NCBI RefSeq assembly: GCF_030731595.1 | Contig: NZ_JANQTS010000128.1 | Span: 1-64,000, forward strand | Origin: Yoonia sp. | GTDB taxonomy: Bacteria; Pseudomonadota; Alphaproteobacteria; Rhodobacterales; Rhodobacteraceae | Length of the DNA: 64,000 nt | Direction of reading: 5' to 3' | Shown: positions 1 through 64,000 of the stretch, piece after piece | How the letters are laid out: every line of letters begins with the position of its first letter | Numbering within the stretch: position 1 is the first letter of the stretch | Notes under the pieces: model-generated | Database searches by the model: none | Seen by the model: only the letters and a program-made list of their open reading frames with translations | Told to the model about the DNA's origin: nothing | Position numbers and translations under genes: made by a program

Positions 1-764
1 ATGATTTCTCGTTCGAAGGGCCATTCGGCAGCTATGACCAAATGCAGCTTCAGCGCGGTCTTCAAGTCTATACCGAGATCTGTGCCGCCTGCCACGGTCT
101 GCAGTATGTAGCTTTCCGCAACCTGCATGACGAAGGCGGCCCCGGTCTGCCAGAAGACCAGATGCGCGCCTATGCGGAATTCTACGAAGTCTTCGACCAG
201 AGCCTGTTCGACGGCGAAGGCGATTTTCGCCCAGCAACACCTGCGGACAAGTTCCCTGCGTCCAGCCTGTCAAATGCGCCTGACCTAAGCCTGATGGCAA
301 AGGCCCGCGCTGGTTTCCACGGTCCCTATGGGACAGGGATCAGCCAGCTTGTGAACGGCATGGGAGGCGCAGAGTATATCGCGTCTTTGATGACCGGCTA
401 CCATGAAGAGCCAGAGTGCGCGCTGGAAGGCGAGCCGATGGACGGATTCTATAACGTCGCATTTGCAGCAGGCGGTTTTCCCGAAAGCTGCAAAGACGAA
501 CACGGCAAGCACATGGTGCCAGGGTCATGGATCGCGATGTCACAGCCGCTCTGGGGCGATGACGTGGAATTCGCAGACGGACACTCCACCGAACTGGAAT
601 CTGTTGCACAAGACGTTGCGGCCTTCCTGATGTGGACCGCCGAGCCCAAACTGGTTGCACGCAAGCAGGCTGGTCTGACCGGTGTCTTGTTCCTGACGGT
701 TCTGTCGGTTCTGCTTTACCTGACAAACAAGCGTATTTGGGCACCACACAAGCACAAAGACTGA
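1..764 (+). CDS. petC: cytochrome c1 of the bc1 complex, 5' end cut off by the window
   Basis: The reading frame is open from base 3 and ends at TGA 762-764, so the signal peptide and N-terminus lie outside the window. The visible start matches the conserved cytochrome c1 region just before the CXXCH haem site (CAACH, near base 85). The C-terminus carries one membrane anchor (around bases 665-735) followed by a basic tail, as expected for a periplasmic haem domain anchored in the inner membrane. Cytochrome c1 passes electrons from the Rieske protein to cytochrome c2; in phototrophs this closes the cyclic electron transport loop, so it is functionally linked to the photosynthesis genes further on. 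It is presumably the last gene of petABC, with a hairpin terminator 24 bases downstream. Confidence 0.95.
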
Positions 765-787
765 TTGTCATCAGATCGAAGAATAAC

Positions 788-815
788 AAAGGCCCGCTGA
801 TCCAGCGGGCCTTTT
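788..815. terminator. bidirectional intrinsic terminator between petC and thiQ
   Basis: GGCCCGCTG (791-799) and CAGCGGGCC (803-811) form a 9-bp GC-rich stem with a 3-base loop. It is flanked by AAA on the left and TTTT on the right, so it can serve petC on the plus strand and the convergent thi operon on the minus strand. Confidence 0.85.
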
Positions 816-844
816 GCATTTTGTAAATTGGATCTTGATCCAGC

Positions 845-1537
845 TTAGCCCAGATAAGCCGCCAAAGCAGGGGGAGGGTTGTCCAGCAGAACATCTGTCG
901 GAACCGGCGCTGTTACGCTTCCCTCTGCGACAACTGCGACTTTATCTGCAATCCGCCGCGCATCCGAGGGATCATGGGTCACGATAACCACGGTCTTTCC
1001 TGCAGCAATCAGTTTATCCCTCACCAAATCGAGCATTTCAGCTTTGAGCGCAGGACCCAGAGCTGCAAAAGGCTCGTCCAGCAAAACGACAGACCTGTCG
1101 GCAACCAGGACACGGGCCAAAGCCACGCGGCTTTGCTGCCCCCCCGAAAGGGCCCCCGGCTTGCGGTCGCCGAAGTCCTGCAAACCAACTGCCGCCAAGG
1201 CCGCTTTGACCGCGCGCTTATCTTCTACAGAAAGCCTCAGATCAGGGCGCAATCCCAACCCTACATTCTGTGCAGCGGTGAGATGTGGAAAAAGATTGTT
1301 GTCCTGAAACAGGATGCTTACCGGCCGCATACCAGGGTGCATCTGCGTGAGGTCAGTCTGATCCCAAAGAATTCGGCCGGATGCAGGCGCAAAAAATCCT
1401 GCAATTGCGGCTAGGAATGTCGATTTCCCTGCGCCTGAAGGCCCGATCAAAGCCGTGATCGCACCTACCGGAAAAGACAGATCGGCCGTCAATGCGAACG
1501 ACCCTTGGCGCAGGTCCAGCGCCTCACAGATCAGCAT
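845..1537 (-). CDS. thiQ: thiamine ABC transporter ATP-binding protein
   Basis: A protein of 230 residues with a complete ABC ATPase set: Walker A GPSGAGKST, signature LSGGQQSR and Walker B VVLLDEP. It is the ATPase of the ThiBPQ importer for thiamine or its phosphates at the inner membrane. I chose the ATG at 1537 because a strong purine-rich ribosome site (GGAGGGCGGAAG) lies just before it; a longer frame to 1576 would run further into thiP. It overlaps the end of thiP by 14 bases, so translation is likely coupled. Family and context (thiB, thiP, upstream TPP riboswitch) support thiamine rather than iron or sulfate import. Confidence 0.92.
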   Translation of the reverse strand: MLICEALDLRQGSFALTADLSFPVGAITALIGPSGAGKSTFLAAIAGFFAPASGRILWDQTDLTQMHPGMRPVSILFQDNNLFPHLTAAQNVGLGLRPDLRLSVEDKRAVKAALAAVGLQDFGDRKPGALSGGQQSRVALARVLVADRSVVLLDEPFAALGPALKAEMLDLVRDKLIAAGKTVVIVTHDPSDARRIADKVAVVAEGSVTAPVPTDVLLDNPPPALAAYLG

Positions 1538-3053
1538 TCTTCCGCCCTCCCTGATCACATATCCAGAACATAGCAAAGCTTAGCACCAGCAGGACTAGCG
1601 CAGCGCTGGCAGCCGCCTCCATCCGGTAGGCACCCATCAACCGGTACATTGCCAAGGGCAGGGTTTCTTCGGACTGGCCTGCAAACAGCGCAACAACCCC
1701 CAGATCACCCATCGACAAAGCCGCAGCTACCCCCGCCGCAAATCCCAAAGGACGGCGGATGCGGGGCAGCACAATCAGCCGCAACCAGTCTGTTCCGCGC
1801 AAATCAAGCGAGGCGGCCAAGCGGCCATAGTCATCCACGACTTGCACCACTGCAGGTGCTATGGCGCGTAGCGCAAAGGGGAGGGCGAGTGTGGCATTCA
1901 CCAGCATCGTGATCAGCAAAGCCACATCAGAAGGGCGTACAAAGGGGAACACGATCAGAAAGGCACCGGTCCCCACTACCAAACCGGATGCTGCCAAGGG
2001 CAAGACCCCGACCACTGCCACGACAGCCCCGCCGCGCAGTGCCAAAGCCATGCTCATCGCAATGCACAGCGCCGCAGACCCGATCGCAACCACAATCGAT
2101 CGCAGCGCAGCCCACCAGATCGACGCTGGCAAATCAAACACACCCGGCAGACCACGCAAGACGACCATGCCCAATGGCAGCAACAGAAACAGGGCGGCCC
2201 CCGCAATCATCAGATAGTCCGCCCAAGGCCGCGCCAGATCCCAACGCTGCACCACACGGTCAAGCCCTGGTCCCAAAGTATCAACCCCCGTCACCCGCCA
2301 CGCCAGCAAAGCCGCACCAACACACAGAGCGAACTGGATACAAGCCAAGAGTGCCGCTCGGCCCAGATCAAAATCGAACCGCAGCGCCTGATAGATCGCT
2401 AGCTCGACCGTGGTCGCTCGAGGACCGCCGCCCATTGTCAAGGCTACTGCGAAACTGGTCAGGCAGATCAGGAAAATCACTAGAAACGTACCAGGTACGA
2501 CCCGACCCAGCATCGGCCATTCCAACAACCGACCCACAGGGGCATTCAGGCTCGCTGCAAGCTGGAACCGCTCGGCAGGGATGGCCAGCCAGCCCTGCAG
2601 AATGAAGCGTACAGCAAGCGGCAAGTTGAAAAACACATGCGCCAGCACGACGCCATGCAACCCAAAAATCGAGATCGGCGCGAACCCGAAAAGCGCGAGC
2701 CCGTTATTCATGATCCCGCCCCGCCCGAAGACTGCCAAAAGACCAAGGACTGCAACGATCACCGGCAAAAGAAAGGGTGCGCCCAGCAGGGTGATCAGCA
2801 ACCGCCGCCCTGCAAACCGCCGCCGCGCGAGAGCGCGGGCCACAGGTATGGCCAAGACGACGCTGATCGCGGCGGACAACAGCGCCTGCAAGACGGTAAA
2901 CCGGATCGCGGCCCAATCCGCCGTTGCCAGCCCGCTGCCCCATTCGGCCCGCCACGTCACTGCGCCAAGCGTGCCGAATGTCAGCACCAGCACCAGCGCC
3001 GCTGCCGCGACGCTGGGCCAGCCCGGTATTATTGGGACAGCGCGGTGCGCCAT
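1524..3053 (-). CDS. thiP: thiamine ABC transporter permease
   Basis: A 509-residue, very hydrophobic protein with about twelve membrane segments arranged as two fused permease halves, the usual ThiP build. Each half ends in a BPD-transporter-like loop that would contact the ATPase (the second near LRGTDWLRLIVLPRIRRPL). It forms the membrane channel for the ThiB-bound ligand. It overlaps thiB by 25 bases and thiQ by 14 bases, so the three genes form one coupled operon read from the TPP riboswitch. Length and position agree with thiP; iron-type permeases (FbpB) share the two-half design and are the only realistic alternative. Confidence 0.9.
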   Translation of the reverse strand: MAHRAVPIIPGWPSVAAAALVLVLTFGTLGAVTWRAEWGSGLATADWAAIRFTVLQALLSAAISVVLAIPVARALARRRFAGRRLLITLLGAPFLLPVIVAVLGLLAVFGRGGIMNNGLALFGFAPISIFGLHGVVLAHVFFNLPLAVRFILQGWLAIPAERFQLAASLNAPVGRLLEWPMLGRVVPGTFLVIFLICLTSFAVALTMGGGPRATTVELAIYQALRFDFDLGRAALLACIQFALCVGAALLAWRVTGVDTLGPGLDRVVQRWDLARPWADYLMIAGAALFLLLPLGMVVLRGLPGVFDLPASIWWAALRSIVVAIGSAALCIAMSMALALRGGAVVAVVGVLPLAASGLVVGTGAFLIVFPFVRPSDVALLITMLVNATLALPFALRAIAPAVVQVVDDYGRLAASLDLRGTDWLRLIVLPRIRRPLGFAAGVAAALSMGDLGVVALFAGQSEETLPLAMYRLMGAYRMEAAASAALVLLVLSFAMFWICDQGGRKNADL

Positions 3054-4018
3054 TCATCCAATGCCGTATCGCGGACAGATGCGGCCTCTTGCGGTGACAA
3101 GAGCAGCGCCTTGGCAGGGGTCACCAACGTTTCAAACCCCGCAGGCAGCCCCCCTTCAGGCGTCACCGCAGGATACATCCAGTTTGTTGTCGGAATGACG
3201 CTTTGGAACCCTTCGGACACCATGAAAGCCATGAACTGATCGGCCAAGCCGGGTTGATCGGTGCCTGCAACTTTGCCGGCCACTTCGACCTGCATGTAAT
3301 GGCCTTCGTCGAATGCCCAAGCGACCTTGCTGTCATCCTCTTCCGCGATCAGGTGATAGGCGGGTGAAGTGGTGTAGGACAGAACCGCGTCCGCCTCGCC
3401 CTCAAGGAACATGCCGTAAGCTTCGGACCAGCCCGGGGTCACGGTGACGATGTTGTCCGCCAGATCAGCCCAAAGTGCGGCCGCACCATCGCCATAAGCT
3501 GTCTTTACCCACATCAGCAATCCCAGACCGGGAGTGGATGAGCGGGGGTCTTGGATCACGATCTTCAGATCGCTGTCAGCCAAAGCCTGCAAAGACGCAG
3601 GCGCGTCCACGCCTGCATTGCCGACAAATGCGAAATAGCCCCAGTCAAAGGGCAGGAATTCCGCATCATCCCAAGCAATCGGCAGATCAAGCGCGGCATT
3701 CACACCATGCGGCGCGAAAAGCCCCGTGTCACGCGCTGCGGCTGTCAGGTTGGTATCAAGTCCCAAGACGATGTCCGCCTCGGTCCTTGGCCCTTCCAAT
3801 TGCAGCCGCGCCAACAGGGCTGCACCGTCACCGGCACCGATAAACTGCAGGTCGCAAGCGCATTGCGCTTCGAATGCCGCTTCAATCGCGGGGCCGGGAC
3901 CCCATTCGCTGGTAAAGCTGTCGTAGGTGAGAACTTGCAGTACGGGGGTTTGTGCCATTGCGCCTGAGGCACAAAGAACAAATCCCGCAGCAAGTGGTAG
4001 ATAGGTGGCTTTTTGCAT
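3029..4018 (-). CDS. thiB: thiamine-binding periplasmic protein
   Basis: A 329-residue extracellular solute-binding protein with a Sec signal peptide (about residues 1-22, ending in SGAMA). The mature protein begins near TPVLQVLTYDSF, a typical ThiB/class 2 binding-protein beginning. It would capture thiamine, thiamine phosphate or TPP in the periplasm and deliver it to ThiP. The start at 4018 gives a proper signal peptide; the longer open frame to 4210 would translate through the conserved TPP riboswitch and is rejected. First gene of thiBPQ. Confidence 0.92.
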   Translation of the reverse strand: MQKATYLPLAAGFVLCASGAMAQTPVLQVLTYDSFTSEWGPGPAIEAAFEAQCACDLQFIGAGDGAALLARLQLEGPRTEADIVLGLDTNLTAAARDTGLFAPHGVNAALDLPIAWDDAEFLPFDWGYFAFVGNAGVDAPASLQALADSDLKIVIQDPRSSTPGLGLLMWVKTAYGDGAAALWADLADNIVTVTPGWSEAYGMFLEGEADAVLSYTTSPAYHLIAEEDDSKVAWAFDEGHYMQVEVAGKVAGTDQPGLADQFMAFMVSEGFQSVIPTTNWMYPAVTPEGGLPAGFETLVTPAKALLLSPQEAASVRDTALDEWRTALSQ

Positions 4019-4065
4019 CGTATCCTCCAAATGCGACGGGCGGATTGGGGGATAGCGGGATTGCC

Positions 4066-4150
4066 ATACCTTCCCTCCGCCGGTCTTAACCGGTTCAGGT
4101 TCAACGGGTCCGCTTGCGCATCTCAGCCAGTAAAGGCCCCCCGAGGTAGG
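4066..4150 (-). promoter_or_regulatory. TPP riboswitch (THI element) of thiBPQ
   Basis: On the minus strand the leader holds the conserved THI-box pieces in order: CTCGGGG, GGCTGAGATG (CTGAGA at 4121-4126), ACCCGTTGAACCTGA (CGTTGAACCTGA at 4095-4106), a small CCGG hairpin and GGAGGGAA. It ends about 50 bases before the thiB start. Binding of TPP is known in this class to switch off expression; here the short distance to thiB allows control at translation or by early termination. Exact ends are approximate. Confidence 0.93.
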
Positions 4151-4245
4151 GACATAGCTAAATCGGTTTTGAGGCGGGGACAAGGGAAACCTCTTGAGCC
4201 TGATTGTCACGCCCGCTAGACCCGAACGGCAAAGGGAGACTGCCC

Positions 4246-5352
4246 ATGTCGATGAATAGCTTTGGTCATTTGTTCCGCTTCACCACTTGGGGTGAAAGCC
4301 ACGGGCCTGCCTTGGGCGCGACCGTTGACGGCTGCCCGCCCGGCGTGCCGCTTGAAGCGCCAATGATCCAACAATGGATGGACAAGCGCCGGCCGGGGCT
4401 GAACAAGAACACCACCCAGCGGCAGGAACCGGACGCGGTCGAGATTCTGTCGGGCGTATTCGAAGGCAAAACGACAGGCACCCCGATCCAGTTGATGATC
4501 CGCAACACCGATCAACGGTCGAAGGATTATGGTGATATTGCCAATACGTTCAGGCCCGGTCATGCCGATATCACCTATCACCAGAAATACGGGTTGCGCG
4601 ATTATCGGGGCGGCGGGCGGTCTTCGGCGCGTGAAACCGCGTCACGGGTGGCCGCAGGCGGAGTGGCGCGTGAAGCCATCAAACAGATTGCGCCCAAAGT
4701 GCAGATCAAAGGCTATATGACCCAGATGGGAGCCAAGCAGATCGACCGCGCGCGCATCGACTGGGACCAGATCGACCAGAACGACTTCTTCTGTCCTGAT
4801 GCAGAGGCTGCTGCAGAATGGAATGACTACCTCGCATGGCTGCGCAAGGACGATCACAACTCGGTCGGTGCGATCATCGAGGTCGTCGCTCGCGGCGTGC
4901 CTGCCGGCATCGGCGCCCCGATTTACGCCAAGTTAGACACTGATCTGGCCGCTGCGATGATGTCGATTAACGCGGTAAAAGGCGTGGAGATCGGCGAAGG
5001 CATGGCGGCAGCCGCGCTAACAGGGCGCGAAAACGCGGACGAGATTTTCATGGGGAACGATGGCCAGCCGGTCTATTCGTCCAATCACGCTGGCGGTATC
5101 CTTGGCGGGATCAGCACAGGGCAGGATGTCGTGGTCAGGTTTGCCGTCAAACCGACCTCGTCTATCCTAAGCCCCCGCAAGTCCATCCGCATGGATGGCA
5201 GCCCGACCGAGGTGATTACCAAGGGCCGCCATGATCCATGCGTCGGTATTCGCGCGGTCCCCGTGGGCGAGGCGATGATGGCCTGTGTCATCCTTGACCA
5301 TCTGTTGTTGGATCGCGGGCAAACCGGTGGTGTACGCGGTCAGATCGGTTAG
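4246..5352 (+). CDS. aroC: chorismate synthase
   Basis: A 368-residue enzyme of the shikimate pathway that turns 5-enolpyruvylshikimate-3-phosphate into chorismate using reduced FMN. The N-terminus has the AroC signature [19 protein letters not shown], followed by [14 protein letters not shown] and the [16 protein letters not shown] region that binds substrate and flavin. A good ribosome site (AAAGGGAGA, 4231-4239) precedes ATG 4246; a second ATG two codons later is also possible. Its 3' end overlaps the convergent thioredoxin gene by 4 bases. Length is normal for the family. Confidence 0.97.
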
Positions 5353-5762
5353 CTGCTTGCGGTCAATGCAAGGTCCATCAAGGCCTGAATATCGCCCCGC
5401 GAGGTACGGGCGACAACACGGCCCAATTCTTCTTCGCCCTTCATCACCACCAATGTGGACCGGCGGGGGATGTTCAGTTCTTGCGCCAGATCACCTTGCC
5501 CGTACTGATCCCAATCCACGTTGATAAAGGTAATCGCATCGTTATAGGCCGCGTTTTCAGCGCGCAACGCGCCGATCACCCGTTCTTGGGCGCGGCAAGT
5601 GGTGCACCAAGAGGCCTTGAAATCAATAAAGACAGTGTCACCGGCCGCCAGCCGTTCTTTCACCAGTCCCGGGGTATAAATGAGGGTTTCCTCGCTCGCC
5701 TGCGCTGACAGCGGGATCAGCGATGCGGCAGCGGCAGTCATCATAAAATCACGACGTTTCAT
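5349..5762 (-). CDS. exported thioredoxin-fold protein, DsbD gamma-like
   Basis: A 137-residue protein with an N-terminal signal that includes a paired arginine (KRRDFMM), Tat-like, and ends near SAQA. The mature part carries a thioredoxin active site CXXC (WCTTC) in the context [12 protein letters not shown], close to the C-terminal domain of DsbD. It would pass electrons to periplasmic disulfide or cytochrome c maturation partners. The next gene downstream on the chromosome, ccdA (start 17 bases away and read in the same direction before it), is a DsbD-type membrane electron carrier, so the two look like a DsbD split into separate proteins. Which periplasmic targets it reduces cannot be told from sequence. 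Confidence 0.85.
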
Positions 5763-5778
5763 ATCTTGCTCCTGTTTT

Positions 5779-6492
5779 TCAAAATCTCACGGATAGGTCT
5801 TGCAGCCAGAACGGCAGGTGATCGAGCAACCAAAGCTCGGCCATGATATGCAGGTTGAACAGCAGGGCGACCCCGACTGACACAAAGATAAGGCCCATTA
5901 ACCCGCGCGCATTGCCCGAAAGGCTCCGCAGCATGTCACGGCGTTTGCGCAGTGCATTTTGCGCGCCATAGGCCAGAACCACGATGATGGTCGATATCCC
6001 CAGCGCAAAGCTGAACATGGTTGCTGCCGCCCAGCCAAGGCTTTCACCCGTCGAGGCAAGTGCAATCGCCCCGCCCAGCGTCGGGCCGACACAAGGCACC
6101 CAGACGGCACCCAGCAGCGCACCACCCATGAATTGCCCGCCCAGACCGTCGCGGTTGATCCCGTCAATCCCCGCATCAGCCCGTGCGGACAATCCTGCCG
6201 TTGCCGTTGCAAAGCGTGCTGAAAACTGCGGTACCATCAGCACGATCCCGAAAAGGACCATCATGACCGCCCCCGCGCGCGCAATCATCACGTCGTCAAT
6301 CCCAAGGGCGCGGCCAAAGACAGCGACCGACATGCCGACGATGACAAAAGACAGGCTCATCCCCGCGGCCAGCGCCAAAGGCCCCGCGCGCCCGGCCTGC
6401 AAGGCCGTCGCAAGAATGATCGGCAAAACCGGCAAAACGCAGGGGTTGATCAGGGTCAAGAGGCCCGCAAGATATCCGAAAACCAAATCCAT
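5779..6492 (-). CDS. ccdA: CcdA/DsbD-type membrane electron transporter
   Basis: A 237-residue protein with six or more membrane segments. It has the two conserved cysteine sites of the family: NPCVLPVLP in the first helix and VPCVGPTLGG in the fourth. Such proteins carry thiol electrons from cytoplasmic thioredoxin across the inner membrane. It is followed after 16 bases by the exported thioredoxin-fold gene, the likely partner. A role in cytochrome c biogenesis is the usual reading and would serve the c-type cytochromes in this window (petC, cycA), but that link is inferred. Confidence 0.9.
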   Translation of the reverse strand: MDLVFGYLAGLLTLINPCVLPVLPIILATALQAGRAGPLALAAGMSLSFVIVGMSVAVFGRALGIDDVMIARAGAVMMVLFGIVLMVPQFSARFATATAGLSARADAGIDGINRDGLGGQFMGGALLGAVWVPCVGPTLGGAIALASTGESLGWAAATMFSFALGISTIIVVLAYGAQNALRKRRDMLRSLSGNARGLMGLIFVSVGVALLFNLHIMAELWLLDHLPFWLQDLSVRF

Positions 6493-6549
6493 GCGGTTTT
6501 GTGCGCCAAAGTGCAGCGACCTGTCAGCCCCAAATAAGGTGACAAACGG

Positions 6550-7425
6550 TCACTTTGCCGTGGGCTGTTTGGACAATTGCACCGCCAGAATACCGCCCGC
6601 AATGATCATGACACCCACCACATCCAGCACACCAATCCGCTCGCCCAACAGCACGGCCGCGATGGCGACACCCAAGAAAGGGTTGAGAAAGTGAAAGGTC
6701 GAGGCCTTCACCGCGCCGATCCGGCCCACCAGCAAGAACCAGACCAAGGTCGCTGCCAACCCCGGCACAAGCGTTGTATAGGTAAAAGCCACGATCAATT
6801 GCCAATTCCAAGTGACGTCCCAGACTTCGATCGTTAGCGCAGGAATCCACAACAGCGCACTGCCCACCAGCATCTGCAAACCCACAATCATCAGGACATT
6901 GCCGCCTGACGAGGCGCCCAGAACGGCCAATGTCGCGATGGTCAATGACGCGACACCGATGATGCAGAGGATCAGACCAAAAGGATCAACGCCGCCTTGC
7001 AACCGTGCACCCATGATCAGCACCACACCGACCAAACCTGCGACCAGCCCCGCAATACCCAATGGGCGTACCTTGTTGCCAAACACCAACCAACCCACCA
7101 ATGCCACAAGCAATGGCATGGTTGACGCGATAATGGCTGCCAAAGAGGCCGGGATCGTCTGCATCGCCACGAAATTCAGGCCCAGATAAAGTGCGTTCTG
7201 GCATACCCCAAAGATCAGCACTCCGGTCCATTGGGTACGGGTCAGCCGGGCCGACTGGCCCAGTGACCAAGCGATTGCAATCCCGATCACACCCGAAATC
7301 AGGAACCGCAGCGCCAATGCTGTCAGGGGCGGCGCAAACTCGACGATGACGCGTGCAGATGTAAACGCCGATGACCACATGAGGGCAAAACCGATGCCCA
7401 TGATGATTGCCTTGATATCCATCAT
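6550..7425 (-). CDS. EamA/DMT-family permease
   Basis: A 291-residue inner-membrane protein with about ten hydrophobic segments in two repeats of five, the EamA (drug/metabolite transporter) design. The first repeat begins at FALMWSSAFTSARVIVEFAPP, a typical family start. Substrates in this family range from amino acids to metabolite efflux and cannot be predicted. It starts ATG ATG; either could be used. It is a separate unit between ccdA and the HU terminator. Confidence 0.85.
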   Translation of the reverse strand: MMDIKAIIMGIGFALMWSSAFTSARVIVEFAPPLTALALRFLISGVIGIAIAWSLGQSARLTRTQWTGVLIFGVCQNALYLGLNFVAMQTIPASLAAIIASTMPLLVALVGWLVFGNKVRPLGIAGLVAGLVGVVLIMGARLQGGVDPFGLILCIIGVASLTIATLAVLGASSGGNVLMIVGLQMLVGSALLWIPALTIEVWDVTWNWQLIVAFTYTTLVPGLAATLVWFLLVGRIGAVKASTFHFLNPFLGVAIAAVLLGERIGVLDVVGVMIIAGGILAVQLSKQPTAK

Positions 7426-7433
7426 TCCCCAAT

Positions 7434-7465
7434 GAAAAAGGTCGCCCGATAAGAGCGACCCTTTC
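7434..7465 (-). terminator. intrinsic terminator after the HU gene
   Basis: Read on the minus strand, GGTCGCTC and GGGCGACC form an 8-bp stem (one G-T pair) around a short loop and are followed by TTTTT. It lies about 35 bases beyond the HU stop codon, so it most likely ends HU transcription before the EamA gene. Confidence 0.8.
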
Positions 7466-7497
7466 CTAACTGCGCATCTGGCACAAGGCCTGATGGT

Positions 7498-7788
7498 TTA
7501 GCCGTTCACGCTGTCTTTCAGCGCCTTCGCGATCGTCATTTTGACAACCTTGTCGGATTCTTTCTTGATCTGCTCGCCGGTGGCCGGGTTGCGGACCATG
7601 CGCTCTGGGCGCTCGCGGCAATAGATCTTGCCGACACCGGGAAGCGTCACGGCACCGCCGCCTGATACTTCTTTGGTGATGATGCTTGTTACAGCGTCAA
7701 GGGCCGCGCCAGCAGCTTTCTTGTCCATGCCTGTTTCGTCGGCAAGTGCAGCAACCAGCTGCGCCTTTGTCATTGGTTTTGTCGCCAT
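7498..7788 (-). CDS. hup: HU-family DNA-binding protein
   Basis: A 96-residue histone-like protein. It keeps the HU/IHF fold with the DNA-binding arm motif ERPERMVRNPATGE and the helical N-terminal dimer part (MTKAQLVAALADETGMDKKAA). HU bends and compacts DNA without strong sequence preference. I start it at ATG 7788 (MATKPMTKAQL), preceded by GAGGGAGACC; a longer start six codons upstream is possible. It stands alone, with its own terminator. The arm lacks the usual glycine after ERP (ERPERMVRNP instead of the common GRNPQTGE type), which is seen in alphaproteobacterial HU. Confidence 0.93.
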   Translation of the reverse strand: MATKPMTKAQLVAALADETGMDKKAAGAALDAVTSIITKEVSGGGAVTLPGVGKIYCRERPERMVRNPATGEQIKKESDKVVKMTIAKALKDSVNG

Positions 7789-7794
7789 CTTACT

Positions 7795-7870
7795 GGTCTC
7801 CCTCATTCGCCCTATCAGTTGGGCCTGTTACCCGCACATATAACGGTATGTTGTGTGAGACCACAACGAT
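7795..7870 (-). promoter_or_regulatory. probable HU promoter
   Basis: On the minus strand TTGTGG is followed after about 17-18 bases by TTATATG, a plausible -35/-10 pair, placing a start near 7838. An inverted repeat TTGTG-N6-CACAA (7851-7866) overlaps the -35 region and could be an operator. The hexamers are weak matches, so this is tentative. Confidence 0.35.
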
Positions 7871-7921
7871 TAGTGTCGATTTACAAGGGAAAAAGGCGTC
7901 ATTTTCGCGTTTTTTGGCCCA

Positions 7922-9403
7922 TCAGAGGAAGGCTGTCTCCTCAAAACTGCGCAATTTCCGGCTGTGAATGCGTTCAAGGGGCATTTCGCGCAGCCGCTCC
8001 ATGGCCCGAATACCGATCATCAGATGCGCTGCAACCTGCGTTTTATAGAATTCCGAGGCCATACCGGGCAGCTTCAATTCGCCATGCAGTGGCTTGTCGC
8101 TGACACAGAGCAGCGTGCCATAAGGCACCCTGAAGCGGAAGCCATTTGCCGCTATTGTGGCGCTCTCCATATCCAGCGCAATGGCCCGCGATTGAGACAG
8201 CCGCTGCACCGGACCTGCCTGTTCGCGCAATTCCCAGTTCCGGTTGTCGATGGTTGCCACAGTGCCAGTGCGCATGATCCGCTTAAGCTCGTAGCCTTCC
8301 AGCTCGGTCACATCAGCCACCGCTGTTTCCAGCGCAATCTGGATCTCCGCCAGTGCCGGGATCGGCACCCAGACAGGCAGGTCATCGTCCAGCACGTGAT
8401 CTTCGCGCAAGTATGCATGCGCCAGAACAAAGTCACCCAGACGCTGCGAATTGCGTAGCCCCGCGCAATGCCCGACCATCAACCACGCATGCGGACGCAG
8501 CACCGCGATATGGTCTGTCGCGGTCTTTGCATTCGACGGGCCGACCCCGATATTGACCAAAGTGATCCCGCTCCCATTGGCCCGCTTGAGGTGATAGGTC
8601 GGCATCTGCGGCAGCTTGGCCGGTGTCGGGATCGGTGCATCTGCATCGTGGATCTCGACGTTGCCGGTGCTGACAAAACTGGTGTAGCCGCTGTCCGGAT
8701 CGGCCAGCATATGGCGGGCGTAGGATTCGAACTCTTCGACATAGAACTGGTAGTTCGTGAAAAGCACATGGTTCTGGAAATGCTCGGGTGCAGTGGCGGT
8801 GTAATGGGCCAGACGCGCCAGTGAATAATCAACCCGTTGTGCCGTGAACGGTGCCAAGGGCAGCGCCCCGTCCGGATAGGTAAAGCCAGCGCCATTGACG
8901 ATACTGTCATGTGTTGTGCTCAGGTCCGGCACATCAAAGGCATCACGCAGGTTGAAATCCATCGACCCTTCCTGCGGCACCGTCAGCCCCGGATCGTTGG
9001 CCGCTGCGAAATGCACCGGCATTTCGGTGCTGGATGCTCCGATGATGACAGGTACGCCATGGCTGGCCAGCAAAAGCCCGATCTGCTGTTCCAGATAAGC
9101 CGCGAACAAGTCAGGGCGTGTCACCGTCGTCGCATAGACCCCGGGTTCTGCCACATGGCCAAAGGACAGGCGCGAGTCTGTCTTGGCATGGGTCGTCGTT
9201 GTCAGGCGAATTTCAGGATAAAAGGCCCTTACCCGCGTATCAGGCTGGCCATGCAGCAAAGCAGCCGAGAAGTTCTCGGACAGGAATTTGACCGCTGTTT
9301 CATAAAGTTCTAGCAGCCTTTGGACAGCCAGCTTGGCATCTGTAAATGCCTCTGGCTTTGGGACTTCAGGCGTCCGGATTGACACCTTTTGCGCTACGTT
9401 CAT
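7922..9403 (-). CDS. amn: AMP nucleosidase
   Basis: A 493-residue enzyme that hydrolyses AMP to adenine and ribose 5-phosphate. Its length matches bacterial Amn. It has the N-terminal Amn-specific domain (roughly residues 10-190) and a C-terminal nucleoside phosphorylase-like domain with VGHCAGLRNSQRLGDFVLA and the nucleotide-base site ALDMESATIAANGFRFRVPYGTLLCVSDKPLHGE. The start overlaps the ade stop codon by 4 bases, so amn is translated right after adenine deaminase. Together they take AMP to adenine and then hypoxanthine, releasing ribose 5-phosphate and ammonia. Confidence 0.95.
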   Translation of the reverse strand: MNVAQKVSIRTPEVPKPEAFTDAKLAVQRLLELYETAVKFLSENFSAALLHGQPDTRVRAFYPEIRLTTTTHAKTDSRLSFGHVAEPGVYATTVTRPDLFAAYLEQQIGLLLASHGVPVIIGASSTEMPVHFAAANDPGLTVPQEGSMDFNLRDAFDVPDLSTTHDSIVNGAGFTYPDGALPLAPFTAQRVDYSLARLAHYTATAPEHFQNHVLFTNYQFYVEEFESYARHMLADPDSGYTSFVSTGNVEIHDADAPIPTPAKLPQMPTYHLKRANGSGITLVNIGVGPSNAKTATDHIAVLRPHAWLMVGHCAGLRNSQRLGDFVLAHAYLREDHVLDDDLPVWVPIPALAEIQIALETAVADVTELEGYELKRIMRTGTVATIDNRNWELREQAGPVQRLSQSRAIALDMESATIAANGFRFRVPYGTLLCVSDKPLHGELKLPGMASEFYKTQVAAHLMIGIRAMERLREMPLERIHSRKLRSFEETAFL

Positions 9404-11196
9404 GCGTTTTCCTCGAATAGGTCTGTAATTTCAAATTTGTCGACATCCACCAGCCCCAAATCAGAGATTCGCAACGATGGGATGACAACAAGGGCCAGCA
9501 ATGAATGCTGCATATAGGCATTGTTCAGCGTACACCCACAGGCGGCCATCGCCGCGACCATCTGGTCAGCCTTTGCGGCGACTTCGGCAGCGGGACTATC
9601 GGACATCAGCCCTGCAATGGGCAGTTCCACGAGCGCCAGTTCCTGACCGTCTTTCCAGACGGTGACACCGCCGCCCACTTCGCCCAGCCGGTTTGCGGCC
9701 GCCGCCATCATCGCCCGGTCCGTGCCCACAACAATCATATGGTGACTGTCATGCGCCACGGTCGAGGCCATGGCCATTTTGCCCTGATACCCGAAACCGG
9801 AAACAAAACCGTTCACGACCTTGCCGGTGCCTTGATGCCGTTCGACCAATGCGATCTGGTAGGTATCCCCTTCGCCTTCAACCAGCCCGTCGACTACGGG
9901 CAGTTCCGCTGTCAGCGCCTCGGTCGGGGCCTGGTTTTCAACAACGCCGATGACCTTGGCTTTGACCTTGTTTTTGCCTTCGGGTGCGGCAATCGCGAAA
10001 TCCGCATCCCCAAGAACCTTGCCCATATGCACCGTCTGCCGCGCATCGGCAGGCCAGTCGTAGTGCGGACAATCAACCGTGATCTTGCCGTCCAGCGCCA
10101 CGGTTTGCCCGCGCGCAATGACATGCTCGATAGGTAGTGTAATCAGATCAGAGGTCAGGATCATATCCGCCCGCCGCCCCGGCGTGATCGACCCCAATTC
10201 GCGTTCCAGACCAAAGTGCGTTGCGGTATTGATCGTGGCCATCTGCAGGGCGATGACCGGATCGCAGCCGCAGGCAATGGCGTGGCGCACGACTCGGTTC
10301 ATATGGCCGTCATTCACCAGCGTGCCGGAATGGCAGTCATCGGTGCAGAGGATAAAGTTGCGCGGGTCCAGCCCCTTTTCGGTCACCGCCGTGATCTGGC
10401 TTTGCACATCATACCACGCCGACCCCAGCCGCATCATCGACCGCATCCCGTTGCGCGCGCGCGCAATCGCATCCGCCTCGGCGGTGCCTTCGTGATCGTC
10501 AGCGGCCCCACCCGCGACATAGGCGGAAAAGGCCACACCCTTGTCAGGACTGGCATAGTGCCCGCCCACAGTCTTGCCTGCGTTCATGGTCGCGGCCATT
10601 TCGGCCAGCATCTGGGGATCGCCGTTGATGACGCCGGGAAAGTTCATCATTTCGCCCAGCCCGATGATGCCGGGCCAAGCCATCGCCTCTGCCACATCTG
10701 CGGCAGAGATTTCATAGCCGGTGGTCTCCAGACCGGGGGCAGAGGGGGCGCAGGACGGCATCTGCGTATAGATATTCACGGGCTGCATCAGCGCCTCGTC
10801 ATGCATCATGCGCACACCGCGCAGACCCAGAACATTGGCGATCTCGTGCGGATCGGTGAACATGGTCGTTGTGCCATGCGGGATGACGGCGGCGGCGAAT
10901 TCCGCAGGGGTCAGCATCCCGCTTTCGATATGCATGTGCCCATCGCACAGACCGGGGATCAGATAGCGGCCCTCTGCCTCGATCACGCGGGTATCGGGGC
11001 CGATGCAATGGCTGGCATCAGGGCCGACATAGGCAAAGCGCCCATCGGCGACAGCCACCTGCCAATCCAGAATTTCGCGGGTTTGCACATTCACCAGCTT
11101 GCCACCACGCACGACCAGATCGGCGGGTGCGCGGCCTGCGGCGACAGCGACCAAACGGGGGGCAACCTCGGCCCAAGATTTGATGTGATGTTCCAT
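9400..11196 (-). CDS. ade: adenine deaminase
   Basis: A 598-residue amidohydrolase that converts adenine to hypoxanthine and ammonia. It shows the metal-binding region GLCDGHMHIESGM, the motif HGTTTMFTDPHEIANV, and the conserved CTDDCHSGTL stretch; the C-terminal part is the typical Ade domain (AHDSHHMIVVGTD). The ATG at 11196 is chosen; an in-frame GTG at 11211 is an alternative. It is the first gene of a two-gene operon with amn (4-base overlap). A purine-salvage role follows directly from the pair. Confidence 0.95.
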   Translation of the reverse strand: MEHHIKSWAEVAPRLVAVAAGRAPADLVVRGGKLVNVQTREILDWQVAVADGRFAYVGPDASHCIGPDTRVIEAEGRYLIPGLCDGHMHIESGMLTPAEFAAAVIPHGTTTMFTDPHEIANVLGLRGVRMMHDEALMQPVNIYTQMPSCAPSAPGLETTGYEISAADVAEAMAWPGIIGLGEMMNFPGVINGDPQMLAEMAATMNAGKTVGGHYASPDKGVAFSAYVAGGAADDHEGTAEADAIARARNGMRSMMRLGSAWYDVQSQITAVTEKGLDPRNFILCTDDCHSGTLVNDGHMNRVVRHAIACGCDPVIALQMATINTATHFGLERELGSITPGRRADMILTSDLITLPIEHVIARGQTVALDGKITVDCPHYDWPADARQTVHMGKVLGDADFAIAAPEGKNKVKAKVIGVVENQAPTEALTAELPVVDGLVEGEGDTYQIALVERHQGTGKVVNGFVSGFGYQGKMAMASTVAHDSHHMIVVGTDRAMMAAAANRLGEVGGGVTVWKDGQELALVELPIAGLMSDSPAAEVAAKADQMVAAMAACGCTLNNAYMQHSLLALVVIPSLRISDLGLVDVDKFEITDLFEENA

Positions 11197-11272
11197 CCCC
11201 AATGGTTTCACCGTTTTCAGGCGGGTTCAAGAGGGGATGAAATGCCAAAGTGAACTTGGCCGTTGGTCGCAC

Positions 11273-12043
11273 TTAGGCGTCTGGGCCAGTCATCGTCACG
11301 CTGACACCGCCGATTCCGTCGATCACGACCTCGACCTCCATCCCGGGTTTGATCGGGCGCGCGCCGATCGAGGTGCCGCAGGCAATCAGATCACCGGGGT
11401 TGAGGGTCATGTCCTGTGACAGAAGGCTGACGATCTGGGGCGGCGTCAGGATCATATCCGAGGCCGGATAAGACTGGCGCTCGCGGCCGTTCACCAGAAC
11501 CGTGATCGTGAGGTCCTGCCACTGCACATCCGTGTCGATCACAGGACCGACCACGCCGAAACCATCAAAGCTTTTGGCGCGGGTCCATTGCGGGAAAGAC
11601 GGATCAGCCGTCAGGATATCAAGCGACGTGATATCGTTCACGCAAGTATAACCAAAGATCGCATCGCTGGCTTGGTCGGGGGTGATATCTTTGCAGGTCT
11701 GGCCGATCACGATCCCCAACTCGCCCTCGAAAACAACACGACCGGCGGATAGCGGGATGTCCACCTCTGCGCCAGGACCAGCAAGAGAGGTATCCGCCTT
11801 GAAGAAATAAAGCGGATGGGTCGGGTGCTCCATCCCTCCCTTTTCGGCGGCGGCCTTGAAGTTGTTCCACAGTCCGATGAATTTGCCGGGCACGACCGGG
11901 GCAACCAAGGTTACTTCGGACAAGGGCACAGGCCCGCCGACTTCAATCTCAGACCCAAGGCCGGTGCGCGGGTGAAAGGCATCTTCCGCAATGATACCGG
12001 TGATGACTGATCCGTCTTCTTTCTTGGCTCTTGCCCACTTCAT
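11273..12043 (-). CDS. fumarylacetoacetate hydrolase family protein
   Basis: A 256-residue protein of the FAH superfamily. Acidic metal ligands are visible at FEGELGIVIG and VNDITSLD, and the C-terminal core holds LNPGDLIACGTSIGARPIKPGMEVEVVIDGIG, close to 2-hydroxyhepta-2,4-diene-dioate isomerases, acylpyruvases and 5-oxopent-3-ene-tricarboxylate decarboxylases. The exact substrate cannot be told. The gene has no metabolic neighbours: ade lies downstream and tspO upstream, with gaps of about 50-80 bases, so it is probably its own unit. Confidence 0.85.
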   Translation of the reverse strand: MKWARAKKEDGSVITGIIAEDAFHPRTGLGSEIEVGGPVPLSEVTLVAPVVPGKFIGLWNNFKAAAEKGGMEHPTHPLYFFKADTSLAGPGAEVDIPLSAGRVVFEGELGIVIGQTCKDITPDQASDAIFGYTCVNDITSLDILTADPSFPQWTRAKSFDGFGVVGPVIDTDVQWQDLTITVLVNGRERQSYPASDMILTPPQIVSLLSQDMTLNPGDLIACGTSIGARPIKPGMEVEVVIDGIGGVSVTMTGPDA

Positions 12044-12092
12044 CGAGTTATCTTCCTTTTGTTGCGCAGGATGCGCGCTGACGTCAAAAACC

Positions 12093-12572
12093 TTACATAT
12101 CCGCCAGTTTCAGCGGCTTTTCATCGGGGTTCAGCCGGAACATCGCCACACTGAGTGCGGCAGCGATCGTGACCCAGACCATGTATGGCACAAACGCCAT
12201 ACCGGCCCAGAAATCCAGCTGGAAGCTGGTGATCATACAGCCCAGCACCGACACCCAAAGCCCCGCCATGATCGGCAAAGACCCTTTCAACATGCGCAAC
12301 CCGAAAAATGCAGGCGTCCAGACAGCGTTAAAGGCGATCTGCATCGCCCAGAATCCCAGCGCATAGGCATTGCCGTCCAGCACCGCGACCCTTGCACCGG
12401 CAAAGGAAATCAGCAGATAGATCGACGTCCACGCGATTGGAAAGACCCAGTTCGGCGGGACCCATGTGGGTTTCGTCAACTGTTTGTACCAATTCCCCGT
12501 GGGAAACAGGGCACCCGTAGACCCAGCCGCGAAAGTCGCGGCCAGAAACATCAAGAAAAGCAGAATATCCAT
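12093..12572 (-). CDS. tspO: TspO/MBR tryptophan-rich sensory protein
   Basis: A 159-residue membrane protein with five predicted helices and the TspO signature WYKQLTKPTWVPPNWVFPIAWTSIY. In Rhodobacter, TspO (CrtK) is an outer-membrane tetrapyrrole-binding protein that tunes photosynthesis gene expression to oxygen, and crtIBK order is the same as here. It begins 30 bases after the crtB stop, so it is probably the third gene of crtI-crtB-tspO. Confidence 0.93.
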   Translation of the reverse strand: MDILLFLMFLAATFAAGSTGALFPTGNWYKQLTKPTWVPPNWVFPIAWTSIYLLISFAGARVAVLDGNAYALGFWAMQIAFNAVWTPAFFGLRMLKGSLPIMAGLWVSVLGCMITSFQLDFWAGMAFVPYMVWVTIAAALSVAMFRLNPDEKPLKLADM

Positions 12573-12602
12573 AGCGGGTCCCTTTCAGGTGACCCTGTGT
12601 AT

Positions 12603-13625
12603 CTAGGCCAGCGGACGGTCCCTGCCAAGGGTTGCTTCGCGGGCGCGCAGTTCCGCCATGATTTCCAGCACGGCAAGCGAGCGTCCGCGTTGGGGTTGCG
12701 TGCGCCCTGCGGCATCCACCAGAAACGCCACCTCATCCAGAGGCTTGGCATAAATCAGCGGTGATTTGGGCGCCAGGACAGAAACAGCCGCTCTTGCGCC
12801 TGACTGTGCGATCCAGCCCAGCTTTTGCTGCAAGGACGTATGCGCGCGCATCGAAATACTGTCATAGCCGTTGCGCCGGACCTGTTTGCCGATGCCCGCA
12901 TAGATCAGGCGCGCTGCCCAAATGCCGGTGCGGGCCTGCATTGGCAAAACATTAATCCCGGCCTCTGACCGGATATACAGCCTGTCAGCCTCGGCCAGCA
13001 GGCGCTTGACCATGCGGCGCACCTCTTCGGTGGGCAGAGGTTCGCGGACAAAGTTGATCGGATCAAGACCCGCCTCGGCCAGCCAATCCAGCGGCAGGTA
13101 AATCCGCCCCATCCGAGCATCTTCGCCAATATCGCGGGCAATATTCGTCAGCTGCATCGCCACGCCCAGATCGCAGGCACGGGCCAGCGCATCGGGATCG
13201 CGCACGCGCATCAGCACGCACATCATTGCACCGACAGCACTTGCCACGCGGGCAGAATAATCGCGCACACCGCTTAATGTGTCATAACGATGCTCGGCCG
13301 CGTCCCATGCCAGACCTTCCAGCAAGGCTTCGGGCAAGGTGCGCGGCATCTCGAATTCTTCGACAATGGCAGCAAAGGCGCGGTCTTCGGGCGCGTTGCG
13401 CGGCTTGCCCGCATAAACAAGGTCGAGCCGGTCTTGCAGACGCAAAACAGCGCCGGCCTGATATTCACCCTCGTCCACCTCGTCATCCGCAAGGCGGCAA
13501 AAGGCATACAGCGCCAGCGCGGGGTCGCGCACTTTGCCGGGTAACAATCTTGACGCCGCATGAAACGACAATGATCCATGGCGGATCGCCTCGCGGCAGT
13601 GTTCAAGATCATCAGGTCGGATCAT
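12603..13625 (-). CDS. crtB: 15-cis-phytoene synthase
   Basis: A 340-residue prenyl synthase that joins two geranylgeranyl diphosphates to phytoene. The two aspartate-rich magnesium sites are visible as ADDEVDE and DIGEDARMGRIYLP, the latter within QLTNIARDIGEDA. It overlaps crtI by 4 bases (ATGA), so the two are translated together. Product phytoene is the substrate of CrtI. Confidence 0.96.
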   Translation of the reverse strand: MIRPDDLEHCREAIRHGSLSFHAASRLLPGKVRDPALALYAFCRLADDEVDEGEYQAGAVLRLQDRLDLVYAGKPRNAPEDRAFAAIVEEFEMPRTLPEALLEGLAWDAAEHRYDTLSGVRDYSARVASAVGAMMCVLMRVRDPDALARACDLGVAMQLTNIARDIGEDARMGRIYLPLDWLAEAGLDPINFVREPLPTEEVRRMVKRLLAEADRLYIRSEAGINVLPMQARTGIWAARLIYAGIGKQVRRNGYDSISMRAHTSLQQKLGWIAQSGARAAVSVLAPKSPLIYAKPLDEVAFLVDAAGRTQPQRGRSLAVLEIMAELRAREATLGRDRPLA

Positions 13626-15160
13626 TCGGCAGCTACCTTCATTTCAGCAACAACAGGTGCATTCGGCACGAGTTTTGCCAGCACCTCAGCGCTGGAGATC
13701 ACACCGGGGACGCCAGCACCGGGATGCGTGCCTGCGCCGACAAGGAACAGGCCCTTGGCTTCTTCGCTGACGTTGTGCGGCCTGAACCACGCCGATTGCA
13801 GGATGCGCGGTTCGATCGAAAAACCGGACCCGTTGGGCGACAGGTAACGATCACGGAAATCCTTTGGGGTCAGGATCATCTCGGTGCTGATATGCTCGGC
13901 AAACCCGGGCATGGTTTTTTCGACCTCGGCCTGCACCTTGGCTTTATAGATCGCAGCCTCGCGTTCCCAATCGACCGGATTGTCAAAACCCAAGTGCGGA
14001 ACCGGCGACAGGACATAGAATGTATCATCCCCCACAGGTGCGACGCTTGGGTCCGTTTTGGAGGGGCGGTGGATATAAAGGCTCATGTCGTCAGACAATT
14101 TGCCCTTGATAAAGATATCGCGCAGCAGCCCTTCATAGCGGGGCGCGTTGGTGATCGTATGGTGGCCAACATCCGGCCACATCTTGGCGGTGCCTTTGGT
14201 GCCGAAATACCAGACGAAAAGGCCCATCGACCAACGGCGCGATTTGAGTTTCTTGTCGGTCCAGCGCTTGCGTGGCGCATTGCGCAAGAGGCGCTGATAG
14301 GTATGGCCCGCATCGGCATTGCTGACGACAAGAGGCGCGGCGAGCTTTTCTCCATCCGCCAGACGCACACCGGTTGCGGCACCCTTTTCGATCAGGATTT
14401 CGTCTACTTCGACACCTTGGCGGACTTGCCCGCCTTGGGACCGGATCACGCGGGTCATCGCCTGTGCTATCGCCTGCACGCCGCCCATTGCGTAATGCAC
14501 GCCGAATTCTTTTTCGAGATAGGCCACAAGCGCATACATCGACGTCACATGCATCGGGTCGCCGCCGATAAACAGCGGGTGAAACGACAGTGCCATGCGT
14601 AAACGGGGGTCTTTAACGCGGGCCTTGGCCAGCCCAAGGATCGACCGGTCCGCGCGCAGCATCGCAAACTGGGGCAAGACCTTGATGGTTTCCCAAAGAC
14701 GGTGCATCGGCTTGGCCACCATCCCTTCGAAACCCAAGATATAGCGGGCCTCGCTATCCTTGAGGAACCGCTTGTAGCCTTTCACGTCGCCGGGGCTGAG
14801 CCTTGCGACCTCGGCCAGCATCGCATCGGTGTCCTGACGCGCCGTGAATGTAGACCCGTCCTGCCAGCGCACCTCGTAGAATGGGTCCATTGGTCGCAGG
14901 TCGATATCCTTGTGAAAGTCGCGCCCGCAAGCGGCCCAAAGGTCCTCATAGACCTGCGGGACCGTGATAATCGTCGGGCCAAGATCGAATCGGTGGCCAT
15001 CCTGGGTCACCGACGATCCGCGACCGCCGGGCAGATCCAAACGGTCCAGCACGGTAACAGCATAGCCTTTGGCTCCAAGGCGCATGGCCGCTGCCAGCCC
15101 GCCAAGGCCCGCACCAATCACGATGGCTGCATTTGAATCTGGTGTGTCATGTGTCATCAT
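13622..15160 (-). CDS. crtI: phytoene desaturase
   Basis: A 512-residue FAD-dependent desaturase that turns phytoene into neurosporene or lycopene on the way to spheroidene. The N-terminal dinucleotide-binding motif is IVIGAGLGGLAAAMRLG, followed by the ligand LPGGRGS; the C-terminus has the second FAD motif FLVGAGTHPGAGVPGVISSAEV. The open frame extends to 15436 but the true start must be at the ATG ATG pair at 15160/15157, because further upstream would run through the PpsR operators and into crtA. A PpsR palindrome sits 17 bases upstream. First gene of crtI-crtB-tspO. Confidence 0.95.
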   Translation of the reverse strand: MMTHDTPDSNAAIVIGAGLGGLAAAMRLGAKGYAVTVLDRLDLPGGRGSSVTQDGHRFDLGPTIITVPQVYEDLWAACGRDFHKDIDLRPMDPFYEVRWQDGSTFTARQDTDAMLAEVARLSPGDVKGYKRFLKDSEARYILGFEGMVAKPMHRLWETIKVLPQFAMLRADRSILGLAKARVKDPRLRMALSFHPLFIGGDPMHVTSMYALVAYLEKEFGVHYAMGGVQAIAQAMTRVIRSQGGQVRQGVEVDEILIEKGAATGVRLADGEKLAAPLVVSNADAGHTYQRLLRNAPRKRWTDKKLKSRRWSMGLFVWYFGTKGTAKMWPDVGHHTITNAPRYEGLLRDIFIKGKLSDDMSLYIHRPSKTDPSVAPVGDDTFYVLSPVPHLGFDNPVDWEREAAIYKAKVQAEVEKTMPGFAEHISTEMILTPKDFRDRYLSPNGSGFSIEPRILQSAWFRPHNVSEEAKGLFLVGAGTHPGAGVPGVISSAEVLAKLVPNAPVVAEMKVAAE

Positions 15161-15176
15161 AAGGTGACGATAATAG

Positions 15177-15194
15177 TGTAAACCCAAGTTGACA
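15177..15194. promoter_or_regulatory. PpsR operator 1 in the crtI-crtA region
   Basis: An exact TGT-N12-ACA palindrome, TGTAAACCCAAGTTGACA. Its right part is TTGACA (15189-15194), usable as a plus-strand -35 box for crtA, though no good -10 follows. It is 17 bases from the crtI start. PpsR/CrtJ is known to repress crt genes through pairs of such sites. Confidence 0.75.
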
Positions 15195-15231
15195 ATTATT
15201 TTTGTCAGTGCTTCCCAAATCCGGCGGGTTA

Positions 15232-15249
15232 TGTCAGGATTAGTTGACA
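15232..15249. promoter_or_regulatory. PpsR operator 2 in the crtI-crtA region
   Basis: A second exact TGT-N12-ACA palindrome, TGTCAGGATTAGTTGACA, 55 bases from operator 1 (start to start) and 18 bases before the crtA GTG start. The two-site layout fits cooperative PpsR binding controlling both crtI-crtB-tspO and crtA-bchIDO. Confidence 0.75.
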
Positions 15250-15266
15250 CATTCCGAGGTTTCCCT

Positions 15267-15968
15267 GTGACGCAGATCGTCAGCCTGTCATTTTTTCGCT
15301 TTTCCGGGCCTTTGGCGCGAGCTTGGGCGCTGACGATGATGGGCGGGGCGCGTTGGCCGATGGCGCGCACGCCTGACATCGGGTTCTGGAAACTTTGCGG
15401 CTCTGGCACAGGCGAAGGGTTTACCCCCGTCCCCAATACCGCCGTCTATGCGATCCTTGCCACTTGGCCCGACGCGGAAACCGCCCATGCGCGCACGCAG
15501 TCAGGCATCTTTGCCCGCTACCAGAACCGCGCCAGCGAAAACTGGACGGTGTTCTTGCAAACCCAATCAGCGCGCGGCGTCTGGTCGGGGCAATCGCCGT
15601 TTGAGCCCTCGGGCCTTGAAGCGACCGGCCCGTTGGCTGCCTTGACGCGGGCCACGATCAAGCCCCGCATCCTTGCGCGATTTTGGGGGCGGGTCCCCGA
15701 TATCTCGGCCATGATCGGCAAAGACCCTAATGTCGCCTTCAAGATCGGGATTGGTGAGGTGCCGATGTTGCACCAAGTGACATTCTCGATTTGGCCCTCC
15801 GAAAAAGCGATGGCAGGCTTTGCCCGCACAGGGCCGCACGCAGAGGCCATTCGCGCCGTACGCGAAGAAGGCTGGTTTCGCGAAGAACTCTACGCCCGTT
15901 TCGCTGTCCACTCTGATCGTGGCACATGGAACGGCATATCACCCCTAGCCAAACTCGAGGCCGCATGA
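15267..15968 (+). CDS. crtA: spheroidene monooxygenase
   Basis: A 233-residue CrtA that adds a keto group to spheroidene to give spheroidenone, the red pigment typical of aerobic phototrophs of this family. Recognisable family stretches are RAWALTMMGGARWPMARTPDIGFWKLCGSG and, near the end, IWPSEKAMAGFARTGPHAEAIRAVREEGWF. I choose the GTG at 15267, preceded by GAGG at 7 bases; an upstream TTG at 15189 lies inside PpsR operator 1. It overlaps bchI by 4 bases, so crtA heads a crtA-bchI-bchD-bchO operon. Confidence 0.9.
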   Translation: MTQIVSLSFFRFSGPLARAWALTMMGGARWPMARTPDIGFWKLCGSGTGEGFTPVPNTAVYAILATWPDAETAHARTQSGIFARYQNRASENWTVFLQTQSARGVWSGQSPFEPSGLEATGPLAALTRATIKPRILARFWGRVPDISAMIGKDPNVAFKIGIGEVPMLHQVTFSIWPSEKAMAGFARTGPHAEAIRAVREEGWFREELYARFAVHSDRGTWNGISPLAKLEAA

Positions 15969-16969
15969 CCCAACCCTTCCCATTCTCCGCCATCGTCGGC
16001 CAAGAAGAAATGAAACAGGCGATGATCCTTACCGCGATTGATGCCAGCATCGGTGGCGTTTTGGTCTTTGGGGATCGAGGCACCGGAAAATCGACTGCGG
16101 TGCGGGCACTGGCCGCGCTTTTGCCACCGATACAGGCGGTCAAAGGCTGTCCAGTGAATAGTGCAAAACCTGAAAATGTGCCTGATTGGGCTATGTTAGA
16201 GACGAAAACGGTCGTCGAAATGCCGACACCCGTCGTCGATCTGCCTTTGGGCGCGTCTGAAGACCGCGTGACAGGGGCGCTCGACATCGAAAAGGCGCTG
16301 ACAAAGGGCGAGAAAGCCTTTCAACCCGGTCTGCTGGCCCGCGCCAACCGCGGTTATCTTTATATCGACGAGGTGAACCTGCTTGAAGATCACATCGTCG
16401 ACCTGCTGCTGGATGTCGCGCAATCAGGCGAGAACGTGGTCGAACGCGAAGGGCTTTCCATCCGCCATCCCGCCCGTTTCGTGTTGGTCGGGTCCGGCAA
16501 CCCTGAGGAGGGCGAGTTGCGCCCGCAGCTGCTGGACCGCTTCGGCCTTTCGGTCGAGGTGGGATCACCCAAAGAGATCGCAACGCGGGTCGAGGTGATC
16601 AAACGACGCGATGCATTTGAAAATGACAACGCCGCCTTCATGCTGCGCTGGCAGGCCGAGGATGCCACGATCCGCGACCGGATTTTGACGGCACGCAAGG
16701 CGCTGTCCAAACTCAAGACACCTGAAAGCACTTTGCATGATGTGGCCGAACTATGCCTCGCGCTTGGCTCTGACGGATTGCGCGGCGAATTGACCCTGTT
16801 AAAGGCCGCGCGCGCCTATGCAGCGTGGCGCGACGACACCGCCCTGACCCGCGCGCATGTCCGCGACATGGCGCCTATGGCGCTGCGCCACCGTTTGCGC
16901 CGCGATCCCCTCGACGAGGCAGGCAGCGGCACGCGGGTGTCACGGATCGTGGAAGACGTCCTTGGCTAA
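15965..16969 (+). CDS. bchI: magnesium chelatase subunit I
   Basis: A 334-residue AAA+ ATPase, the small motor subunit that with BchD drives insertion of Mg into protoporphyrin IX by BchH. Walker A is GDRGTGKST near residue 37; Walker B is YIDEVNLL (around residues 134-141). The start is the ATG in the ATGA overlap with crtA. The 3' end overlaps bchD by 8 bases. Full-length for the family. Confidence 0.97.
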   Translation: MTQPFPFSAIVGQEEMKQAMILTAIDASIGGVLVFGDRGTGKSTAVRALAALLPPIQAVKGCPVNSAKPENVPDWAMLETKTVVEMPTPVVDLPLGASEDRVTGALDIEKALTKGEKAFQPGLLARANRGYLYIDEVNLLEDHIVDLLLDVAQSGENVVEREGLSIRHPARFVLVGSGNPEEGELRPQLLDRFGLSVEVGSPKEIATRVEVIKRRDAFENDNAAFMLRWQAEDATIRDRILTARKALSKLKTPESTLHDVAELCLALGSDGLRGELTLLKAARAYAAWRDDTALTRAHVRDMAPMALRHRLRRDPLDEAGSGTRVSRIVEDVLG

Positions 16970-18626
16970 TCCCGACTGGTCCCGCGCCACTTTGGCGCTG
17001 CACCTGCTGGCCATTGATCCCGGTCTTGGCGGGATGGCAATCCGCGCGCGATCTGGTCCGGTGCGTGATGTGCTTATGGCGCAGATCAAGACCTTGCCGC
17101 AACCGCAACACCGGCTCCATCCGGCAATATCGGACGAGGCGCTTTTTGGCGGGCTGGACCTGTCAGCAACCTTGGCGAGCGGTGAAATTGTGCAGGAACA
17201 GGGTCTACTTTCGGTCCCTGGCACCCTAATTCTGGCCATGGCGGAACGGGCGACAACCAGCCTTGCGGCACGGCTGGCGGTGACGCTTGATAAAAGCCAA
17301 TTGCACTGCCTGATCGCCCTCGATGAAGGGGCGGAACCGGATGAAGTGCTGAACCCGAAACTGGCCGAACGGCTGGCCTTTAATGCGGACCTGTCAAATG
17401 TCAGCATTGCAGATGCGGAGCCCGCAGAACCAATCGACATAGACGCCGCACGGGCGCAACTGGCGCGGGTGACCCACGGTCTTGATGTTCTGGAACGGGC
17501 CGCGCGCATCGCCGCGCAGTTCGGAATAGACAGCATGCGCGCACCTTTGTTCACCCTGCGAGCCGCGCGCGCGTTGGCAGCGCTTTTGGGCAAGGCCAGT
17601 GTCGATGACAAGGACCTCGAGGTTGCTTGCGCCCTGACCCTTGCCCATCGTGCAACGCAGATGCCGCAGACAGAGGAAGACCAGGAAGAAGAAACACCGC
17701 CGCAACCGCCTGATCAGGATTCCGAGCAGTCGCAAGATGACGAAGACAGCGACAACCTCGAGATACCGGACGAGATGTTGCTGGAAGCGGTCAAGGCGCT
17801 TTTGCCAGATAACCTGCTGGAACGGCTGGCCGCGCGAAAAGCGCGAACCGGCAAGGGCAACGGGTCCGGTGCCGCGCGCAAAGGCAACCGCCGTGGCAGG
17901 CCGCTGCCATCGCGCGAAGGCAGGCTGGCCGATGGGGCTAGACTTGATATTGTTGCAACGCTGCGGACGGCGGCACCTTGGCAAGTTATTCGCAGACAGG
18001 CGAGCGGGCGCGAGGGGTTACAAATCCGACCCGCCGATTTCCGCATCAAACGGTTCGAGGAAAAATCCGACCGGTTGTTGATCTTTACCGTCGATGCCTC
18101 TGGCTCGGCCGCGCTCAACCGTTTGGCCGAAGCGAAGGGCGCCGTTGAACTGCTTTTGGCGCAGGCCTATGCGCGGCGGGATCACGTCGCCCTTGTTGCC
18201 TTTCGGGGCACGGATGCAGAACTGCTGCTGCCGCCTACCCGTTCGTTGGTGCAGACCAAACGCAGGCTTGCAGCCTTACCCGGAGGCGGTGGGACACCAT
18301 TGGCCGCTGGCATGGTCACGGCCTTTGATCAGGCAATACAGGCCTCGCGGCGTGGTTTGACGCCAACAATTGCCATTCTGACTGACGGGCGCGCCAATGT
18401 CGCTTTGGACGGTAGGGGCGATCGCAAGCAAGCCGCCGACGACGCCCAACAGATCGCGCGGCTGTTGCGCGCCCACGGTATCGACGCGCTGGTGATTGAT
18501 ACGGGCAATCGGCCCGAACCTGCACTGAAAGCTTTGGCCGCCACGCTTGACGCCGCCTATCTTCCGATGCCGCGCGCGGATGCAAAGCGGTTGTCGGCCT
18601 CTGTCTCTGCCGCATTGGGAGATTAG
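16962..18626 (+). CDS. bchD: magnesium chelatase subunit D
   Basis: A 554-residue protein with an N-terminal AAA+-like domain lacking a proper Walker A, an acidic, glutamine- and proline-rich linker at about residues 236-270, and a C-terminal von Willebrand A domain with the metal site DASGS near residue 377. It forms the ring platform with BchI in Mg chelatase. The best start is TTG 16962 (LANPDWSRATLALHLLAID), inside the end of bchI, with GGAAGA upstream; an earlier ATG at 16857 lies deep within bchI and would add an unrelated N-terminus. Length agrees with Rhodobacter BchD. Confidence 0.93.
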   Translation: MANPDWSRATLALHLLAIDPGLGGMAIRARSGPVRDVLMAQIKTLPQPQHRLHPAISDEALFGGLDLSATLASGEIVQEQGLLSVPGTLILAMAERATTSLAARLAVTLDKSQLHCLIALDEGAEPDEVLNPKLAERLAFNADLSNVSIADAEPAEPIDIDAARAQLARVTHGLDVLERAARIAAQFGIDSMRAPLFTLRAARALAALLGKASVDDKDLEVACALTLAHRATQMPQTEEDQEEETPPQPPDQDSEQSQDDEDSDNLEIPDEMLLEAVKALLPDNLLERLAARKARTGKGNGSGAARKGNRRGRPLPSREGRLADGARLDIVATLRTAAPWQVIRRQASGREGLQIRPADFRIKRFEEKSDRLLIFTVDASGSAALNRLAEAKGAVELLLAQAYARRDHVALVAFRGTDAELLLPPTRSLVQTKRRLAALPGGGGTPLAAGMVTAFDQAIQASRRGLTPTIAILTDGRANVALDGRGDRKQAADDAQQIARLLRAHGIDALVIDTGNRPEPALKALAATLDAAYLPMPRADAKRLSASVSAALGD

Positions 18627-18630
18627 GCCT

Positions 18631-19476
18631 GTGCGCTGGCCCGCTGATGCCAAAGACTGGCCGCTCGCGGAATATTCGCGGCAGGTATTGCACCGGCCCC
18701 ACCGCTGGCACGTGCAAGAGGCGGGGACCGGTCCGACCATTCTGCTGATCCACGGTGCAGGGGGTGCGACGCACAGCTTTCGCGGGCTGTTACCCATTCT
18801 GGCGAAGACGCACCAGGTGGTCGCCGTGGATTTGCCTGGTCAAGGGTTCACCCAACTTGGTGCGCAGCAACGCTGCGGGCTGGATCATATGGCCGAAGAT
18901 CTGCTGTCGCTTTGCCGCAGCGAAAGCTGGGAACCCGAAATGATTGTCGCCCATTCCGCGGGAGCCGCGATTGCGTTGCGACTTTGGGAGCTGGGGCTTC
19001 ACCCATCCAAAGGCATTGTCGGGATCAACGCCGCACTAGGGAACTTCAAGGGCATGGCCGGATGGCTCTTTCCGGTCATGGCAAAGGCACTGGCGATCAC
19101 GCCGTTCAGTGCAAGTATTTTTGCAGGCACGACAACTCGGAATGCCGTGCGAAACCTTCTGCGCGGCACAGGTTCAACGCTCGATCAGCAGGGACTGGAA
19201 CTTTACTATCGGCTTGCGACAGACAAGGCCCATGTGGACGGCACACTATCCATGATGGCGCAGTGGAAGCTGGATGGATTGCTGTCTCGTTTAGGTCAGA
19301 TTGATGCACCGGTGCAACTGATCACAGGCCTATCGGATGTTGCTGTGCCCCCACAAGTGAGCCGGGATGCCGCAACCGTTTTGCCCAATGCTTTGCTGAC
19401 TGAATTGGCAAATCTTGGCCATTTGGCCCATGAGGAAGACCCCGAAACGATAGCGCGGCTCATTCTGGAAATATGA
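18631..19476 (+). CDS. bchO: BchO, alpha/beta hydrolase of the Mg chelatase operon
   Basis: A 281-residue alpha/beta hydrolase, always found with bchI and bchD in phototrophic proteobacteria; its reaction is not established. The oxyanion region LLIHGAGGATHSF and the nucleophile elbow AHSAGAA are present. It starts at GTG 18631, five bases after bchD, with GGGAGA at 18617-18622. Last gene of crtA-bchIDO. Confidence 0.92.
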   Translation: MRWPADAKDWPLAEYSRQVLHRPHRWHVQEAGTGPTILLIHGAGGATHSFRGLLPILAKTHQVVAVDLPGQGFTQLGAQQRCGLDHMAEDLLSLCRSESWEPEMIVAHSAGAAIALRLWELGLHPSKGIVGINAALGNFKGMAGWLFPVMAKALAITPFSASIFAGTTTRNAVRNLLRGTGSTLDQQGLELYYRLATDKAHVDGTLSMMAQWKLDGLLSRLGQIDAPVQLITGLSDVAVPPQVSRDAATVLPNALLTELANLGHLAHEEDPETIARLILEI

Positions 19477-19507
19477 AAGGCCGCCAGAGTTTCCCCTGAC
19501 GGCCAAA
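19476..19507 (-). terminator. hairpin terminator of cycA, overlapping the bchO end
   Basis: GGCCGCCAG (19479-19487) and CTGACGGCC (19496-19504) pair over nine positions with one mismatch. On the minus strand the stem is followed by TTT, so it mainly serves cycA; the last base of the bchO stop codon lies at its edge. Confidence 0.6.
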
Positions 19508-19528
19508 GTCATTCACATCAGACTGTGA

Positions 19529-19990
19529 TTAGTTTGTTGCAGCAGCTTCTTCCGCGCCGAAAGTCGACAGGTAAGCATAAAGGTCATAGGCCTGCGATTC
19601 TTCACGGACCTGATAGGCCATCTTACCACGCGCACGACGGTCCTCTAGAACCTCGCGCAACCAGCCTGTCGGGTCCTGAACGTAGCCAACGAACGCAGCT
19701 TCAGTCCAAGGTGTTCCAGCTTCGCCCAACGCGATAAGAGAATCGCTATAGCGGAACCCTTCAATCGAGCCCATGGTCCGGCCAGCGATGCCATAAAGGT
19801 TAGGGCCTGTCTGTGCATTACGACCGGCAAGCACCTCACCGGATGCATCTGCTACCACGTGGCATGCAACACACTGACGGTTGAATTGCTCTTCACCCGC
19901 GGCGGCGTCGCCGATTGTTGCGGCATGGCCGTCTGCAAAAGCGGGTGCGGAAAGTACAGCAAACACTGCTGCAATAGTAAAACGTTTCAT
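19529..19990 (-). CDS. cycA: cytochrome c2-like electron carrier
   Basis: A 153-residue periplasmic class I cytochrome c. The signal peptide ends at about residue 19 (APAFA), the haem site is CVACH, and the likely axial methionine is in GKMAYQV. The stretch between these contains an extra loop compared with small c-type cytochromes, as in cytochrome c2/c551 of this family. It would shuttle electrons between the bc1 complex and the reaction centre. It lies 112 bases beyond hemA at the end of the superoperon. Confidence 0.88.
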   Translation of the reverse strand: MKRFTIAAVFAVLSAPAFADGHAATIGDAAAGEEQFNRQCVACHVVADASGEVLAGRNAQTGPNLYGIAGRTMGSIEGFRYSDSLIALGEAGTPWTEAAFVGYVQDPTGWLREVLEDRRARGKMAYQVREESQAYDLYAYLSTFGAEEAAATN

Positions 19991-20102
19991 GATCGTATTC
20001 CTCTTCGATCTGATTCTGTGACCGTTCGCCCCAGTCGCGTTGCAATGTAATACAATCGACGGGGCGGTCTACCCCCGTATGCAAAAGAATATGTGATAGG
20101 CG

Positions 20103-21317
20103 TCAGGCCACCGCATGCGCGAGCGCGCATTGCTTCCACAAAACCCTTAACGCATTGATAAGATGGTCGATATCTGAGTCGTCATGCAGTGGAGAAGGCG
20201 TAAATCGCAACCGCTCGGTACCCTTTGGGACGGTCGGATAGTTAATCGGCTGCACATAAATATCCCATTCGCGCATAAGATAATCCGCCAACATCCGCGT
20301 CTTGACCGGGTCGCCGATCATTACCGGAACGATATGGCTTTCGTTCTCCATATGCGGGATTCCCTCGCGGTCCAGCGCGGCGCGCAGGCGTGCAACCTGC
20401 CGGCGTTGGCGTGCGCGCTCAAGCTCGGATTCCTTGAGATAGGCAATCGAAGTCCGCGCTGCAGCCGCGACAGCAGGCGGTAAGGCTGTCGTAAAGATGA
20501 ACCCGGACGCAAAGCTGCGGATAAAGTCGCAAAGCGCGGCAGAGCCGGTAATATACCCGCCCACAACGCCAAAGGCTTTACCCAATGTGCCTTCGATCAG
20601 CGTGATGCGATCAGCGAGACCTTCGCGTTCGCTCACGCCGCCACCGCGTGGGCCGTACATACCAACGGCGTGGACCTCGTCCAGATAGGTCATCGCGCCA
20701 TATTTCTCGGCAACTTCGACAATCTCGCGGATAGGCGCAATGTCACCGTCCATGGAATAGACACTTTCAAACGCGACGATCTTGGGTACATCGGCAGGCA
20801 GGGCGCGCAGCTTCATTTCCAGATCATGCACATCGTTGTGCTTCCAGATCACCTTGTTGGCGCGGGAATGGCGGATGCCTTCGATCATGGACGCGTGGTT
20901 GCCAGAGTCAGACAGGATCACACAGTTTTCCAGGCGGCTACCCAAAGTCGAGAGCGCGGCCCAGTTCGATACATAGCCCGAGGTGAACAGCAATGCCGCC
21001 TCTTTGCCGTGCAGATCGGCCAATTCGCGTTCCAGCAGCAGGTGGTCGTGGTTTGTACCTGAAATGTTGCGGGTGCCGCCTGCACCGGTGCCGGTCCGTT
21101 CGACCGCTTCGCACATTGCGGCGATCACCTTGGGGTGCTGGCCCATCCCCAGATAGTCATTCGAACACCAGACAGTGACATCCCGTACACCGTCTTCGGC
21201 ATGGTTGGCCGCGCGGGGGAATTTGCCGCATTTGCGCTCCAGCTCGGCGAAGTAACGATAGTTGCCTTCGTCTTTGAGTTGGTTCAGCTGGGCATTGAAT
21301 AAAGCGTCAAAATCCAT
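20103..21317 (-). CDS. hemA: 5-aminolevulinate synthase
   Basis: A 404-residue PLP enzyme making 5-aminolevulinate from glycine and succinyl-CoA, the first step of tetrapyrrole synthesis by the C4 route. The PLP lysine lies in [16 protein letters not shown], and the conserved [12 protein letters not shown]-like start ([12 protein letters not shown]) is present. I choose the ATG at 21317 ([11 protein letters not shown]) by similarity to Rhodobacter HemA; an ATG at 21326, overlapping the puhE stop by 4 bases, is the alternative. Its place at the end of the bch/puh superoperon links precursor supply to bacteriochlorophyll synthesis. Confidence 0.95.
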
Positions 21318-21322
21318 CGGTC

Positions 21323-22108
21323 TCATCTTTCTTCATTGGTCATCGTTTTGGGCGCGGGCAACATCCAGCGCCATAGTTTTGCATCAGGCAATGGAACAAC
21401 CATCAACCAATGTTCGATAAGTGCCAAAGCCGTCAAAGCGGTCAGCAACGTAAAGCCCATGACAGTCGCGTCCGAGCCTGCATTCCACAGACGTTCGACA
21501 CAAACGACCAGCATCGCGGTCAGAATCGTAATTGCGACAGGGAACGCATAGGTGATCGGCCCCCGACAAAAGTAGGACTTGATATGCGCCAGCTTGGCCG
21601 GCACAAACTCTGTGTTTATGCGCGGGACCCCATAGAAAAGGTTCATTTTGGCAAGGATACGAGCCAAAAACAGAACCATGTAAGTGGCCAAGGCCATCTG
21701 ATTTGGCGCACCGCTTGACGCATAAACCAGCGCCAGCAAAGCAACGGTCAACAACAGTTCATGGTATGCGAGGGTCGCAAAGGCGCGAAAGAACCGAGCT
21801 TGGCCTTTCAACCCTGGTAGGCAATCATCCTTCATCGGACCTGTCACCACACCTGCGAGGAAGGCCAGTTCGATCCAACCCCATATCGCCAAGGCACCCA
21901 AGAATCCATGATAAACGCCAACGACACTGGCGTCAGACAAGGACATCCACACTGCCCAAGTGCCCAGGCCCAGCAGGGGCAGCCCTGCCAGAACTGTCTG
22001 CAAGTGTCGACCGCTCCGGTCAGCCCGACGCACCGCCAGCAAAATTACCCCAGTGGAAAACCACCAGATAAAAATTGCAAAAAGCGCTGCGACTACGGGT
22101 GATGACAT
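21323..22108 (-). CDS. puhE: photosynthetic complex assembly protein PuhE (DUF3623)
   Basis: A 261-residue membrane protein with six to seven hydrophobic segments, matching the PuhE/DUF3623 family (motifs EHW-like [20 protein letters not shown] and [18 protein letters not shown]). In Rhodobacter capsulatus, PuhE influences bacteriochlorophyll production and reaction-centre assembly. It starts within the acsF stop (TGATG overlap). Confidence 0.9.
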
Positions 22109-23226
22109 CAGTAAGCTGGCTCCATGCGTGGGCTTGCAGGAACGGTGTTCTTTTCAACAGGGATCAACAAAAGCGAGATAAAACCAACCCCCGCCTTTGC
22201 CGTGCCGGACATCCGCTTCAGCCAGCCGCCAAGACCGCCTTGCTTGCGGCCCGCCGCAATCTGGACGTTCGCCGCCTGCATCTTGTTCAGCGTCGGTATC
22301 CAGCGCGGATGGTCGATATCCAAAGTCATCGGGAACACTTGCTTGCTGATATCGGACGTCTTGCGGAAGACTTCCTGCCCGTACCACGCCGGATCGACAC
22401 CCAGCGCTTTGTGGAACTCGGGGCGCTGGTGGTCGCGGATCCACATGGTCGAGAAAACGGCAGTCAGGAAAAACTTGATCCAGAGTTTGTTGGAAAAGGA
22501 TTCCGTCAGCTTGGGATCTGTCTTGAGCAGCAGGGCAAAGGCCTCGCCGTGCGAGAACTCGTCGTTGCACCATTCGCAGAACCATTTGAAGATCGGATGA
22601 AAGCGATGCTCGGGGTGTTGCTCTAGATGGCGGTAGATCGTGATGTAGCGGGCATAGCCGATCTTTTCGGACAGGTATGTCGCATAATAGATGAACTTGG
22701 GGCGGAAATAGGTGTATTTCTTCGCCTGCGTCAAGAAGCCAAGGTTCACAGCGATCCCTGCTTCACGCAGAGCATCATTGATGAAACCGGCATGGCGCGC
22801 TTCGTCACGGGCCATCAGCTGGAACAATTCCGTGATGTCCTTATTCGATCCACGGCGCTTCATCTCTTTGTAAAGCACACAGCCCGAAAATTCAGCGGTG
22901 CAGGACGAGATCAGAAAATCGATGAATTCGGCCTTGAGCTTGGGCTCCATCCCGTCCCAGTCGACGTGATCCCAATCTTCGTTCTTGCGAAAATGGCCTT
23001 TGTTCGGGTCGGCTTTCATCTGCCCGATCAGAACATCCCAATCCTTGCGCACGGGCGAGACATCAATCGCATCCATCTCGGCAAAGTCAGTGGTATAAAA
23101 GCGCGGGGTCAGCAATGTATTGGACATCGCGACTTTGGTTGCTTCTTCGTTTGTCAGCGGCGGCAGCGCCTCTTGGGCTGCAATGGCTTCTTCTGCTGTC
23201 GCAGCAGTGGACGAGTGCATGTTCAT
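22108..23226 (-). CDS. acsF: aerobic Mg-protoporphyrin IX monomethyl ester cyclase
   Basis: A 372-residue diiron oxygenase that closes the fifth (E) ring of the bacteriochlorophyll precursor with molecular oxygen. Diiron ligands are visible in AEFSGCVLYKEM, ARDEARHAGF and NDEFSHGEAF. It is the oxygen-dependent alternative to the radical-SAM enzyme BchE. It overlaps the upstream 98-residue gene by 4 bases and puhE by 1, so translation is coupled. Presence of AcsF fits an aerobic phototroph. Confidence 0.96.
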   Translation of the reverse strand: MNMHSSTAATAEEAIAAQEALPPLTNEEATKVAMSNTLLTPRFYTTDFAEMDAIDVSPVRKDWDVLIGQMKADPNKGHFRKNEDWDHVDWDGMEPKLKAEFIDFLISSCTAEFSGCVLYKEMKRRGSNKDITELFQLMARDEARHAGFINDALREAGIAVNLGFLTQAKKYTYFRPKFIYYATYLSEKIGYARYITIYRHLEQHPEHRFHPIFKWFCEWCNDEFSHGEAFALLLKTDPKLTESFSNKLWIKFFLTAVFSTMWIRDHQRPEFHKALGVDPAWYGQEVFRKTSDISKQVFPMTLDIDHPRWIPTLNKMQAANVQIAAGRKQGGLGGWLKRMSGTAKAGVGFISLLLIPVEKNTVPASPRMEPAY

Positions 23227-23519
23227 GACATCACCTCTTCGCTAAATGAGAATTCGCAGAGTTCCATAAACTCGAAATCGCCGGTGGCGCGGGTCCAAAG
23301 CTGCTCGATCTTGGAGGCGCGGGTAATCACCGCTGTGCGCTTTTCCTCGATCATCTCGCCAAAGGCGGCCATGATTTCAGGCCCCTGAACCTGAACCGTA
23401 TCGCCCGGATTGATGACCGCGCCGTTGTCCAGACGGACATGCGCCGAAAGTTCTTCAAACCGATGCGAGATCGTGACCGTGCAAGGTGCGGTTTCCTTTT
23501 CTCTGAATAGTAGTCCCAT
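23223..23519 (-). CDS. small conserved protein between puhC and acsF
   Basis: A 98-residue soluble protein with no signal peptide or membrane segment. It has a mixed beta-rich centre (VTISHRFEELSAHVRLDNGAVINPGDTVQVQG) that could be a small barrel, and an acidic end. It is overlapped by acsF by 4 bases. Genes at this place occur in related photosynthesis clusters (some naming schemes use puhD), but I cannot assign a function. Coupling to acsF suggests a role in the cyclase step, perhaps as an accessory factor; this is inference only. Confidence 0.8.
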   Translation of the reverse strand: MGLLFREKETAPCTVTISHRFEELSAHVRLDNGAVINPGDTVQVQGPEIMAAFGEMIEEKRTAVITRASKIEQLWTRATGDFEFMELCEFSFSEEVMS

Positions 23520-23567
23520 GTGAGTTCCCTTTCACTTTGGGCGCGGGTGGCTAACCCACGCACAGTT

Positions 23568-24044
23568 TCACTTCAGCAGGTTTCCGAACGCTGCCACATT
23601 ATCTTTGCCGTACCCAATCAATTCGACCGAAAGATCAATGCTCGGGTCAATTACAGCAATATTTCCATTCTCACGGCGAACGACCTGCACGGGCGGGTTT
23701 CCGACAACACCCGCGACTTTCCGGTCCCGGTCGAACACGCGACCAATTACTCCCAGAAAACCGGCCATCTCGTCCGAGGAAGTCGCGAGCAGGTTTCCAG
23801 CCGTATCATGTACAGAGTAGACGCCGCTGCGATCGCCTGTCATCACGATTTCAAGCGATTGCACAACGGGTGCTTCGACCAGCACACCGGTCATCGGCAG
23901 ATTATGCTCTTTGCTGTAGGCAACCAAGGCAAGGCAGCCGAACATAAGGCCGAACATGGCCACCACCAGGAACGTAGGCACCATTTGCTCGTCGTTCCGG
24001 CGCATCTCTTTTTGCAGTTTAGCGAATTTCACAATTTCCGACAT
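23568..24044 (-). CDS. puhC: photosynthetic complex assembly protein PuhC
   Basis: A 158-residue protein with one N-terminal membrane helix (about residues 22-42) and a periplasmic beta-rich domain, the PuhC design. In Rhodobacter it is needed for proper assembly of the reaction centre with the core antenna. It lies 6 bases downstream of puhB. Full length. Confidence 0.9.
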   Translation of the reverse strand: MSEIVKFAKLQKEMRRNDEQMVPTFLVVAMFGLMFGCLALVAYSKEHNLPMTGVLVEAPVVQSLEIVMTGDRSGVYSVHDTAGNLLATSSDEMAGFLGVIGRVFDRDRKVAGVVGNPPVQVVRRENGNIAVIDPSIDLSVELIGYGKDNVAAFGNLLK

Positions 24045-24050
24045 CTCGTG

Positions 24051-24686
24051 TTACTCCGCCGCGACGGCATTGCCGTGTGTTGCGACACGCGCGATGCGCG
24101 GCTCTGAAATGCGGGTCTCGGCGGCATCTGCAAAGATACGTGCGACGCTTTCAGCATCGGGGATGCTGCGCAAGGCTGGCTGGGTACGCGAAATATACCA
24201 AGGCCGCACATGGGGCCATGTCATCAGATAGGAAATCCGGGTATCACCGATGATTTCGAAGGCCAGCGTACCGTGACCGGATTTGGTGACTTCAAGCTTG
24301 GCGGTGCCGATGCAGACGTAGGGCAGGTTCAGCGTCATCGTGAGGGCTGCACCAATGCGCATCGCGACGCGCTTGTTTGTCAGGGTATAGACCGTCGAAC
24401 GGGCCTGAATATAGGCAATACCATACATGATCCCGCAGGCCACGATGCCCATAATAATGAACGGCACTCCATGCATCAGTGCGATGCCCATAGGGAAATC
24501 AACAGATGAGACACCGACGCGCCAAATGGCAAGCAGGACAAAATAGCCAGCAACCCAACGCAAGCCCCAGGCATCACGGGCCAGTCGGGCGGGATCAGGT
24601 GACCCTTGCCACAAGATGTGTTCGTCTTCTGGCAACGCCTCTGGCAGTCCGCGGACAGGTTCGAATTTAAAATCGTCATGGCTCAT
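24051..24686 (-). CDS. puhB: photosynthetic complex assembly protein PuhB
   Basis: A 211-residue membrane protein with about three membrane helices and a PH-like domain (TNKRVAMRIGAALTMTLNLPY, typical of PuhB). It aids assembly of the reaction centre. The start at ATG 24686 (MSHDDFKFEP) is preferred; the open frame to 24908 would overlap puhA heavily. It sits 58 bases after puhA. Confidence 0.92.
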   Translation of the reverse strand: MSHDDFKFEPVRGLPEALPEDEHILWQGSPDPARLARDAWGLRWVAGYFVLLAIWRVGVSSVDFPMGIALMHGVPFIIMGIVACGIMYGIAYIQARSTVYTLTNKRVAMRIGAALTMTLNLPYVCIGTAKLEVTKSGHGTLAFEIIGDTRISYLMTWPHVRPWYISRTQPALRSIPDAESVARIFADAAETRISEPRIARVATHGNAVAAE

Positions 24687-24744
24687 TTTAGTGTTCCCTT
24701 TTGGTAAGCAGCTGCTCCGGTGGCTGACCGGAGCAGCGTGTTGG

Positions 24745-25527
24745 TTAAATGACCGGCTGCGATCTGGAAGGCGCCGCATAGAGTGTGCCGCCCCCGTAGT
24801 AGGCCATGATCTTGTCTTCCTCGAGGACGGTGACCTCGTCGGCTTTCTTGGTTGTTGGCACATTGTCCCAGTTGTGAGCATGAAGCGAACGTACCGTGAC
24901 GCGATCACTGCCGATCTTTGCCATGTTCATTGGGATCAGACGTGTCTTGCCGGATCCTTCTGGGTTCAGATCCACAGTCAGGTAACGGACCATTTGCTCT
25001 GGTACGTCGATCCACATGTCGATCACACGGCCCACAACTTCACCGTCACCACCGACGACAGCCTTGCCACGCGGATCGCGCCCAGCGGACACATGGAATT
25101 CAGACAGTGTGGCCATCGGCTTGATCTTGGCATGACCATGGGCGTCCAGTTCTGGCGCGTCACGGCGGGGTGCCCATGAAGCTGGACCGACACCATCAAT
25201 CATCGGATCGCCTGTCGGGATCCAAGGTGAACCGCTCGCGGCAGAAGATGCTGCAAGTGCCAGATCTGTCCGCATCTTGCTGTCTTCATACTCACGAGAT
25301 GGAACGGTCAGAGTGCCGCGACCATCACGCAGATGAAAGGTCTTTGCACCCGGCACCGGCCAAAGGCTTTCGTTCGCTGGCGGCTCGTCATCGTCAGCAC
25401 GCAAAGGATACCCTTCGCGCATGTTTTCGGTCTGCAGGTAAATCACAAGCCCTGCAAAGAAAATCCAGAAGAGCCAGATTGCTGCGCTCGCCAGATCGAA
25501 GTCTCCAAAGAAGGTTACACCAACCAT
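24745..25527 (-). CDS. puhA: reaction centre H subunit
   Basis: A 260-residue protein with one membrane helix near the N-terminus (about residues 12-30, AAIWLFWIFFAGLVIYLQTENMR) and a cytoplasmic PRC-barrel domain (VVGGDGEVVGRVIDMWIDVPEQ). It caps the L and M subunits and governs proton delivery to the secondary quinone. The L and M genes (pufLM) are not in this window. It follows lhaA after 19 bases. Confidence 0.97.
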   Translation of the reverse strand: MVGVTFFGDFDLASAAIWLFWIFFAGLVIYLQTENMREGYPLRADDDEPPANESLWPVPGAKTFHLRDGRGTLTVPSREYEDSKMRTDLALAASSAASGSPWIPTGDPMIDGVGPASWAPRRDAPELDAHGHAKIKPMATLSEFHVSAGRDPRGKAVVGGDGEVVGRVIDMWIDVPEQMVRYLTVDLNPEGSGKTRLIPMNMAKIGSDRVTVRSLHAHNWDNVPTTKKADEVTVLEEDKIMAYYGGGTLYAAPSRSQPVI

Positions 25528-25546
25528 TGTATGATCCTTTCGGTGT

Positions 25547-26977
25547 TTAGGTCGGGAACTCTACCAATCCCAGCTTGGCAGAATTTCCCAGTGTCATGGG
25601 CCGCAACCGCACAAGCGGCCCCAGCACAATCAGGGTGATGAAAAGAAGGCCAATTTCGGTGTGATAGACAACCGAATAGCCAGTGGCAGGCGTGGCGAGC
25701 GCCTCTCCCAAAGTGCCGTTCCCAGCGGCATGGTTCACAAGGTCACGAAGCGTGCCCCCGATAAAGATGGAAAGCCCGGCACCGGTGGCTTGGGCGGCCC
25801 CCCATGCACCAAGGGCCAAACCGCGACCGGCATTGCCGATTGCAGGCATCGTCATTGCGGCAGTCAGGGTCGACACCCCGAACAGCCCGCCACCGAATCC
25901 GATCAGTGCGGCGCCAAGATAGAACAGCGCGGGCGAGCCCAGCGGCGCAGAAAAGATCACGCAGCAAAAGGCCGCGACGCCGGCAAGGATGCCGCGTGCG
26001 CACATGCGATACGGGTCTGTACCGCTGGCCAGCCAACGGGCCGCGAATCCAAACGCGATCACCGCACCCGTTGCCCAAGTCGCCGTCAGCAGCGTGGTCG
26101 CAGAAACGGAAAGGCCCAGAATTTCGCCGCCATAAGGCTCAAGCAAGACATCCTGCATATTGAAAGCCATCGTGCCAAGAAACACGACCAGCAACAGGCG
26201 ACCAGCATCGCCACCTTTTGCAAGATCGCGCCAGGCATCGCGGAAGGTGGGCGATGCCTCTTCGCGTTCGGCTTTGGTCATTGGCTTGACCTTTTCCTGC
26301 TTCCACAGGGCGATCAGGTTCAAAAGCAGTGTCACCACAGCCGTACCTTGCACGACCTGCACAAGCCGCAGCGCCGAGTAATCGCGCAGCAAAGCGCCGA
26401 TCAGGATGGCGGCAACGGCCATACCAACAAGGTTCATCACATAAAGCAGGGCGACAACTTTGGGCCGCGTTTCTTCGGTCGCACGATCAGCGGCAAGCGC
26501 CAGTCCGGCGGTCTGCGTCATATGCATCCCGAAACCGGTCATCAGGAAGGCAAGCGCCGCACCCACGTAACCGGCCCAATCAACATCAAGCGTCCGGTCA
26601 CCCGACAGTACCAAAAGCGCCATCGGCATGATCGCCAAACCGCCAAACTGCCACATGGTGCCAAGCCAAAGGTAAGGAATACGCTTCCAGCCGATGGCGG
26701 ATTTGTAGTTGTCTGATTTGTGGCCCACCAGCGCACGTAACGGTGCAACAAGGACGGGCAGCGCAATCATCGCGGCAACCAGCATCGCGCCGATGTTCAA
26801 TTCAACAATCATCACACGGTTCAGCGTGCCCAACAGCATGACAGCCGCCATACCAACAGACACCTGAAACAGCGACAGCCTCAGTAGCTGGCTCAGCGGC
26901 AGGTCATCACTTACCGCATCGCTGAACGGCAGGAGGTCTACTGAAAGCTTCTTGAGCGATGATGCTTTGAATATCAC
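25547..26977 (-). CDS. lhaA: light-harvesting complex assembly protein LhaA (PucC family)
   Basis: A 476-residue major-facilitator-like membrane protein with about twelve helices. The conserved start of the BCD/PucC family is plain (LRLSLFQVSVGMAAVMLLGTLNRVMIVEL and HKSDNYKSAIGWKRIPYLW). It assists LH1 assembly, perhaps by handling bacteriochlorophyll. Its start overlaps bchM by 4 bases, and puhA follows. Confidence 0.94.
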   Translation of the reverse strand: MIFKASSLKKLSVDLLPFSDAVSDDLPLSQLLRLSLFQVSVGMAAVMLLGTLNRVMIVELNIGAMLVAAMIALPVLVAPLRALVGHKSDNYKSAIGWKRIPYLWLGTMWQFGGLAIMPMALLVLSGDRTLDVDWAGYVGAALAFLMTGFGMHMTQTAGLALAADRATEETRPKVVALLYVMNLVGMAVAAILIGALLRDYSALRLVQVVQGTAVVTLLLNLIALWKQEKVKPMTKAEREEASPTFRDAWRDLAKGGDAGRLLLVVFLGTMAFNMQDVLLEPYGGEILGLSVSATTLLTATWATGAVIAFGFAARWLASGTDPYRMCARGILAGVAAFCCVIFSAPLGSPALFYLGAALIGFGGGLFGVSTLTAAMTMPAIGNAGRGLALGAWGAAQATGAGLSIFIGGTLRDLVNHAAGNGTLGEALATPATGYSVVYHTEIGLLFITLIVLGPLVRLRPMTLGNSAKLGLVEFPT

Positions 26978-27665
26978 TTTGTTGTTCCTTCGAAAACCAA
27001 GGCGCTAGAGAAGTAGAAGCCTGATTTGATCTGATCGATCTCGCGCAAACGGCCCGGAACGCTCGCATCGCGCAAAGCTTGGGCCACACCGGCGGTAGAC
27101 TGCGGGATCATCACAGGGCTGCGATCCGCACGGGGGAAGAGTTTGCCAACACGCCACATCGCCATCAAAGCAGGGGTGCGGGGTGGGAGAGTAAATACAA
27201 ACTTGCCATCAATCCGCGCAGCGGCCCGACCCAACAGGGCTGCGATATCCGGGGCACTGTAGTAAATCATCGAATCCATGGCCAAGGCATGGTCAAATCC
27301 ACCTTCGGTCGCATCAAGCATATCGCCTGCGACCCATGTGATCTGTCCAGCCAGATTGGCAGGCATCCGCTTTGCCGCGATATCGACCAATGCAGGGGAA
27401 ATATCGACAGCCACCACATCCGCGCCGCGCTGGGCCAGTTCCACCGCCATCGCGCCGGTGCCACAGCCTGCATCAAGGATCCGCGCACCGCGCAGATCTT
27501 CGGGCAACTGGGCAAGCATCAGATCACGCATCCGGTCACGGCCCGCACGGACCGTGGCACGAATACCCGATACAGGCGCGTCCGATGTCAAACGCTCCCA
27601 TGTCTTGGTCGCGGTACGGTCGAAATAGTGTTCGACCCGATCCCGTGTGGCGGCATAGTCAGCCA

Positions 27666-27666
<1 letters not shown>
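26974..27666 (-). CDS. bchM: Mg-protoporphyrin IX methyltransferase
   Basis: A 230-residue SAM-dependent methyltransferase that methylates the C13 propionate of Mg-protoporphyrin IX. The SAM motif is ILDAGCGTGAMAVELA; the start YFDRTATKTWERLTSDAPVSGIR is typical of BchM. It shares one base with bchL (TAATG) and four with lhaA. Confidence 0.95.
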
Positions 27667-35447
<7,781 letters not shown>

Positions 35448-35470
35448 GTAATGTCTCCCTGACATCTTCT

Positions 35471-35519
35471 TGTGTAAAGAATACGTGGCGTATTGGCCAA
35501 GTGTCAACTTTAAGTTACA
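35471..35519 (-). promoter_or_regulatory. promoter and PpsR operator of the bchF superoperon
   Basis: TGTCAACTTTAAGTTACA at 35502-35519 is an exact TGT-N12-ACA PpsR palindrome. On the minus strand its end reads TTGACA (35507-35502), a perfect -35 box, followed after 18 bases by TATTCT (35483-35478). The predicted start is near 35471, giving a leader of about 24 bases to bchF. PpsR bound here would block the polymerase directly. Confidence 0.75.
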
Positions 35520-35625
35520 CATTTAGGTGCAAATAGCATGGAATGCGGGAGAGGGACCTAATCTGCTCTTTATACCATGTTTATAAGGACTTTGCGGCTA
35601 TATGTCGCTGGCTGCATACGGAATG

Positions 35626-35666
35626 TGTCAATTTTCTTTGACATTCTTGACCCTGCGAACGACAAT
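35626..35666 (+). promoter_or_regulatory. promoter and PpsR operator of ppaA-ppsR
   Basis: TGTCAATTTTCTTTGACA at 35626-35643 is a second exact TGT-N12-ACA site. Its right part is TTGACA (35638-35643), a perfect -35 box, followed after 17 bases by GACAAT (35661-35666). Transcription would run to ppaA, 56 bases on. This suggests ppaA-ppsR is itself under PpsR control. The bchF site is 124 bases away. Confidence 0.7.
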
Positions 35667-35721
35667 GTCATGAATGCCGCAATGAACGATTGAATCTATT
35701 GAACAAGCCGAGGGTAGGCAG

Positions 35722-36519
35722 ATGGCGGATTATCCGAACTTGAATGCCAAGATCAAAATCTCTGCACCGTTGCCGCATCAAAGCCGCGCGGCATGTCGTG
35801 TTGCGTCAACTGTTGTTGAAGAGATCGGGATCCGGTTGGATGAGACTGTTCTCGCGAAACTGTACACAGCGGTTGTCAGTCCAGATGCCGATGATTGCAG
35901 GCAAGCGGTCAAAGAAGTGGTGGCGACTGGCGTCCGGCCAGAAGATCTTTCAGACTTCTATATTCCATCCATTGCCCGCAAGATGGGCGACCTTTGGTGT
36001 GTCGATGAACTCAGTTTTGCCAGCGTGACCATCGGCGCGTCGCGATTGCAGGCCATGCTAAGGGTCCTGGGGCCAGACTGGTCTAGCAACGCTGCTTCTG
36101 ATCCACATGCGCCGTCGCTCTTGTTGGTGGTACCACAGGATGTTTACCACACACTTGGTGCGATTGTTCTGAGCGGTCAATTGCGGCGCAAGGGACTGTC
36201 TGTAAAGCTTATTTTGGGTGGCAAGCCCGAAGACATTGCAAAGCGGATTTCAATTACTAAATATGATGGTATCTTCATATCATCCTCTGTTGGTGAAGCC
36301 CTTTATACGTTGCGCCTGCTGGTAGATGCCGTGCGGTCTTCGACTAAAAAACCACCGCCCATCGTGGTGGGCGGAACCATTCTGGAGGTCGAGACGAAAG
36401 AGAATGTAATTGCGCTGACAGGGGCTGATTATGCCACTAGAAATCCAGAAGAGGCCTTGAAACTTTGCGGCCTTCAAGACATCACGCACAACAGCATAAA
36501 AATGAAACACGGGACCTGA
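35722..36519 (+). CDS. ppaA: PpaA/AerR-type cobalamin-binding regulator
   Basis: A 265-residue protein with a B12-binding domain: helical cap (residues about 40-115, with IPSIARKMGDLWCVDELSFASVTIGASRLQ) then a Rossmann-like core (LLLVVPQDVYHTLGAIVLSGQLRRKGL). The histidine in DVYHTLG lies where AerR coordinates cobalamin. AerR/PpaA proteins counteract CrtJ/PpsR repression under low oxygen or light. Its position just before ppsR is the same as in Rhodobacter. No DNA-binding domain is visible, so it probably acts through PpsR. Confidence 0.9.
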   Translation: MADYPNLNAKIKISAPLPHQSRAACRVASTVVEEIGIRLDETVLAKLYTAVVSPDADDCRQAVKEVVATGVRPEDLSDFYIPSIARKMGDLWCVDELSFASVTIGASRLQAMLRVLGPDWSSNAASDPHAPSLLLVVPQDVYHTLGAIVLSGQLRRKGLSVKLILGGKPEDIAKRISITKYDGIFISSSVGEALYTLRLLVDAVRSSTKKPPPIVVGGTILEVETKENVIALTGADYATRNPEEALKLCGLQDITHNSIKMKHGT

Positions 36520-36554
36520 TTGATGAGAGCGGCTCCCTCTCAGGCGCGTTGGCA

Positions 36555-37982
36555 ATGACATCCCGTGGGACAAAATACTGGAACAGCGGAGCTATACCGC
36601 TCATTGCTCCAGATATTCTGGGCGATATCATTGCGCAGGTCGCAGATGTCGGAGTCGTCATTTCTGAGAATGGGACAATTCTTTCTGTTCTTGTAAACCC
36701 TTCCAACGATGCCTTTCGCGAACTCGAGCGCTGGGAAGGAAGGAATATTCGCGCTGTTCTGGCCATCGAAAGCGTCGCGAAATTCGAGCAGCGTCTGGGT
36801 GAGTTCCTGCAAGCGAAGGGCTTTATCCGGCCCGTCGAACTGAACCACATTGATGAAAGCGGGAAATGGTCATCGCCAGTCCGCTACAGTTTCCACCGGA
36901 TCGGTCCCGATGGGGCGATTCTGCTGCTTGGCCGCGATCTACGTCCGATTGCCGAAATGCAGCAGCAATTGGTCGAGGCGCAACTCTCGCTCGAGCGCGA
37001 TTATGAAACACAGCGGGAATATGACACGCGTTTTCGGGTTTTGATGGACAGCACCACCGAGGCTGTCCTGTTCGTTTCGGTCCAATCCGGCGAGATCATT
37101 GAAGCAAATGGCGCAGCCACTGTGCTGCTGGATCGCGCTGTCGAGAACCTGGTCGGCACTCAGTTTTCGGATTGCTTTGAAGGACGCAAGCGCGGCGACA
37201 TCGTCGAAGGCTTGGCGACACAGGCAATTTCCGACCTTCACAAGAAGACCACTGCCAATCTACGCGGCAACGGCATGATGGTCGATGTGTTTCCAACCCT
37301 GTTCCGGGCCGCGGGGGAACGGATTTTGTTGTGCCGCCTTGTGCCGATTGACGCGAGCAAGGCAAAGTCAGACGATCTTGGCAAGAATCTGCAGGGGCTT
37401 TACCTCGACGGACCAGAGGCAATCGTTTTTGCTTCCGAATCTGGCGATGTGCTGTCAGCGAATGATGCATTCCTGGACCTGATTGATGCGGCCCATGACG
37501 TGAACGTGCGTGGCCGCAGCCTGAGTGACTACCTGCAACGCGGCAGTGTTGATTTCAAGGTCATGACCGAGAATGCAATCCGGGCTGGTCGCATGCGCAA
37601 TTATGCAACCAAACTGAACGGCTCTTATGGCAATCCACGGTCTGTGGACGTGTCGGTCACCAAACTGTCGGCCGGAACACAGAATATTTTTGCATTCGTT
37701 CTGCGTGATGCCAATCGCGCAGAAGCAACGCAGTCCCGTCCACATCCAACCAGTGACGAAAGCATGCGGTCTGTGGCAGAGCTGGTCGGCAGCGCGACGC
37801 TCAAAGACATCGTCGCCGAGACGACAAATGTCGTCGAAAAGATGTGTATTGAAACAGCCGTTGAGCTGACAATGAACAATCGCGTTGCAGCCGCAGAGAT
37901 GCTGGGGCTTTCACGACAGTCGCTTTACGTAAAGCTGCGCAAGTTTGGCCTGCTGAGCCGTGAGATAGACGGCGAAGAGTAG
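36555..37982 (+). CDS. ppsR: PpsR/CrtJ transcriptional repressor of photosynthesis genes
   Basis: A 475-residue regulator with an N-terminal domain, a glutamine-rich linker (LRPIAEMQQQLVEAQLSLERDYETQ), two further PAS domains and a Fis-type helix-turn-helix at the C-terminus (NNRVAAAEMLGLSRQSLYVKL). The two redox cysteines known in this family are kept: one in ERILLCRLVP and one just before the HTH in VEKMCIETAVEL. It binds TGT-N12-ACA, which occurs four times in this window. The ATG at 36555 is chosen because an earlier start would overlap ppaA; no strong ribosome site is seen. Confidence 0.95.
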   Translation: MTSRGTKYWNSGAIPLIAPDILGDIIAQVADVGVVISENGTILSVLVNPSNDAFRELERWEGRNIRAVLAIESVAKFEQRLGEFLQAKGFIRPVELNHIDESGKWSSPVRYSFHRIGPDGAILLLGRDLRPIAEMQQQLVEAQLSLERDYETQREYDTRFRVLMDSTTEAVLFVSVQSGEIIEANGAATVLLDRAVENLVGTQFSDCFEGRKRGDIVEGLATQAISDLHKKTTANLRGNGMMVDVFPTLFRAAGERILLCRLVPIDASKAKSDDLGKNLQGLYLDGPEAIVFASESGDVLSANDAFLDLIDAAHDVNVRGRSLSDYLQRGSVDFKVMTENAIRAGRMRNYATKLNGSYGNPRSVDVSVTKLSAGTQNIFAFVLRDANRAEATQSRPHPTSDESMRSVAELVGSATLKDIVAETTNVVEKMCIETAVELTMNNRVAAAEMLGLSRQSLYVKLRKFGLLSREIDGEE

Positions 37983-38007
37983 AAACGACCGGCAATGCAC
38001 AAATACA

Positions 38008-38043
38008 AAAGGCCCGCCCTGATTTCTCAGGGCGGGCCTTTCT
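38008..38043. terminator. bidirectional terminator between ppsR and gspD
   Basis: GGCCCGCCCTGA and TCAGGGCGGGCC form a perfect 12-bp stem with a TTTC loop, flanked by AAA and TTT. It can end both ppsR (plus) and the gsp operon (minus), and marks the right edge of the photosynthesis block. Confidence 0.9.
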
Positions 38044-38061
38044 TGGTTTGTTGCGAGTGCC

Positions 38062-40455
38062 TTACTGCGTGGCGGTAAAGCAATCTGTTTTGACATCGAC
38101 GCAGATCTTGCTCGCTGCATCGCGTGACATCGGACCAACTGTCACCATGGTCAGGCCACCAGCTTGGCGGAAACTAGGTGTGAACTGACCCAAGGCCGCA
38201 GAATTCTGACCAACCAGATCGCGCCAGTGCTGCTGGGCATTGTCAGAGGAACTGAACGAGCCAAGCACCGCGATATGACGACCCGCCGGTACAGCTGCCG
38301 CGACAGGGGTGGGGGCAACCTGGGCGACTGCAGGAGTTGCCACAGCAGGGGTCGCAACCACAGAGCGTGCAGCTTCTGCAACGTTTTGCTCAGCTGTTGC
38401 AGAGCGCGCGATGATCGCAGAGTTGGCCGTGTTCATCGTCGGAATGTTCATCTGTGTGCTGAGTGAAGCATCTTCCTGACGAAGCGACTCGACCCGAGAC
38501 CGAAGTTGCTGTGTGACACGGCGTGCGTCCATCCGATCGTTCACGATGCGTGGCGTGATCAGAACCAGCAGTTCTGTCTGCGAACTGCTTCTGGAGCTAC
38601 TCCCGAACAATGCGCCTGCAACGGGCAGATCCTTGAGGATAGGGATGCCGCCATTTCCGTTGGTCCGACGATCCGAGAACAGGCCACCAAGGACGATCGT
38701 TTCACCGCTATCGACTGAGACAGAACTGTCGATCACACGTTGTGAGATGATTGGGTTGCCCGTCGCCTCATCAGTGCTGCCGACAAGGCTGACTTCTTGT
38801 TGGATGTTCAAGATCACTGACCCCGACGAGTTGATGCGCGGCGTCACTTCAAAGATCACACCGGTGTCGCGGTACTCGACCGTCGAGATAAAGACCTCAT
38901 CGGTTGCACTATCCGCATTCTGTGCCGTGCGTACTGATGTCGGAACCTGATCACCAACGACAAGACGCGCGGATTCATTGTTCAGGATCATCAAGTTAGG
39001 CGATGAAATGACGTTGATTGAAGTCATGCTATCCAGCGCATCAATCACAGCATTCGCTGGTGTCCCGCCAAGCGTCAGACCAAAACCGGGAAGGTTTGGC
39101 GCAAGATCAAAGCTTTCGCCGCGCGACAGGACCGCCCGTCCACCACCATCTTCGAGGAAGTATTGCACACCATAACGCAGGTCATCATTCAAAGAAACTT
39201 CGACGATTGTCGCTTCAACCAGAACCTGCCGCTGTGGCACGTCAAGCCGATGCAGGATGCCAAGGATACGCTGGTATTCATCCGGTGTAGAGTGGATCAG
39301 CAGCGTATTTGTTGCTTCGCTGCCGACAACGCGCGTGGCGTTCAGGGTACCCTGTGGCGCAAAGAAATCTGCACTTGCTTGGATCACATCGGCATCCTCG
39401 TTCGAGGTTTCGACCGAGATCCCCAAAATCTGCGAAAGTGTCGGCGCAATATCCGAGGCACGCGCATACTTCATGTCATAGGAATAGACCTGCGCATCAT
39501 TTGCCCCCTCACGGGTCAAACGGTTGATCCAGACGGACACGTTCTCGAGGGCGCGCGGTGTCTTGGCGACCGCAAGAATCGAGTTGTTTTCCGGAATGAC
39601 CTCAAAGACTACAAGTGGTTCAAACGACTCATCCGTTTCCACCACGCGCTCAAGTCCGTTCACGATGGACTGCGCCGAACGACCATTGACGGGAAAGATA
39701 CCAACCGATCGGTTCGCAAGCCAGTCGACGTCAAAGCTCTGGATCGTGTCCTGCCAGGACTGCTGATCAACCGAAGTACCGGCCAGAACCAGAATGTTCC
39801 GCTGGGCATCAATGCCAACAATACCGTCACCCGCGAAAGGCTGGAGGATCGCCGCCATCTCCTGTGCGCCGATATTCCTTAACGGGATCACACGAAGAGT
39901 ATAGCCCGGCAGAACGTCCCGCGAGGTTGATGGCGCAATCGACAGGTTCGCTGAAAGCGGCGAGATCGCGAAAATGTCGCCACGACGCACCAGAACCGCG
40001 TTGTTCTGCGCGAGCGCAAGCTCGAAAACTTCAATCGCGGTGGTGCGTGTCACGGGCTGAGAAGAACGAATGTTCACAGTACCCTGTACGCCGGGGTCAA
40101 TGACGTAATTGACCTGCAGCAACTCGCCAAGGATCGCTGCTGCTGCCGATTCAATATCAACATTCACAAGGTTCAGCGACACAGTTCTTTCGCCGCTCTC
40201 GTTGACAAAATCGCTGTCAATCAAAAGAGGCTGACGGCCCGGAAAGATCGTGCCTTGCCCCGCTTCGACACGCTGACCACCTGTCACGCGCCCTTGTTGG
40301 CGGTTCAATGACGTATTGTCACCATTGTTGCCGAAAATATTGGCAAGCTGCCAACCCGGAAGATTGTTGTCGTTCGATGTACGGTCTGCTTGTGGGAGTT
40401 CTTCACACGCAGCCAGGAACGCGGCGACAGCCGCGAGTATTATGATTTTTTTCAT
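38062..40455 (-). CDS. gspD: type II secretion secretin with C-terminal SPOR-like domain
   Basis: A 797-residue outer-membrane secretin. The start at 40455 gives a lipoprotein signal (MKKIIILAAVAAFLAAC, lipid cysteine at residue 17). N0-N3 periplasmic domains follow, then the secretin core with the signature region VLGGLFSDRR through GIPILKDLPVAGALFGS and TELLVLITPRIV (around residues 580-650). After an alanine/proline/valine-rich linker the last 75 residues (from about 723) look like a SPOR domain (HIAVLGSFSSSDNAQQHW ... TMVTVGPMSRDAA). SPOR domains bind denuded peptidoglycan, so this secretin may anchor itself to the wall; the lipid may replace a pilotin. Last gene of the minus-strand gsp operon. 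The fusion is seen; its role is inferred. Confidence 0.93.
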   Translation of the reverse strand: MKKIIILAAVAAFLAACEELPQADRTSNDNNLPGWQLANIFGNNGDNTSLNRQQGRVTGGQRVEAGQGTIFPGRQPLLIDSDFVNESGERTVSLNLVNVDIESAAAAILGELLQVNYVIDPGVQGTVNIRSSQPVTRTTAIEVFELALAQNNAVLVRRGDIFAISPLSANLSIAPSTSRDVLPGYTLRVIPLRNIGAQEMAAILQPFAGDGIVGIDAQRNILVLAGTSVDQQSWQDTIQSFDVDWLANRSVGIFPVNGRSAQSIVNGLERVVETDESFEPLVVFEVIPENNSILAVAKTPRALENVSVWINRLTREGANDAQVYSYDMKYARASDIAPTLSQILGISVETSNEDADVIQASADFFAPQGTLNATRVVGSEATNTLLIHSTPDEYQRILGILHRLDVPQRQVLVEATIVEVSLNDDLRYGVQYFLEDGGGRAVLSRGESFDLAPNLPGFGLTLGGTPANAVIDALDSMTSINVISSPNLMILNNESARLVVGDQVPTSVRTAQNADSATDEVFISTVEYRDTGVIFEVTPRINSSGSVILNIQQEVSLVGSTDEATGNPIISQRVIDSSVSVDSGETIVLGGLFSDRRTNGNGGIPILKDLPVAGALFGSSSRSSSQTELLVLITPRIVNDRMDARRVTQQLRSRVESLRQEDASLSTQMNIPTMNTANSAIIARSATAEQNVAEAARSVVATPAVATPAVAQVAPTPVAAAVPAGRHIAVLGSFSSSDNAQQHWRDLVGQNSAALGQFTPSFRQAGGLTMVTVGPMSRDAASKICVDVKTDCFTATQ

Positions 40456-40530
40456 GCTCTGCCTCATCAGCCCCGCCCCAAATCTTGTGCCTGGGTGCGC
40501 TTTTATTAGCTGGACATTAACAACAGAGCC

Positions 40531-41190
40531 TTAGCCAAGTGATGCGAAATTACGGACAATGACGAAAATGATACACAGGTGTGTTCCATATGACACGCCC
40601 CTCTGAACCGCCGCCCTTCCGTGAATCCGCACTCTGATAGCGATTTCAACAAGTCCGGAAAGTGCCGCAAAACCAATGAGTAAGAAGCTTTCGAATGGTG
40701 CGAGGAACGCTCCCAGACCCGCCACGAGCCAAACATCGCCAAGGCCCAAGGCCTCTTTTTTCATTGCCCAAAGCACAGTTTGACGCACAGAAAGCAAGAC
40801 GCCTGCTGGCAGCGCCATGTGGATCAAGATGCGCAATGGGTCCGTGGATTGAAAGGCAAAGATAAGCCCCAGAACGATGACACCGATTGTCCATTCGATG
40901 GGCAACCAACGCCACTGCCAGTCGATACCTGCAAGTAGAAAAAGTAGGCAGAGCAAAGCGGCAGTCGACGTCAAACTGGTGTCGATCATCATGACAGCGA
41001 CGACCGAACCGACCATCCCAAGGCCAAGGCCGAGCGAAACTGCACGATACCAACTCCGGGTAAGATGGGGGTCGAAAACACCTCTAAGCAGCCCGCGAAC
41101 GACGATTGGAAGGGGGCCAAAGGTCAAGGCAACGATCAGGACAACGACCGGCAAAGCCGTAACGATGAACCCACCAGTCAGCCCGGTCAT
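40531..41190 (-). CDS. gspO: prepilin peptidase, minimal form
   Basis: A 219-residue membrane protein with about six helices and the two aspartate sites of A24 aspartic peptidases: LAGIDWQWRWLP and GLGDVWLVAGLGAF. It would cleave the pseudopilin leaders of GspG-K. It lacks the N-terminal cytoplasmic domain with two CXXC pairs found in full PilD/GspO, so it may cleave but not N-methylate. It overlaps gspK by 4 bases and precedes gspD by about 75 bases. Confidence 0.85.
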   Translation of the reverse strand: MTGLTGGFIVTALPVVVLIVALTFGPLPIVVRGLLRGVFDPHLTRSWYRAVSLGLGLGMVGSVVAVMMIDTSLTSTAALLCLLFLLAGIDWQWRWLPIEWTIGVIVLGLIFAFQSTDPLRILIHMALPAGVLLSVRQTVLWAMKKEALGLGDVWLVAGLGAFLAPFESFLLIGFAALSGLVEIAIRVRIHGRAAVQRGVSYGTHLCIIFVIVRNFASLG

Positions 41191-42032
41191 CTGAGGATTT
41201 CCAGACCCAAAACATCAAACCGCGTTCGCCCGCGCCGGAAACTGATGCCGCGTTCTGCGACGGTCGCGACAATCTCGACACGAACGCCGCTCGCCAAGAT
41301 GCCCTCTGCCTCGATGGTGTAGACAGGCCCTTCTGTTCCGCCCAGCCAGATCCCAGCGGTACCAAGCTGAGGGAGCGGCTGCCCAGCGCTTCGGCTGTCA
41401 ATAATCCGCGACACGTCACTTGGCCCGACCCCAGGAACGGCGCGTAGCAGGTCGGCAGATGCGGTCCTTGGGTTGATTTGCGCAGTGCCGCTATATGTGG
41501 TCAGCATCCGCCGCGCTTGCAAACTGGCCTCCTGTGGAAAGCCCAACTGCGAAAGCATGATCGCGATCGACGGGAAATCGCCTAAAGCATTGGCGTCTTG
41601 GCGCTGTGAGACAATCACCTGCGCAATTGTCACTGCATCAAATGCGTCGATGCCTTGCCCGTCTCCCAAGCTTTGCAGTGCGGGCCCGATCATCTGAACG
41701 GGGGCATGATTGACATCAAGTTTCCCGCCCTCGTCCCAGATCCGATAGATGGCTTGGCCCTCGGCCATTGAGATGGCAATCGGTGTGCCATCTCTTGGGC
41801 TTCTGGGCACATCGTCTCCAACCCGTCCCAAATCGGCCAAAGCAACGTTCAGCGCACTGCGCGCCAATTCGACTGCACGGCTTGTCTCGACTTCGGCGCG
41901 GGTCGACAGGGCTGTTTGCCTTTGTGTTGCGAGATAGCTGGATGCCGCAAGCAGCAAGCCCAGCGACATCCAAAGGACGGTGAGCAAGATGAAGCCGCGA
42001 AAACGACCGCGTCTTGGGATCAGCGCAACTCG
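41187..42032 (-). CDS. gspK: type II secretion minor pseudopilin K
   Basis: A 281-residue minor pseudopilin. The N-terminus has a basic stretch and prepilin helix (RRGRFRGFILLTVLWMSLG). Two helix-hairpin-helix-like parts typical of GspK appear (INPRTASADLLRAVPGVGPSDVSRI). The best start is TTG 42032 with GGAGGGG five bases upstream; the ATG-like start at 42077 would lie inside gspJ and put too many residues before the leader. It overlaps gspJ by 13 bases. GspK caps the pseudopilus tip. Confidence 0.88.
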   Translation of the reverse strand, partial: RVALIPRRGRFRGFILLTVLWMSLGLLLAASSYLATQRQTALSTRAEVETSRAVELARSALNVALADLGRVGDDVPRSPRDGTPIAISMAEGQAIYRIWDEGGKLDVNHAPVQMIGPALQSLGDGQGIDAFDAVTIAQVIVSQRQDANALGDFPSIAIMLSQLGFPQEASLQARRMLTTYSGTAQINPRTASADLLRAVPGVGPSDVSRIIDSRSAGQPLPQLGTAGIWLGGTEGPVYTIEAEGILASGVRVEIVATVAERGISFRRGRTRFDVLGLEILR

Positions 42033-42691
42033 CAAGGCTGCCCCTCCAACCCACGAAGACCCTGACGCGAGACACAACTTGCACTGCGTGTCGCTGGCAT
42101 CGGCGCAACGATCATCCGCTCAGCGCCGCGTTCAATTGCGACAGCATAGGGGAGGCCCTGTTCCGCCGCGGGCTCGTACGTCCAAGCCCGAGCATTCAAC
42201 CCAATTCCGGCCGCCATATAATAAACGAGACTGAGAGGTTGGTCCGAGACAATAACATCGCTGGCCCGTATCGGCTCATTGCCAAGTCGCACGTCGCGGA
42301 CATCAAAGTGCCGCGTGGCAGAAAGACGGTACAATCCATCCTCTTGCGTGATCCGAAGCGCAATCATAACGGGGCGATTGCTGCGGCTTGTACTGTCATC
42401 CACAATCAAGCGAAATTCTGAGGGCGACCCAAAGAAACGGCTTTCGATTGTACCAAAACCGTCTGTTGTTGCCGACCCCGCCCAAGCCTGCAAAACACGT
42501 CGCGCCGTAAGCCAGTCTGTTGCTTGTTGTTGCAAGACAGAAGGCTGCATCGCCGTCTGTCGCAACCCAAAGGTCGCGCCGGTGAGTAAGGCAATCGTCA
42601 GCGCAGCCACTGAAAGTGCAACCAGTGCCTCGGCCAAGATAAAGCCGCGGGCCGCCGCGTGTCGGCGTCGTCTTGCCCAGCGCGTCGTCAT
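42020..42691 (-). CDS. gspJ: type II secretion minor pseudopilin J
   Basis: A 223-residue protein with a prepilin-type leader (basic start, then ARGFILAEALVALSVAALTIAL). The fifth residue of the helix is the expected glutamate. The periplasmic part is divergent but of normal length for GspJ. Overlaps gspI by 4 bases and gspK by 13. Assignment as J rests on order and size. Confidence 0.82.
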   Translation of the reverse strand: MTTRWARRRRHAAARGFILAEALVALSVAALTIALLTGATFGLRQTAMQPSVLQQQATDWLTARRVLQAWAGSATTDGFGTIESRFFGSPSEFRLIVDDSTSRSNRPVMIALRITQEDGLYRLSATRHFDVRDVRLGNEPIRASDVIVSDQPLSLVYYMAAGIGLNARAWTYEPAAEQGLPYAVAIERGAERMIVAPMPATRSASCVSRQGLRGLEGQPCELR

Positions 42692-43086
42692 AGCGGTGTC
42701 TCGACATAGCGTATACCGCGCAGCACCAAGGGGCTGCCATCCGGGCGATCCGATCCGACGGTGACATAAATGTAAAGCAGCTCATTGGCGCGGATACGAC
42801 CAAGGTCCATGTCGGCCGTTCCGCTTTCCGAGACGACATAGGACCATGCCAGCCCCTGCGCTGTCCCATTGTCTTGGATGCCCGCCCGCACAGGAATATC
42901 GACGCCAACGCGGTCCATGATCTGCGTCGCGACAAGCATCTGTTCGGCCTGGATCGTGGCGCGCTGCTCCATAAAAAGGCCCTGTGACAAGGCTTGGTAA
43001 AACCCTGTGACTGCGATGGCAGCAATCGCCAAAGAGACCAAAGTCTCGATCAGGGTAAAGCCACGTTGCCCGCCCGACCGCTTCAT
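42688..43086 (-). CDS. gspI: type II secretion minor pseudopilin I
   Basis: A 132-residue pseudopilin with leader QRGFTLIETLVSLAIAAIAV, glutamate at position five of the helix. Typical GspI length. It overlaps gspH and gspJ by 4 bases each. Confidence 0.85.
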   Translation of the reverse strand: MKRSGGQRGFTLIETLVSLAIAAIAVTGFYQALSQGLFMEQRATIQAEQMLVATQIMDRVGVDIPVRAGIQDNGTAQGLAWSYVVSESGTADMDLGRIRANELLYIYVTVGSDRPDGSPLVLRGIRYVETPL

Positions 43087-43511
43087 CGTGCGATCCGGAT
43101 TTGGCCGGTCAGCCAGTCCAATGCGACAGAACGGGTGAAATCACCGGCAACCAAAACAAGGTCCAACCCTTCGCTTTCACCAGAAGGGCGGATCACAATC
43201 CTTGCGGACTCTGTTGTGCTTGTCACACCACGCCCGAATTCATAGGAGGCCGTTGGCGTAGCCAAGCTGCGGTCTTCGCGCGAATACTGAACTTCGACCG
43301 GCTGACCTGTTTCTGCCGCCTGCAAACGGGCCTGTTGCAGAATGAGTGCAATCTCGGCCACATCGTTTTGCAATTGCGCACGATCTGAACGGCCCAGCGC
43401 AAAAATGGCGACCGTGCCAACCAATATGACAATCGCAACCGTGACCAAGACCTCGACCATGGCAAAGCCACGGGTGCTGCGACGCCTTTTGCTGCGTCTA
43501 GCCTTCCACAT
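43083..43511 (-). CDS. gspH: type II secretion minor pseudopilin H
   Basis: A 142-residue pseudopilin with a basic leader and TRGFAMVEVLVTVAIVILVG. The C-terminal domain has the GspH-like short strands (PVEVQYSREDRS). The start at ATG 43511 overlaps gspG by 14 bases; 43517 is possible too. The leader is long because of the KRRR run. Confidence 0.83.
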   Translation of the reverse strand: MWKARRSKRRRSTRGFAMVEVLVTVAIVILVGTVAIFALGRSDRAQLQNDVAEIALILQQARLQAAETGQPVEVQYSREDRSLATPTASYEFGRGVTSTTESARIVIRPSGESEGLDLVLVAGDFTRSVALDWLTGQIRIAR

Positions 43512-43935
43512 CGGCATCCACACCCGTCCCGCCGGGGCGTAGGTCCGCACCCAGCGTCCGGATGCGCACCTGCCCCTGATCCAACACATAGATATATGCG
43601 CCGCCCCATGGATCGGCGGGCAGGTTGCCATCACGCAAATAGGGCCCGTTCCAGCCCGGAATTTGATTGTTGTTTTCGACCAGCGCTATCAGACCTTCCT
43701 GTTCTGACGGATAGCGGCCCGTCTCGATCAGAAAAATATCCAAGGCGCTGCGCAACTGCGCAATCTGCGCTTCAGCGGCGTTCACACGCGAATTCTGCAA
43801 CTGGCGGATGGCCCCAGTCCCGACGAGGCCGATCAAAAGGCCCACAATCGCAACAACCACAAGCATCTCGACGAGCGAAAAGCCTGCGCTTGCCGGACGG
43901 CGGCGCTGGGGGCGGGATCTAAAACGAAATCGCAT
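43498..43935 (-). CDS. gspG: type II secretion major pseudopilin G
   Basis: A 145-residue major pseudopilin: leader with SAGFSLVEMLVVVAIVGLLIG and the GspG core (DIFLIETGRYPSEQEGLIALVEN, NGPYLRDGNLPADPWGGAYIY). The DPWG motif and glycine/aspartate-rich C-terminus fit a calcium-stabilised pseudopilin. ATG 43935 overlaps the gspF end by 17 bases. It builds the pseudopilus that pushes substrates through GspD. Confidence 0.92.
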   Translation of the reverse strand: MRFRFRSRPQRRRPASAGFSLVEMLVVVAIVGLLIGLVGTGAIRQLQNSRVNAAEAQIAQLRSALDIFLIETGRYPSEQEGLIALVENNNQIPGWNGPYLRDGNLPADPWGGAYIYVLDQGQVRIRTLGADLRPGGTGVDADVEG

Positions 43936-45154
43936 TGACGGATACGATAGCTGAAAACAATGCATAGAGGCTTACTCCGATCATCAGGCCAACACCTACA
44001 ATGAGCGCGGGCTGGAAAAGTAACAAGAAGCGTTCAAGATCGCGATCAGCGGCCTCGCGCATATCGTCTGAAGTGCGGCTGATCATCCCGCCAAGATCGC
44101 CGGATTCTTCGCCGATACGGATCATTTCGATCGCTTCCTGCGGTAGCAGGTTGGCGCGGCGGAAGGCCGCAGAGAGCGAGGCGCCGCTTTCAACATCTTT
44201 GGTAACAATCGCCATACCCTGTCGAACAGGCCCTGCCGGGGTGGATTTTGACACAACACGCAATGCGCCGCTCAAGGTGATTTCGCGGCTGAGCAAAGCA
44301 CCGAGCACATAAAGCAACAACATCATCTGGTTGCGCAGGACAAGTTTCCGGATCAGCGGCACGCGATTGCCTACGCGAACCAAGATACCATTCAGCAATC
44401 CCCGCCGCGCAGCAAGATAGGCTGCCGCGCCAAGCAGAAAAAAGGCCAATACAATGACCGGCCAAAGGGCGGCAAGAAATGCGGACAACGCAAAGACAAC
44501 GCGGCCCATAGTTGGCACCAACGCGATCCGGTCTTCAACCAATGGCAAGAACTGCGGGATGATCGCGATCATGATCACCCCGACAGAGAGGATTGCGACA
44601 AACATGAGGATTCCGGGATAGGTCAGCCCTGTGATAATCCGCCGGCGCACATCAAGGCGGCTTTGCATGATCTCTGACGCGGTCGTGAGTGCGCTGCCCA
44701 TGTCACCCGATGCTTCGGCGCCGCTAATCAAAGACAAGACAACCGGGTCATTCATGCCGGCCTTTTCCAGAAGGGCCTGTGAGAGCGGTTGTCCTTCTCT
44801 AAGACTGTCCCGGACCCGCAGCGCCGCCTTGGAGATCGGGTCGTTTCCCCCGTCACCAATGATGGCCAATGCGCGCTCTGCCTGGATTTGGCGCCCCGAA
44901 AGCTTGGCCAATCGCACAAGGAAGTCTGTCGTTTGCCGCGGCGTAAGCGCATTCTTGATGCGGATCGGCCGACCAGACCTGCCTGTTGCCGTTGCTGCTG
45001 TGCCGTCGCTGAAGTCGAGCGTGATCGGAAATAGGCCCTGAGCACGCAGCGCGCGCTTTGCCTCGGTCTGGTTGATGCCAAGCACTTCACCTGATTGCTT
45101 TGCACCGTTTGCATCTCGGGCAACATAGACGAATGTCTTTTTTGTCTCGCTCAC
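43919..45154 (-). CDS. gspF: type II secretion inner-membrane platform protein
   Basis: A 411-residue polytopic protein with two repeats of the T2SSF domain and about three membrane segments. Each repeat holds typical sequence (RLAKLSGRQIQAERALAII, later EAIEMIRIGEESGDLGGMISR). It links the GspE ATPase to the pseudopilus. It follows gspE after 12 bases. Confidence 0.94.
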   Translation of the reverse strand: MSETKKTFVYVARDANGAKQSGEVLGINQTEAKRALRAQGLFPITLDFSDGTAATATGRSGRPIRIKNALTPRQTTDFLVRLAKLSGRQIQAERALAIIGDGGNDPISKAALRVRDSLREGQPLSQALLEKAGMNDPVVLSLISGAEASGDMGSALTTASEIMQSRLDVRRRIITGLTYPGILMFVAILSVGVIMIAIIPQFLPLVEDRIALVPTMGRVVFALSAFLAALWPVIVLAFFLLGAAAYLAARRGLLNGILVRVGNRVPLIRKLVLRNQMMLLLYVLGALLSREITLSGALRVVSKSTPAGPVRQGMAIVTKDVESGASLSAAFRRANLLPQEAIEMIRIGEESGDLGGMISRTSDDMREAADRDLERFLLLFQPALIVGVGLMIGVSLYALFSAIVSVNAISF

Positions 45155-45166
45155 CCGAAACTCCCT

Positions 45167-46828
45167 TTAAAAGGCTTTTACACCAAGCACGCGCATGACT
45201 TCTTCCAGCGTTGTATGACCTTCTGCGATCATGCGCACACCTTCTGACCCAAGCGTGCGTACACCACGCTTGTCTTGTGCTTCAAGTTCCTCGGGTTCCA
45301 AGGCCTCGAACAAGGCGACACGCCCCATAAAGCCTGTCTGATTGCAGGCCTCGCAACCGACGGACCTCATGAGATGCAGATTCTCCGGGTCGCTGTGTCC
45401 GCCAGAGCGTTTGTTGATCTTGTTGAAAATCTCGAAGAGCTTGGGTTGCTTGTCGCGATCAACGGGTTCCGCACAGGCCTGACAAACGCGCCGGACAAGG
45501 CGCTGGGCGGCAACCAAGCGGACAACGGATTTCATCAAATATTCCGGCACGCCAAGGTCGATCAACCGCGTCGCTGCATCACGCGCCGTATTGGTGTGCA
45601 AGGTCGAGAAAACGAGGTGGCCGGTCATTGCGGCACGCACAGCCAATTCGGCGGTTTCACTATCCCTTATCTCGCCCACCATGATCACGTCGGGGTCATG
45701 GCGCAAAACCGTTCGCAATGCCGCAGCAAAGGTCCATCCCAGCTCTGGGTTCACTTCGATCTGCTGCAAACCCGGTGTTTGAATTTCAACCGGGTTTTCA
45801 ATCGTGACAATCTTCCGACGGCTGTCATTGAGTTCATTCATCGCGGCATGCAACGTAGTGGTTTTGCCGCTGCCTGTCGGGCCTGTCACAAGGATCAAGC
45901 CATTAGGCTGTTTGATCGCTGTGCCCAGCCGTTTGGACACATGCACAGGCAGCTTGAGATTGGCAAGTTTCGACAGACCTTCCTGATTGTCCAACAGCCG
46001 CAAGACAATTGTTTCGCCATGGATCATCGGCGCACTTGCGACCCGCATATCGATCTCGCGGCCAGCAAGACGTTGGCGAATCCGACCATCTTGCGGCAAA
46101 CGACGTTCGCTGATGTCCATTCCGGCGAGGATTTTCAGACGCGAGACGACACCTTCGTAAATGCCCGCTTCAGGGCTTTGGACCTCGAGCAGTTCACCGT
46201 CAACGCGCAGACGGACACGTGCGGCCGTCTTGCTGGGCTCAAGGTGAATATCCGTTGCTCGCATTTCCAGCGCTGTATCGAACAAAGTCTCAAGATACCG
46301 GACAGTTGGTGCATTATTGGCAAGCTCTGTCAGTTTATCTGTATCGAGCGCAAACCCCATGCCACCCGCAACGACCTTGGACGTATCTGAGCCCTCCAAG
46401 GCAGCAGCAGCGGCGCTGCGTGCCATGGCCATTTCAATGTCACGATCGGTTGCAACGCCCAACTCTAGGGTTGCACCAAAAATCATATCCAAAGCAGCAA
46501 GCGCTTGGTCATCAAATGGATCAGCAACAGCAAAGAAGGCGCGTTGGTCCGATATTTCGATCGGTGCGATCGCCGACCTTTGCAGGTAATCCGCCGAGAG
46601 GCGCGAGTCCGTTGGCAAACGTGCCGGCAGATCGTCAACGGTCAGCAACGGGTAATTGAGGTGTTGGGCGCTGGCTCGGGCCCATTCCTTTTGCGAGATG
46701 AGGCCCAACCGGTCCAAGACAGTGCGCACCGGCTGCCCAGTGGCCGCGGCTGCATCATTTACCTTTGCCAAATCGGCATCAGTAAGCGTTCCGTTTTCAA
46801 GGAAAATAGCGGGCAGTTTAATGCGCAT
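45167..46828 (-). CDS. gspE: type II secretion ATPase
   Basis: A 553-residue hexameric ATPase. It has the N1/N2 T2SSE domains (LADADLAKVND region), Walker A GPTGSGKTTTLHA near residue 320, Asp and His boxes, Walker B VIMVGEIRDSETAELA, and a zinc site with two CXXC pairs (CQAC around residue 447 and CEAC around 490). It powers pseudopilus growth. First gene of the minus-strand operon gspEFGHIJK-gspO-gspD. Confidence 0.95.
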   Translation of the reverse strand: MRIKLPAIFLENGTLTDADLAKVNDAAAATGQPVRTVLDRLGLISQKEWARASAQHLNYPLLTVDDLPARLPTDSRLSADYLQRSAIAPIEISDQRAFFAVADPFDDQALAALDMIFGATLELGVATDRDIEMAMARSAAAAALEGSDTSKVVAGGMGFALDTDKLTELANNAPTVRYLETLFDTALEMRATDIHLEPSKTAARVRLRVDGELLEVQSPEAGIYEGVVSRLKILAGMDISERRLPQDGRIRQRLAGREIDMRVASAPMIHGETIVLRLLDNQEGLSKLANLKLPVHVSKRLGTAIKQPNGLILVTGPTGSGKTTTLHAAMNELNDSRRKIVTIENPVEIQTPGLQQIEVNPELGWTFAAALRTVLRHDPDVIMVGEIRDSETAELAVRAAMTGHLVFSTLHTNTARDAATRLIDLGVPEYLMKSVVRLVAAQRLVRRVCQACAEPVDRDKQPKLFEIFNKINKRSGGHSDPENLHLMRSVGCEACNQTGFMGRVALFEALEPEELEAQDKRGVRTLGSEGVRMIAEGHTTLEEVMRVLGVKAF

Positions 46829-47178
46829 TCTTAATGTCCATCAATACAGTTCGCCGCCTATGATTCTTGCCCGTTGCTGTACCGCAAGGCGATTCTATTG
46901 CCTTCGAATACCATCACTATTTCCAGAATGAGGGCCATTTTGCGCCTAAATATACGGCAGCTTCGCGGAATTGGGCCTTGTTGGTGGATATAACGACTGT
47001 TTTCGCTGAAATGTTTGCCTATTGGCAACGGTCATGAGCGTTTTTACGCCCATTAACTAGTCATGAATAGAGATACTTGCCACACGCGTTTTTTTTGGAC
47101 CATTTATGTTCATCCTGTGTTTATATTCATGCTAACGTTCTGTTCTTATTGAGACCCTCCCAAACAGAGAGCTGCCAA
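46829..47178. other. 350-base divergent control region between gspE and the DUF1800 gene
   Basis: No coding frame is credible here. It is more AT-rich than its neighbours and has an eight-T run (47089-47096) and TTTATATT (47120-47127), the best -10 candidate for the rightward genes. I could not identify a confident promoter pair, operator or terminator. Both secretion transcripts probably start here. Confidence 0.5.
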
Positions 47179-49869
47179 ATGACATCGCACCATATTCGAC
47201 TGCTTGCAATTACGCCCGTATTGTTGACTGCCATGGCAACAAGCGCTTTGGCCCAAGAAGCCGTTATATCGAACGCAGCCGTAGCTCTTGAAGATCAGGT
47301 GATTGCGGCATCGGTACAGACCGAAACTGTTGTGTTTCCGCTTCAGATCAGCGTGACAACTGCCGGAATGTACGTCTTTACGTCCCCCGCCCATAACCCT
47401 GTCAAAGTGACTCTCGACGGAGAGGTCATCATGACGGCTCCAGAAGTTCCCAGTGACAGTGTGGAACCTTTCAAAGTGATCACGATGCTAAGCGCTGGCG
47501 ATCATCTTCTGGAGTTGGAGGGTGTTGATCTGACACTTGAGCAGGTCGCGCTGGTGTCCATGCACGAGATTGGCGGGGAACCGGTCAGCGTGGCAAATAT
47601 TGCGAAGGCCCTGACAGCTGAAGAGGCCGAGGTCCTTGCTGCGAGTTTATCAAACAACCCGGCAGCGCCAGCAAACGCTGCTATGCAAGAAACACAGATT
47701 GCATCCCTTTCGGTTCAGCCACGCCAACCATTTGTGATCGGCGGTGGTTCTGCTGATCGCGGCACAGCTGTTTCCAGCGGTGACGTTGGTGGCGATACCG
47801 CAATGACCAATGGTGCTGGTATGCAAATGGCCTCCGCCAATCCGCAGGCAGCGCGTTCGGCAGGAAGCGTTTCCGGATCGGTCGGCACATCCTCGTCAGG
47901 AACGACAGAGCAAGTTGCAAGTTCCGGAGGCGGGTCGGTGAGCACTGGCGGCGGCTCTGTCATAACCCCAGGAACCGTTCCGCCCCCAGCGGGAACGCCC
48001 GTTGCAGGCGCGCCGGTTGTACCAACTCCTACTGTCCCACCGTCCACCGTTCCAACACCGACACCGACACCAGTTGTCCCTGTTGTCATGCCGGCAGATA
48101 TGGCACGCGCAAGCGCGCTTACACCGCCGACCAACGTAGCGCTGACACAAGCTGTTCAGATTACCGGCGGACCCTCCGAGGCAGGAATCGTTTCATCCAG
48201 TGGCCAGACCCTTTTTGGGCAGGTTATGCAGCCAGAGACATTCAACATCGTTAACGCTGTTATTTTGCCATCGGGGCGTGAAGTTACTGTCGATGTGGGT
48301 CAAGACACTGGTCAATTTGCGGTGCGCCTGTTCCCGGAAGATTTGATAACCGGAGAAGCAACAGTGACAGTGACGGGGGCATCCCGCGTGAATTCCGAAG
48401 TCACGACTGTTCCTGTTTCCTATGAATTCCAAGCTGCAATGGCAGGTGACGGTATTTCAATGGCGCTCTCGCGCATGACAAATGGACCGACCGCCGAGCT
48501 TTACGCACGCGTTCGTGAGATTGGCATCACCAACTATATAGATGAGCAGCTGAACCCTAGCGCAATCAACGACGCCGTGTTCAACAGTCTCAATGCGGAT
48601 GCATTTCTTCATACAACCAGCAACGACCAAGGGCGCATTTTGAGTGGTCTGTTCCGTAACAACCTTGCACATTCTGCGTTTTCCGAAAAGCAACTTCAGG
48701 ATGTCATGAGCGACTTCTGGAGCAACCATTTCTTTGCATCGACAAAAGACAGCGATATTCGCCAGCAGAACGTCGAAGACCGTCAGTTCTTCCGCGAGAA
48801 CGCTTTCGGAGATTTTGAAGATCTTTTGCTCTATTCCGCCCGAAGCCCGTTGATGTCTCAGTTCCTTGATAACGACCGGAACCGTGCCAATAGCCTCAAT
48901 GAAAACTACGGCCGCGAGATTCTCGAGCTGATGACTGTTGGCGTCAACGGTGGATATACGGAAGAGGACGTTATCCAATCCGCGCGCATCTTCACTGGCT
49001 GGAACTACCGCCGGACGAATAGCGGCGTTGACGACGCGCCCCAACTCTTTGAGTTTGAATTCCGTGAAGGCGACCATGATTCAGGAGACAAGACATTCTC
49101 TGCTCAGTTCCTAAACGGATTTGTCATGCCAGGCCGCTCCGGTGCAGCTGGCGTTCAAGAGGGTGAAGAATTTATCGCCTTGCTAGCCAACGATCCACGT
49201 ACCCAGAACTATGTCTGCGGCAAGATCGTGCAGCGGTTCGTTGCAGATGTGCCTCCGGCGAACTTTGTCCAGCTCTGCGTCGATACTTGGCAAGCAACAA
49301 ATGGCAATTCGGGTCAAATCCTGCGCGCAATTCTGACGGCGCCGGAATTCATCACAACCGTTGAACTGCAGCGCAACAAGGTAAAGACACCCTATGAGTA
49401 TGCTGTATCCGTCATTCGTGCACTGGGTCTGAGCCCAAATCTTGATGATACCGAGGGCAGCTTTTTCGAGCGCTTCCGTCAAGCGAGCCGTGAGGGTGGT
49501 TTCGACCCACTTGAATTTGGGCTTCCGACAGGTCTGCCTGAAACAGGATCAGCATGGACAAGCTCTGCGTCAATGATCGGCAAGTTCCGCGCAGTGACAG
49601 AGACGGTAGAGCGCAGCAGTACGCATAACCTCGACCTTCAGACAAAGATTGAAGAGGCCGGTATCGAAACCGCAGAAGAGGTTGCCGCCTATCTCCTCAC
49701 GATCGCAACCGCAGATCGCTACTCTCTTGAAGAATACGAGCAACTAGTAGCTGTTTTGAAAGGGATGGACGGGATCTTTGATCCTCGCAATCCTGATGTG
49801 AATGAGACTGACGCATTTGAACGGGCTGCCGGCCTGCTCGTCGTCCTTCCAAGTTTCCAATTGCAATAA
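47179..49869 (+). CDS. large exported DUF1800 protein
   Basis: An 896-residue protein. A Sec signal peptide ends near residue 26 (ATSALA). Next come a beta-rich region (about 30-150), a serine/glycine-rich spacer, a proline/threonine-rich linker (about 264-304), and an Ig-like strand set (about 320-420). The DUF1800 domain occupies about residues 427-896, with the family signature NYGREILELMTVGVNGGYTE near residue 575 and ARIFTGWNY. DUF1800 function is unknown; genes are usually paired with DUF1501, as here (35 bases downstream). The start ATG 47179 gives the signal peptide; an upstream TTG frame to 47077 does not. Location in the gsp locus suggests a secreted substrate. Confidence 0.88.
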   Translation: MTSHHIRLLAITPVLLTAMATSALAQEAVISNAAVALEDQVIAASVQTETVVFPLQISVTTAGMYVFTSPAHNPVKVTLDGEVIMTAPEVPSDSVEPFKVITMLSAGDHLLELEGVDLTLEQVALVSMHEIGGEPVSVANIAKALTAEEAEVLAASLSNNPAAPANAAMQETQIASLSVQPRQPFVIGGGSADRGTAVSSGDVGGDTAMTNGAGMQMASANPQAARSAGSVSGSVGTSSSGTTEQVASSGGGSVSTGGGSVITPGTVPPPAGTPVAGAPVVPTPTVPPSTVPTPTPTPVVPVVMPADMARASALTPPTNVALTQAVQITGGPSEAGIVSSSGQTLFGQVMQPETFNIVNAVILPSGREVTVDVGQDTGQFAVRLFPEDLITGEATVTVTGASRVNSEVTTVPVSYEFQAAMAGDGISMALSRMTNGPTAELYARVREIGITNYIDEQLNPSAINDAVFNSLNADAFLHTTSNDQGRILSGLFRNNLAHSAFSEKQLQDVMSDFWSNHFFASTKDSDIRQQNVEDRQFFRENAFGDFEDLLLYSARSPLMSQFLDNDRNRANSLNENYGREILELMTVGVNGGYTEEDVIQSARIFTGWNYRRTNSGVDDAPQLFEFEFREGDHDSGDKTFSAQFLNGFVMPGRSGAAGVQEGEEFIALLANDPRTQNYVCGKIVQRFVADVPPANFVQLCVDTWQATNGNSGQILRAILTAPEFITTVELQRNKVKTPYEYAVSVIRALGLSPNLDDTEGSFFERFRQASREGGFDPLEFGLPTGLPETGSAWTSSASMIGKFRAVTETVERSSTHNLDLQTKIEEAGIETAEEVAAYLLTIATADRYSLEEYEQLVAVLKGMDGIFDPRNPDVNETDAFERAAGLLVVLPSFQLQ

Positions 49870-49904
49870 GCATCGGCACCAACCGAATAGGAAAGGTTTC
49901 CAAA

Positions 49905-51263
49905 TTGAAAAACCGTAGAGAATTTCTAAAGTCCTCAGCAATGGTAGCCGCTGCAAGTATGGCGGGTGTCGCAGGCGCACCGAAGTTTTCATTTGGCCAA
50001 TCAAATGAGAGCGGGCGGCAGAAAACATTCATTAAGGTCTTCATGCGCGGAGGTGCGGATGGTCTGCACCTTTTTCCTGCGGTAGGTGACGACTGGTACT
50101 ACACGCACCGTCCGAATATCAACATTCCAAGACCAGATTCCGGCACCGAACACAGCGCATACAATCTTGGAATGCTCGCTGGGGACAACGGTTATCGCGG
50201 TATGAACCCTAACTTGATTGGTCTGCAACGGATCTGGGAAGACGGCCGCCTGATGGTTGCGCCCGCAACTGCAATGGATGATGGCGGGCGGTCACACTTT
50301 GACAACCAACGCTGGATTGGTACGGGTGCGCGTAACAACATCATCGATGGTTACCTGAACCGTTATCTTCAGAATACAGCCAACCCAATGCACCCGCTGC
50401 GCGGGGCTGTCCTTGGCAAGAATGGCCTCAGCACAGAAGCCCGGGGCACGTTAACGATCCCGGTCGTTCAGGCAGCTTCAAGCTTTGACCTTAGGAACGA
50501 CAACTTCTGTACGACGGGTGGGTGTGAAGACAACCAGTTGACCGAATTGATGCATCTGATTGCATCGCATGAGGTTGACGAAGCTGGCATGTCCGCGGAA
50601 GTCCGTGAAAACCAGGTCATCATGCTTGAATCAATCGCCGAAGTTCAGAATTCGAGCATGTTCGACGTGCCGGCTGGTGAAGCGGGAATGCTTGGTTTGA
50701 ACTACTCCAACTCCGATCTGGGCAGGGGTTTGAGACTGGCGGCACAGCTTATCAAGGCTGGTGTGCCACTAGAGGTAGCTGCATTGGATTGGAATGTCGG
50801 CTGGGATACTCACGCAAACCAAGTTCCTGACAATATCTCAGGTGTTGGTGATAGGTCGTTCGGTTTCAATCAGCGCCTGTTCCAGGGCGCCAATGACTTC
50901 CTGACCTTCTACCTTGATATGAGCGGGTCCGGAAATTTGATAGATGACGTTGTCGTATTGGTTGGCACTGAATTTGGCCGTACCGTCATCGAAAACGGGA
51001 GCCGCGGTACAGACCACGGTAAAGGAAGCACATGGTTTGCATTCGGTGGACCAACGGTAGGTGGCCTTGCACCAGATATCACAACGCTTGATCCTGCTGC
51101 ATTGTTCCAGAACCGGTTTGTTCCGACAGCGACCGAGTACCGCGACCTCGTCGCCGAGATCATGGTCCGCCACATGGAAATGCCTGTTGGATTGGTTCAA
51201 ACAGTATTGCCGGGTCACCAGTTCTTTGATCACAGACTATTCACGAGAACCGCGACAGCTTAA
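49905..51263 (+). CDS. Tat-exported DUF1501 protein
   Basis: A 452-residue protein of the DUF1501 family, distantly related to sulfatase/alkaline phosphatase-fold enzymes. The N-terminus is Tat-like (NRREFLKSSAMVAAASMAGVAGA). Conserved family stretches: FMRGGADGLHLFP, LDWNVGWDTHANQ, and VLVGTEFGRTVIENGSRGTDHGKGS, the last likely part of an active or metal site. A cysteine pair lies in CTTGGC. The start is TTG 49905 with AGGAAAGG upstream. Its partner is the DUF1800 gene. Reaction unknown. Confidence 0.88.
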   Translation: MKNRREFLKSSAMVAAASMAGVAGAPKFSFGQSNESGRQKTFIKVFMRGGADGLHLFPAVGDDWYYTHRPNINIPRPDSGTEHSAYNLGMLAGDNGYRGMNPNLIGLQRIWEDGRLMVAPATAMDDGGRSHFDNQRWIGTGARNNIIDGYLNRYLQNTANPMHPLRGAVLGKNGLSTEARGTLTIPVVQAASSFDLRNDNFCTTGGCEDNQLTELMHLIASHEVDEAGMSAEVRENQVIMLESIAEVQNSSMFDVPAGEAGMLGLNYSNSDLGRGLRLAAQLIKAGVPLEVAALDWNVGWDTHANQVPDNISGVGDRSFGFNQRLFQGANDFLTFYLDMSGSGNLIDDVVVLVGTEFGRTVIENGSRGTDHGKGSTWFAFGGPTVGGLAPDITTLDPAALFQNRFVPTATEYRDLVAEIMVRHMEMPVGLVQTVLPGHQFFDHRLFTRTATA

Positions 51264-51288
51264 GCAAAGCGACAGTTGAAACCTAACG

Positions 51289-51317
51289 CGCTGAAGGGCA
51301 CACTGCCCTTCAGCGCA
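51289..51317. terminator. strong hairpin between DUF1501 and gspL
   Basis: GCGCTGAAGGGCA and TGCCCTTCAGCGC form a perfect 13-bp stem with a CAC loop, 26 bases after the DUF1501 stop. No T-run follows, so it may be a weak terminator or an RNA-stability element that separates abundant DUF1800/1501 message from gspLM. Confidence 0.5.
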
Positions 51318-51342
51318 ATTCGTTTAAAGGCCACGCACCGGA

Positions 51343-52407
51343 ATGACGACCTCTCCAGACATGTCATCCAACCCATCGACGACCCAAAAGTCCGTTAATA
51401 CCATGACGAAGCTGGTCAATTTGGTTTCGGCAAGCGTGTCGATGATGAATGAGCCGCCGAAGATCCCCAAAAAAGCGCCGCCTCCAGAGCTCTATCTTGG
51501 GGACAGATCATACACTTTGCGTCTAGACGAAGATGTGTTCGGCTTTACGGATAAAGCCGAGTTGATCGCGCGTTTGCAGGAATTGCCGGAACGTGAAATC
51601 GACCTTGTCTTTGCGGGCCGAACAGCGCTTGACCTTAGCTTTCAGATTCCCAACGGCCCTTTCAACGACTTGCAGGCCATGATTGAGACCGAGCTTGAGT
51701 TTCGCTCGCCGATTCAGCGCGAACAATGTGTCTGGTTCTGGTCCGCACAGGAAACCAAAAAGGGCGATTGGCTAGTCGAGGGTGCGATTGTTCTAAAAAG
51801 CTCGATTGACTGGGTCTTGGAGGGCATCAAGAACACTGGAAAGTCCATCAATCTGGCGCGCCGGCACCGTGAAGACGGATCACTCCGTGTTGGCGTTGAG
51901 CCTGATTGGATAAAGAAGCCGTCCATTTTGGCCAAAGCCAGCGGCCCTCTCGCGCGCCTTGGGAAAATTCCGCCCGCGCTTCGAATGCCTCTGGCAGCTT
52001 TTGCAGTCTTCAGTGTTTCAGCCATTGCACTCTTTATCGCGCAGGCGGCCAATTACTCCACCGTCTCTGATAGAGCAGCACAGGCCAGCGCAGAACTGCG
52101 TGAATTGGCGGCAGCTCAAGCGATTACACAAGGCCTTCGAGACCGGCGCGCTTTTGGGGATGCCCGCGTCGCCGTCATCGGAACGCTCGCTGCAACACTT
52201 CCAGACGGCGTGTGGCTGGAACAATTGATCATCCAAGACAGTGATCTAACCCTCATTGGTTTCGCGCCATCTGCCGCAGAGGTGACTCGTCTGCTTTCTA
52301 CGCTCGATTCAGTGACCGATATTGAATTCGGATCACCTGTCACGCGCGACAATACCCAGAATCTCGAACGCTTCCGTATCAACGCGACTCTGACTGGGCT
52401 GCTTTGA
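51343..52407 (+). CDS. gspL: type II secretion protein L
   Basis: A 354-residue bitopic inner-membrane protein: a cytoplasmic actin-like part (roughly 45-200), one membrane helix (about 212-236) and a periplasmic ferredoxin-like part with the PilN/GspL pattern TLPDGVWLEQLIIQDSDLTLIGFAPS. GspL recruits the GspE ATPase. Sequence is divergent from enterobacterial GspL; order before gspM supports it. Start may be at 51343 or at a later ATG (51361 or 51403). Confidence 0.82.
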   Translation: MTTSPDMSSNPSTTQKSVNTMTKLVNLVSASVSMMNEPPKIPKKAPPPELYLGDRSYTLRLDEDVFGFTDKAELIARLQELPEREIDLVFAGRTALDLSFQIPNGPFNDLQAMIETELEFRSPIQREQCVWFWSAQETKKGDWLVEGAIVLKSSIDWVLEGIKNTGKSINLARRHREDGSLRVGVEPDWIKKPSILAKASGPLARLGKIPPALRMPLAAFAVFSVSAIALFIAQAANYSTVSDRAAQASAELRELAAAQAITQGLRDRRAFGDARVAVIGTLAATLPDGVWLEQLIIQDSDLTLIGFAPSAAEVTRLLSTLDSVTDIEFGSPVTRDNTQNLERFRINATLTGLL

Positions 52408-52937
52408 TGAGTAGTTTCGCCTTCTATAACCCCACTTTGGTGCGTCGTGTCGGGACGCTATTGGTGATGGGAACATCTATTTTGCTGATCCTGCTGACGC
52501 TGTTTTTGGCCAATGTTGCGCGCAACAACTACGATGACATTGCGCTAGAGCAAGAGACAATTCTGCGCGCACAACGCGCCACAACCGAACAGGTTGCGCC
52601 CGATGTTCTCTCAAAATTCTATAGCGCCGACACACCGCAACTCGCGCAATCACAAATGCAAACCGAGATGCAGGCCCTTGCCCAGCAAAACCAGGTCCGC
52701 CTAGAGGTCATACGCGCGGATCAGATCGAACAGCTGAGCGGTGCGCTTCGTATGGGACTGACGCTCAACGGTGTTGTTTCGGAAAGTCAGCTTGGGGGCT
52801 TTCTGGAAAGCCTCACAGCGCATGAGCCAAAGATCGTTGTCGAAAGCGTCAGTCTGCGGCGGGCGCGGGCGACAAACCAGACAGTCGATGACCGACCTCT
52901 GGCGATCGAACTGAAGCTGAGCGGGTTTACAAGATAG
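52407..52937 (+). CDS. gspM: type II secretion protein M
   Basis: A 176-residue protein with one membrane helix (about residues 13-38) and a periplasmic domain of the GspM/PilO kind (LNGVVSESQLGGFLESLTAHEPKIVVESVSLRRA). It pairs with GspL in the inner-membrane platform. The start overlaps the gspL stop by one base (TGATG). Confidence 0.82.
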   Translation: MSSFAFYNPTLVRRVGTLLVMGTSILLILLTLFLANVARNNYDDIALEQETILRAQRATTEQVAPDVLSKFYSADTPQLAQSQMQTEMQALAQQNQVRLEVIRADQIEQLSGALRMGLTLNGVVSESQLGGFLESLTAHEPKIVVESVSLRRARATNQTVDDRPLAIELKLSGFTR

Positions 52938-52939
52938 CC

Positions 52940-53407
52940 ATGAACCTTTCACCGCATATCCAAACGACGGTACCATTGGCGGCAGGTCTGCTTTCAATCG
53001 TCCTTGCCGGTTTGATCTGGATGCCGCTTGGCCAAGAACCTCGCCTGTCATCGCGTGATGGCACAGAGGCAGCCGCCCCCACGGGCCCGGACCCACAGAC
53101 ATTGATTGCAGCGGGCGCACAAGAACTCCTTGCCAGACCTCTTTTTCATATCACGCGGCGTCCACCTGAAATCGCAACGGTGGCGGTGCCTGCTCCGGTG
53201 GTTGTCACGATTAGCCTCACGGGGATCGTCGAAAGCGACAGTGTGCAGGTGGCGTTGCTGCGCTTGTCAAACAACAATCAAATGTTTCGGGCAAGGGTGG
53301 GTGACAAGGTCGGAAATTGGGAAGTGTTGGACATCACGCCGAGCGCCGTAACGGTCATAACCCCAGACGGCAAGCGCGAAGTTATCGGACTCTCGCAAGG
53401 AAATTAG
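52940..53407 (+). CDS. short GspC/GspN-like type II secretion protein
   Basis: A 155-residue protein with an N-terminal membrane helix (about residues 12-29), a linker, then an HR-like beta domain (VVTISLTGIVESDSVQVALLRLSNNNQMFRARVGDKVGNWEVLDITPSAVTV). The HR domain of GspC/PilP docks on the secretin. It lacks a PDZ or coiled-coil C-terminal module, so it is a minimal GspC or a GspN of the alphaproteobacterial type. Two bases after gspM; convergent with regA. Confidence 0.72.
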   Translation: MNLSPHIQTTVPLAAGLLSIVLAGLIWMPLGQEPRLSSRDGTEAAAPTGPDPQTLIAAGAQELLARPLFHITRRPPEIATVAVPAPVVVTISLTGIVESDSVQVALLRLSNNNQMFRARVGDKVGNWEVLDITPSAVTVITPDGKREVIGLSQGN

Positions 53408-53425
53408 CGGGGCGCCTGCAGTCGA

Positions 53426-53977
53426 CTAGCGCGGGCTGCGTTTCGCCAGTATCCGCTGCAAGGTCCGGCGGTGCATCGACAGACGCCGTGCCGTTTCCGA
53501 AACATTCCGGTCGCAAAGTTCATAAACCCGCTGAATATGTTCCCAACGCACGCGATCAGCGCTCATGGGGTTTTCAGGTGGCGGGGGCAACGCATCTGTC
53601 CGCGAGAGCAGCGCGTTGGTCACATCGGTGGCATCTGCCGGCTTTGCGAGGTAGTCGGTCGCCCCGATCTTGACCGCTGCAACCGCTGTAGCAATGGCGC
53701 CATAGCCTGTCAGAACAACGATTCTGCTTTCTGGGCGACGAGCGCGCAGCGTTTCCACCACGTCCAGCCCATTCCCATCCTCGAGCCGCAGATCAACAAC
53801 CGCATAGGCGGGCGGGCGGGCGGTTGCTATCGCCTGTCCTGCCGCAACCGAACCTGCCATCTCGACATCGAAACCTCGTTTCTCCATCGCTTTTGCCAGA
53901 CGACGCAAAAACGCTTCGTCATCATCAACGAGGAGAAGACTTTTGTCTTCGCCCAGATCCAACGCCTCGATATTCAT
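53426..53977 (-). CDS. regA: global redox response regulator RegA/PrrA
   Basis: A 183-residue two-component regulator: receiver domain with phosphoacceptor Asp in VVDLRLEDGNGLD, the four-proline hinge (ALPPPPENP), and a Fis-type HTH (NVSETARRLSMHRRTLQRIL), all hallmarks of RegA. RegA switches photosynthesis, carbon and nitrogen fixation and respiration genes when oxygen is low. Divergent from regB; no senC/prrC lies between, and gspC/N-like converges downstream. Confidence 0.95.
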   Translation of the reverse strand: MNIEALDLGEDKSLLLVDDDEAFLRRLAKAMEKRGFDVEMAGSVAAGQAIATARPPAYAVVDLRLEDGNGLDVVETLRARRPESRIVVLTGYGAIATAVAAVKIGATDYLAKPADATDVTNALLSRTDALPPPPENPMSADRVRWEHIQRVYELCDRNVSETARRLSMHRRTLQRILAKRSPR

Positions 53978-54147
53978 CCGTTGCCCTAACTGTGCTTACC
54001 GAGCTTTTAGTTAGGCCGCCAATGCTTTGCGTCAACTGCAACCATACCCTGCAAAACCAACAAAGCACCGCACAGCAACCAAGCCGCATTGATCCTGCGC
54101 CATTTCGCCTTATCCTTCCAGATCATCAGCATATCGGACCCAACAGC
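53978..54147. promoter_or_regulatory. regA-regB divergent control region
   Basis: 170 bases with no gene. An inverted repeat CCTAACT (53985-53991) and AGTTAGG (54009-54015) lies just upstream of the regA start and could be an operator or leader hairpin. No confident -35/-10 was found. Confidence 0.4.
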
Positions 54148-55551
54148 ATGGCGCCCAGCGAGTTTCAGCTTTTCAATGAACAGGAGCGCAGCAATTGGGT
54201 GCGCCTGCGGACGCTCGTCGCGTTGCGATGGTTCGCGATCATAGGTCAAACGATTGCAATTTTGGTCGCCGTGCGTGTCTATAATATACAAATTGAAGTT
54301 GGTATGGCCGCATTGGTCATCACTCTGTCTGTGATGGCAAATATCATCTCCAGCTATACCTACCCTGAAAACAAACGCCTCTCCGAAGTACAGGCCACCC
54401 TCTGGCTGGTTTTTGATATTGTCCAGCTCGGGCTGCTCTTGTTCCTCACTGGGGGGCTGAATAATCCGTTTGCGATGCTCATACTGGCGCCTGTCACGAT
54501 TGCAGCAACTGTCTTGCACCTGCGCAACACGATTTTTCTTGGCCTGATGACCATTTGTTTGGTCACAGTGATCAGCCGTACTCACCTGCCGCTGATCAGT
54601 GCTGATGGCAACGTGCTTTCGCTACCCAACTTGTTCGAGTTCGGCTTCTGGGTGGCGCTTTTGATTAGCGTGGTCTTCCTTGCCCTTTATGCCCGTCAGG
54701 TCACCACCGAAATGCATGCGATGGGCGAGGCGCTGGTTGCAACCCAACTCGCCCTCGCGCGGGAGCAAAAGCTCACTGATCTTGGGGGTGTGGTTGCTGC
54801 CGCGGCGCATGAATTGGGCACGCCTCTCGCGACGATCAAACTGGTCAGCAGTGAACTGAAAGAAGAACTCGAGAACCATCCCGAGCTTTTGGAGGATGCC
54901 GAGCTAATTCGTCAACAGGCCGACCGTTGCCGTGATATCCTGCAATCCATGGGGCAGGCAGGCAAAGATGACCTGCATTTGCGGCAGGCTCCCGTTGAAA
55001 CCGTCGTACGCGAAGCCGCCGACCCCCATATAAACCGTGGTAAGGCTGTGCTCTTTTATATCGCGCCAGAAGAGGGAGCGGGACTGACACAACCGATTAT
55101 CAGGCGCCGGCCCGAGATCATCCACGGGCTGCGAAACCTGATCCAGAATGCCGTGGATTTTTCGCGGTCTGCGGTTTGGGTTGAGGTAAATTGGACCGAT
55201 GACCAGATTGTTGTGCGCATTTCAGATGATGGCGATGGCTTTCCACAATCCGTCATCGGCCGCATCGGAGACCCTTATGTCAGGCGCCGTCGGTTGCTTG
55301 AAGATGGCGCACGCCGTCCCGGCTATGAGGGCATGGGTCTTGGTCTCTTTATTGCCAAGACGCTATTGGAGCGATCCGGAGCAAAGCTAACCTTTACAAA
55401 CAGTCGCCGTCACGGCCACGCAAGCTGGAATGGGCAAGCAACCGGAGGAGCGGTTGTCGAAGTGATCTGGCCACGCAACGTGCTGCAAGCCAGTGAACCA
55501 CTCGGCAGCACGCCTTTGGGTAAGAACCAACCGATCGCAACCTGGCCCTAG
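54148..55551 (+). CDS. regB: redox sensor histidine kinase RegB/PrrB
   Basis: A 467-residue kinase with six membrane helices. The quinone-binding motif GGLNNPF is intact, the H-box is AAAAHELGTPLATIKL, the redox-active cysteine region is QQADRCRDILQSMG, and the ATPase domain has NLIQNAVDFS and GMGLGLFIAKTLLERSG. RegB is known to lose kinase activity when oxidised. Start ATG 54148 (MAPSEFQLFNEQER) chosen over a long upstream frame that crosses regA. Confidence 0.95.
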   Translation: MAPSEFQLFNEQERSNWVRLRTLVALRWFAIIGQTIAILVAVRVYNIQIEVGMAALVITLSVMANIISSYTYPENKRLSEVQATLWLVFDIVQLGLLLFLTGGLNNPFAMLILAPVTIAATVLHLRNTIFLGLMTICLVTVISRTHLPLISADGNVLSLPNLFEFGFWVALLISVVFLALYARQVTTEMHAMGEALVATQLALAREQKLTDLGGVVAAAAHELGTPLATIKLVSSELKEELENHPELLEDAELIRQQADRCRDILQSMGQAGKDDLHLRQAPVETVVREAADPHINRGKAVLFYIAPEEGAGLTQPIIRRRPEIIHGLRNLIQNAVDFSRSAVWVEVNWTDDQIVVRISDDGDGFPQSVIGRIGDPYVRRRRLLEDGARRPGYEGMGLGLFIAKTLLERSGAKLTFTNSRRHGHASWNGQATGGAVVEVIWPRNVLQASEPLGSTPLGKNQPIATWP

Positions 55552-55624
55552 AGCATTTCAATTAATCCCACATTAACCTTCCTCGCCGATGCTGGCTTTG
55601 AGCAGGATCAGGAATGGATGGGCA

Positions 55625-57175
55625 ATGTTGATGGATGCGGCGGATCTAGCCATGGTCTTGTTGGTGGCTTTTGTCGGTGCAGGCTTGATACTGGCTGTGC
55701 TGAAGCCGAAACAAAAACAAGTTGCAATGGCTCCGAAAGACCCATCAGGCATAGAAGCTTGCGTCGCCGTTTTCCTGTTTCAGGGTAAATCGCTGGTCGA
55801 TGCGACGGGCGGGGCGGTTGCTTTGTTGGACCACAGGGCCGATCACATGTCTGACTATGATGCAGTTCTGCATGCGCTCGAGGCAAGATTTCCCACACTT
55901 GGCAGCACTCTTGATGATCCGACCACGACCGCAACCCGCCTGCGGAGCAAGGAAGGCCCCGAGGTTTTCATCGACATCAAGCGTGATGATACGCAGCTTC
56001 GTTTGTCGCTCTATACTGCCGAAAAAACGGTGATGCAGTTGTGGGTTCAGGCGGCGGATGATGCCCGAACATCATTGATGCATGATGTGGCCGCCCATAC
56101 GACACAGCTGATTTGGCAAACCGACAAGGTCGGAAAACTGCGCTGGGCCAATCGGGCCTATTGTGAATTTGCAGCGCCGCAAGATCCTTACCAAACGCCG
56201 CTCTTTGTGATGCCTTCAAATCTGGATACGCAGGGTGAGCACCGGTTGAGCATCACAAACCCGCAAACTGAAGTTACGCAATGGTTCGATGTGAGAACGG
56301 TTGCCCATGCCGATGGCTTCCTTCACTTTGCAAATGATGCAAACGCGCTTGTGCGCGTCGATCAGCAAAGACAGAGCTTTGTCCAGACGCTGGGCAAGAC
56401 CTTTGCCCAATTATCGATTGGATTGGCAATCTTCGATAGGGACCGTCAGCTGGTCATGTTCAATCCGGCGATGCTTGAGATGACCCAACTGCCGATCGAT
56501 TTTCTCACGGCGAAACCATCGATCGATACTGTCCTTGACCGCCTGCGCGAACGACGCATGATGCCAGAGCCAAAGAACTATGGCTCTTGGCGTGAACAGT
56601 TCTCAGCCGTTGAAACGGCCGCAAAGAACGGGACCTATAGCGAAAACTGGGCGCTTCCCGACGGCCAAACCTACCGGGTCACAGGACGCCCCCACCCTGA
56701 TGGCGCATTTGCATTTCTCTTCGAGGATATCAGCGCCGAAGTGTCACTGACCCGGCGGTTTCGTTCCGATATCGAGACGGGGCAAGCGGTGCTTGATACG
56801 CTTCCCGATGCAATCGCCGTGTTTTCCGCTGCCGGCACGCTGGTCACCACTAACCGTGCCTATGGCGCGCTTTGGTCGACCAATGCCGAACTGATGCTGG
56901 AATACCGTGAACTGCAATCCGAAATGTCGATCTGGCAGGACCGTTGCATTCCTTCGCCGATATGGTCCGAAATGCGCAATTTCGTGCAACAGGTTGGTGC
57001 GCGCAAGCCATGGTGCGAAGACGCGATGCTTGATGATGGGCGTCATCTGAAATGCTACGCAACACCCATCGCCGGCGGCATGACAATGGTCCGCTTTGCT
57101 ATTGCGCCACAGATGCGCCCCGTGATCCGCAAACTGACACTGCCGGACGCGGCCATCCGGGCAGGCAAACGCTGA
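55625..57175 (+). CDS. divL: DivL-like multi-PAS protein without a kinase domain
   Basis: A 516-residue protein with one N-terminal membrane helix and about three PAS-like domains (starting near LIWQTDKVGKLRWANRAY, LSIGLAIFDRDRQLVMFNPAML and LPDAIAVFSAAGTLVTTNRAYGALW). No histidine kinase or ATPase domain follows. In Rhodobacter capsulatus a PAS-only DivL of this kind acts in the CtrA phosphorelay and gene transfer agent control, and divL commonly precedes tsaE in alphaproteobacteria. The ATG at 55625 is preferred for a nearby purine-rich site; 55589 is possible. Identity is by architecture and place, so moderate. Confidence 0.68.
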   Translation: MLMDAADLAMVLLVAFVGAGLILAVLKPKQKQVAMAPKDPSGIEACVAVFLFQGKSLVDATGGAVALLDHRADHMSDYDAVLHALEARFPTLGSTLDDPTTTATRLRSKEGPEVFIDIKRDDTQLRLSLYTAEKTVMQLWVQAADDARTSLMHDVAAHTTQLIWQTDKVGKLRWANRAYCEFAAPQDPYQTPLFVMPSNLDTQGEHRLSITNPQTEVTQWFDVRTVAHADGFLHFANDANALVRVDQQRQSFVQTLGKTFAQLSIGLAIFDRDRQLVMFNPAMLEMTQLPIDFLTAKPSIDTVLDRLRERRMMPEPKNYGSWREQFSAVETAAKNGTYSENWALPDGQTYRVTGRPHPDGAFAFLFEDISAEVSLTRRFRSDIETGQAVLDTLPDAIAVFSAAGTLVTTNRAYGALWSTNAELMLEYRELQSEMSIWQDRCIPSPIWSEMRNFVQQVGARKPWCEDAMLDDGRHLKCYATPIAGGMTMVRFAIAPQMRPVIRKLTLPDAAIRAGKR

Positions 57176-57216
57176 TTTTCGCTTGCAGGGGCCACGCGAG
57201 GCCATAGTGTCGGACT

Positions 57217-57681
57217 ATGACCAACCCCCTGTTTCATTTTGTGCTTGCCGATGAGGATGCCACCACAAATCTGGCCAGTCTCATTGCGCCACACCTCAAG
57301 GCAGGTGACACGCTGCTTTTGGAGGGGGCCATCGGCGCAGGCAAATCCGCCTTTGCACGTGCTTTGATACGGGCGCGTCTGGGCAGAATGGAAGACGTGC
57401 CATCGCCAACCTTTACGCTTGTTCAGACATATGAAGATGCTTCTGCAGACATCTGGCATTGCGACCTTTACCGGCTGACTCATCCTGACGAAGCGCTCGA
57501 ACTTGGATTGGATGAGGCCTTTGAGACGGCAATCTGCCTCATAGAGTGGCCCGATCGCTTGGGCGATATCGCGCCAAAAACCGCCCTCAGGCTCGCATTT
57601 TCCGCAGAGGATCACGCGCATAAGCTCACAATTTCTGGCCCCCCACCCTGGGACAGCCGTCTGAGAGGTCTGCATGACTGA
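57217..57681 (+). CDS. tsaE: tRNA threonylcarbamoyladenosine ATPase TsaE
   Basis: A 154-residue P-loop ATPase needed for the t6A modification of tRNAs. Walker A is GAIGAGKSAF; the family motifs VPSPTFTLVQTYE and HCDLYRL are present. It overlaps amgK by 8 bases, a common alphaproteobacterial order. Confidence 0.94.
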   Translation: MTNPLFHFVLADEDATTNLASLIAPHLKAGDTLLLEGAIGAGKSAFARALIRARLGRMEDVPSPTFTLVQTYEDASADIWHCDLYRLTHPDEALELGLDEAFETAICLIEWPDRLGDIAPKTALRLAFSAEDHAHKLTISGPPPWDSRLRGLHD

Positions 57682-58639
57682 ACGCGCAGAACTGGTCGAG
57701 GCGTTTCTTGCCGATAGCCCGTGGCGAAACTGGTCGCGCACGGCCCTTGCCGGCGATGCCTCGGCGCGGCGGTACTTGCGCCTGACTGATCAAGAACAAA
57801 CCGTAATTCTGATGGATGCAGCACCACAGAACGGAGAAGATACCAAGCCCTTTGCGCAAATTGCGTCCCTTTTGCATGCAAAGTCGCTCTGCGCGCCTGA
57901 CATACTGGCACATGACCCGGTGGCTGGCCTCATGGTCCTGTCCGATCTGGGCGAAGACGATTTTGCGCGCTGGCTCGCCGATCAACCCGCAGATGCACCA
58001 AAGCTCTACCGGGCTGCAACGGACGTGCTCATACGCCTTCAAGAAATAGAGCCGCCAGAAAACTTGACTTGGATGACCCCTGCCGTGGGTGCAGACATGA
58101 TCGGCATCATCGGAACACATTACGCCAAAGGACCGACACAAGACCTTTGCGCCGAAATGGAACGGGCGCTGACGCGCCTTGCGCCCGCACCAACAACGCT
58201 GGCCTTGCGCGATTATCATGCCGAAAACCTCATATGGCGGGCGGATCGGAGCGGCACGGACAGGGTTGGCCTGCTGGATTTTCAGGACGCATTTATCGCT
58301 CCGGCAGGCTATGATCTTGCTTCACTCCTGCGCGATGCAAGGCGGGACGTACCGCAATCTATCGTTGACGACTGCATCGCCTATTATGCCACGCGCACGA
58401 ATGTCGACACGGACTTTCCGGCCGCGGTTGCCTGCCTTGGAGTTCAACGCAACCTGCGCATCATGGGCGTGTTCGCCCGCCTTGCTACGGAACAAGGCAA
58501 AACTCGCTATCTGCGTTTCATGCCACGAGTCTGGAGCCATATAGTACAAGATCTCGAGAATCCCGCCTTGGCTGACCTGAGGCAGGCGGTCCGGGACACT
58601 ATTCCGGCACCGACCCATGTTGAGGAAGCCGCCACATGA
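57674..58639 (+). CDS. amgK: AmgK-type sugar kinase (aminoglycoside phosphotransferase family)
   Basis: A 321-residue kinase-fold protein with the catalytic LRDYHAENLIW and metal-binding LLDFQDAF motifs. With the next gene (MurU-like) it matches AmgK, the anomeric kinase that phosphorylates N-acetylmuramate and N-acetylglucosamine in peptidoglycan recycling. It overlaps murU by 4 bases. Confidence in the exact substrate comes from the pair. Confidence 0.82.
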   Translation: MTERAELVEAFLADSPWRNWSRTALAGDASARRYLRLTDQEQTVILMDAAPQNGEDTKPFAQIASLLHAKSLCAPDILAHDPVAGLMVLSDLGEDDFARWLADQPADAPKLYRAATDVLIRLQEIEPPENLTWMTPAVGADMIGIIGTHYAKGPTQDLCAEMERALTRLAPAPTTLALRDYHAENLIWRADRSGTDRVGLLDFQDAFIAPAGYDLASLLRDARRDVPQSIVDDCIAYYATRTNVDTDFPAAVACLGVQRNLRIMGVFARLATEQGKTRYLRFMPRVWSHIVQDLENPALADLRQAVRDTIPAPTHVEEAAT

Positions 58640-59307
58640 GCCTTCCTATCCTTTTTTTCGCCGCAGGCCTTGGGACCCGCATGGGAACACTGACCGCGCA
58701 GCGGCCAAAACCACTGATCAAAGTGGGTGGAAAAGCCTTGATCGACCACGCACTGCAGATTGCCGAAGTGGCGCAGGTGGGCACCAAAGTCGTCAACCTG
58801 CACTACAAAGGCGATATGATCCGGCAACATCTGAAAGATCAGGACGTGCTTTTTTCAGACGAGTCCGACATGCTGCTGGAAACGGGCGGCGGGCTGCGCC
58901 TTGCACTTCCGTTGCTGGAGGGCAATCCGGTTCTGACGATGAACACCGATGCGGTCTGGAACGGGCCAAACCCGATCCGTCGACTGCTTGATAGCTGGCG
59001 GCCAGAGATGGAGGCGCTCTTGTTGATCGTCGAGAAGCAGAACGTAACAGGACATTTCGGAAAAGGTGATTTTCGCCGCGACGCACAAGGCCGCCTGCAC
59101 CGCGCGCCAGAAGCGATCTATACTGGGCTTCAGATCATCCGCACTGATGTTCTGTCAGAGATTACGGAAACTGCGTTTTCGATGAACATGGCATGGAACA
59201 TCATTGCCGCGCGCCGCGGACTATACGGGTCGACCTACGAAGGCCGGTGGTGCGACGTTGGGCAGCCATCAAGTATTCCGCTGGCCGAGGCGATGCTTGA
59301 TGTTTGA
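58636..59307 (+). CDS. murU: MurNAc-1-phosphate uridylyltransferase-like nucleotidyltransferase
   Basis: A 223-residue nucleotidyltransferase with the signature FFAAGLGTRMGTLTAQRPKPLIKVGG and NTDAVWNG. With AmgK it would make UDP-MurNAc from recycled wall sugar, bypassing de novo synthesis and giving intrinsic fosfomycin tolerance in other bacteria. It overlaps addB by 8 bases. Short NDP-sugar pyrophosphorylases of other kinds look similar. Confidence 0.82.
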   Translation: MSLPILFFAAGLGTRMGTLTAQRPKPLIKVGGKALIDHALQIAEVAQVGTKVVNLHYKGDMIRQHLKDQDVLFSDESDMLLETGGGLRLALPLLEGNPVLTMNTDAVWNGPNPIRRLLDSWRPEMEALLLIVEKQNVTGHFGKGDFRRDAQGRLHRAPEAIYTGLQIIRTDVLSEITETAFSMNMAWNIIAARRGLYGSTYEGRWCDVGQPSSIPLAEAMLDV

Positions 59308-62227
59308 CCCGCAGATAAAGCCGCGCATCTTTGCTATGGCTCCGGGTGTTGATTTCGCCCAAGGCCTGGTTGCGGGGCTGAACGACCGTTCCGCAGGAAT
59401 GGCCCCGACTGACTGGGCACGCGTCGAAATTTACGTCAACACCACACGCATGCAAAGGCGGATCAGATCCGTCTTTGACAGCGGCCCGCCGCGGCTCTTG
59501 CCGCGTATCAGGCTGATCACCGATCTGGCAAGTGACCCTGTTTCTGTTGCCTTGTCGCCTGCGGTTTCCCCCTTGCAGCGCAGGCTGGAACTTTCACAAT
59601 TTGTGGCCAAGCTACTGGAACAAGAACCTGATCTTGCGCCAAGGGCCGCACTTTATGACTTGTCCGACAGTCTGGCAAAACTGATGGATGAAATGCAGGG
59701 CGAAGGAGTCAGCCCCGAAACAATTGCGCAGCTTGATGTCACAGACCAATCCGGCCACTGGGATCGTGCCCTGCAATTTCTGTCGATCATCACGCCCTTT
59801 TTCAGCCAAGAAAACCAGCACCCCGATAAAGAGGCCAGACAACGCCTTGTGATCGAAGCGCTTATTGCGCGCTGGGCGGAACGACCGCCGACACACCCCA
59901 TTATCGTCGCTGGCTCCACCGGTTCGCGGGGGGCGACAGCCCTTTTCATGCAGGCGGTCGCAAAACTCCCGCAAGGGGCGATCATCTTGCCGGGCTATGA
60001 TTTCGATCTGCCCGGGCAGGTCTGGGCCGCGATGGATGATGACATGACCGCCGAAGATCATCCACAATACCGCTTTCGGCGGCTGATGGATCTGATCGGT
60101 TTCGACCATCAGGATGTGTGCCATTGGACCACGCAAACGCCACCCCGTCCCAAGCGAAACGCCCTGATCTCGCTGTCGCTGCGGCCCGCGCCTGTCACAG
60201 ATCAATGGCTGGCGGAAGGTCCAGATCTGGGTGATCTGCTGCAAGCAACCGATGGCCTAACCCTGGTCGAGGCTAGCTCTCCACGTGCCGAGGCCGAAAC
60301 CATTGCGCTGCGCCTGCGCCAAGCGGCCCAAGACGGGATGACCGCCGCACTTATATCACCTGACCGCATGTTGACCCGCCAAGTGACGGCGGCACTGGAT
60401 CGTTGGGGCATCAAGCCGGATGACAGTGCCGGAACGCCGCTTGCGCTGTCCCCACCGGGGCGGTTCCTGCGCCATGTCGCTGATCTTTTTGGCAAGCCGC
60501 TTACAGGCGAAGCCCTGCTAACGCTGCTGAAACATCCGCTGTGTCATTCCGAACGCGCGGATCGGGGGGATCACTTGCGCCACACGCGCGACCTTGAACT
60601 GCACCTGCGGCGCCATGGCCCGCCATTTCCAACGGCGGATGATCTGCTGACATGGGCCAAGGGTGACATGGGCCGCGAAACTTGGGCGCATTGGCTTGCT
60701 GGACTGGTGACACATCTGGACCAAAACGAGACGCAAGCCCTCACAAGCTATGTCACCCAACATCTTGCTTTGACCGAACAGCTTTGTGCCGGCCCTTTAG
60801 TGGCGGGATCCGGTGGTCTGTGGGATGCAGCGGCAGGCCGCGAGGCGCGCAGGGTTTGTGAGAATCTGCATACCGTGGCCCACGCGGGCGGTCAGATGTT
60901 GCCACGCGATTATGCCGCCCTTTTTGGGGCCATCATTGCGGAAGGTGTTGTGCGTGATCGGGATGCAGGCCACCCCAATATCCTGATCTGGGGCACGCTC
61001 GAGGCTCGCGTTCAAGGGGCTGACTTAACCATCCTTGGGGGTATGAACGACGGCGTCTGGCCTGAAGCACCGCCGCCCGATCCTTGGCTGAACCGCGTGA
61101 TGCGTGCAAAGGCGGGATTGTTGCTGCCCGAACGCCGCATCGGGCTTTCGGCACATGACTATCAACAGGCGGTTGCAGGGCACGATGTCTGGATCACGCG
61201 GTCCAAAAGGTCAGCCGATGCGCAAACTGTACCTTCGCGCTGGGTGAACCGGTTAACAAATCTGCTTAAGGGACTCCGTGACCAGAAAGGCGAAATCGCT
61301 TTGGAAGCGATGAAGTCGCGGGGTGACCATTGGATTGCAATGGCCGCAACCCTTTCTGCCCCGTCAGAGCGGGTCGCGCCAGAACCGCGCCCGTCGCCTT
61401 GTCCCCCCATTGCAGCACGGCCTGACAAACTCTCGGTCACGCAGATCAAAACGCTGATCCGTGATCCTTTCGCGATCTATGCGCGCAAAACACTGCGGCT
61501 TGAGGCCCTTGATCCACTGGTGCCCAGCGCTGATGCGCCACTGCGCGGCACCATTGTCCACAGCATTCTGGAGGCGTTCATCAGGGGCGGTTACGGTCCT
61601 AACGACCGCAACACATTGATGCAGATTGCTGCGCAGAAATTCCTGCAAGACTGCCCTTGGCCGACGGTCCGTGCGCAATGGCTGGCGCGCATGGAACGGT
61701 CCGCCGATCAATTCCTGACCGATGAGGCCGAAAGACAGGCGATAGCAGCGCGCAATATCCTTGAGGCCTATGGCGAAATCTTCGTCGCGCCATCCGGTAC
61801 ATTACTGACCTGCAAGGCAGACCGGATTGATCTGACCGAGGCCGATACCGCTATGATCTATGACTACAAGACCGGTGCAGTCCCGTCAGCCCAGCAGCAG
61901 GAAAAATTCGACAAGCAGCTCTTGTTGGAAAGCGCAATGGTCGAACGCGGGGCTTTTGAAAAAGTCGGTGCAAAGCAGGTTGCTGGCGCGCGCTTCATCG
62001 GGGTCAACGCCGCGATGAAAAACGTCGATGCGCCACTGGACAAGCAGCCCCCAGATCAGGTTTGGGCCGAGTTAGAGACGCTTTTTGCACATTGGCAAAG
62101 TCCAGATCGCGGGTATACCGCCCGCCTCGCGCTTTTTCTCAAGGCGGACCAAAGCGACTATGACCACTTGTCGCGCTATGGTGAATGGGACACCCACGAA
62201 GAACCTGTTCCGCAGGTGCTCACATGA
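59300..62227 (+). CDS. addB: double-strand break repair nuclease subunit AddB
   Basis: A 975-residue protein of the alphaproteobacterial AddB type. The C-terminal PD-(D/E)XK nuclease site is visible at LTCKADRIDL and MIYDYKTGAVPS, followed by a conserved glutamine/leucine stretch. With AddA it processes broken DNA ends for RecA loading. Start ATG 59300 overlaps the murU end; addA overlaps its stop (ATGA). An upstream frame to 59204 runs inside murU. Confidence 0.94.
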   Translation: MFDPQIKPRIFAMAPGVDFAQGLVAGLNDRSAGMAPTDWARVEIYVNTTRMQRRIRSVFDSGPPRLLPRIRLITDLASDPVSVALSPAVSPLQRRLELSQFVAKLLEQEPDLAPRAALYDLSDSLAKLMDEMQGEGVSPETIAQLDVTDQSGHWDRALQFLSIITPFFSQENQHPDKEARQRLVIEALIARWAERPPTHPIIVAGSTGSRGATALFMQAVAKLPQGAIILPGYDFDLPGQVWAAMDDDMTAEDHPQYRFRRLMDLIGFDHQDVCHWTTQTPPRPKRNALISLSLRPAPVTDQWLAEGPDLGDLLQATDGLTLVEASSPRAEAETIALRLRQAAQDGMTAALISPDRMLTRQVTAALDRWGIKPDDSAGTPLALSPPGRFLRHVADLFGKPLTGEALLTLLKHPLCHSERADRGDHLRHTRDLELHLRRHGPPFPTADDLLTWAKGDMGRETWAHWLAGLVTHLDQNETQALTSYVTQHLALTEQLCAGPLVAGSGGLWDAAAGREARRVCENLHTVAHAGGQMLPRDYAALFGAIIAEGVVRDRDAGHPNILIWGTLEARVQGADLTILGGMNDGVWPEAPPPDPWLNRVMRAKAGLLLPERRIGLSAHDYQQAVAGHDVWITRSKRSADAQTVPSRWVNRLTNLLKGLRDQKGEIALEAMKSRGDHWIAMAATLSAPSERVAPEPRPSPCPPIAARPDKLSVTQIKTLIRDPFAIYARKTLRLEALDPLVPSADAPLRGTIVHSILEAFIRGGYGPNDRNTLMQIAAQKFLQDCPWPTVRAQWLARMERSADQFLTDEAERQAIAARNILEAYGEIFVAPSGTLLTCKADRIDLTEADTAMIYDYKTGAVPSAQQQEKFDKQLLLESAMVERGAFEKVGAKQVAGARFIGVNAAMKNVDAPLDKQPPDQVWAELETLFAHWQSPDRGYTARLALFLKADQSDYDHLSRYGEWDTHEEPVPQVLT

Positions 62228-64000
62228 TCCGCGACGCCGCCACGCAACGGCAGGTCGATGCCGCCGATCCGAACACTTCGACGTGGTTGTCCGCAAACGC
62301 CGGGTCCGGCAAAACGCGGGTTTTGACTGACCGTGTGGCCAGGCTTCTTCTCGAAGATGTCTCGCCGCAGAACATCCTGTGCCTGACCTATACCAAAGCT
62401 GCCGCCGCCGAGATGCAGAACCGTCTGTTCCAGCGTCTTGGCGCATGGGCGATGATGCCGGACGATGCCTTGCGCGCAGAACTCGTGACGCTTGGTGTCA
62501 ACCGTCAGATCGACGCGGCGCAGTTGGGTCAGGCACGCACGCTCTTTGCCCGCGCGATCGAAACGCCCGGGGGCCTCAAGATCCAGACGATCCACTCGTT
62601 TTGTGCCGGCGTTCTGCGCCGCTTCCCGCTCGAGGCGCAGGTCAGCCCGCAGTTCCGCGAAATGGAGGACCGCGCCGCCGAAATGCTGCGGTCCGAGGTG
62701 GTTGATGCGATGGTATTGGGGTCACAGGCGCATGTCGTGCACAACATGCTGGCGCATTTCACAGGTGATGATCTGGCAAAATTCACGGCGGAGATTGCAG
62801 GCAAGCGCGATTCCTTCGATCAGGACTTTAACGCCGGGACAATCAAAGATGCCCTAGGCTTATCTGCTGACGCCCAGCGTGACGATGCGCTTAAACTGGC
62901 GTTTCAAGGGGATGAGGCGGCGATTGTCAGCGATCTGAAAGAGGTCTTCAAAGACCAAAGCCCTAGCTATCAGAAATTCGCTGCCCAGCTTGCAGCGCTT
63001 GACCTGAAAAACGCTGATTGGACAACGTTAGACACACTTTTTGGCCTTTTTCTTTATGCGGGGACTGCGGATTCCAAATCGGTCAATTACCCCCAAAGCA
63101 ATCACAAGAAAGCGGTCGACGCGATGGCACCCATCGCAGAACGGGTCCACGACTGGATGGACCGCGTCGCAGAGGCACGCGCGCATCTTTGGGCGATGGA
63201 CGCCGTAGAGCGGACCATAGCGCTTTATGATTTCGCGCAGGTCTTCATCCCCGCTTACGAGGATCGCAAGCTTGCAATGGGGGCACTGGATTTTGACGAT
63301 CTGATCCGCAAGACCAAGGCGCTGCTGACAGATCGCAACGTGGCGCAGTGGGTGCTGTTCCGGCTGGATGGCGGGATTGATCACATCCTTGTGGACGAGG
63401 CACAGGATACAAGCCCCACCCAATGGGCCGTGATTGAACAGCTGACACAGGAATTCGCAACCGGTGAAGGCGCGCGGACAAATCGCGAGCGGACGGTTTT
63501 TGTGGTCGGCGACAAAAAACAGTCGATTTATTCGTTCCAGGGCGCTGATCCTGCCGCCTTTGACAAGATGCAAAAACATTTCCGCGATGCGCATCGTGCA
63601 ATTGAAAAACCGTTCGAAATCACCTCGCTTGACCATTCATTCCGCTCTTCGCAGGCAATCCTGTCGGTCGTCGATGCCACCTTTACCGGCGCTCGGGCTG
63701 AAGGCATGGATGACGTACTGAGCCATATCGCCTTCAAGGAGAATATGCCTGGCCGTGTGGACCTTTGGCCTGTAGTCGAGAAATCAAAGGTGGAAGACAC
63801 CCGCGACTGGTTCAGGCCTGTCGATGAGCCCAGCGCCACCGATCACACCGTTCTGATGGCCCAGCGCGTTGCCTCACAGATCAGCTATATGATCAATAAC
63901 GAGACCATCCCACAAGAAATCGGCCATTCTGGAGCATACGTCCGCAGGAAAATCACCGAGGGCGATTTCCTGATCCTTGTGCAGCGCCGCTCTGATCTTT
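62224..64000 (+). CDS. addA: helicase-nuclease AddA, 3' end outside the window
   Basis: At least 592 residues of a UvrD-type helicase. Motifs: I SANAGSGKTRVLTDR, Ia LTYTKAAAAEMQNRL, IQTIHSFC, II ILVDEAQDTSPTQW, III FVVGDKKQSIYSFQGADP, IV LDHSFRSS. The C-terminal nuclease part lies beyond base 64000. It starts in an ATGA overlap with addB. Confidence 0.95.
   Translation, partial: MIRDAATQRQVDAADPNTSTWLSANAGSGKTRVLTDRVARLLLEDVSPQNILCLTYTKAAAAEMQNRLFQRLGAWAMMPDDALRAELVTLGVNRQIDAAQLGQARTLFARAIETPGGLKIQTIHSFCAGVLRRFPLEAQVSPQFREMEDRAAEMLRSEVVDAMVLGSQAHVVHNMLAHFTGDDLAKFTAEIAGKRDSFDQDFNAGTIKDALGLSADAQRDDALKLAFQGDEAAIVSDLKEVFKDQSPSYQKFAAQLAALDLKNADWTTLDTLFGLFLYAGTADSKSVNYPQSNHKKAVDAMAPIAERVHDWMDRVAEARAHLWAMDAVERTIALYDFAQVFIPAYEDRKLAMGALDFDDLIRKTKALLTDRNVAQWVLFRLDGGIDHILVDEAQDTSPTQWAVIEQLTQEFATGEGARTNRERTVFVVGDKKQSIYSFQGADPAAFDKMQKHFRDAHRAIEKPFEITSLDHSFRSSQAILSVVDATFTGARAEGMDDVLSHIAFKENMPGRVDLWPVVEKSKVEDTRDWFRPVDEPSATDHTVLMAQRVASQISYMINNETIPQEIGHSGAYVRRKITEGDFLILVQRRSDL

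Follow-up and report, generated by a model that had tools for sequence, protein, structure and literature searches.

A DUF1800-DUF1501 gene pair inside a type II secretion locus of a Yoonia sp. as the probable cargo of its own machine

A type II secretion system (T2SS) locus in a 64,000-nucleotide stretch of the genome of a marine Yoonia sp. (contig NZ_JANQTS010000128.1, positions 1 to 64,000; hereafter the window) encloses adjacent genes for a DUF1800 and a DUF1501 protein, and genome comparison strongly supports a dedicated tie between the clade of this pair and this particular T2SS. The pair is probably the cargo of the machine, because this T2SS and this version of the pair were always found together in the compared genomes. 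It appears rather likely that the locus is a self-contained T2SS module devoted chiefly or exclusively to exporting a single pair of proteins. Since generic DUF1800 and DUF1501 genes mostly occur without a T2SS, the claim is limited to this subtype.

Organization of the locus

The genes gspD-O-K-J-I-H-G-F-E on the minus strand and gspL-M-C on the plus strand enclose the pair (Table 1), which confirms its placement in the earlier note, between gspE (right-hand boundary at 46828) and gspL (from 51343). The sequence matches speak for a T2SS and not a type IV pilus, as GspD and GspG pass the NCBIfam models for T2SS secretins and major pseudopilins, respectively; the positions of the minor pseudopilins (H, I, J, and K) are conserved across the compared loci.

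Table 1. Features of the T2SS module in the window
Feature	Coordinates	Strand	Evidence or remark
gspD, T2SS secretin, C-terminal SPOR domain	38062..40467	-	TIGR02517 419.8 bits, cut-off 351.35 (NCBIfam); SPOR 25.8 bits, cut-off 21
gspO, prepilin peptidase (A24)	40531..41190	-	PF01478 46.7 bits
gspK, minor pseudopilin	41187..42077	-	PF03934 24.7 bits, just above cut-off 24.2
gspJ, minor pseudopilin	42020..42691	-	position and synteny; without Pfam match
gspI, minor pseudopilin	42688..43086	-	position; N_methyl motif only
gspH, minor pseudopilin	43083..43634 (ORF as listed; real start probably later)	-	GspH 18 bits, below cut-off 21
gspG, major pseudopilin	43498..43965	-	TIGR01710 111.3 bits, cut-off 88.85 (NCBIfam)
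gspF, inner-membrane platform	43919..45154	-	PF00482 128.4 bits
gspE, ATPase, N-terminal MshEN domain	45167..46828	-	PF00437 386.5 bits; PF05157 41.7 bits
divergent intergenic region, gspE / DUF1800 gene	46829..47178	.	promoters presumed, none identified
DUF1800 gene	47179..49869 (ORF open from 47077)	+	PF08811 304.4 bits, cut-off 26.1
DUF1501 gene, TTG start	49905..51263	+	PF07394 62.9 bits, cut-off 27
13-bp hairpin, DUF1501 gene / gspL gap	51288..51316	+	
gspL (PilN-like)	51343..52407	+	PF05137 43.2 bits
gspM, subtype b (XpsM-like)	52404..52937	+	PF10741 (T2SSM_b) 40.7 bits, cut-off 21.7; NCBIfam XpsM 42.6, below cut-off 60
gspC/XpsN-like, short	52940..53407	+	synteny; without Pfam match; best NCBIfam score 19.3 bits (weak, far short of cut-off)

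The pair had also been taken to be transcribed with gspLMC. The two share a strand and may be co-transcribed, but a conserved hairpin lies between the DUF1501 gene and gspL. The hairpin is found in 10 of 18 examined loci, with compensatory (covarying) changes. In the gspE-DUF1800 region, a block around TTGGCAAC was conserved in 8 aligned loci, and a search of 14 loci with consensus strings for sites of PpsR, CtrA, Fnr, Pho, and ChvI and for RpoE-like patterns gave nothing consistent. Between 46700 and 54000, sigma-70-like sites showed no excess (4, against a shuffle mean of 5.1), and terminator-like sites were about as numerous as in shuffles (10 vs. 7.9).

The C-terminus of other secretins carries a pilotin-binding S domain. 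The SPOR domain that stands at this end of the window GspD is shared with Legionella LspD, a T2SS secretin in which, according to the available portion of the source, the peptidoglycan-binding SPOR domain is N-terminal and precedes N0 (PMC9239104). Its presence on the secretin suggests that the machine probably engages peptidoglycan.

Association of the pair with the secretion system

Among 448 searched genomes of the family, 17 had both this type of pair and this type of GspE/T2SS, 431 had neither, and none had only one, the types being separated by score gaps (372 vs. 101 bits for DUF1501 and 515 vs. 371 bits for GspE). In the DUF1501 tree, from which 16 loci duplicating genomes already included were left out, as were DUF1501 frames shorter than 350 or 370 residues, the window type forms one clade (SH-aLRT 100) with 23 linked and 5 unlinked rows. 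Among the best 80 of 95 matches, 26 clade loci came from named records; gsp genes were present in the fetched DNA of 22, and the assemblies of the remaining four carry this T2SS elsewhere. Unlinked copies of the pair, drawn partly from the same best 80 of 95 matches, turned up in no genome that lacked this T2SS. Cultured carriers include Yoonia maricola DSM 29128, Jannaschia aquimarina, and Litoreibacter roseus.

The exceptionless co-occurrence in the genomes searched, the location of the pair inside the gene set of the machine, and the probable engagement of peptidoglycan through the secretin SPOR domain would also fit a periplasmic accessory role, for example as an envelope-modifying enzyme couple that aids assembly or action of the secreton, with the true substrates encoded elsewhere. 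We consider this rather unlikely. Four genomes of the genus contain the pair a second time in unlinked form but only a single GspE of this type, which fits several cargoes better than machine parts; in 49 other genomes of the family the GspE-family match is weaker, whether from other T2SS types or from pili, and this type of DUF1501 is absent; and the long disordered linker with its domain of carbohydrate-binding type, described below, fits an extracellular enzyme.

One genome (G056) departs from the usual arrangement, as its pair is absent from the T2SS locus and lies instead in a cluster of genes for glycosyltransferases and ABC transporters that also shows a weak O-antigen-ligase-like match, while its gspD is adjoined by a large SdrD_B-repeat protein. 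Such features, together with the fact that DUF1800 at large needs no T2SS, would favor the pair being one among several substrates, its linkage reflecting a shared ancestral insertion and not dedication. This seems distinctly unlikely, as no further exported candidate was noticed inside the gspD-to-gspC module of the window, which is filled by the pair and the gsp genes.

The module favored here as machine plus cargo is ~15 kb in size and has been relocated as a unit. Its internal gene order is kept in four genomes of the genus in which the locus lies away from regB, and in genome G109 the linkage of pair and T2SS survives rearrangement. In two of five module-less relatives with ppsR, the ppsR and regB matches lie 0.7-0.9 kb apart, so that the module is either there in full or missing altogether. 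Base composition was uninformative on horizontal acquisition (55.4% G+C in the module, 56.4% and 57.2% in the flanks).

Chance neighborhood or hitch-hiking with no functional tie is very improbable. Although function is unproven for both families and linked genes co-occur trivially, the linkage has outlasted both rearrangement and relocation, the copies in G056 and the second copies in the four genomes are unlinked and yet co-occur with the T2SS, and T2SS genes also lie beside other DUF1501 lineages. In Gemmatimonadota, gsp genes were found at 6 of 21 loci with DUF1501 lineages other than the window clade (among the best 80 of 95 matches), and at locus L175 a gspF-pilin-K-L-M-D-E series runs into DUF1800-DUF1501; in G132, from another alphaproteobacterial family, T2SS genes stand beside a DUF1501 gene of a different lineage.

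Generic DUF1800 and DUF1501 genes, by contrast, occur commonly, for the most part with no T2SS next to them. Of 249 Pseudomonadota genomes, 53 had DUF1800 and 196 did not; GspG was present in 27 of the former and 114 of the latter. One DUF1800 locus (~20 kb) was fetched from each of 15 of the 27 GspG-bearing genomes and compared with the window proteins by tblastn: none of the 15 had a gsp match near DUF1800, and nine had a DUF1501 match. The generic families were therefore rejected as T2SS substrates in general, since GspG is not commoner with DUF1800 and no inspected locus had gsp genes. The dedicated tie proposed in the earlier note thus stands for this clade, on the grounds of joint presence or absence, modular relocation, unlinked copies confined to genomes with this T2SS, and T2SS genes beside other DUF1501 lineages, but not for DUF1800 and DUF1501 at large; the outcome that the note had named as refuting, a pair mostly without a T2SS, applies to the generic families and not to this subtype.

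The two proteins and their proposed route

The N-terminus of the DUF1800 protein is Sec-like when read by eye, in line with the Sec signal claimed for it. In its structure model (mean pLDDT 82.1), read with the help of fold matches, the signal is followed by a predicted PA14-like domain (~48-160), a disordered linker (163-300; 68% G/S/T/P/A), an Ig-like domain (326-420), and the DUF1800 domain (~426 to 896). For the last of these, Foldseek returned no match at E<=0.001, a second aligner barely probed it, and a new fold is not claimed. The additional PA14-like, Ig-like, and linker regions had been missed by the earlier note. The PA14-like domain was sought in 8 genomes that carry this T2SS type and in 3 that lack it. 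Of the 12 strong matches (E 3e-29 or better), 11 were to DUF1800 proteins of the clade and one was to a stand-alone copy in G056 that was itself part of the query alignment; 11 weaker matches (E 1e-10 to 0.08) fell in other open reading frames 556-3291 residues long, 7 of them in two T2SS-less genomes (G033 and G052). The idea that this domain serves T2SS substrates as a common export tag was rejected, given that the strong matches are confined to DUF1800 proteins and the G056 copy and that weaker ones also occur in T2SS-less genomes.

The DUF1501 protein has a probable twin-arginine signal (RR-x-F-L-K, by eye), both arginines of which are kept in 20 of 20 aligned clade members; this motif fits the Tat-like signal claimed earlier, with the Pfam TAT_signal score below its cut-off in the window protein (19.4 vs. 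22.7) and a match at E<=0.01 in 22 of 59 aligned DUF1501 members. Its structure model adopts a predicted alkaline-phosphatase/phosphodiesterase superfamily fold, a feature that had previously been overlooked. Residues D52, S130, H131, D301, and H303 occur in 59 of 59 aligned members, and E356, R359, D370, and H371 in 58, the remaining member having a gap. This invariant set resembles an active site, and by analogy, from their order along the chain, some of the residues may act as metal ligands. A Cys pair is specific to this clade. A sequence search of solved structures gave nothing significant (best E 0.74). Two kinds of enzyme from the alkaline phosphatase superfamily, the NPP-type nucleotide pyrophosphatase/phosphodiesterases and choline sulfatase, show ~11% identity to DUF1501, likewise with no significant sequence match. 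FGly-sulfatases are marked by the motif CxPxR, which is absent at the proposed nucleophile of DUF1501.

On the preferred reading of the pair as cargo, Sec would deliver unfolded DUF1800 to the periplasm, and Tat would deliver DUF1501 already folded and loaded with metals; after meeting there, the two would leave through the GspD pore in the outer membrane and act outside or at the cell surface. DUF1501 would be the likely catalytic subunit, a metal-dependent phosphodiesterase/phosphatase-type hydrolase or transferase with Ser130 as the proposed nucleophile, and DUF1800 its partner and the targeting subunit, whose PA14-like domain on its long flexible linker may reach glycan-like material. The exported pair would then form an enzyme complex of two proteins outside the cell, with glycans or phosphodiesters as possible substrates. 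A broader extension, possible but doubtful, is that DUF1800-DUF1501 pairs are widespread exported two-subunit enzymes of phosphodiesterase/phosphotransferase type whose substrates are glycans of the surface or the environment, and that in this lineage the machine has merged with its heterodimeric cargo into a single mobile module, in which Sec-delivered DUF1800 captures folded, Tat-delivered DUF1501 within the periplasm and takes it out through a secretin anchored by its SPOR domain.

Relation to known systems and significance

The closest precedent is the Hxc T2SS of Pseudomonas with a neighboring substrate, namely Psp in P. fluorescens SBW25 and LapA in P. aeruginosa. Both are, to our knowledge, single proteins unrelated to DUF1501 and DUF1800. 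In the accessible parts of the respective sources, the Psp gene is described as flanked by the cluster of the specialized hxc T2SS and its product as secreted by Hxc, with a supernatant level of <15% in an hxcR mutant (PMC2225411), LapA is tabulated as a T2SS (Hxc) substrate (PMC4899797), and the two are classified as DING or DING-like proteins (PMC2225411). Whereas the Hxc substrate is a single protein, the candidate cargo here is a two-gene pair with Sec-like and Tat signals, located between machine genes.

Adjacent DUF1800-DUF1501 genes, with a twin-arginine DUF1501, have also been described in bacterial chitin-synthase operons, and a functional tie to chitin synthase was suggested by the authors (PMC5122149). 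That pair shares with the window pair the two Pfam families, their adjacency, and the twin-arginine signal of DUF1501; however, a T2SS is not named in the available part of PMC5122149, and the window pair, set against the chitin-synthase pair by description, represents a distinct clade with a longer DUF1800. A literature search that paired DUF1800 or DUF1501 with the phrase 'type II secretion' (the abbreviation T2SS and the Pfam accessions being outside the search) found nothing, and no function for either family is given in the accessible parts of PMC4452313, PMC6653060, PMC7563939, PMC4960237, and PMC12502724.

DUF1800 and DUF1501 are large, widespread families of no known function, and their clade-specific tie to one machine makes export of the pair open to direct genetic test. 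If the pair is secreted by this T2SS, two uncharacterized families would at one stroke be assigned a location, an export route, and a candidate chemistry.

Layout of the type II secretion locus

Contig C128, which carries the window, is part of a 3.27-Mb draft genome, and the interval between the photosynthesis regulator gene ppsR and the redox kinase gene regB is filled by a 15-kb type II secretion system (T2SS) locus. The minus strand carries gspE, F, G, H, I, J, K, O, and D and the plus strand the DUF1800 gene, the DUF1501 gene, gspL, M, and C; profiles were weak or silent for GspH, I, J, and C, and the order of these genes is kept among relatives. The earlier note had placed the DUF1800/DUF1501 pair inside a T2SS locus, and its coordinates and gene order proved correct by ORF and profile checks.

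Features of the secretion locus and of related loci
Feature	Coordinates	Strand	Remark
ppsR, photosynthesis regulator	36465-37982		one flank of the T2SS module
gspD, secretin	38062-40467	-	SPOR-like C-terminal tail
gspO, prepilin peptidase	40531-41190	-	219 aa
gspE	45167-46828	-	MshEN domain
DUF1800 gene	47179-49869	+	pair
DUF1501 gene	49905-51263	+	pair
13-bp hairpin	51288-51316		after DUF1501 stop, before gspL
regB, redox kinase	53824-55551 (ORF)		other flank of the T2SS module; NCBIfam RegB, 756.7 bits
Stand-alone PA14-like domain protein	L088:5286-5702	-	genome G056, between gspL and gspE, where the pair is missing; signal peptide (by eye)
1277-residue SdrD_B/CarboxypepD_reg repeat protein	L088:15016-18846	+	genome G056, beside gspD
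Weak PA14-like match	G033:C2:1707779-1707949		T2SS-less relative

Inspection of full-length secretin sequences by eye showed the tail, of about 80 residues, in 16 of 17 genomes carrying this type of T2SS, and Pfam placed two of four tested secretins above and two just below the SPOR cut-off; it is absent from the secretins of G109 and of a Hyphomicrobiales MAG locus (L144). According to the available text of PMC9239104, Legionella LspD is the only T2SS secretin known with a SPOR domain, which is N-terminal there, whereas that of GspD is C-terminal. For GspO, Pfam reported only Peptidase_A24 and no N-terminal methyltransferase-type domain. MshEN, present on GspE, binds c-di-GMP, and secretion by this T2SS might be under c-di-GMP control.

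The hairpin occurs in 10 of 18 loci examined, namely the regB-linked ones. Its partners pair in 97.7% of 130 cells, falling to 31-47% when slid by 1-3 columns, and double-sided change occurs in seven cells. Related sequences can exceed such shuffles even without structure; with this limit, none of 500 shuffles reached its covariation score or its percentage paired, 28 reached its three pairs changed on both sides, and 451 reached its number of extra pair types, which is thus not above shuffles. Since the T-run is weak, we only infer a role in attenuation or mRNA 3'-end protection, yielding more exported pair than gspLMC; in either role the hairpin might set the putative cargo genes apart from those of the machine.

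Co-occurrence of the pair and the machine

Family presence alone carries little information, because Pfam matched DUF1800 in 78, GspG in 40, and DUF1501 in 82 of 194 genomes. With the window proteins as queries, scores were bimodal in both the genus and the family searches. Among 56 genus genomes (55 further and the window's own), DUF1501 of this type was found in 14 (at least 461 bits, next best 101) and GspE of this type in the identical 14 (at least 636 bits, next best 306). Among 394 genomes drawn across the family, with only the first 3-4 candidates per genome scored, the identical four had both DUF1501 (at least 372 bits, next 86) and GspE (at least 515 bits, next 371). The samples overlap by two genomes, giving 448 in total, of which 17 (not independent events) had both and 431 neither. 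Judged from these sequences, this version of the pair belongs to one clade and is tied to one T2SS type, and the survey proposed in the earlier note supports its association for this subtype.

Generic DUF1800 proteins gave a different picture. GspG was present in 27 of 53 Pseudomonadota genomes with DUF1800 versus 114 of 196 without (249 in all), and no gsp match lay near DUF1800 in any of 15 loci inspected, all from GspG-bearing Pseudomonadota genomes. A pair mostly lacking a T2SS, which the earlier note held would count against dedicated substrates, was therefore found for generic DUF1800 but not for this clade.

Inheritance, relocation and wider spread

The T2SS and its distinct pair clade form one module that has been inherited, lost, and relocated together. 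The locus adjoins regB in 10 of 14 genus genomes; in the other four (G003, G004, G012, and G017) no RegB match lay within the roughly 20 kb fetched, and internal gene order was unchanged. The locus is broken across contigs in G018 and G054. PpsR was found in five of eight module-less genus genomes queried; in two (G007 and G029) gaps of 0.74 and 0.92 kb separate the ppsR from the regB match and contain none of the module genes, and in three RegB was not found in about 16 kb fetched downstream of ppsR. In G109, all module genes found share one strand and their order is altered, yet they are still clustered.

G056 has the T2SS without the pair at its usual place, and a complete same-clade pair at another site, where its neighbours are glycosyltransferase and ABC-transporter genes and a gene that weakly matches O-antigen ligase (26.4 bits, cut-off 31.7). 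The vacated position holds a 139-residue protein resembling the N-terminal domain of DUF1800 proteins (E 9e-10 to G056's own, 8e-4 to the window's), and the repeat protein beside gspD is a candidate further surface substrate. Long frames of T2SS-less relatives also contain weak PA14-like matches (best E 1.1e-10). Four genomes (G004, G018, G022, and G051) have a second pair copy with no gsp genes in the DNA fetched around it; ten neighbours of these copies were profiled, giving an RTX-repeat protein, serine hydroxymethyltransferase, an NAD-kinase-like protein, an OmpA-like barrel, and a YfbK-type VWA protein, the remainder having no match.

A scan of genome contigs with the DUF1501 alignment placed 26 of the best 80 of 95 loci in this clade, with record titles of Yoonia, Loktanella, Litoreibacter, Jannaschia, Silicimonas, Neomegalonema, uncultured Rhodobacteraceae, and MAGs labelled Hyphomicrobiales and Rhizobiaceae; gsp genes were present in the fetched DNA of 22 and absent from that of four. 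Other pair lineages also adjoin T2SS genes. Among the 54 non-clade loci of the same 80, gspE-like genes accompanied by gspD or gspF/G occur in six, each of them one of the 21 titled Gemmatimonadota. In G132 (L101), from another alphaproteobacterial family, the pair and gspE are divergently arranged, gspG lying further out. Gemmatimonadota pairs beside T2SS-like genes were noted in L175, L159, L188, L189, L194, and L195, L175 being the one profiled: its T2SS operon (F, pilin, K, weak PilN/L, M, D, E) leads directly into DUF1800-DUF1501, and in L188 and L189 gsp-like genes lie about 5 kb from the pair. These Gemmatimonadota neighbourhoods are apparently independent of the alphaproteobacterial module. 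In a 108-row DUF1501 tree (quick method, SH-aLRT only), the clade had support of 100 with 23 linked and five unlinked rows, and the T2SS label required seven changes, six forced by well-supported branches, a count limited by near-copies and long branches; part of these changes may be losses.

The pair as putative cargo

No paper linking DUF1800/DUF1501 to a T2SS was found in the available text of literature searched for both families, singly, jointly, and with secretion words. The nearest precedent for a T2SS with a neighbouring cargo gene is Psp beside hxc, where mutation of hxcR cuts the Psp level in the supernatant to below 15% (PMC2225411). The pair would likewise be cargo of this T2SS, with the DUF1800 and DUF1501 proteins probably crossing the inner membrane by separate routes and being exported once folded or assembled. 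DUF1501 may be the catalytic subunit, and glycans or phosphodiesters may be the target of the pair, as suggested by the PA14-like domain, by the glycosyltransferase genes next to the G056 pair, and by published chitin-synthase operons, which contain DUF1800 and DUF1501 according to the available part of PMC5122149.
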